The translations under genes were made by a program, and so were the position numbers. This document shows, one piece after another, positions 1 to 33,322 of a stretch of DNA of 33,322 nucleotides; position 1 is the first letter of the stretch; every line of letters starts with the position of its first letter. The notes under the pieces were generated by a model that saw only the letters and a list, made by a program, of their open reading frames with translations, was not told the origin of the DNA and ran no database searches. Source of the stretch: a virus. The stretch is taken from IMG/VR virus record IMGVR_UViG_3300006737_000093, positions 1 to 33,322 of that record; one strand, written 5' to 3'.

Positions 1-627
1 AGCTGTAATGAAGATTTTGCTTTACATGCAAAGTATCATAATTGGAAAACAATATTTGATTTCTTTACTTATTCAGAATTACCTATATTAGGAACAATGG
101 CTACTAAATATGTAAATTATAATTTATTAGATCATAATGTTCAAGATCTAAATGGTAATAGTAGAATAAGAATTAGATTTTCATTAATGCCACAAAAATT
201 ATCTACTATATTAGAACCTGGTACTTCTAAGATAGCAGATAGAATACAAGCTATAAATAAATTTTATAATGCAGGATATGATGTACACATAAACTTTAGT
301 CCTGTTATTGTAAATAAAGATACATACCCAATGTATAAAGATTTATTTCATCAAATAAATTCTAAAGTAGATAATGATATTAAAAAGCATGTAAAAGCAG
401 AAGTTATATTTTTAACTCACAATGAAAAAATGCATGAATATAATTTAGAACATTATCCTACTGCAGAAGATTTATTATGGAATCCTGAAAAACAAGAAGG
501 TAAAATATCTACTTATGGTGGTAAGAATATAAGATACAAAAGAAAAATAAAGGCTTCTTATATTAATCAGTTTAAGAAGTTACATGATGATATTATATCA
601 TGGAATAAGATTAGATATATTTTTTAA
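1..627 (+). CDS. Spore photoproduct lyase-like radical SAM protein (C-terminal part, cut by window edge)
   Basis: The frame is open from base 1, so the ATG at 97 is internal (residue 33 of the visible part) and the true start lies outside the window. The visible 208 residues resemble the C-terminal half of spore photoproduct lyase: a TKYVNYNLLDHN block, then RIRIRFSLMP, LEPGTSKIADRIQA, NAGYDVHINFSPVIV, a FLTHNEKMHEYNLEHYP block and a terminal YGGKNIRY segment, in the family's order. That enzyme uses a [4Fe-4S] cluster and S-adenosylmethionine to reverse UV-induced thymine-dimer damage. The CxxxCxxC cluster motif should lie upstream, so I cannot confirm it. A cysteine at visible residue 2 (SCNED) falls about where the family's hydrogen-donor cysteine should be; that placement is from memory. 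The next gene is an iron-sulfur scaffold, which fits. A related radical SAM enzyme with another nucleic-acid substrate is possible. Confidence 0.8.
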   Translation, partial: SCNEDFALHAKYHNWKTIFDFFTYSELPILGTMATKYVNYNLLDHNVQDLNGNSRIRIRFSLMPQKLSTILEPGTSKIADRIQAINKFYNAGYDVHINFSPVIVNKDTYPMYKDLFHQINSKVDNDIKKHVKAEVIFLTHNEKMHEYNLEHYPTAEDLLWNPEKQEGKISTYGGKNIRYKRKIKASYINQFKKLHDDIISWNKIRYIF

Positions 628-632
628 ATATT

Positions 633-688
633 AGAAAGTATGGTTGAAAGAAATGTAGAGAGTTCTAGTAGACCTGCTTTCTTTTTTT
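633..688 (+). terminator. Possible intrinsic terminator after the lyase gene
   Basis: AGAAAG at 633-638 pairs with CTTTCT at 677-682, and pairing can extend inward (U639-G676, A640-U675, then GG 642-643 with CC 673-674 after a bulge). A seven-T run follows the right arm. The loop is long, so this may be a partial terminator or a structured leader that uncouples the lyase gene from the scaffold gene. Confidence 0.4.
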
Positions 689-700
689 AAAACAATAACA
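689..700 (+). promoter_or_regulatory. A-rich translation leader of the Nfu-like gene
   Basis: The 12 bases before the ATG are A-rich and end in ataaca. There is no purine Shine-Dalgarno block. Very similar leaders precede the genes at 934 and 1394. This fits the A-rich initiation regions typical of Bacteroidota and their phages. Confidence 0.5.
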
Positions 701-931
701 ATGGAATCTATACTACAAAGAGTTGAAGATGCATTAGATACAATAAGGCCTCATCTTAAAGCTGATGGTGGTGATATTGAAATACTAAAGATATCTGATG
801 ACATGACTTTAGAGATAAGGTTATTAGGTAATTGCAATACCTGTTCAATACAGAACAGCACTATAAAAAGTATACAGGATATAATAAAATCATTTGTTCC
901 TGAATTAAAAAATATTAAACAAAACAAGTAA
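701..931 (+). CDS. Stand-alone NifU C-terminal (Nfu) iron-sulfur scaffold
   Basis: This 76-residue protein is an Nfu domain with nothing attached. It opens with a helix, then RPHLKADGGDIEI, the family's hallmark block, then a strand (MTLEIRLLG) and the CxxC pair Cys45/Cys48 in GNCNTCS, followed by a helix. In the family, two CxxC pairs from a dimer hold a [4Fe-4S] cluster for transfer to client enzymes. Cellular Nfu proteins are usually longer, with an extra N-terminal domain; phage and NifU-tail versions can be this short. Its position directly after a radical SAM repair enzyme makes that protein the obvious client, which is inference. The last codons (NIKQNK) are written by the A-rich leader of the next gene, whose ATG lies two bases after this stop. 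Confidence 0.9.
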   Translation: MESILQRVEDALDTIRPHLKADGGDIEILKISDDMTLEIRLLGNCNTCSIQNSTIKSIQDIIKSFVPELKNIKQNK

Positions 932-933
932 CA
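917..933 (+). promoter_or_regulatory. A-rich leader overlapping the end of the Nfu-like gene
   Basis: The sequence aaacaaaacaagtaaca precedes the ATG at 934 and contains the TAA stop of the upstream gene. It serves as coding sequence (KQNK-stop) and as the likely ribosome loading site of the next gene, so the two are probably translationally coupled. Confidence 0.5.
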
Positions 934-1188
934 ATGGAAAAGATGACATTGAAAGAGTTTAGACCAGATGGTGTTACTGAACTTCCATATGATTGTGAAT
1001 GTGATTCTTTATTAAATAAAAAAATGTTTTATGCATCTGAATTGGCAGGACCTAGAGGTGCAAGATTTTGGTTATTGAAAGAACAACATCACAGAGAAGA
1101 AGATATTAAAGTTGCTACAAGATATCTCAAAAGATCATTTGATGTTGTAGGTATAATTAAAATTATTAAAGAAAAGAAAGATGAGTAA
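934..1188 (+). CDS. Small hypothetical phage protein, 84 residues
   Basis: I do not recognise a family. The protein is soluble and mixed-charge, with a cysteine pair in YDCECD near residue 20, a central GPRGARFWLLKEQHH stretch and a basic C-terminal helix ending in KEKKDE. There is no signal peptide or membrane segment. The ATG at 934 has the good A-rich leader and starts two bases after the upstream stop. The 3' end overlaps the next gene by 8 bases in another frame, so the order Nfu, this gene, next gene is tightly coupled. Its function is unknown; the cysteines are too few to call a metal site. Confidence 0.75.
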   Translation: MEKMTLKEFRPDGVTELPYDCECDSLLNKKMFYASELAGPRGARFWLLKEQHHREEDIKVATRYLKRSFDVVGIIKIIKEKKDE

Positions 1189-1369
1189 GAAAAAGGAAAT
1201 AACAGAGATGTTGATTGATATTTTTGATAGAATCAATATAGACACTCCATATAACTTTGATAGCATCTTAGATTTTGTTATTGAAGATGTTGAAACATCT
1301 GCTGATAAAAAAAATTGGCATGATGGAGATGTAGCAATAGCATTCAGAAAATGGATTGAAAGCAAATAA
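1181..1369 (+). CDS. Small hypothetical phage protein, 62 residues
   Basis: This is an unrecognised acidic protein. It has a basic start (MSKKKE), a helical middle and a W-H-D-G segment near residue 47 followed by AFRKWIES at the end. It overlaps the previous gene by 8 bases (ATG at 1181, upstream TAA at 1186-1188), which supports translational coupling and a real start. There is no transmembrane or signal segment. The size and acidic-helical character are typical of small phage accessory proteins, but nothing identifies its role. Confidence 0.7.
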   Translation: MSKKKEITEMLIDIFDRINIDTPYNFDSILDFVIEDVETSADKKNWHDGDVAIAFRKWIESK

Positions 1370-1372
1370 TTT

Positions 1373-1393
1373 AAACAACAAAAAACAGTAACA
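1373..1393 (+). promoter_or_regulatory. A-rich leader with taacaATG end
   Basis: The A/C-rich run ending in cagtaaca lies just before the ATG at 1394. It shares its end with the leaders at 689-700 and 917-933. Only three bases separate it from the upstream stop. Confidence 0.5.
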
Positions 1394-1951
1394 ATGAACA
1401 GTAACAAATTAATAGCAGAGTTTTTAGGAGCAAAGCCTATCTCAATAGGTGGTTTATTTGAGTACGAAATGTACGGTATTATTGAATGTATAAAAGATGA
1501 GCCAAATGAAAAGCATTTTTTCATACCCAATGAAATGGAGTTTAAAGAAGACTGGAGATGGCTAATGCCTGTGGTTGAGAGGATATTGGATATATCTTTT
1601 CAAGATGAAGGTGATGCAGAAGATTTTTACTCTATAAGAGATTGCATTCCTTATAGACATCAGACCTACAATGCAGTGGTAGAATTTATTAAAGAGTACA
1701 ATAAAAATAAAGTAAACAAAACAAAAATGAATAAGAAAGAAACTATGGATGGATATACATTTGAGTATGATTCAGAACACAATTCTTATGAGTGCAGAGG
1801 TGATGTTTGTTATGATGAAGAACATGATGAAATACCAGAATCTGGTTTGTGGAAAGCTGCTCATAAACTTGCAACAAGATTAAAGAATCAAGGTATAGAT
1901 GCAGATGTAGAGCATTCAGAAAAAGGATGGGTAGAAGTATATATTAATTAA
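1394..1951 (+). CDS. Hypothetical protein, apparently two small proteins joined in frame
   Basis: This 185-residue frame has two dissimilar halves. Residues 1-105 hold a W-R-W-L-M-P-V-V-E-R block and end in YNAVVEFIKEYN, a pattern I associate with hypothetical proteins of Bacteroidota phages. Residues 112-185 begin MNKKETMDGYTF and form a compact acidic domain ending in GWVEVYIN. The joining stretch, bases 1701-1726, is A-rich (residues about KNKVNKTK) and looks like the leaders found before other genes here. It is followed by an in-frame ATG at 1727. Either a stop was lost and two neighbours fused, or the downstream protein is also made alone from 1727. Biochemical function is unknown for both halves. 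Confidence 0.75.
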   Translation: MNSNKLIAEFLGAKPISIGGLFEYEMYGIIECIKDEPNEKHFFIPNEMEFKEDWRWLMPVVERILDISFQDEGDAEDFYSIRDCIPYRHQTYNAVVEFIKEYNKNKVNKTKMNKKETMDGYTFEYDSEHNSYECRGDVCYDEEHDEIPESGLWKAAHKLATRLKNQGIDADVEHSEKGWVEVYIN

Positions 1952-1971
1952 AAAATTAAATCAAAATAAAA

Positions 1972-2175
1972 ATGAGTAAAGAAGAAATAATAGAAAAATT
2001 AATAAAGTTAGCAAATGCTATTATTGATCCCGCAAGTGACATATTACCTGAAACTTATGATAAAGAACTAAATAAGTATTGGAATTTTATTAATCAGTTA
2101 AAACAAAATAAAGATGAGTTAATATTTGTTAAACAAAACAAAGATGAAAAAGAAAGTAATTTTAGTAACAGATAG
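1972..2175 (+). CDS. Small hypothetical protein with leader-derived tail, 67 residues
   Basis: This is an unrecognised, mainly helical protein (MSKEEIIEKLIKLANAI start, then a W-N-F-I-N-Q-L segment around residue 37). The ATG at 1972 follows an A-rich leader. The last third is odd: LKQNKDE and VKQNKDE, ten codons apart, are encoded by two near-identical 17-base A-rich copies that look like translation leaders. The final 32 bases overlap the next gene in another frame. The core fold probably ends near residue 43, and the tail looks like leader sequence read as protein. Confidence 0.65.
   Translation: MSKEEIIEKLIKLANAIIDPASDILPETYDKELNKYWNFINQLKQNKDELIFVKQNKDEKESNFSNR
2101..2147 (+). repeat. 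Two 17-base direct copies of a leader-like sequence, 30 bases apart
   Basis: The sequences at 2101-2117 and 2131-2147 (aaacaaaa-t/c-aaagatga) differ at one base. Each ends in an ATG. The first ATG (2114) opens a two-codon frame (ATG AGT TAA); the second (2144) starts the next gene. The 30-base spacing keeps the reading frame of the overlapping upstream gene. Confidence 0.75.
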
Positions 2176-2326
2176 TAAAAAACATTTTTCATTAGAACCT
2201 AGTAAATTAGGAATATCAATAGAATATACAGATACTTTAAATCATTTTAAGATTAATCTTTCTAAAGAAGAAGCTGTAGATATATTTAGAGAAATAATTA
2301 AATATGTAAAAGAAGATATAAAATAA
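2144..2326 (+). CDS. Small hypothetical protein, 60 residues
   Basis: I place the start at the ATG at 2144 (MKKKVILVTDS), directly after an A-rich leader. A TTG six codons upstream lies in the same frame, but it would make the protein start with the leader itself. The product looks like a small alpha/beta domain: strand KKVILVT, then IEYTDTLNHFKINLS and a C-terminal helix (KEEAVDIFREIIKYVKED). I know no family for it. It overlaps the previous gene by 32 bases in another frame and is followed after five bases by the next gene. Confidence 0.65.
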   Translation: MKKKVILVTDSKKHFSLEPSKLGISIEYTDTLNHFKINLSKEEAVDIFREIIKYVKEDIK

Positions 2327-2331
2327 ATATT

Positions 2332-2514
2332 ATGAAAAAGGAAAAAAATATTACTTATAACTTTGTTAAACTAATAAATAAAGACAATTCACAATATACT
2401 ATGTCTTTTCAAAAAAACTTCTCAAATCTTAAAGATGCTATAGAGTATGCTAAAAAGAATAATTATACAATTACTGATGAATTAGATACTGTATTTTATA
2501 AAAGTAAAAACTGA
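2332..2514 (+). CDS. Small hypothetical protein, 60 residues
   Basis: This is an unrecognised basic protein beginning MKKEKNITYNFVKLI, with a helix around residues 31-41 (LKDAIEYAKKNN). It could be a small alpha/beta domain similar in layout to the one before it, but the sequences are not clearly related. It ends in TGA and is followed after five bases by the lysin gene, so it belongs to the same transcript. There is no signal peptide. Confidence 0.6.
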   Translation: MKKEKNITYNFVKLINKDNSQYTMSFQKNFSNLKDAIEYAKKNNYTITDELDTVFYKSKN

Positions 2515-2519
2515 AAATT

Positions 2520-3254
2520 ATGAAAATATTACTAATAATTGGATTATTGATTACAACACAATCAATATTTATATATGATAAAATAGACTTTATAATAGAA
2601 AAATTACCTGAAATAAAAGAAGAAGTATATGCAGGTAGATATGATAAAGCAATAAGTAAGTATAATAATTTAGGACTTCCTAATGATAGACAATGGCTTA
2701 CTCAAAAAGAATGGAAAGGTAAACATGTCAAAGGTGATACTATTTCTTTATTTAAGAAATGGAAAAAGAATCACATACAACAATTTATAGATTGGATATC
2801 TATTACTGCTGTTCAAGAAGTTGCTGTATATAAAGATATACCACCATCACTAATAGTAGCACAAGCTATTTTAGAATCTAACTATGGTATGTCTAGAATA
2901 TCATGTGAAGCAAATAACATTTTTGGACACAAATTTTATGGTAAGGATAGTATGTTTATTATTGCTGCTGATGATTCTCCAACAGATAAATTTCAAGTAT
3001 ATAGATCTAAATGGTGGAATATTAGATATCACAGTAAACATCTAATGAGAAAATATCGTAAAAGAATAGTAGGGAAGCCTTCTCTAAATAAATGGTTGAT
3101 AGCTTTATGTGGAGCTAAAACCATAGATAAGTCTAAGAAATTTGTGGAAGATGGTAATTATGTATATGCTACTAGCTGTTATGTAGGTAGTGAATGCTAT
3201 TCTCAAAAATTAAAAAGAATTATAAATTATTACAACTTAAAAAAATTAGATTAG
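2520..3254 (+). CDS. Membrane-anchored glucosaminidase-type lysin
   Basis: The 244-residue protein cuts cell-wall glycan; I place it in the FlgJ-like/mannosyl-glycoprotein endo-beta-N-acetylglucosaminidase family (PF01832). Residues 3-18 are a hydrophobic signal-anchor without an evident cleavage site, so it could be exported and membrane-tethered. The catalytic domain covers roughly residues 85-240. Its hallmark is PPSLIVAQAILESNYGMS, with Glu119 as the likely catalytic acid, followed by the usual NNIFGHKFYG block and later YRSKWWNIRYHS. The middle region, about 25-80, is an unassigned linker with a W-L-T-Q-K-E-W segment. Two tiny membrane proteins and a terminator follow, which suggests a lysis cassette. 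A virion-associated wall-penetrating enzyme is the alternative, though the position outside the late block argues against it. It ends in TAG. Confidence 0.88.
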   Translation: MKILLIIGLLITTQSIFIYDKIDFIIEKLPEIKEEVYAGRYDKAISKYNNLGLPNDRQWLTQKEWKGKHVKGDTISLFKKWKKNHIQQFIDWISITAVQEVAVYKDIPPSLIVAQAILESNYGMSRISCEANNIFGHKFYGKDSMFIIAADDSPTDKFQVYRSKWWNIRYHSKHLMRKYRKRIVGKPSLNKWLIALCGAKTIDKSKKFVEDGNYVYATSCYVGSECYSQKLKRIINYYNLKKLD

Positions 3255-3255
3255 T

Positions 3256-3354
3256 ATGTTTTTGATTTGCACTTTTATTGTTATGAATATTTTATGTTTT
3301 ATAACTTTATTGCAAATTAGAAATCAAGATAAAAATGAAAAAAATGAAAAATAA
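3256..3354 (+). CDS. Tiny hydrophobic protein, 32 residues, possible lysis helper
   Basis: The ATG comes one base after the lysin stop. Residues 2-19 (FLICTFIVMNILCFITLL) form one transmembrane helix, and the tail is charged (RNQDKNEKNEK). The last 20 bases overlap the next small gene in another frame and also form its A-rich leader. Position after the lysin and a lone helix fit a small holin or lysis regulator, but that is inference from context. It is short enough that chance cannot be excluded. Confidence 0.4.
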   Translation: MFLICTFIVMNILCFITLLQIRNQDKNEKNEK

Positions 3355-3505
3355 TGTAAAAGCATTTATACTAACTATTATATTTATTAGTATATTTATA
3401 TTGTTATCTTTTAAGAAGATAAATTATAAAAATAATATTAAGACTCCTAATACTGTTGTACTTATGTACACATGGGATGATGGTTCATATGATTGTATTG
3501 ATTAA
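3335..3505 (+). CDS. Small single-helix membrane protein, 56 residues, candidate holin or spanin partner
   Basis: The start MKKMKNN follows an A-rich leader. Residues 10-26 (AFILTIIFISIFILLSF) form one membrane helix with positive charges on both sides. The C-terminal 30 residues are polar and end in an acidic, aromatic WDDGSYDCID. The topology, lysin neighbour and immediate downstream terminator suggest a lysis-cassette protein. No lipobox is present, and the tail is too short for a typical inner-membrane spanin coiled coil. ATG 3344, in frame, is an alternative start. Confidence 0.6.
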   Translation: MKKMKNNVKAFILTIIFISIFILLSFKKINYKNNIKTPNTVVLMYTWDDGSYDCID

Positions 3506-3512
3506 TTATTAG

Positions 3513-3543
3513 AAAAAGTGAAGAATTATCTTCACTTTTTTTT
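3513..3543 (+). terminator. Strong intrinsic terminator after the lysin cassette
   Basis: The arms AAAAAGTGAAGA (3513-3524) and TCTTCACTTTTT (3529-3540) form a perfect 12-pair stem with an ATTA loop. The T-run continues to 3543. It starts eight bases after the stop of the small membrane protein and closes the plus-strand operon there. Because the arms carry A-run and T-run, it could also act on the minus strand. Confidence 0.9.
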
Positions 3544-3554
3544 AATTTTATTAT

Positions 3555-3731
3555 ATGTCAAAATTTTTAATAATGCACAATCAATTAAATTCTATAATTA
3601 ATAGACATGGCATGCCTGAAAAAATAGTAGCACAAGGTAAAGAATTATTAAATTCTTTAGATACTTCATATGGTAGAAAAACAGCTAAAATATTTATTAA
3701 GTTATGGATAAATAAATATATTCAAAAATGA
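3555..3731 (+). CDS. Small hypothetical basic protein, 58 residues, coupled to dUTPase
   Basis: The frame starts at the ATG at 3555, just downstream of the terminator, and ends in TGA at 3729-3731. It overlaps the dUTPase ATG as ATGA, so the two are translationally coupled. The product is basic and helical (KIVAQGKELLNSL, then a K/W-rich tail TAKIFIKLWINKYIQK). I recognise no family. The GRKTAK segment and net positive charge would allow nucleic-acid binding, but nothing specific shows it. Because the terminator lies upstream, this gene and dUTPase need their own promoter or readthrough; I see no clear promoter in the 11-base gap. Confidence 0.6.
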   Translation: MSKFLIMHNQLNSIINRHGMPEKIVAQGKELLNSLDTSYGRKTAKIFIKLWINKYIQK

Positions 3732-4231
3732 TTATAACTGTAAAGAAAGTAATAGATAATATAGAGTTGCCAAAATATGCAACTAAAGGGTCTGCAGGTT
3801 TTGATCTTAGAGCAATGAGAGTAATTGCTTTATATTCAGGAACTAAAAAAATAGACCTAACAGAAAAAATGAATAAAACAATAAGTGAAGGGAAACTTAC
3901 ACTTAGACCTAATGAAAGGGCATTACTAGGTACTGGATTGTCTTTTGAAATACCTGAAGGATTCCAAATGGAAATCAGAGATAAGAGTGGTATTTCTTTA
4001 AAGAAAGGACTAAAAGTATTTAATGCACCTGGCACTATAGATAGTGATTACAGAGGTGAGGTAGGTGTTATTATATATAATTCTACACCTTATTTATCTA
4101 CTATCAACTTAGGAGAGTATGTAGCACAAGGCTTAATTACTCCATATTTTAAAGTTGAATTTGTAGAATCTGTAAAGACTTCTTCTACCAAAAGAGGTTT
4201 TGGTGGATTTGGAAGTACTGGTCTAAAATAA
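3728..4231 (+). CDS. dut: dUTPase (deoxyuridine 5'-triphosphate nucleotidohydrolase)
   Basis: It hydrolyses dUTP to dUMP and pyrophosphate, keeping uracil out of phage DNA and feeding thymidylate synthesis. All five trimeric-dUTPase motifs are present in 167 residues: motif 1 AGFDLRA (23-29); motif 2 in EIRDKSGISLKKGL, slightly divergent from the usual R-S-S/R-S-G form; motif 3 APGTIDSDYRGEVG, with Asp105 as likely catalytic base and Tyr108 selecting the sugar; motif 4 GEYVAQGLI; and motif 5 STKRGFGGFGSTG, with Arg156 and Phe161. It carries an insertion between motifs 1 and 2 (about residues 38-56, TKKIDLTEKMNKTISEG) compared with the compact bacterial enzyme. It is the last plus-strand gene before the opposing late block. 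Confidence 0.96.
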   Translation: MIITVKKVIDNIELPKYATKGSAGFDLRAMRVIALYSGTKKIDLTEKMNKTISEGKLTLRPNERALLGTGLSFEIPEGFQMEIRDKSGISLKKGLKVFNAPGTIDSDYRGEVGVIIYNSTPYLSTINLGEYVAQGLITPYFKVEFVESVKTSSTKRGFGGFGSTGLK

Positions 4232-4261
4232 TTTCCGTTTTCATATTTTTATTTAGTTTGT

Positions 4262-4297
4262 AAGTGAGTAAGCTGTAAAAGGCTTACTTACTTTTTT
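4262..4297 (+). terminator. Intrinsic terminator of the dUTPase transcript
   Basis: The arms AAGTGAGTAAGC (4262-4273) and GCTTACTTACTT (4282-4293) form a 12-pair stem with one G-T pair and an 8-base loop. A T-run to 4297 follows. On the minus strand the stem is not followed by T's, so it mainly faces plus-strand polymerase. Confidence 0.85.
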
Positions 4298-4332
4298 CCA
4301 TTACCTATGTAGGAGGTAATGGGTATTTTTTT
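4298..4332 (+). terminator. Second, back-up plus-strand terminator overlapping the late gene end
   Basis: CCATTACCT (4298-4306) pairs perfectly with AGGTAATGG (4314-4322) around a 7-base loop, and seven T's occupy 4326-4332. The hairpin covers the stop codon and last codons of the opposing 1567-residue gene. The T-tract again faces plus-strand transcription. Confidence 0.7.
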
Positions 4333-7300
4333 CTTAAATATGAATCTATTTTAGATTTTAATTTTTTTCTTTGTTTAGCATTTAATATAATACCTCTTTT
4401 TTCAAATTTTTTAAGTTCTATTTCATATATCTCTTGTTTTGTTTTAGCTTTAATTTGTTTTAGTCTATTTCTTTCTTTATCATTATTTTCCATAAAATAA
4501 TACTTTAAAGTTTTACTAAAACCACCACTATCAAATTCTCTTTCCATTTGAGAAAAAAGTCCTAGAGATAAAGGATCTTTAAATATTCCTGGTAAAAATG
4601 CTTTACTAAATGCTACTTTTAATTTACTTTGACCTACATATATTCCTGTAGTATAAACATCATTACCATTTACTGATTCTTCCATAGCAGTAACAACATT
4701 ACCAAAATCTTTTAATGTTTTCCAAATAACAGGTTTTGCCTGTTCTCCTAGTTTAAACATATTTACATTATATTGATTTATATTTTCAAATAATGTATCT
4801 AATCTATTCATATATAAATTATACATTCTTCTATTTGTATCTTCATCATCTTCATCATCATCCCATAGAAGTGCTTTTACTAAAATCATTAAATATATTT
4901 TCTGAATTGCCATTGATAATTCAGACATATTAGCATTTAAATTTTTAGCATCTCTTTCAGTAAATGTATCACTAATTTTATCTCTATAATCTAAAAGTTC
5001 AGAGTTAAGTAATTTTGGAAGTTTATCACTACTTATTCCAAGTAGATTTGCTAACCTATTAACAGGCATTGACATTGATTTATGTAAAAACATTGTTGTT
5101 GAAAATAACAACTCTTTTATATAACTCATTTCTGTTCTAGGAACTACATAATCACTTTTATTACTTAACATTTTATTACTAATAAAATTCCATGACATTC
5201 CTAATGCTGCTCCTGATAATCCCCACATAGCACCACCTGTTCCTATACCTACAACACCACCAAATAATGCTGCTGTTGGTCCTGTAAAACTGTGATATCT
5301 ACCTTTAAAATCTTTTATTCCTCCTAACAGATTTGTTTGTGGTACTGCAAATCTTGTATATAATGCATTAGGTAGCCATGTTTTAAACATAATAAGCATT
5401 TTACCAAATATATTAGATTTAGCTAACATACCACGAAGTTCATTATAGTTACCATGTGCTTGTGTAATAGCTGAAGATACTCTAGATTTAAAATCATTAA
5501 ATTCTTTAGTATTCATATTTTGCCATGTAGCAATATTTTTTTCTGTATTATATGGAGGTCTAAGATTACCATTCTCATCCATAGCATCCCAAACTGATGA
5601 TGGGTTTTCACCATTACTATCTGTAATAGTTTGTTCTAATAACATAGAAATAAATACAGGAGATTGAATTACATATTCAGTTCTTCTATTTAATTCCATA
5701 GGATTTAACTTATCTAATTTAGAACCAAAATTAGATATATCAGATGATTTTTGAAGTTCATTAGCTGAATCTTGTAGAATATCTACTTTATTCATTAATG
5801 TTTTTAATTTATTAGCATCAAAAAGACTATTCTTAAATAAAAATTTACCAAATGACCTAGTAACAATACCTTTAGCTTTCCAATAAGTATCTTGTGAAAA
5901 GTAATCTCCTTGTGCAGCTAAAACTAAATTAGATGCTTCACCCTCCATATAATTAGTAATAGCAGAAGAAATATTCCAGCCTAAATTCTTAACTCTAATA
6001 GCATTTAATATACCATCTACTATACTAAATGTAGTCCAACTCTTACCTAACTTTTCTATTTTTTGTTTATACTCTTCTGCTTTTTTTGGATCTTTTTCAG
6101 AAGATATTAATTTTTCTAATGTAGATTTTAATCTTTTTTCTTCTTCACTTAATACTTTTTTAAATAACTTAATATCAAAATTTATAAGAGATGTTATTTT
6201 TTTTAAAATTCTATTAGTAGTAGATTTATCATCAGGCATAAAATCTTCTGATAAATCAGTTCCTTTAAATTCAGAAAAATTATTTAACACTACTCTTTTA
6301 TACCAATCTCTATATTGTTTAATAGCATTTTTTCTTAACTCATCTACATCACCTTCTATTTCCTTACCTGTATCTGTAGTAGCTTTTCTTTTTATAGATT
6401 CATAATGTGCTTTTAATAAATCTATAAGAGGTTTAGATTTACTTCTTGCTCTATATTTAGCAGACATTTCAGAGTACATTTTTAAAACTCTAGGTAAATC
6501 AAATGATTTGTCTTGTGCTAATCTGTGTTTTGCTACAGATTCAAAAAAAACTTTTGGAGAAAAACTTTCACCTATTCTAGTTTTAATTTCATTTTTATCT
6601 ACATATGCCATATCTAAATTATCAGCAATAACAGAAAGTGCTTCATCACTACAACTATCTACAGATATAACCCCTTTAAATAATTTCTTACCTCTTACTT
6701 CATATGCATTTTTAAATAAAGCATATTCAGCTTCTTTAGCATCATTTATTCTTGATTTATTTTGATTTAAAAAAGAAGCATTTATTTCATAATTTGTTTT
6801 GCCTGTTATATGATTTATTCTAGCATAAGTAATTCTATCTTCTACACCAGTAGTAAAATTTTCTGCTAGTCTAGTCATCATTAAAGAACTTGATTTAGAA
6901 AATTTATCTAATGGTCCTTGTGATTCTATTACAATTTCATTTAGTGCTTTTTTAAATGCTGGTATAGAGTTTACATTTAACTTATCTTGCAGTTCTACAG
7001 GAAACCCTTCTTTAATTTCTTTTAAGATATCCATCATGTTTCTATAAAAAACATACAGTTCATCTTCCTGATCTATTTTATTGAATTTTTCATCATAGTA
7101 GTTAGTATTTGAATTTGTATCTTCAACTACATATTTTTTATTTTTTACAGATAACTTTCCTAATTTTTTTCTAGGAACAGTAATATTATATTCCATATTA
7201 GGTAATATATTACCAAATGGATTACCTACTGAATTAGCATATTCAATTCCTGAAAATGGTGAATTTTCTATTACATAAGTATTATAACCTTCTTCTGTTG

Positions 7301-9008
7301 AAAATTCTTTCATTGCTTTTGCAGCATTAAGAAATGATCTTACTTTATTTTTTTGTTTATTTATTTCTTCTCTATATCCATTTTCACCAAGATTATCTTT
7401 TAATTCTTTAACATGAGCATCAATTTTAGCTTTATCAGTTTCAGTTTTAAATAAAGGATTACTACTAAACTCTTCTATAATTTCAGGTATCATACCTGGA
7501 TTTATTTGAATAGTATTTTTCTTATACCATTCTTTTCTTTTTTCTAATGCTTGTTCAATTAATTGATTTTGTTTAGCAAAATCATTCATGTTTCTTGCCT
7601 TAGCAATTAGATCATTAAATTTCTCATTCATTAATGCTCTATCATTAAAAAACTTAGTAGAATATCTTACAATTAAATCTCCTGTTTGTAAACCAAATTC
7701 ATCTACTTGTTTAAAGACAGACCAGTCTTTAGCTTTTTTTCCTATAAAAGAAAAACCTCCTGAAGATATATCATCTAATAAATACTTAGCTTTTTCAGCA
7801 AGTTCTTCAATATCACTTATTTGTTTATTTGATTTTGATAATTCTTTATTTTGATAATCTTCTAATAATGCTAATGATACTTGTGGCAATAATCCATTTG
7901 ATGAAAATATTCCCATAGTAGCATCCATTAAAAACATATCAAATACATTAGTATCTGTTCTAGATTCAGTTATTTCATTATAACTAAGATCTTCATCAAA
8001 TATACTTTTAACTTTTGTATTGTTATTAACTATTTTAGCTACTCTATCTGCTTCTAGTTTTCCAATTTTATTTCTATATTCATTTGCTTTTAAATGAAAC
8101 TCATTATATAAATCTTTTTCTTCTTTACTTATTTTATTATATAATTCTGAAATTCCAAAATCTCTACCATATATAGAATGTGGTTTATCTTTCTTCATTT
8201 CCATATGATAATAGAAATCTACAATTTGCTTTATTTCTTCTATTTCAGATGCTGTTCTTACTCCTGGTTTATTGATTAAATTTTCTAATCTAGTAAAATC
8301 TCTATCAGCAATAGATTTTAAAGCCTGTAAACTATTATCTTTTCTTAAAGAATTAAGATCATCATTTATACTATTTAAAGTATTCTTTAATCTATTTTCA
8401 ATATTAATTATTGTTTCTAGATATTTTTTTTGTTTATCTTTATCCTCTTGTGTAATAGGCTTTGTTGCTTCTACTGTTTTTCTAGCATCTTTAAGACTGC
8501 TTATTTTATTTCTAATAATATTTTTTTGTTTGTTTTTATAGTCTACAATATTACTATGACCATCTCTAGTAGCTATTTTAACTTTTTTAAAATATTCATC
8601 AGAATTATTTACTTCATAATTTATTTTACTTACTTCAGGAACAACATTAAGTAATTTTTTTATTTGATTAGGATCATTAACTGAATATGTATTGTTATCT
8701 ACATCTTGTGTATTTAAATATACAGGTTGATTATTAGGTTTAATGGTAAATTTAAACTCTGTATTATTAGTATTAGATTTGTCTAAATACAATAATACAG
8801 GTTCTCCATTTTCATCAACAGCCTTAGAATCACCAAACCAATCTTTAAATTCTTTACTATAAGTTCTTGCCCATGCAAGTAATGCTATATCTTCATTGCC
8901 AATTAAAGAGTTTAATTCTTTAAATAATTTAGATTCTTTACCATTAGCAGCACTAACTTTCTCAATAGCATTAGTTCTTTTATTTCTTATTATACATGCT
9001 TTAGCCAT
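4305..9008 (-). CDS. Large virion cargo / RNA polymerase-associated protein with membrane-active C-terminal half
   Basis: This 1567-residue protein is last in the late block, where crAss-like phages encode a large protein packaged with the virion RNA polymerase. Residues 54-78 (DWFGDSKAVDENGEPVLLYL) match the segment that leads into ART-like domains of phage polyvalent proteins, and DPNQIKKLLNV near 115 matches such a domain's end, but the core between is missing. Residues 130-1000 are largely helical and charged. A glycine-zipper hydrophobic hairpin lies at about 1244-1280 (ALFGGVVGIGTGGAMWGLSG). A hydrophobic helix near 1370 (IYLMILVKALLW) precedes an acidic DDDEDDED patch. The C-terminus is basic. 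I infer an ejected protein that helps DNA or polymerase cross the envelope. The start shares one base with the upstream stop (TAATG), so it is translated by re-initiation. The stop is TAG. Confidence 0.8.
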   Translation of the reverse strand: MAKACIIRNKRTNAIEKVSAANGKESKLFKELNSLIGNEDIALLAWARTYSKEFKDWFGDSKAVDENGEPVLLYLDKSNTNNTEFKFTIKPNNQPVYLNTQDVDNNTYSVNDPNQIKKLLNVVPEVSKINYEVNNSDEYFKKVKIATRDGHSNIVDYKNKQKNIIRNKISSLKDARKTVEATKPITQEDKDKQKKYLETIINIENRLKNTLNSINDDLNSLRKDNSLQALKSIADRDFTRLENLINKPGVRTASEIEEIKQIVDFYYHMEMKKDKPHSIYGRDFGISELYNKISKEEKDLYNEFHLKANEYRNKIGKLEADRVAKIVNNNTKVKSIFDEDLSYNEITESRTDTNVFDMFLMDATMGIFSSNGLLPQVSLALLEDYQNKELSKSNKQISDIEELAEKAKYLLDDISSGGFSFIGKKAKDWSVFKQVDEFGLQTGDLIVRYSTKFFNDRALMNEKFNDLIAKARNMNDFAKQNQLIEQALEKRKEWYKKNTIQINPGMIPEIIEEFSSNPLFKTETDKAKIDAHVKELKDNLGENGYREEINKQKNKVRSFLNAAKAMKEFSTEEGYNTYVIENSPFSGIEYANSVGNPFGNILPNMEYNITVPRKKLGKLSVKNKKYVVEDTNSNTNYYDEKFNKIDQEDELYVFYRNMMDILKEIKEGFPVELQDKLNVNSIPAFKKALNEIVIESQGPLDKFSKSSSLMMTRLAENFTTGVEDRITYARINHITGKTNYEINASFLNQNKSRINDAKEAEYALFKNAYEVRGKKLFKGVISVDSCSDEALSVIADNLDMAYVDKNEIKTRIGESFSPKVFFESVAKHRLAQDKSFDLPRVLKMYSEMSAKYRARSKSKPLIDLLKAHYESIKRKATTDTGKEIEGDVDELRKNAIKQYRDWYKRVVLNNFSEFKGTDLSEDFMPDDKSTTNRILKKITSLINFDIKLFKKVLSEEEKRLKSTLEKLISSEKDPKKAEEYKQKIEKLGKSWTTFSIVDGILNAIRVKNLGWNISSAITNYMEGEASNLVLAAQGDYFSQDTYWKAKGIVTRSFGKFLFKNSLFDANKLKTLMNKVDILQDSANELQKSSDISNFGSKLDKLNPMELNRRTEYVIQSPVFISMLLEQTITDSNGENPSSVWDAMDENGNLRPPYNTEKNIATWQNMNTKEFNDFKSRVSSAITQAHGNYNELRGMLAKSNIFGKMLIMFKTWLPNALYTRFAVPQTNLLGGIKDFKGRYHSFTGPTAALFGGVVGIGTGGAMWGLSGAALGMSWNFISNKMLSNKSDYVVPRTEMSYIKELLFSTTMFLHKSMSMPVNRLANLLGISSDKLPKLLNSELLDYRDKISDTFTERDAKNLNANMSELSMAIQKIYLMILVKALLWDDDEDDEDTNRRMYNLYMNRLDTLFENINQYNVNMFKLGEQAKPVIWKTLKDFGNVVTAMEESVNGNDVYTTGIYVGQSKLKVAFSKAFLPGIFKDPLSLGLFSQMEREFDSGGFSKTLKYYFMENNDKERNRLKQIKAKTKQEIYEIELKKFEKRGIILNAKQRKKLKSKIDSYLRKKYPLPPT

Positions 9009-12000
9009 TACTTACAAGTGTTTTCAAAGTTGTTAATTATATCTTCTATTTGCTGTTTATTAGCACCTGAAATTACAGATTCTTCTATTTCTTTACTAAC
9101 TTCTAAAGGAGAAAAATCAATTTGTGGTTGAGTTGTAGGTTGAACAGATTTAGAAATTAAACCTGTTCCTTTTGAATTTAATTCAGTAACTAAACCATAC
9201 CTAGTTTTTAATTCATTTTGTAACCATAGAGCAAATCTATTAGGTATAACAGCTAAAGAATTAGCAAAAGAATCTGGAAATATTTTAGAATCAAATTTAT
9301 CTAACTTAGCAAACTGTTCTAAATTAATTTTTTTAAACAATTCAAAATCAGCATCTGTATCTTGAAAATTAACATTCCATTGTTCTTTATTACTAGAATT
9401 TCTATTTTCTTTATAAGTATAATATTTTTTAGTTACTATACCAACAGCATTAGGGTTGTTTCTAATTATAGCAGAACCTCCTCCAACTCTAGTATCTCCT
9501 ATTGAATTTATATTTTCAGTAAATACATAAGCAGTATTAGGATTTTCTTTTGGAGAATCTTTAGTCCATTTTTTATTATTAATAGTAACTTTTTCAACTT
9601 GTGGTTGAGTAGTAGATGATTTTTCTAAACCTTTATATAAATCTAATAAGCTTTGAGCAGGTTTAATTACTGTAAGAACTTTATTAGAAGATATAGATAC
9701 TGCTTGATTATCATTTATAATAAACAAATCATTATCACCATATGTAGTAATCTTATTTTCTTGCAGTTTAGAATTACTTAGCATTCTTTTCTTATACTCA
9801 TTCTGATCATATAAGTAATAATAATTTACAAGACCTTTAGCTATTTGATCTTTATCAAATACTTGCTCATTAGAATCATTATATAATTTAGGATTATTAC
9901 TAGTAGGATTTAATATTTTATATTTTAATCCTCCAATTGTAATAGATTTTCTTTTATCTTCTATCCCTTGATCTTCTAATATTTTATTAGCAGCATTTAA
10001 TTCTGGTTGTGTACTAGAAATTTTTACACCTGTTTGTATTTCTGTAATCTTAAATAAACTATCAAATGCACTTTTTAGTACATCTACATCACCTTCTTCA
10101 AAGTTTAATTGAGATCTTACATTATTAACTAAATCAATTAATATTTCTTTAAATTTTTCTAGTAATGTCTTATTAGTATTTTTAAACTTTTGAGAATCTA
10201 GTTCTTTTATAAAATCTTCATTAGTTAAATTAGCTAAAAATTCTTTTAAGTTTGTAAATGCATATGCAACAAACTCTTTATCTTCAGTTGATAATGGTTG
10301 TTTATTTTCCCTTTTTTGTATTACAGATTTAATTAATCCTGGATTATTTTTTTCAAATTGATTTCTAGAATAATTAAATAATCTAACCAACTCTTGTACA
10401 GGACCAGGAATATTATCAATACTTTTTAATGTAGCATTTCCATTTTTGTCAAGATCTACATATTTATCTAATGTACTTGCAGTAAATGCATGTATTAATT
10501 CATGTAATATTTTTTCTGCTATTAAACTATCTGTAGCATTATTTAAATAATTTTCATCAATAATTATTTTACCAAAAACATATGCAGCTGCTGCTCCTTG
10601 TTTACTTAAATTTCCAGTTTCTAAAGAAATATTTTCAGGCAATATATCAATAAATATTTCAGCTAATTCAGATAAATATGTTTCATTATCTCCTGCTATT
10701 TTTAATAATGTATTTTTTAAATTACCATCTCTAACAGAATATGAATCACTATTTTTATCTATAGTATTAGAACTAGAAATATCTGGTTTAGAAGTTCCAC
10801 TTTTTATATTTGATTTTTCTTGTTCATTATTTTTTTCATCTAATGTTTTATCTATAGATAATACACTATCATTTTCAATATTTATATCATACTCATTAGT
10901 ACCAAAACTATTTAATACATCTGCTCTTCTATATAAATTAATACCTACTCTATAAAAAGGAACTCTTTTTCTATTAATTTTTACTTTATATATTGGATTT
11001 AAATAATCATATGTTCCTCCTTCTTGAATTAAATTGATTTGTTCTTCTGTTATATTATTAAAACTAAATTCAGTTTGATCATTATTTAATGTTATATTTT
11101 CTATATCTATTAATGGCATTTCTTCAACATTATGTTGAGCATATTGAATTTGCCATTTAGATGGAAATTTAGATTTTTCATAATCAGCTATTTGTCTTAC
11201 TTTATCATTTAACCCTAATGAGTTATTATCAATTATGTTATTAAATCCTATTTCTAATAAATATGAAACAGGAATATATTTAGAAAACTGTATAGCTTCT
11301 TGTACACCACCTTCTAACATTGAGTATGTAACAAGGTCTTGTGCTAACATTCTAGTAGTATATGGTTTTCCATTAAATTCAGGAAGAGGTAAATTCTTTT
11401 GAATAAGATTAGCTATAGAATTATATAATCTTTTTTTATCTATTTCTTGTGCTACAGCATTATTAAATTTTACTAGTGATAACCCATTATCATTATCTAT
11501 ATCATACTCAAATGATTTAATTAATGGATTTTTTAGTATTAAAGTATTTACTACTTTATTATCAGAATCTTGTAATGAATACAAATATTTAGCTAATGAA
11601 TCACCTTGTTTTTCAGTAAATAATCTTTGTCTTTCATTAAATATACTATCTGTATTGTATGCAGGTATAAGTGTACTATTAATTAATTTAATTAATTCTT
11701 TTTTAGCTTTTTGTTTTGCTTCAGTAACTGCAAATGAATTATCAAGATCTATACCTCTAGCTTCTATAATTTGATTAAATGCTTTACTCATATTTCCTTT
11801 GTCATAAGGAAAATGTTCTGACCATAAATTATATGCTGAATATAATGATGAACTAATCATTTTACCTGCTACTGTAGTAGGTATAAATACTACTGCATTT
11901 CCATCAACTTCTTTTAATAAAGTTTCTTTTTTATTATCAACTTCAGATAAAGGTTTTGATATTACTCTACCAAATAAATTTAAAAATTTACTAGGTTCTT

Positions 12001-15000
12001 TTTTAAGTACTGGTTTTTCTAAAGTAGGATCTCTAAAGAAATAAGATTCAAACTTTTGTTTTTTATCTATAACATCAAAGAAAGATTTACCTAATCCTTG
12101 TGAATCTACATTTAAAAAAGATTGTACTTTTCTTAATTCTTTACCTGCTCTATCAAATAAAATAAATTGTTGTAATGCTAAAAATTGAATTAATTCATCA
12201 TTACCATTGTTTTCAATCTGACTTTGTAATACAGTACCATTTATGTTTCTAAATTGTCCTTGTAATCTAGTTATTGCTACTTTTACTATTCTTGGATCTT
12301 GAAAATCTGGATTGTATAATTCATTATATTCTTTTACTTTTTCATTAGTAGAAACATATTTTTCTAATACATATTCAAGTGCAGCTTGTTGTTTATCAGG
12401 TACAAATTCAGCTATAACAGAATTAATATTATTAAGATAATTTACATAATCTCTAATAATAGGTTGATTTAAAAATAAACCTACAAGAGAATTACCGTTT
12501 TCATCTTTATCAAAACCCATTAAAGTCATTGCCTTATCTGCATCAAATGTTTCTTTATTTAAAAACAATTTTTCTAAGGCTTGCTCTTTAGCATTATCTG
12601 TAGCTAAGTTTTGTCTTTCTGTTAATACATCAGATATATCTCTTTTATATTTTGGATCAGATGCTACTGTTTCTTTTTTACCTAAAGTGGTACTACCTAC
12701 AATATTACCAAATCTAGCACCTTCAAGAAGAGTATTTACTTCTATTGATTCTGTTTGTTGATTTAATAAAGAGTGAAATACAACATCAATAGAATAAGCA
12801 CCAATACCTACTTTACCTGATGCACCTAAAGTTACTAATTCTTTTTGATAACTATCAGATAGCATAGTAAATGATGCCATAGAGTTAGCATCTCTTTTAG
12901 TATTGTTTGCAGAAATAACTAAGCCATTAATAAAATCAGCTTGTCCTGATGCCCAATCCATAGATAATGCTTTACTAATATCTGATTGCATTTTTGGATT
13001 AGATAATACAGAAGAATGTATTTCTACAATATTGTTTTTGTATATTTTTTTGAGTCTTTCTTTTAACTCTTTTATTCTTGCAGGATTTTTTGCTTTTTTA
13101 AGTTGTTCTATAACTTTATTAGAGTTGTTAGATATAACTTTAATATTACCATTTTGATCTACATAATGATATAAACTATAGTTAGTTTGTTTATCAATAT
13201 CAAAATCTAGACCTACCTGTGTTAAAGTGTTTCTAGGTACTATCATTAAGTCACCTGCTTCAGGTGGTAAGAAACCTACAATTTCTACATCTAACATAGA
13301 TTGATGTGCAGAAGTAGGAGTTCTAAAAGATATATTAGATAATAGTTTTTCATCAATTTTATCTTTTTTAAGAATATACCTACCATCAGATTGTTGTTCT
13401 ACATATCCATCAAATAAATCTATAAGATTACCATCATTATCTTTAAACCTAGAAGGCATTAAGACTTGTGTTTTGTGTATTATAGATCCATCTTTATTTA
13501 TTTCAACTCCTTTTACTTCACCATTAAAGTCTTTGTTTACATAAACAATTTTACTTTTATCAAAAGTTTTATTTTGTTGTTTTAATTGTTCAGGAGTTAA
13601 TTTTTTATATCCTTCAGGGGAAGCTACTACAAATGTATTACCAGGTAACTTTATTTTTGCAACTTTATTTGTAACAATAGAATTTAATAAAGATTCTATT
13701 CTGTTAGAACTAGGAGATAACCATAATGGCATTTTAAATTTATATCCTGAAATTTTACCATCTGTATATTCATAATCTATTTCAAAAGAATCTATTACTT
13801 GTTGATCATAGTTTCTTTCTATAGCTTCTTTAGTTAATAAGTCTTTAAGTTTATTAGCAGTAGATTCAAAATCTATTGGTTTATTAGTATTAATATCAAT
13901 ACCTAATTCATCATATAAACTTTCTTTTTCTACATCTAATAATTTTTCAAAGTTCTTAAAAAACTCTCTTTCTAAATCAGAACCGTTTATAGATTTGTTT
14001 CTATATACAAAACCATCCATTTCTGTTACACCATTACCAAATAATAATTTAGTAGTTTGTGTACCTTGTGATACAGTTTCTTTTTCTCCTTTATAAGGAA
14101 CTTCTTGTTGTATTCTAAAGTTATTTCTATCTAGTAATATAGATGAGTTTTCAAAACTCTGAACTAGAGTATTAACATCTTGTTGCATAATGTTTCCATT
14201 ATCATCAAACAGGTTTACAGCATCATTTACTGAACCTACTTTATTAGCAGTATTAAAAGAAAACCTTACATTTTTACCTTTTTCTTGAATTTTTTCCATT
14301 GCTTGCCTAACTACATCTAGTTGTGTACCTTGTGTAATCTGTGGTAATAATGGAATAGAAGATGATTTTATATATACACTTCTAAATAATGTTTCATTAT
14401 TTAAAGCATCCATTGTTTGTCCTGTATATACAGGTTTAATAGGCTGAAATACAAACTTAATTATTTCTTTTTCATCAGCAGACATATCTTCTAATGACTT
14501 ACCTGATTGTATTAATTTTTCTGCTTTTTTTAATAAACCAGTATCAATTAAACCAGGTTTTACTTTACCTAATTCTTCTAATACATGTAGATGCTCTTTC
14601 CATGTAGTATATTCCTGTGCATCTGTACTTTCTATTTTAAAATATGGTTTTGTATTAGGATATTGATCTAAAAATTTATCTAATTTTTCTTTATCTTTTC
14701 TTGCTTCTAAATATGCTTTTTCATCAAAAGTTTTATTGTCTAATAATTTAACTAATGTAGATAAATTATTAGCAGGAACTTCAGCATCTTTTGCTAATAT
14801 TTGAATATACTGCTCATTAGAATTTGCTAGTTTAACACCAGGAGCAATCAATGCTGCTAATCTTTTATTAATATTTTCAGCAGTTTTTCTAGATGCTTCA
14901 GTATAACTATCTGTAGATTTTGCTTTATAGTACATAGCAGGATCTCCTGCCATAGTCATAAATTGATTAGCATTAGATATTATATTATTAACTACATATT

Positions 15001-18000
15001 CTATAGATGCATATACAATTCTATCAGAATCTAATAAATTAGTATTTTCAGAAAACTTTTTTAAATAATCATTATCTATTAATTTATTTGTATAAGTTAA
15101 TGTATTAGATCCTTGTGCTTTTACAATTCCATATTCTGACCAATTAGCTAATTTATTTTTAGATAATTCACTAACAGTATCTCTAAGCATTTTAATAGAT
15201 TCTTTTTTGAACCCATCCATAAATGCAACAATTTCAGGAGTTGTTTCTTCACCATTAAGATACTTTTTAATAGCATCTTGCTGATTCATATCTTCAGCAA
15301 CATCTAATAGTGTTTGTGGATTACCATTAAAATCTACAAATATTTCATTAGCACCAGGAAATAACAAAAATGTTTTAGCACTTTGATTATATCCTTTAAT
15401 ATCAGAACCAAAATTTGTAGTTAAATAACTAATTATTCTTTCTAATTCAGGTAATATAGTTTGACTATATAATACATCAAGCATGTCATCACCAGCAACA
15501 ATGTCATTATCTAATCTAGTAAAATTATTATTTTCTTGATTGTTTTCATTAAAAGTATCATCTCTAAAATCTAAAGTAGGCATTAAATTAACAGTCATAG
15601 TAGACTTATCAGACATTGTTAATCCAAAAAATGCTGCTGTTCTAGTTCCTATACCTTTATATTGAATATCAAAATTACCTAATTTCATATCAGTATATGC
15701 ACCTAGCTTTACCATTTCTTGATCAGCATCACTAAGATCTTGGATTCTAGTACCTTGATATGATTTTTGTCCTCTTTGTTTTAAAGAAGTTAATCCTAAA
15801 TAATTTACATTAAATGAATTTCTAATTTTAGGATATTTATCTAATAAATCTAATAACATTGAATGTTTAGAAAAAGATTGTTTTAACAAATTCTTTCTCA
15901 TTGAATCATCATCAGATTTTAACTCTTCTTCTCTTTCTTTTATATAAGTTTTATATATGTATGATTGTAATAGTTTTTGATCATCTCTAAATGCAGTAGG
16001 TATAATTGAATCTGTAAATTTAGATTCTTCAAGTGCAAAGTTTTTAAGTATAGTTTGATTTAAAAAGTTGTTACCTTCTAATAACATTCCATCTTGAACT
16101 TTAATTAATTCTTTGCCTATAATAGTAATAATAGATGTTGGTGCATTACCAAATGCTCTTTTAAAATCTATTCTATTATTTTCAGAACTAATGTATATTC
16201 CATTTCTAAGAATGTTTTCAATATTAGTATTAGATAATGTTATTCCTACACTTTCTAATGCATCTAATAATTCATTAATACTATTTTCTAGATCTACACC
16301 TTTTTCTATTTTTTCAATAGTACTAAGGTTATCAATCTTTTTAAAATTACCATTACCTTGATATAAGTATGATTCATTTTTATTAACAAAAGAAAATCCT
16401 TTATCATCTTCTGATAAAACTTGTCTAGGGTTTTCCCCTTTGTCTAATTTTCTTTGTTTTGATTTTCTTACTGATGGAATATTTTTAGTATCATCAGGTT
16501 TAACTAATACTTTTCTTAGTTTGTCTGCTGCTTTATCTACAGCATCTTTATTATATACATATTCTCCATTTACATTTTTAGTTAATAAAGGAGATTGTTT
16601 AAGATTTACATTCCAACTTTTAGTAATAGATCTAGCTATATCACTAGAGTTAGTGTCCATTAGTTTTACAGATGCTTTACCATCTCTACCTATTGTAAAC
16701 ATGACAAACTTCATGTTTAATTTATTCTTATCAAAGAATGATAAAAATTGATTTTTTACTTTATCTGATATTTGATCAGATTTAAGTTTATCTACAACTT
16801 GATTTAAGAATGGATATGCTTTATAGTTATCTTCTAGTATTTTAATTTTTTCATCAAAAGAAACATTTTGATCTGATAGTAATTGTTGCAATACTTCTAC
16901 TGATGTATCTACAGGAATATTACTAGGTAATCCTAAAAACCCTCTTAGTAAATTACCTTCTTTATCTGTTTCTCTTATACCTGTAAGAAGTTCTCTTACT
17001 TCTTTAGATATAGAAGTTTTACCACCTTTTTCTAAAAATGATTTATCATATACTTCTTTTATTTCATTTTCTTCTGACTGGTCTTTATCAAAATCTTCAG
17101 GTGTTTTTAAATTTTTAATATTTACTTTTTCAAAAGCAGCATCAATAATAGATTTTTTATTATCTAAAATATTGTTTGTATACTGCATTAAAGCATTATA
17201 TTTTTCAACATATTGTTGTTTTGCTTCTTCAGATATATTAGTAAGATTGTTTATTTTATCTACCATCTCACTATTATCTTCTAATCTAGAATTTATAGTA
17301 TCTGTTAATATTCTATTTATTTCATTTACTACATCAGTACTAGATATACCTTTATCTAAATTTTTATTTATAAACAAGGTTGTTTCATAAAAAACAAAAT
17401 CAACTAAGTTGTCAAAATGATGTGGTTGTATTCCTGAATATTTATTTAAATTTTCTACAACTGCTTGTGCTGATGCTTCACTTATTTCTAATGGAGAAAA
17501 TATCATAAATTCACCATTTATATCTTCAATAATACTAAGATCTTCTTTTACTTTTCTTAATACAGCTTCTTCATTTTCAACTTCTATTTCTTCAGTTGCA
17601 TCTCTTAAAGCATTTATTTCTGCATCATATCTAGCGTTGATTTTATCTGTGCGTTTACCTTCTACTTTTTCTTGTTTAACTTCTGATAAATCATAACCAT
17701 CAGGATTTTCTTTTATATATATTGTTTCATTAGGTAATTCTTTAGGATATTTATTTTCATACTGTCCTCCAATTTCTCCATTTTTTTCTCCTTTAACTCT
17801 AACAACTTTACCATTTTTATTTTCTGAAATAGTTACTGTCCAAGTAACCCCATCTTCATCAGTAAACATTCTACTTTCTTTAGTTCCTATTTCTTCTTTC
17901 CTTCTTTCTTCTATTGCTTGTATCTGTTCATTTACATTTTCAGTAACATTTTCTTTAATTTCATTTACATTTTCTACAACTGTTTTTGTATCATCAAAAT

Positions 18001-21000
18001 CTATTTTTTCTTCTGTTGTTTCACTTGTTTCATTAATTGTTTTTTCAGTTAAAGAAATTTTAATGTTAGGAGTTGTTGCAAATGTAGTTTTAGTATTACC
18101 ATTTCTATCTTGATATGTAAATGGCTTCATATTTATTTCTAAGTTGTCATTTAGAAATGAAATATAATTAGAATTAGTTTCATTTAATTTTAAATTTTCA
18201 CTACCTGTGATTTCAATCATAGGAGTGTTTCTATTTTTTATACCTTTAAAACTTGCAGCATTTTGTAAGTTTTCAAATGTTTCAGATATTTTATTTAAAT
18301 TATCTACTACATTATCTAATGTATTAGTAAAATTATCAGTCTGTAAATCTTTTAATTTTTCAGACATTCTACCTGTAGAAAAATAAAATGGATTATCAGG
18401 CTGATTAACACCTATAGTAATTGATGATGTTAATTTAGGATTAGAACTTTTATGTTGATTTATAGAAACCAACATAGAACCTGATCTTTGATTTTTTAAT
18501 CTTTCAAAAAATTCATTATTTCCAACTTGTATATTACTTGATGTAATTGTAAGTTTAGATATAAGATCTTCTACTACTTGATTATTACTAAGATCAATTC
18601 CTTTTTCTTCTGCTAGTTTTTTAATTCTATCTAACTCTTCCATTCTAGGAAGTTTAACAACACCTTCTCTAGTATTATACTCATCTACATAAGCATTATA
18701 CATTTGTCTATAGTTATCATTATCACTATGAAAAGTGTGAAATAATAATAAGTTCTTTAAAGTTTGAGATTGATTGTTATTAAAATTAGTATTGCTTACT
18801 GGAAATAATTGAAACTGGGGTAGTGTTTCACCATCAACTTTTATAGATGTATTTGTAGGTACAGCTACATAAGTAAAGTTTTTAGCATAAGGTATAGTAT
18901 TATCTTTTAATAGTAATTGTTCAGATTTTATGTTAATAATATTACCATCATTATCATAATACTGCATTGCTCCATTTTTACCTTTTACAGCAATGTAATA
19001 ATTTTTTATTTCTGATAACTTAAAAGAATCATTACCTGCATTATTTCTAGCTGCATCTAATGTACCACTAGTTTTTTGTGTAATAACTGCTGTTAATTTA
19101 CTATTAGATTTATCAGCTTCACGCATTTTAGACCTAATATTATTTAACTTTTCTATTTGTCTATTTCTTTCTCCTATTGATAAGTTTTTTCTATTATTTG
19201 TATTTTTTAAATAAGATGGATCTTGTATAATAGCAATAACATTACCTTGATTATCATATATAGCAAGAGGCACTTTTTCCCAATATTGAGAATCTTTTTG
19301 AGATAATCCATATTTATTTATATATTCTAAAAATGATATATATTGTCCTTGTTCTGATTCATAAGTATCTGTACTAGATAATGCATTTTCATTTTTAATA
19401 CCTTGATCTAATACTTTAAAATTATTTAATTTATTTGCTGGGTATAATCCAATAGTTAATTCTTCACCTTCTAGGTAAGATTCATTGTCTAATACAAATA
19501 AAGAACCAGGAGTATCTGAACCAGGACTAAGTTCAGAATAATTATAATTACCTTTTTCATCTTTAGAAAATTGTACAAATGAAATATCAAGATCATTTAC
19601 ATCATTTGATATAACAGGTTCATTTTCTTCATTAACCTTAATTTCAATTTCATTACCAATTTCTTTTTTTATTTGAGTATCTACATTGGTATTTTGTGCA
19701 GTATTAGTATTTTGATTAGAACCAAAAATACTAATAACAAGTTCTTCTACAGTTTCTCCAAAATATTTATTATATACTGCATTAAAATCAGCATCCCCTT
19801 TGTTTGCTTTCCAACCATTAACACATAAATTCCAACTTTCTTTTAATCTATCTTTACCTATTATCTTATATACATGCTTTATATATTTTTCAAAATTAGG
19901 TTCTATACCACCTTCATCAATAGCAATTCTATCAATTAGTTGTTTAAATCTTTTAATTTGATTATCAGAAATAGTAATATCATCACTAGATAAAGGTGAA
20001 AAGTTTATTTCTCCATCTTCAAAAAATTGCTCATCAATTTCTTCATCTTGACCAAATAAACTGTTTATTAAATTTGATGTTTCTCCACTAGGACTAACTT
20101 CTTCAGATATAGTACTAGCAGCATTGTTATCATTATTAGATTCTGTTACAGCTTCAGAACCTTCTTCTTCACCAAACATTTGGTTATATATCTCATCTGC
20201 TTTTTCTTGATCATCTGATTTTTTAGATATAGTTTCTGCTTTCTTTTTATTTTCTGATTTGTTTTTATTTCTAGCAGCAATTTTATTTTGTTTGAAATTT
20301 TTCAATGTCAAACTTATCATTTCTTCTAAATCTTTATCATTGATTCTACCTTTGTATTTATCACCAAGTTTTCTTACTTGTTTCTCATACTCATTATCAT
20401 CATTAATAACAGATTTTTTATTTTGTTCACTTAGCTTTTTTATATCTGAAGTAAACTTATTTTGATAGTAAAGTTCTAGTTGAAATTCTCTAGAAACAAA
20501 TTTGTTATAATCTTTATCTATATCAGATCTTTTTCTTTTTAATAAGTTTTGACTTTCTAAAGATTTTTGCAATTGTCTAACAGAGTCTAACTTGTTAGCT
20601 TCATTTTGATAAGATTGAAATGTTTGTTTTTCTGTATCTAATTCAAACTCTCTACCTTCAATAACATCTTCTAATGAAACATCAAGTTCTGTTTCATCAT
20701 CAGGAAATATTGTATTATCTAATTCTTCTGTTTGTTTATCAAATTCACTTTGATATTCTTGTAATTTTTTTTCTTCTCTAGTTATAATTTTATCAGCATT
20801 AGTAATACTGTTTTCTAATTTATTTATATCTAAAGCATTTTTATTTTGTGAGTCATCATTAAGTTGAAGATCTGATTTTAATTTTTGTTGTTCAGATTCT
20901 AACTTTATTTTTTCTTCATCATCTGCTTCAATTAATTCTTTAGTTAATTCAGCTAATTTTTCTTTTAAAGATTTTTCTTCTGCTCTTAATTCTTTCCCTT

Positions 21001-23002
21001 CATTATTAAGAGATATTATTTCTTGTTCATTTTTAGAAATATCTTCTTTTAATGATGTTACTGTGTTTTTTGAATTTTCAGAATTTTGCGCTAGTTTATC
21101 ATTAAGTTCTTTTTTCTTTTGCTCTATACCTTGTCTTTTTAATTTATTTTCTTTAACATTAGAAACTTTTTTAGAAGGTAAGTTAGTTTCATTATTTAAA
21201 AGATCTTTTGCAGCATTAGTTCTTTGTTCAGATATTTGACTTTCTAATTCATTAATACCTTTTTGTAAAAAGAAAGAATTTGCTCTATTTTGATAAACAG
21301 ATTCTGCATTAGCATACCCTTTATCATATGCATTATCATATATTTTTTCTAACTCACCTAATTCTTTTACAATTTCTGCTGATTTTTTTCTAGTTTCTTC
21401 ATTATAATTTTTATTAGTAGATATGTTTTCATATATCTCTATTAATTTATCTGCAGTACCAGTTTTAAAATTCTGTAATGCTAAATTATATACAATAGCA
21501 TTATTTAATTCATCAGCTTCTTTATGTTTACCTTGTTTTCTAAGTTTTTCAGCTTCACCTGCAATTTCTGCTACTTTATTATATGTATTGTGTAAACCTG
21601 TAATTTGATCAAGTGGAGTATTACCATTTAATTGTGGCAATATTTTATTTGCTTGATTTATAGCATCTTGTGCTTTATCTGCTTCTTTTTTTCTTGATTT
21701 ATATGTAAGTGCATTAACAGTACCCATTTGAGTACCTGAACCTGCAACTGCCCATGCTGCACTTTCAAGAGTTTCCATGCTCATAAAATCATTCCAAGCA
21801 TCAGAAAAATTATATTTTTCTTTTTTACCATATGCTTCACCAAATTTAGAAGCATATCTTTCTATACCTGCTTCTTCAATAATTTCTTGTGCTGCTTCTG
21901 TAGCAAAATCTTTCATGCCACCTTTTTGAAAAAAACCAGCTCTTGTAACTTGTGTAGCAGCACCTCTAGTAACCATGCTTTGCATTCCTCTTAAAGCAAG
22001 CGCACTACCAGTAAGATTTAAAGCAAATGATGCTGATGCTATATTCATAGTAAGTTCAGCACCTGATAATGCATTTTTTTTAGCTTGATCTACTAAATCT
22101 TTATTATTAGAAATCCATTGTTCATCCCATAAATTTGTTAGTTGTTCAGCATATTCTTTTGCTTGATCTGTTAATTGTTCTGCAGAAACTTTATTTTTAT
22201 TATTTTCTATAAAACTATTATATGCTTTTTCATATGTTTTTTGTTTTTCATCACTATATCCTTTTTCATCAAGATAACTATTATAAACATTATCATATGT
22301 TTCTTTACCTAACTTAGCAGATATAGCTTGTGTCATTAAACCTGCACCTGCAAATTGAGAAATTCTTTTTTTAGCTTTAGTACCTAATTTTCTTGCTCTA
22401 CCTAATTTACCAAGACCTTTAAAAATACCTCTACCAATAGCAGCACTAGGACCAGCAAAACCTACCATACTACCAACTACTGATGATGATGTATTTAAAA
22501 CATAATTAAGACCATCACTAGATGTATTAATTTGATTGTCTTGTACAAATTGTTGCATGCTTTTATTAATGTCAGAATCCATTATCCAGTTTCCTACATA
22601 ATCTTCTCCATCACCAATAGTATTATCTATAAATCTAGAAAATTCATTTATAGCATTTACACCTAATACAAGAGGATTATAGTTGCCACCTGTATATGGT
22701 ATTTTATTTACTACATCTAATGTATGATGCCAATCACCAACATCTAAAGCACCTCCTACAAGATCTAATGTAGAAGAACCAATAGTAGCTACTGTATTAC
22801 TTAACCATTTAAAAGTAGCATCTAATGCACTATCTGTTTCTTTAACCTCCTCTTTTTCAGGAACATTAGAAATAGTAGGTTCTTTTTTTACAGGAGTAAA
22901 ATTTCTTATTTGAGGAAGTTTATAACCTTCTTCTTTAGTCTTAGCATTTACCTGTTTTATTTCTTTATTTAAATCTTCAAATACTTTATTGTAATCTGAC
23001 AT
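9008..23002 (-). CDS. Giant virion RNA polymerase polyprotein (crAss-type) with zincin and C-terminal accessory module
   Basis: This single 4664-residue frame carries the crAss-type virion RNA polymerase. Hydrophobic or glycine-rich segments at about 160-228 and 311-343 look membrane-active. A long charged coiled coil occupies roughly 585-935. Asn/Ser/Glu-rich linkers follow near 945-975 and 1100. A helix-beta-helix linker unit lies near 1700-1800 (AIEERRKEEI, then INARYDAEINAL). The catalytic core centres on DFDID, Asp3266/Asp3268/Asp3270, the metal-binding triad of two-barrel RNA polymerases, preceded by RTPTSAHQSM and a VPRNTLTQVGL strand, as in phi14:2 gp66-like enzymes. A zincin motif HELIHAFT starts at His4167. 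Residues about 4471-4620 hold a NPNTAYVF...VGGGSAIIRNNPNAVGIVTKK module of unknown function. It should be packaged, ejected and transcribe early genes. It is much longer than gp66 (about 2180 residues), suggesting fusion of genes that are separate elsewhere. Confidence 0.88.
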   Translation of the reverse strand: MSDYNKVFEDLNKEIKQVNAKTKEEGYKLPQIRNFTPVKKEPTISNVPEKEEVKETDSALDATFKWLSNTVATIGSSTLDLVGGALDVGDWHHTLDVVNKIPYTGGNYNPLVLGVNAINEFSRFIDNTIGDGEDYVGNWIMDSDINKSMQQFVQDNQINTSSDGLNYVLNTSSSVVGSMVGFAGPSAAIGRGIFKGLGKLGRARKLGTKAKKRISQFAGAGLMTQAISAKLGKETYDNVYNSYLDEKGYSDEKQKTYEKAYNSFIENNKNKVSAEQLTDQAKEYAEQLTNLWDEQWISNNKDLVDQAKKNALSGAELTMNIASASFALNLTGSALALRGMQSMVTRGAATQVTRAGFFQKGGMKDFATEAAQEIIEEAGIERYASKFGEAYGKKEKYNFSDAWNDFMSMETLESAAWAVAGSGTQMGTVNALTYKSRKKEADKAQDAINQANKILPQLNGNTPLDQITGLHNTYNKVAEIAGEAEKLRKQGKHKEADELNNAIVYNLALQNFKTGTADKLIEIYENISTNKNYNEETRKKSAEIVKELGELEKIYDNAYDKGYANAESVYQNRANSFFLQKGINELESQISEQRTNAAKDLLNNETNLPSKKVSNVKENKLKRQGIEQKKKELNDKLAQNSENSKNTVTSLKEDISKNEQEIISLNNEGKELRAEEKSLKEKLAELTKELIEADDEEKIKLESEQQKLKSDLQLNDDSQNKNALDINKLENSITNADKIITREEKKLQEYQSEFDKQTEELDNTIFPDDETELDVSLEDVIEGREFELDTEKQTFQSYQNEANKLDSVRQLQKSLESQNLLKRKRSDIDKDYNKFVSREFQLELYYQNKFTSDIKKLSEQNKKSVINDDNEYEKQVRKLGDKYKGRINDKDLEEMISLTLKNFKQNKIAARNKNKSENKKKAETISKKSDDQEKADEIYNQMFGEEEGSEAVTESNNDNNAASTISEEVSPSGETSNLINSLFGQDEEIDEQFFEDGEINFSPLSSDDITISDNQIKRFKQLIDRIAIDEGGIEPNFEKYIKHVYKIIGKDRLKESWNLCVNGWKANKGDADFNAVYNKYFGETVEELVISIFGSNQNTNTAQNTNVDTQIKKEIGNEIEIKVNEENEPVISNDVNDLDISFVQFSKDEKGNYNYSELSPGSDTPGSLFVLDNESYLEGEELTIGLYPANKLNNFKVLDQGIKNENALSSTDTYESEQGQYISFLEYINKYGLSQKDSQYWEKVPLAIYDNQGNVIAIIQDPSYLKNTNNRKNLSIGERNRQIEKLNNIRSKMREADKSNSKLTAVITQKTSGTLDAARNNAGNDSFKLSEIKNYYIAVKGKNGAMQYYDNDGNIINIKSEQLLLKDNTIPYAKNFTYVAVPTNTSIKVDGETLPQFQLFPVSNTNFNNNQSQTLKNLLLFHTFHSDNDNYRQMYNAYVDEYNTREGVVKLPRMEELDRIKKLAEEKGIDLSNNQVVEDLISKLTITSSNIQVGNNEFFERLKNQRSGSMLVSINQHKSSNPKLTSSITIGVNQPDNPFYFSTGRMSEKLKDLQTDNFTNTLDNVVDNLNKISETFENLQNAASFKGIKNRNTPMIEITGSENLKLNETNSNYISFLNDNLEINMKPFTYQDRNGNTKTTFATTPNIKISLTEKTINETSETTEEKIDFDDTKTVVENVNEIKENVTENVNEQIQAIEERRKEEIGTKESRMFTDEDGVTWTVTISENKNGKVVRVKGEKNGEIGGQYENKYPKELPNETIYIKENPDGYDLSEVKQEKVEGKRTDKINARYDAEINALRDATEEIEVENEEAVLRKVKEDLSIIEDINGEFMIFSPLEISEASAQAVVENLNKYSGIQPHHFDNLVDFVFYETTLFINKNLDKGISSTDVVNEINRILTDTINSRLEDNSEMVDKINNLTNISEEAKQQYVEKYNALMQYTNNILDNKKSIIDAAFEKVNIKNLKTPEDFDKDQSEENEIKEVYDKSFLEKGGKTSISKEVRELLTGIRETDKEGNLLRGFLGLPSNIPVDTSVEVLQQLLSDQNVSFDEKIKILEDNYKAYPFLNQVVDKLKSDQISDKVKNQFLSFFDKNKLNMKFVMFTIGRDGKASVKLMDTNSSDIARSITKSWNVNLKQSPLLTKNVNGEYVYNKDAVDKAADKLRKVLVKPDDTKNIPSVRKSKQRKLDKGENPRQVLSEDDKGFSFVNKNESYLYQGNGNFKKIDNLSTIEKIEKGVDLENSINELLDALESVGITLSNTNIENILRNGIYISSENNRIDFKRAFGNAPTSIITIIGKELIKVQDGMLLEGNNFLNQTILKNFALEESKFTDSIIPTAFRDDQKLLQSYIYKTYIKEREEELKSDDDSMRKNLLKQSFSKHSMLLDLLDKYPKIRNSFNVNYLGLTSLKQRGQKSYQGTRIQDLSDADQEMVKLGAYTDMKLGNFDIQYKGIGTRTAAFFGLTMSDKSTMTVNLMPTLDFRDDTFNENNQENNNFTRLDNDIVAGDDMLDVLYSQTILPELERIISYLTTNFGSDIKGYNQSAKTFLLFPGANEIFVDFNGNPQTLLDVAEDMNQQDAIKKYLNGEETTPEIVAFMDGFKKESIKMLRDTVSELSKNKLANWSEYGIVKAQGSNTLTYTNKLIDNDYLKKFSENTNLLDSDRIVYASIEYVVNNIISNANQFMTMAGDPAMYYKAKSTDSYTEASRKTAENINKRLAALIAPGVKLANSNEQYIQILAKDAEVPANNLSTLVKLLDNKTFDEKAYLEARKDKEKLDKFLDQYPNTKPYFKIESTDAQEYTTWKEHLHVLEELGKVKPGLIDTGLLKKAEKLIQSGKSLEDMSADEKEIIKFVFQPIKPVYTGQTMDALNNETLFRSVYIKSSSIPLLPQITQGTQLDVVRQAMEKIQEKGKNVRFSFNTANKVGSVNDAVNLFDDNGNIMQQDVNTLVQSFENSSILLDRNNFRIQQEVPYKGEKETVSQGTQTTKLLFGNGVTEMDGFVYRNKSINGSDLEREFFKNFEKLLDVEKESLYDELGIDINTNKPIDFESTANKLKDLLTKEAIERNYDQQVIDSFEIDYEYTDGKISGYKFKMPLWLSPSSNRIESLLNSIVTNKVAKIKLPGNTFVVASPEGYKKLTPEQLKQQNKTFDKSKIVYVNKDFNGEVKGVEINKDGSIIHKTQVLMPSRFKDNDGNLIDLFDGYVEQQSDGRYILKKDKIDEKLLSNISFRTPTSAHQSMLDVEIVGFLPPEAGDLMIVPRNTLTQVGLDFDIDKQTNYSLYHYVDQNGNIKVISNNSNKVIEQLKKAKNPARIKELKERLKKIYKNNIVEIHSSVLSNPKMQSDISKALSMDWASGQADFINGLVISANNTKRDANSMASFTMLSDSYQKELVTLGASGKVGIGAYSIDVVFHSLLNQQTESIEVNTLLEGARFGNIVGSTTLGKKETVASDPKYKRDISDVLTERQNLATDNAKEQALEKLFLNKETFDADKAMTLMGFDKDENGNSLVGLFLNQPIIRDYVNYLNNINSVIAEFVPDKQQAALEYVLEKYVSTNEKVKEYNELYNPDFQDPRIVKVAITRLQGQFRNINGTVLQSQIENNGNDELIQFLALQQFILFDRAGKELRKVQSFLNVDSQGLGKSFFDVIDKKQKFESYFFRDPTLEKPVLKKEPSKFLNLFGRVISKPLSEVDNKKETLLKEVDGNAVVFIPTTVAGKMISSSLYSAYNLWSEHFPYDKGNMSKAFNQIIEARGIDLDNSFAVTEAKQKAKKELIKLINSTLIPAYNTDSIFNERQRLFTEKQGDSLAKYLYSLQDSDNKVVNTLILKNPLIKSFEYDIDNDNGLSLVKFNNAVAQEIDKKRLYNSIANLIQKNLPLPEFNGKPYTTRMLAQDLVTYSMLEGGVQEAIQFSKYIPVSYLLEIGFNNIIDNNSLGLNDKVRQIADYEKSKFPSKWQIQYAQHNVEEMPLIDIENITLNNDQTEFSFNNITEEQINLIQEGGTYDYLNPIYKVKINRKRVPFYRVGINLYRRADVLNSFGTNEYDINIENDSVLSIDKTLDEKNNEQEKSNIKSGTSKPDISSSNTIDKNSDSYSVRDGNLKNTLLKIAGDNETYLSELAEIFIDILPENISLETGNLSKQGAAAAYVFGKIIIDENYLNNATDSLIAEKILHELIHAFTASTLDKYVDLDKNGNATLKSIDNIPGPVQELVRLFNYSRNQFEKNNPGLIKSVIQKRENKQPLSTEDKEFVAYAFTNLKEFLANLTNEDFIKELDSQKFKNTNKTLLEKFKEILIDLVNNVRSQLNFEEGDVDVLKSAFDSLFKITEIQTGVKISSTQPELNAANKILEDQGIEDKRKSITIGGLKYKILNPTSNNPKLYNDSNEQVFDKDQIAKGLVNYYYLYDQNEYKKRMLSNSKLQENKITTYGDNDLFIINDNQAVSISSNKVLTVIKPAQSLLDLYKGLEKSSTTQPQVEKVTINNKKWTKDSPKENPNTAYVFTENINSIGDTRVGGGSAIIRNNPNAVGIVTKKYYTYKENRNSSNKEQWNVNFQDTDADFELFKKINLEQFAKLDKFDSKIFPDSFANSLAVIPNRFALWLQNELKTRYGLVTELNSKGTGLISKSVQPTTQPQIDFSPLEVSKEIEESVISGANKQQIEDIINNFENTCK

Positions 23003-23005
23003 ATT

Positions 23006-25495
23006 TTAAATATTTTTCTCTTTGTAAAATTCTTTTACAGATTGTTGACTCATTGGATCTCCAATAAAATCTTTTCTTTCTATATCATTTAAATTTTTAT
23101 TTTCAACTAAATAAAATACAATTTCACCTTTTTCATTTTTTGTTGCTACAGTAATCAAGTTAAGATCTCCTTGTTTAAATCCTGAACTAGGTACTTTTAA
23201 TAACATATCTTTACTAGCATTATTTGTAGTTTGTTTTTGTATACTATTTGCAATTATATCAAATCTAGATTCACTATTAAACTGTTTGCTTTGAGCTTCC
23301 CAATCTTCATAATTAATTAAATCAGTTTCTACTTGTGAATTTGAATTTAATGGTCCTAATGTTTGTTCAATTGTTTTATTAATTTTTTTATTATTTTTAT
23401 CTGTAAAACTTATATTATAAATCATTTTATAACCAGAATTTTTTCCACCAAGTGTCTTACCAATTTTAGGAGTTGATATATATAAATCTACAGGCTTACC
23501 ATCTGATACAAATCTTACAACTCTAGTACCATCATTCATTAAAAAAGTACCTTCTTCTGTTTCACTTTCGTTTATTTCTTTTATTGCTTTTTGACCTGTT
23601 TGTATATCATTAATTAATGATCTAAACTCAACAGGTGCATTTTTTGATAATTCATCAGAAAATATATTTTCTGTTGTATTCATTTGACCAGAAGTTCTAC
23701 TAAATATTTTATTAAGATCTAATTTACCATTTGTTGTAAAATAATTATTTACAAATTCTATTGCTTGATTTTGTCCTGCAGAAGTTTTATCTTTTAATAT
23801 TTCTGACATATTATTATTAGTAGATACACTAATTGATTTTACATTATCTTCTTGATTTAAATAATTTACATCTTTTCCAAGTAAATTATTTTCTAAATAA
23901 CTAATTGATTCTTCATAATTATTACCACCTTCTGAAATATTATTAATACTAGTATTAATCTTATTTACAACATTTTCATATGAAAATAATGGAGTAGAAT
24001 TAATATTATTTAAATTTAAATTAAATAATTTAAGCAATTCAGGATTACTTTTTAATTTTTCTCTCATTTTATCTTCATATTGATTTTTTACTTTATTAAA
24101 TGCATTAGCTCCAAGATTTTCTATATCATCAGATCCTGCAATTTTTTTAATTACTTCAATTCTATTTTTATCTAATAAACTATAATTATCTGTAGTTCTT
24201 CTACCTATACTTTTAATTGTTGCTATATTATTTTCTAAAGTAGTTACATAATTACTATTATATTTATTAATAATTTCATTTTCATTATCAGTAATTGGTA
24301 AATTATATTCTTTAGCTAAATCTATATATTCCTTCCAATTACCTGTTGCAAAAGCATTATCTTTTGCTTTTATTAATTCATTTTGTTTATTTATATCTAA
24401 ATTTGATCCTGTAATTTTATTATTAAATGAACTAGAATTATTTTTAATATCTGTTATATAATTATTTGTATTTATTAATAAACCTGAATAAGTACCATTA
24501 GTACTAGGATCATTTGTACTTGAACCAGCTGTATTAGTACTATTAAATTGTCCTCCTATAGAAGCAGATAGTTTATTATCAATTGCTGCTTGTTTTTCTT
24601 TTAAAGTATATTGATCTGCTGATGCAGATATATCTTTAGTTTGTTTTTTATATTGATATTTATTTATAGCATAATCAATATATGATTTTGATTTTTTTTC
24701 AATATCTTCTTCAGTAGCAAAACCAGGTATACTTTCTTTATATCTAGTTCCAAGATAATTTCCTATTTCAGTTTCTCCATCTAAATAACTGCCAATTAAT
24801 TTTCTTATATCATCTTCTGTTATTTCTTCAGTACTACCTTTTCTTTTAATAACATATTTTTCAGTACCATCTGCACCTTTTATTGTATTTACTTCTAAAC
24901 CTGCATTAGCTTTTATATCTGCATTAAAGCCTTCCATTCTTTTATCTATTTTATCAAAAACATCTATTTGATCAGAAATAAGAGTTGAATAACTTCCTGA
25001 ATATGTTCCTGAAAAATCACCTGCTTCACCAAAAGTTCCTTTTTTATTAATAAAATCATTATCATATTTAGCCAATAAAAAACTTTTTTCTGATTGAGGA
25101 ACATTTAATGCTTCTACTTGTGTTTTAAAATTAGCTCTAGCTGTTGCATTAGCTTCTATAGCAGCAATATTACCTCTAGTTTTATCTTTGTAAATTTCAT
25201 TAGAAAGTTTTCTAAGTTCAGAAGGATTATTTAAATATTTTAATGGATCACTTCTAAGATCAACAGCTTTATCTTCTATTTTTTTTTCATAACCTGCTAG
25301 TATTTCATCTCTTTTTTCAGTATCAGGTTTACCAAAAGCATTAGCTTGTAATTTACCATATAAATCACCATAACCCTGCTCTTGTTGAGCAAGGCTTTGG
25401 TCTGCAGCTTGTTGTGCTTTTAATAATAAATTAGTAGGTTGTTTGTATATAAAGTCTAAATAGTTTCCTTTACTACTCTTATAAAATCTTCCCAT
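23006..25495 (-). CDS. Large virion-associated protein upstream of the RNA polymerase, 829 residues
   Basis: By position, between the glycine-motif cargo protein and the polymerase, this corresponds to the gene that precedes the RNA polymerase subunits in crAss-like phages. Residues 20-105 are helical and Gln/Ala/Lys-rich (LLLKAQQAADQSLAQQEQGY and onward). Then comes a Gly/Ser-Tyr stretch (FSGTYSGSYSTL near 160) and a long Asn/Ser-rich helical middle. A more folded beta-rich end carries GTRVVRFVSDGKPVDLYIS near 655. There are no enzyme motifs, signal peptide or membrane helices. I infer a structural or packaged internal protein that is extended and flexible. The start MGRFYKSSKGN lies 44 bases after the upstream stop, and the polymerase ATG follows three bases after its own stop, so both should be made from one message. 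Confidence 0.75.
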   Translation of the reverse strand: MGRFYKSSKGNYLDFIYKQPTNLLLKAQQAADQSLAQQEQGYGDLYGKLQANAFGKPDTEKRDEILAGYEKKIEDKAVDLRSDPLKYLNNPSELRKLSNEIYKDKTRGNIAAIEANATARANFKTQVEALNVPQSEKSFLLAKYDNDFINKKGTFGEAGDFSGTYSGSYSTLISDQIDVFDKIDKRMEGFNADIKANAGLEVNTIKGADGTEKYVIKRKGSTEEITEDDIRKLIGSYLDGETEIGNYLGTRYKESIPGFATEEDIEKKSKSYIDYAINKYQYKKQTKDISASADQYTLKEKQAAIDNKLSASIGGQFNSTNTAGSSTNDPSTNGTYSGLLINTNNYITDIKNNSSSFNNKITGSNLDINKQNELIKAKDNAFATGNWKEYIDLAKEYNLPITDNENEIINKYNSNYVTTLENNIATIKSIGRRTTDNYSLLDKNRIEVIKKIAGSDDIENLGANAFNKVKNQYEDKMREKLKSNPELLKLFNLNLNNINSTPLFSYENVVNKINTSINNISEGGNNYEESISYLENNLLGKDVNYLNQEDNVKSISVSTNNNMSEILKDKTSAGQNQAIEFVNNYFTTNGKLDLNKIFSRTSGQMNTTENIFSDELSKNAPVEFRSLINDIQTGQKAIKEINESETEEGTFLMNDGTRVVRFVSDGKPVDLYISTPKIGKTLGGKNSGYKMIYNISFTDKNNKKINKTIEQTLGPLNSNSQVETDLINYEDWEAQSKQFNSESRFDIIANSIQKQTTNNASKDMLLKVPSSGFKQGDLNLITVATKNEKGEIVFYLVENKNLNDIERKDFIGDPMSQQSVKEFYKEKNI

Positions 25496-25539
25496 TATTA
25501 AGTTTCATTTATTTACCTTGATCAGGTGTTATTACTTTT

Positions 25540-28500
25540 TTATTCTTTTGCTTCAGCCTGTGCTTTTTTTACATCAACTTTAAGCTGTGCATTTCTTTTT
25601 GCTTCTTGTAAATATTCTTGTATTTCGGTTTCAGTTTTTGTTTTTCCAGTAACAGTACTGTAATATTCATAACCACCTTTACCATCTTTTCTAACAGCTA
25701 TTCCATAAGGACTTAACATTGGCATTATAGCATTTATTTGTTTGTCAAGTTCTTTAGCATTTAATGCTTTAGCACCTGCTTGCATAGCTGTACCAAGATT
25801 AACAATATCTTGATTAAGATTGCTAAAGAAGTTATCAACATCTTGTCTATCTGCAAGATCTCTTGCTTGTTCTCCTGCTGATCTAATTTTATCAGCTTGA
25901 AATTCTAGATTTGCAATTTGACTTTCTACACCAAGCATTTGTTGTGCATAATTAGCATATGCACCTTGCAACATTTTTTGTGCTTGCATGTCACTCATTT
26001 GTCCTAGTGATCTTGCTTGATTAATACTTCTAGCAGAACCTTGATATCTTCTAGTAGCATTTCTAGCCATTTCTCCAATCTTAGCTTCTTGTAAATTAAA
26101 CTGTTGACCTAAGAAACCTTTTTGACCTTCCATAATAGATAATGCTCCTTGTCCTACATTTTTCATCATGTTAACATTAGGTCTATCAGTTAGTCTACTA
26201 GCTAGTGTAGTAGCTAATGGTCCCATACCACTAACTCCAACTCCTGCTAATCCTAAGTAATCTCCTAATGTTAAATCATATTCTCCACTTGTAGGATCTG
26301 CAACTAGTTTAGAAGCAACAATAGTTTCTTCATCTGTACTATCTTTTTTTGTAGTATCTATATCATCTTTTTTAGATAATGTAGTAGGTGTACCAGGAAT
26401 CTTGTATTCATCAACTTCTTTTAAACCTTTAAAAAGGTTAGGCATAAGGTTAGTTAATAAAAATCTTTCATTCGTTAAATCATTTGTTCTTTGATTATCT
26501 GGTGCTAATTTTTTTAATAATTGTTCTTGTGTTTTTTCAGATGCTAATTTGCTTCTTACTTTTTTAGTAATAGGATCTACTATAGCATCTACTTTTTGAG
26601 TAGATAATAGATCATTAGATGGAACCATCATGTTAGGATCTAAACCTTGTAAACCTGCTATATTTAAATAAGAATCTAAACCTTGCATTGTTCCTTGTTT
26701 ACCAGTTGGAATTTGAGGATTTAAATTGGGTAAATTTAAAGGTAAATCCATATCTCCTTCTCCTGATTGACTTTCACCAGCAGATTCAAGTAATATTTTA
26801 GGAGTTATTTCATTTGCTCTTTGTGATGCTCCAATATCAGGAATATTACCATAGTCTACTACATCAAATTGTTGTCCTGCAATAGAAGTACCTTTATATG
26901 GGTCATTCATATCAACTACATCAAATCCTTGATTTTCTCTAATTTGTTGTGCAGCAGCTTGTACAAGTAAAGGATTAACAGGAGGATAAATAGTAGTTCC
27001 TGTTTGATACATTGGAATATCATCAAGGTCTATTTTACCACCCATTTCCATTACAAAGTTTCTATAAAAATTAGCTTTCTTTCTAGCTTCAGGAGAATAC
27101 TTATCAGGATTCTTTTTCATGTCCATAGCTAGTTTATCCATAGACATATCATACTTAGTAGCTAATGCTTTAAATGTGCCTTTTTTAGCAGGATCTAATT
27201 TTATAGTTCCACCTTTAGCATACATCTCATCAGTTATCATTCCACCCATTTCCCAAGTAGATCTAGCATATGCTCTAAAGAATGGGTTATTTTTTAAGTT
27301 CTTAGCATGTCTAGCATAAAATGCTTTTTTACCATGTTTAGATTTACCTCTTGTACCCATTCCTGGATAACCAAAGTATTTCTTTTTGCCATCAGATTTT
27401 CTGATAACTACATGAGTTTTACCTTTTCTAGCATTGCTTTTTCTTACTATATATCCTCCTTTTCCAAATTCATCTACAACATCAAATTCTAATTCTTTAA
27501 TCATTCCTCCATCAGGGTACATCATTTTTCTTTTACCATGACTATAAGCTGTATTATCATTCTTCTTCATCATGCCACCATACTTAGCTAAGTATTTTTC
27601 AAGACCTTCTATATTTTCCATTGCTTTAACTTCCTCTTGTATTCTCTCATCTGCACCATCAGCAATAGCCATAGTTTCTTTTGCTCTATTATATGTAGCT
27701 AATAAAAGAGGATCCATTGGATTTTCTTCTAGCTTTTTTTCAAGAGAAGCAATATATTTTTCTCTTTGTAATTTTCTTTTAGCCATATCTTTCCCATCTT
27801 TTTTAATTCTTTTAGAATAAACCATAGTGCCTTCAGGAACAATGTCATTAGTCATTTTACTATTTTCATCACCAACTTCCATTTTAATTCCACCTTCACT
27901 ATGATCAGGACCTACAAATTCTCCTACTTCCCCATTAGGTGTTTCATATGCTTCACCACCTTCTACCTCTACCATACCACCATCTCTAAATAATTTTTTA
28001 GGCTGTTGTTTTCTTTTTTGTAAATCACTTGTATAAGTAATATTTGCAGTAGGATCTTTACTTAAACCTACATTAATACCTAAGTTTTGTCCTGGTTTAA
28101 TTTGAGTATTATAACTTAAATCTGCAGTAGTCATATTAGGATCAGACATAGGTATATTTAAATAAGCACCTAGACCTTTTCTATTAAATCCTGCTGATAA
28201 GTTTTTATTTGCAATATCATAATTAATATTAGCATCTGTACCTTTATCAGAATAACTTGCTCCAACATTTAAATTTGGATTTATAGTAGGATTGGGTTTT
28301 ATAAATTTACCTTCTTCATCATAATAAGAATTAGCTAATAAACCATAATTTAAAAGATCTATATCACCACTTAAATTTAAATCTAAATTTCCAACTTTTG
28401 TAGATACATTTCCACTAGCACCTGTTCCTGTAAAATCAACAGAACCTTTAATAGGTCCTCCATTTTTCTTTTTCATGATTTGTTCAACTACATCTGGTGC

Positions 28501-29010
28501 TTTTTTAGCAAGTGCTGCTAATCCTTTATTAGGATATTCTACTTTACCACCTTTTTTAAATTGCTTTGTAGCACCTGTAAACTGTGGTCTTAATCCTTCA
28601 AAGTTATCTCCACCACCCATAGCTACATCCATAAGGTTTTGTACAGCAGCACTAGATAAACCTATAGTAGCACTTGCTCCAAATTGACCAAGTGCATTTC
28701 CTAAATTAGAACCTTGTAAGTTAGATAAAAAGTTATTGGATTCTTTTTGAATAGTATTACCAATATTTTCAGTACCACCAGTATCAAATCCTTGTAGACC
28801 AAGTGCTAATTGCATTGCTTTAACCTGTTGATTATTTGCATTATTAATAACAGATCCTATGGGATTTATCATTGTACCATTAGCATACTTTTTAATAGAT
28901 TCATTAGCTCTTTTTATAGTTCCTCCATTATCTAAGCTAGTATATTCACTTATATAATTGTCTAAAGGTTTCTTATATTTTTTACCTTTATATTTATTCT
29001 TTTTCTTCAT
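25540..29010 (-). CDS. Internal cargo/ejection protein with repeated GG-x-I motifs and beta-strand-rich insert
   Basis: This 1156-residue protein is first after the muzzle-like gene, the place of the main cargo protein in crAss-like phages. It begins very basic (KKKNKYKGKKYKKP). Eleven short GG motifs (such as NGGTIKR at 29, DGGMVEV at 344 and KGGTIKL at 600) are scattered through residues 28-660. Residues 188-330 are alternating polar/hydrophobic strands separated by turns. A block around 347-400 (VEGGEAYETPNGE, GPDHSEGGI, VPEGTMVYS) recalls modules common in Bacteroidota phage virion proteins. FDVVD occurs three times (509, 696, 715). A basic segment lies near 545-585. The C-terminal 250 residues have a hydrophobic Gly/Ala stretch and a long Gln/Ala/Arg coiled coil ending in KKAQAEAKE, resembling podovirus internal ejection proteins. 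I infer capsid cargo ejected with the DNA. Confidence 0.8.
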   Translation of the reverse strand: MKKKNKYKGKKYKKPLDNYISEYTSLDNGGTIKRANESIKKYANGTMINPIGSVINNANNQQVKAMQLALGLQGFDTGGTENIGNTIQKESNNFLSNLQGSNLGNALGQFGASATIGLSSAAVQNLMDVAMGGGDNFEGLRPQFTGATKQFKKGGKVEYPNKGLAALAKKAPDVVEQIMKKKNGGPIKGSVDFTGTGASGNVSTKVGNLDLNLSGDIDLLNYGLLANSYYDEEGKFIKPNPTINPNLNVGASYSDKGTDANINYDIANKNLSAGFNRKGLGAYLNIPMSDPNMTTADLSYNTQIKPGQNLGINVGLSKDPTANITYTSDLQKRKQQPKKLFRDGGMVEVEGGEAYETPNGEVGEFVGPDHSEGGIKMEVGDENSKMTNDIVPEGTMVYSKRIKKDGKDMAKRKLQREKYIASLEKKLEENPMDPLLLATYNRAKETMAIADGADERIQEEVKAMENIEGLEKYLAKYGGMMKKNDNTAYSHGKRKMMYPDGGMIKELEFDVVDEFGKGGYIVRKSNARKGKTHVVIRKSDGKKKYFGYPGMGTRGKSKHGKKAFYARHAKNLKNNPFFRAYARSTWEMGGMITDEMYAKGGTIKLDPAKKGTFKALATKYDMSMDKLAMDMKKNPDKYSPEARKKANFYRNFVMEMGGKIDLDDIPMYQTGTTIYPPVNPLLVQAAAQQIRENQGFDVVDMNDPYKGTSIAGQQFDVVDYGNIPDIGASQRANEITPKILLESAGESQSGEGDMDLPLNLPNLNPQIPTGKQGTMQGLDSYLNIAGLQGLDPNMMVPSNDLLSTQKVDAIVDPITKKVRSKLASEKTQEQLLKKLAPDNQRTNDLTNERFLLTNLMPNLFKGLKEVDEYKIPGTPTTLSKKDDIDTTKKDSTDEETIVASKLVADPTSGEYDLTLGDYLGLAGVGVSGMGPLATTLASRLTDRPNVNMMKNVGQGALSIMEGQKGFLGQQFNLQEAKIGEMARNATRRYQGSARSINQARSLGQMSDMQAQKMLQGAYANYAQQMLGVESQIANLEFQADKIRSAGEQARDLADRQDVDNFFSNLNQDIVNLGTAMQAGAKALNAKELDKQINAIMPMLSPYGIAVRKDGKGGYEYYSTVTGKTKTETEIQEYLQEAKRNAQLKVDVKKAQAEAKE

Positions 29011-29041
29011 ATTAATCTTAATTTATTAATTTGAAATTTAA

Positions 29042-32000
29042 CTATCTAAAAGACCTATTTTCTTTTTCAAAAGTATAATTAGTTGTAAGACTAATATCAT
29101 CAAAATTATCAAAAATAAACCTTATTATCAAATATTTATCTCTCATTGGTTGTAAATCATACCAATCTTTAGTAAAACTTATTGTAGAACTATTAATTAC
29201 TTTATCAATTGGAAATTGTATCTGCATTTGTGTCCAATTTTTTGTCCAAATAGAATTTAAATAATCTGTTCTATAATCTCTAATTTCATTAATAGTCCAG
29301 TTTCTTTCATTCCTATCTATAGTAATTTGATCACCTGATCCATTATTAATCTGATTAATTAAATAATCTTCTGTATTATAATTCTTAACATTTAATGTTA
29401 GTTCACCAGTTGCTTGTGTAGAGTTATGGAATATTGCTTTATTAAATGTTACAAATCTTTGATCAATAAATTCTTTAGTACCTGTATCATATTTCTTAGC
29501 AATAGTCTGTAATAATACTTCATCAAATATTCTTGTAACTATTGGAGAAGATAATGATATATATTCTAATATATGTTTATATCTAGTACCATAAAAGTTT
29601 TGATAGTTACCTACTATTCCATGTTTCCATATTCTATTATCTATAAATGACACAAAGTTATTATGTCTTGAATACATATATAACGGAATATAAGAATGAA
29701 AACTTATCCATGACTGTGATAAGAATGAATACGATAATGTCCAAGATTTGTTTTCAAAATAAGTAGCATTTGATAAGTCTACATCATCAAATGTACCTAC
29801 ACCAGTACCTATTCCAAACTTATTAGTAGTTGTATTAAAAAATAATTTGCCAGTTTCAATTTCACTTACAGATGATATTTTTTTAAAATCTGCTGTATAT
29901 GCAGGAAGTATCTGATAATCTCTTTTAGTTAATATTATTCTTTTGTGTCTGTAATCATAGACAGAATGAAAACCAATACCATTAGGGTTAGCATGATTGT
30001 CTTTATTTGGGAATTGAGTACTAGTTAAATTATAATATTGCTCTGCTAAAAATAAAACTAAATTTTCTTTAAAGTAGTTTCTTAATCCTGTATTTATAGG
30101 AACAAGACCTTTAGCACCAGTTAAGAATATTTGACCATTAAATTGATCTACAAAGAATATTCCATTTTCTGTTTTTGTAGTTGCCCATTTATCTATAGAA
30201 CCTGCACTACCTAAAGCATCATCTACTATTAATCTAGGAGGAATACTAAAGTAATCTCCTGTACCTATAAATGATATTAAGTCATTAGTAATTCTTTCTT
30301 GTACATTTTGTGGTAATGCAAATAAAGATTCTTTAGTATGTACTAATAGACTATTCTTGTTTCTAATAAGATTAGTAATATCTCCTTTTTCAGCTTCTAT
30401 ATCTCTATAGTTATTAGCTAAAAATACTCTATAGTTATCAGCAGCTTCTTCTTGGAAACTTTGTTGTGAATAACTAATTCTAGTTGGAAATTCTTCTAAA
30501 CAATTAGAACAACAATCATAACTTTCAAATAATGGGAAATAAACATTTAGTTTATTAAATACAGAAAAATCTTTATTATAGTGATATATTTCAGGTAATG
30601 TTATACCTCTATGTAACCATCTTTCTTTTGGTGCTTCTGCATCTTCATTATAAAATACTAACTTATCTCTAAAATGAGTTAGTTCATCTATAGGAGGATC
30701 TTCAACAAAAAGACTTGGTTTTAAATATGTATTACCAGGAGAAAATGTTACTAAATCTTGTCTTAAATTTATATTTATTGTAGATTCTACATATATACCT
30801 GATGCTAATTCACTAGTATATATTAATGCTTGTTTACCAGTATCTGTTTTTCTATCTATATTTGTATCTTCTTTTAAAGCATCTTCCAAACCTGTATCTT
30901 GCATATCTTCTATTATTGTAGAAATAGTTTGTGATGTTACTCCAACAGCTCCTGCAATAATTACTCCAATAGCAATAGGAGATGCTGCACCTAATGTTAC
31001 AGCAGTTAATGCTGCTGCAGCTATAATTCCTACTATTAAAAATATATCTCCCCAAATTGCGTTATTAGTTCTATAAAATATAGTATTTGGAATATCAAAT
31101 CTATTAATAAAAGTATCTCCACCAAATATATTTATAGGTACAGAATTATTATATAAACAATTATGTGTTCTATAATATTTTATAGAAAATAAATCAGGAT
31201 GTATGTTTCTATCTGCTTTTACAGATACATAACAAAGATTATTTACATTATTTTCTGGTTGTATAGTAGTTCCTGTATCTACAAGATCTAATATTTGTAC
31301 ACTATTAGTTTGAGATATATTATATGTTGTTCTACCATTTATAAAATTTTCATCCTTAGATAAAGGACTCATATATAATGATTTATTAATTGGTCTTATT
31401 CTTATAGGTAAATTTGATTCTAAACCTTCATAATTTAAAATTCTAACAGCTTGTAAAACAGCAGTACCTGTTCCAAGTACAGCACTTGTACCTGCAGGCG
31501 CACCAAATTGTGTAAAATTATCAAACTCTATATCTTGACCTACAATATTACTTTTATTTCCAAAAGTTCTAGTATTTATAGATCTAAATTCATTTATTCT
31601 TTTTATATGAGTACCATTAATATTTGTTTTATTAAATAATAAATCAGGAGTTAATAAATAGTTATCTGAAGCTGATCTTTTATTAGTAAGAATACCTGAA
31701 TCATCAGGACCACCTCTAAGAAATGAAAATAAAGAAAATGCTGTAGTTTGTTGATTAGTTGCATGTAATGGATTACTAATACCTTTATCAATTACAGTTC
31801 TATTAAATATATCTCTATCACCTCTAACTATGTAATGACCTACAATATCAGAATGTGGATATGTAATATTATCAAATTTAATTCCTAATACATTTATTTC
31901 TTTATCTGATATTGGAGATGATTCTGAAATATCTGCAGATGGTGAAACTGGATTACCATCTATATCAACAGTAATAATTTGTGCAGAACCACTAGTAGTT

Positions 32001-33322
32001 GTTAATAAAGAACCTGATGCTACCACATTAGTAATTCCTCTAGAATCTTGACCTGACATTCTAGTTATAAAAACATTTAATATATTATAACTAGTAGTAC
32101 TAGAATCATATATAAAATCACTTTCTGATATATTTATAGTTATAGGTGTTTGTGGTATTCCTTCAAAATCATAATTTATAATTAACTCTAATGGATTGGT
32201 AGGTGTAAATATATTATTTAATGATTTAGGATTACATGTAGCACAATTAAAATCTAAATTTACATCTAAATAAGATGTATATGAATTTTGAATATTATTA
32301 GTAACTATATGTGGAATTAAATTTCTATCAGGAAATTTATGATGTCTAATAGGAGTACCTGCTAATGTATTTCCACAATTATCCGTACCCCAATAATCAT
32401 TACCATTACAATCTAAAATAGTAGGATATACTGAATTAGGAGATTCCCAATAAGACATATATCCTGATGTTTCATTTATTGGTGCTGCTGTATTATATAC
32501 TTGCCAATATTTTAATTTTTCATTATTTGGTAAACTATTATATGCAGTTTCATTAGGATATAAATAATATAAATCTTGATTCCAAACACTAATAATATCT
32601 TGTGGACAAATTTTATTTATTTGTTTAATAGTCATATAAACACTAGTATTATTATATAAAGAATCGCTTCTTAACCAATATTTAATCTGACCCTGACCTG
32701 TTGATCCTGCAGTAGTACATGTTCCAAAAAGAATTTCAACCCAATCTCCAGATTGTGGGGAATTTGCCGATTGTGTATTACCATTACTAGGATAAGGAAC
32801 ACTACAAGGTGGAGTACAACCTGTACAAGAAGTAACAGATTGATCATTTGCACTAAGTATTCCTTCAGAACCTTGCATAAATTTTGCAGATTGTCTTACA
32901 TAAGTTGCAGTACCTGCAGTACTGCAATCATTAGATAATAATACCCAACCTGTGCCACTAGGAGGTACAGGTGATCCTGATACACAAGTTGTTGTTACTT
33001 TTTCTCTAGCATATATAGGTCCTAAAAACCCCCAAGCTTGAAAATTATTAACTTTATCTTTCATTTCCCACCAAGTGTTATTTATTTCAGCAGGTAAAAC
33101 ACCACTAGGAAAAGCAAAATCATATAAAGGAAGTTCAGTTATAAATGCAGTACAATTATTATTTTCTACTGTAATTGTTAGATTTTCTATAGGATATTCA
33201 GAACAAACAATTTCATTAAAAGTATTAATATCATTAGAATTATTAATAGTTTTACTATAAGAATAATTTACTCCATTAAGAGTATAATTAACTACATATG
33301 AAGTAACTCCTGTTCCTACACA
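29042..33322 (-). CDS. Large tail/muzzle-like structural protein (N-terminus beyond window edge)
   Basis: The frame is open from the right edge, so the ATG at 33064 is internal. Another 86 codons upstream read as convincing protein (VVNYTLNGVNYSYSKT, an Ig-like beta pattern, then FAFPSGVLPAEINNTWWE), giving at least 1426 residues. Visible residues about 96-240 are Cys/Ser/Thr/Gly-rich, with repeated C-S/T-T-A-G units. The middle is beta-rich. A long hydrophobic hairpin sits near 757-796 (IFLIVGIIAAAALTAVTLGA and onward). A YDCCSNC cluster lies near 937, followed by propeller-like strands (WATTKTENGIFFVDQFNGQ, later SWTLSYSFLSQSWISFHSY). This body and its place ahead of the cargo genes fit the crAss-like tail muzzle protein that closes the tail tip. 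A receptor-binding tail protein is the alternative. It ends in TAG, 31 bases before the cargo gene. Confidence 0.78.
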   Translation of the reverse strand, partial: CVGTGVTSYVVNYTLNGVNYSYSKTINNSNDINTFNEIVCSEYPIENLTITVENNNCTAFITELPLYDFAFPSGVLPAEINNTWWEMKDKVNNFQAWGFLGPIYAREKVTTTCVSGSPVPPSGTGWVLLSNDCSTAGTATYVRQSAKFMQGSEGILSANDQSVTSCTGCTPPCSVPYPSNGNTQSANSPQSGDWVEILFGTCTTAGSTGQGQIKYWLRSDSLYNNTSVYMTIKQINKICPQDIISVWNQDLYYLYPNETAYNSLPNNEKLKYWQVYNTAAPINETSGYMSYWESPNSVYPTILDCNGNDYWGTDNCGNTLAGTPIRHHKFPDRNLIPHIVTNNIQNSYTSYLDVNLDFNCATCNPKSLNNIFTPTNPLELIINYDFEGIPQTPITINISESDFIYDSSTTSYNILNVFITRMSGQDSRGITNVVASGSLLTTTSGSAQIITVDIDGNPVSPSADISESSPISDKEINVLGIKFDNITYPHSDIVGHYIVRGDRDIFNRTVIDKGISNPLHATNQQTTAFSLFSFLRGGPDDSGILTNKRSASDNYLLTPDLLFNKTNINGTHIKRINEFRSINTRTFGNKSNIVGQDIEFDNFTQFGAPAGTSAVLGTGTAVLQAVRILNYEGLESNLPIRIRPINKSLYMSPLSKDENFINGRTTYNISQTNSVQILDLVDTGTTIQPENNVNNLCYVSVKADRNIHPDLFSIKYYRTHNCLYNNSVPINIFGGDTFINRFDIPNTIFYRTNNAIWGDIFLIVGIIAAAALTAVTLGAASPIAIGVIIAGAVGVTSQTISTIIEDMQDTGLEDALKEDTNIDRKTDTGKQALIYTSELASGIYVESTININLRQDLVTFSPGNTYLKPSLFVEDPPIDELTHFRDKLVFYNEDAEAPKERWLHRGITLPEIYHYNKDFSVFNKLNVYFPLFESYDCCSNCLEEFPTRISYSQQSFQEEAADNYRVFLANNYRDIEAEKGDITNLIRNKNSLLVHTKESLFALPQNVQERITNDLISFIGTGDYFSIPPRLIVDDALGSAGSIDKWATTKTENGIFFVDQFNGQIFLTGAKGLVPINTGLRNYFKENLVLFLAEQYYNLTSTQFPNKDNHANPNGIGFHSVYDYRHKRIILTKRDYQILPAYTADFKKISSVSEIETGKLFFNTTTNKFGIGTGVGTFDDVDLSNATYFENKSWTLSYSFLSQSWISFHSYIPLYMYSRHNNFVSFIDNRIWKHGIVGNYQNFYGTRYKHILEYISLSSPIVTRIFDEVLLQTIAKKYDTGTKEFIDQRFVTFNKAIFHNSTQATGELTLNVKNYNTEDYLINQINNGSGDQITIDRNERNWTINEIRDYRTDYLNSIWTKNWTQMQIQFPIDKVINSSTISFTKDWYDLQPMRDKYLIIRFIFDNFDDISLTTNYTFEKENRSFR

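Follow-up and report, generated by a model that had tools for sequence, protein, structure and literature searches.

Cysteine-flanked gene breaks in the virion RNA polymerase chain of crass phages

Organization of the locus

The window analyzed here is the whole 33,322-nucleotide stretch of the IMG/VR viral record IMGVR_UViG_3300006737_000093. The features relevant to this study are the following.

4305..9008, minus strand: module C (1567 aa), which corresponds to phi14:2 g065 and crAss001 gp49 minus the zincin part
8994..8996, minus strand: C5 of module C (MAKAC...), a joint cysteine predicted to form a disulfide with C4663
9008..23002, minus strand: giant A+B fusion, 4664 aa, with an A-like N-terminal part, catalytic module B, zincin, DUF7831 and a C-terminal joint cysteine
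9014..9016, minus strand: joint cysteine C4663, the second-last residue of the giant, kept in L002, L003 and Fpv1
9383..9580, minus strand: DUF7831 module (residues 4475-4540; Pfam E 5.9e-9), an accessory domain adjoining the B/C joint
10133..10732, minus strand: zincin domain (residues 4091-4290; HELIH at 4167-4171, third ligand E4254 in NLKEF), from alignment and model
10748..17473, minus strand: catalytic module B (residues 1844-4085), a profile match homologous to phi14:2 g066 (PDB 6vr4)
13193..13207, minus strand: DFDID catalytic motif (residues 3266-3270), D-x-D-x-D invariant in 38 aligned relatives
17474..23002, minus strand: A-like part (residues 1-1843), counterpart of phi14:2 g067 and crAss001 gp47 by position and length only
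23006..25495, minus strand: cysteine-free cargo-type protein of 829 aa that lies upstream of the giant, role suggested by synteny
25540..29010, minus strand: 1156-aa cargo-type protein without cysteine (phrog_15413, unknown function), role suggested by synteny
29042..33064, minus strand: crassvirus muzzle protein (PF25731, E 2.9e-19) with 16 cysteines, which identifies the virus type

The giant gene at 9008-23002 is, as the original prediction had it, a single frame of 4664 codons. It lies on the minus strand and runs from an ATG start without internal stop (table 11), and this open frame is far above chance expectation at about 25% GC. PHROG 16227 (phrog_16227, a family of 4401 positions) covers its chain, and the closest sequences are those of L002, L003 and Fpv1 gp33, with 4919, 4611 and 4401 aa; L002 shares 61% identity with the polymerase part. 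The DFDID and HELIHAFT motifs lie where they had first been read, at residues 3266 and 4167, the second 901 residues downstream of the first, and the NPNTAYVF motif taken to mark a C-terminal module is found at residue 4487, inside the Pfam DUF7831 match. A coiled coil had also been proposed; the stretch 601-1000 is very rich in charged side chains and has little glycine or proline, so that the support for it is confined to composition. The A profile gave no match to the divergent A part of the giant, and module B begins at residue 1844. A Pfam Rep_fac_C match at residues 2036-2088 (E 0.06) fell below the family cut-off and was dismissed as chance. The genes of the giant and of module C share a single base, the third of the stop codon of the former and the first base of the latter. 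On the plus strand, the window also holds two adjacent features, a fragment resembling spore photoproduct lyase (97-627, E 3e-16) and a NifU-like Fe-S protein (701-931, E 8e-19).

The polymerase module

When queried against the PDB, the polymerase profile (A5, built from 38 relatives) had 6vr4 as its sole match, with 1160 bits. A single-sequence phmmer search of the PDB with the window's polymerase missed 6vr4, giving only a weak match to HslU, and the profile recovered it. The AlphaFold model of residues 2396-3560 (mean pLDDT 83.6, pTM 0.82) likewise returned 6vr4 as the single significant Foldseek match (E 6e-43, TM 0.70), and the region around residue 3266 thus takes the RNA polymerase fold of that structure. 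The likeness to the two-barrel fold of 6vr4 is that of the profile and Foldseek matches taken as a whole. The gene of the giant also adjoins crassvirus muzzle and cargo genes. The identification as a virion-type RNA polymerase is thereby borne out: by profile and fold the giant is a crass-type enzyme of the phi14:2 gp66 type, and its packaging in the virion is predicted from the literature on phi14:2 and crAss001, in which such polymerases are packaged and transcribe the early genes. An N4-type virion polymerase, with a T7-like single-subunit domain, is ruled out by the two-barrel type of the fold.

A conserved chain with movable gene breaks

We compared the order of these modules in phi14:2, crAss001, Suoliviridae, Intestiviridae and environmental contigs. 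A common chain A-B-C emerged, in which A is the N-terminal part, B the catalytic two-barrel RNA polymerase and C the associated subunit. The order is conserved while the gene boundaries vary, and the layouts A|B|C, AB|C, A|BC and ABC were all found. That the chain is divided among separate genes in several crAss-like phages, as the original prediction also stated, holds for phi14:2 (g067|g066|g065) and crAss001 (gp47|gp50|gp49); Suoliviridae cr1_1 and cr50_1 have AB|C, and Intestiviridae A|BC.

The closest described relatives illustrate these shifts. Module B of gp66 from the Cellulophaga phage phi14:2 (6vr4) is homologous to that of the window over the whole core, with the same invariant D-x-D-x-D, and both phages share the gene order beside the muzzle and cargo genes. 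However, phi14:2 encodes A, B and C apart, whereas A and B are fused in the window, and the zincin lies on C in phi14:2 (near the N-terminus of g065, at residue 245) but on B in the window. As the zincin ends the giant here and lies near the start of g065 there, the gene break has shifted relative to the domains. L002, L003 and gp33 of the Flavobacterium phage Fpv1 (phrog_16227) share the A+B+zincin fusion with the window, together with a single C-terminal cysteine and an N-terminal cysteine on the next protein; their C-terminal accessory part differs, and DUF7831 is not in all of them. In p-crAssphage (BK010471), on the other hand, the fusion is between B and C, A carries the zincin and the cysteine pair is at the A/B joint. 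The GenBank names are an RNAP catalytic subunit fused to an unknown RNAP subunit (gp44) and an RNAP-associated protein fused to a zincin protease (gp45).

Accessory domains were seen at the A/B and B/C joints in the junction segments of 115 loci or parts, namely DUF7831 (7 segments), NADAR, ART-PolyVal, a circularly permuted YpsA SLOG, SF1 helicases, PP2C and a zeta-toxin-type kinase. These are types typical of polyvalent or counter-defence proteins, and the DUF7831, NADAR, ART-PolyVal, SLOG and helicase domains fit the polyvalent-protein theme.

Cysteines at the gene breaks

The 4664-residue giant has two cysteines, of which one is the penultimate residue. Its N-terminal end and the C-terminal end of the 1567-aa protein have none, and only the two ends that face each other at the B/C break carry one (C4663 and C5); the A/B joint is here a peptide bond. 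The same arrangement is seen in phi14:2, where g067 has one cysteine, its last residue (C1797), g066 has two, the third and the second-last residues (C3 and C2179), and g065 has one, the third (C3). L002 has one cysteine in 4919 residues, again the second-last.

To quantify this pattern we surveyed 209 loci. Dereplication at 90% of the B core reduced them to 162, and the counts exclude TAG-recoded phages, of which cr273_1 (L014) is an example. In the scans of viral contigs, single gut sequences used as queries gave little or nothing and alignment queries worked. Cysteines were scored within the first 12 or last 16 residues of each protein, and narrower limits gave the same result. In the dereplicated set, a cysteine was present at 363 of the 376 ends that face a gene break (54/56 for the A C-terminus, 93/100 for the B N-terminus, 114/117 for the B C-terminus and 102/103 for the C N-terminus), versus 1 of 227 free ends (1/47, 0/99, 0/41 and 0/40 in the same order). 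The pooled Fisher p, uncorrected for kinship, was 4e-149. Unrelated ORFs of at least 300 aa from the same loci had terminal cysteines in 7/204 (N-terminal) and 29/204 (C-terminal) cases. Where a joint is fused, the C-terminal cysteine of the upstream module and the N-terminal cysteine of the downstream one vanish together, and all ten complete A-B-C fusions (4627-5711 residues) have no cysteine at all. The window phage fits this rule of a chain jointed by cysteines, with cysteines at the ends that face the break and none at the free ends.

The remainder of the chain is poor in cysteine. Among chain proteins with a single cysteine, that residue is terminal in 136 of 140, against 2.2 expected. 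Internal cysteines amount to 0.96 per 1000 residues in chain proteins and 4.9 in other ORFs, and fused junctions, with 0.28 per 1000, are below the internal value of 1.0. A cysteine-poor chain is not universal, as some gut lineages (L069, L085, L185) have many internal cysteines. In phage N4 (L210, 4524-15026), the injected 3500-aa virion polymerase and the adjoining gp51 and gp52 lack cysteine altogether, so cysteine avoidance reaches beyond crass phages.

Three other origins of the pattern were examined. Chance, or ends that merely tolerate cysteine, are ruled out by the near absence at free ends. A cause at the nucleotide level, such as overlapping start and stop codons or regulatory sequence, is ruled out since the rule is still kept in crAss001, DAC15 and cr128_1, where A is on the opposite strand, and elsewhere across intergenic gaps that vary from tens to hundreds of nucleotides. 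Kinship was controlled with a FastTree tree of 157 B cores without their termini, on which some branches are long and the numbers approximate. Fusion state changed at least 15 times at A/B and at least 10 times at B/C on this tree. Independent pairs on well-supported branches numbered 7 for A/B (p 0.016) and 6 for B/C (p 0.031), and none went against the rule. For instance, among sisters whose B cores are 55% identical, L031 and L032 have B and C fused without joint cysteines, and L038 is split, with one protein ending in NPLTC and the next starting with MKSC. The 13 joint ends of 376 without a scored cysteine include four that look like start-codon choice (L010, L056, L073, L085) and two, L063 and L140, in which the cysteine is 17 and 23 residues inward of the end; others look truncated or lack explanation (L050, L055, L066, L166, L202, L208).

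The zincin domain and cleavage of the chain

The zincin site recognized in the original prediction has all the expected ligands (H4167, E4168, H4171 and E4254), and the H, E, H, E and F positions are invariant in 26 divergent copies. With HExxH and an invariant downstream glutamate, as in gluzincins, this is a genuine metalloprotease-like domain whose protease activity is putative. The structure model has a confident core, and its best Foldseek matches were minigluzincins at E 0.35, too weak for naming a family. The zincin profile (A6) matched phage internal virion or ejection proteins in the PDB (9sfn_G and 8vb2_A, the latter gp48) at 2e-8 to 4e-8; this likeness suggests that zincins are common in ejected proteins. 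Across phages the domain occupies two fixed sites beside joints, just before or just after B, and it ends up on whichever side the gene break leaves it, often on C or A and thus off the polymerase polypeptide.

It had been proposed that the zincin cleaves the giant, ahead of packaging or inside the head, and separates the polymerase from the other parts to allow passage through the tail. Besides the invariant ligands and the likeness to ejection proteins, the constant position beside a module joint would be sensible for module release, and such processing was proposed in 2017 for polyvalent proteins and N4-type giants (PMC5512222). However, HExxH is absent from seven of the ten complete A-B-C fusions of 4,627-5,711 aa (L068, L071, L075, L090, L152, L153 and L157), and many phages carry the zincin and the polymerase on different polypeptides, so a cut for tail passage was not supported and self-processing is made less likely. 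Moreover, ArdC and TraC1, which carry such domains, are transferred full length (PMC5512222). Cysteines on both sides of the genetic cuts point to selection for a continuous chain and not for cutting, and phages with split genes would not need their parts rejoined if a cut chain were what is needed. Cleavage before ejection is consequently rated unlikely, and any action of the zincin most probably follows delivery.

A predicted disulfide link between modules

Given that the joint cysteines vanish together on fusion, they appear to be partners, paired tail to head, and with one cysteine per end and no other conserved neighbour a disulfide is the simplest meaning. We consider it likely, from comparative sequence data, that tail-to-head disulfides join A, B and C into one covalent cargo string that is reduced in the host. 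Specifically, the C-terminal cysteine of each upstream product would bond with the N-terminal cysteine of the downstream one, turning separate gene products into a single string of roughly 5,000-6,000 residues, which would be pulled through portal and tail, extended and in fixed order, before the reducing host cytoplasm releases A, B and C. In the window phage, C4663 of the giant would pair with C5 of the 1567-aa protein, A and B being peptide-bonded already. On balance, and with somewhat less confidence, we favour the view that these disulfides replace peptide bonds post-translationally, keep the order of ejection and are undone by the reducing cytoplasm of the host. The near absence of cysteines from the rest of the chain may then reflect the avoidance of wrong disulfides while it is unfolded.

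A reducing cytoplasm disfavours disulfide formation, so the bond would have to arise late, at lysis or within the virion. Disulfides were seen in the tail barrel and portal vertex of crAss001 virions, which suggests that the virion is oxidising enough, and partial unfolding of the cargo during ejection has been proposed for the same phage (PMC10172136). Genes annotated as thioredoxin or thioredoxin-like are found near the polymerase genes of L007, L008, L013 and L015, which may or may not matter.

A cargo protein upstream of A in three Intestiviridae phages (L007, 2551-5124; L008, 490-2763; L010, 456-2129) has a single cysteine near its C-terminus, and no N-terminal cysteine partner was seen for it in these phages, which counts against the disulfide reading. 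By position it is of the portal-bound C1 type, and it perhaps forms a homodimer or bonds to a different protein.

Two other roles for the terminal cysteines seem improbable, to about the same degree and more so than zincin cutting. They might be metal ligands that form a zinc bridge between proteins, with A, B and C still joined end to end. The same comparative data, with cysteines on both partners, would fit such a bridge, but one cysteine per end provides too few ligands for a stable site unless copies share, and the terminal sequences have no conserved histidine or second cysteine adjoining the joint one. Alternatively, the cysteines might serve recognition or assembly, docking C-terminus to N-terminus for co-packaging in equal numbers with no lasting covalent bond. 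By mass spectrometry, gp47, gp49 and gp50 each appear to be present in about six copies (PMC10172136), and gene fusion would secure stoichiometry too; a docking site should, however, show conservation beyond a single residue, and the cysteine alone is kept while its neighbours vary.

Novelty and implications

Giant polymerase fusions are known, GenBank having relatives of 4,401 aa, and fusions of up to ~6000 aa are a hallmark of crass phages (PMC10136315; PMC10770324). The idea of zincin self-processing has also been published (PMC5512222). Polyvalent proteins with zincins and N4 gp50 are, like the chain described here, injected giants that combine polymerase or effector domains with a zincin. 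N4 gp50 is free of cysteine as crass chains are, but it is a single-subunit T7-type polymerase, and joint cysteines have been described for neither system. What appears to be new is the A-B-C modularity with shifting gene breaks and a cysteine pair at each break. We found no report of the cysteine rule in the open literature searched, and an earlier remark may exist elsewhere.

Short-tailed phages eject megadaltons of enzyme, in order and without misfolding, through tail constrictions under 50 angstrom (PMC10172136). The cysteine rule indicates that selection keeps the continuity of A-B-C and not a particular gene layout or cleavage. If the modules are indeed joined by disulfides, the cargo would have the order A-B-C in one direction or the other, and the near absence of cysteines in injected proteins would be explained. 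Two disulfide-linked tryptic pairs are predicted for crAss001, one between the gp47 C-terminal CNS and the gp50 N-terminal CITTNSTIEELAAK (monoisotopic 1812.823 Da) and the other between the gp50 C-terminal ICGANTLYEL and the gp49 N-terminal CAIIPQVR (1992.017 Da). Terminal cysteines also offer a cheap test of cargo partnership in uncultured phages.
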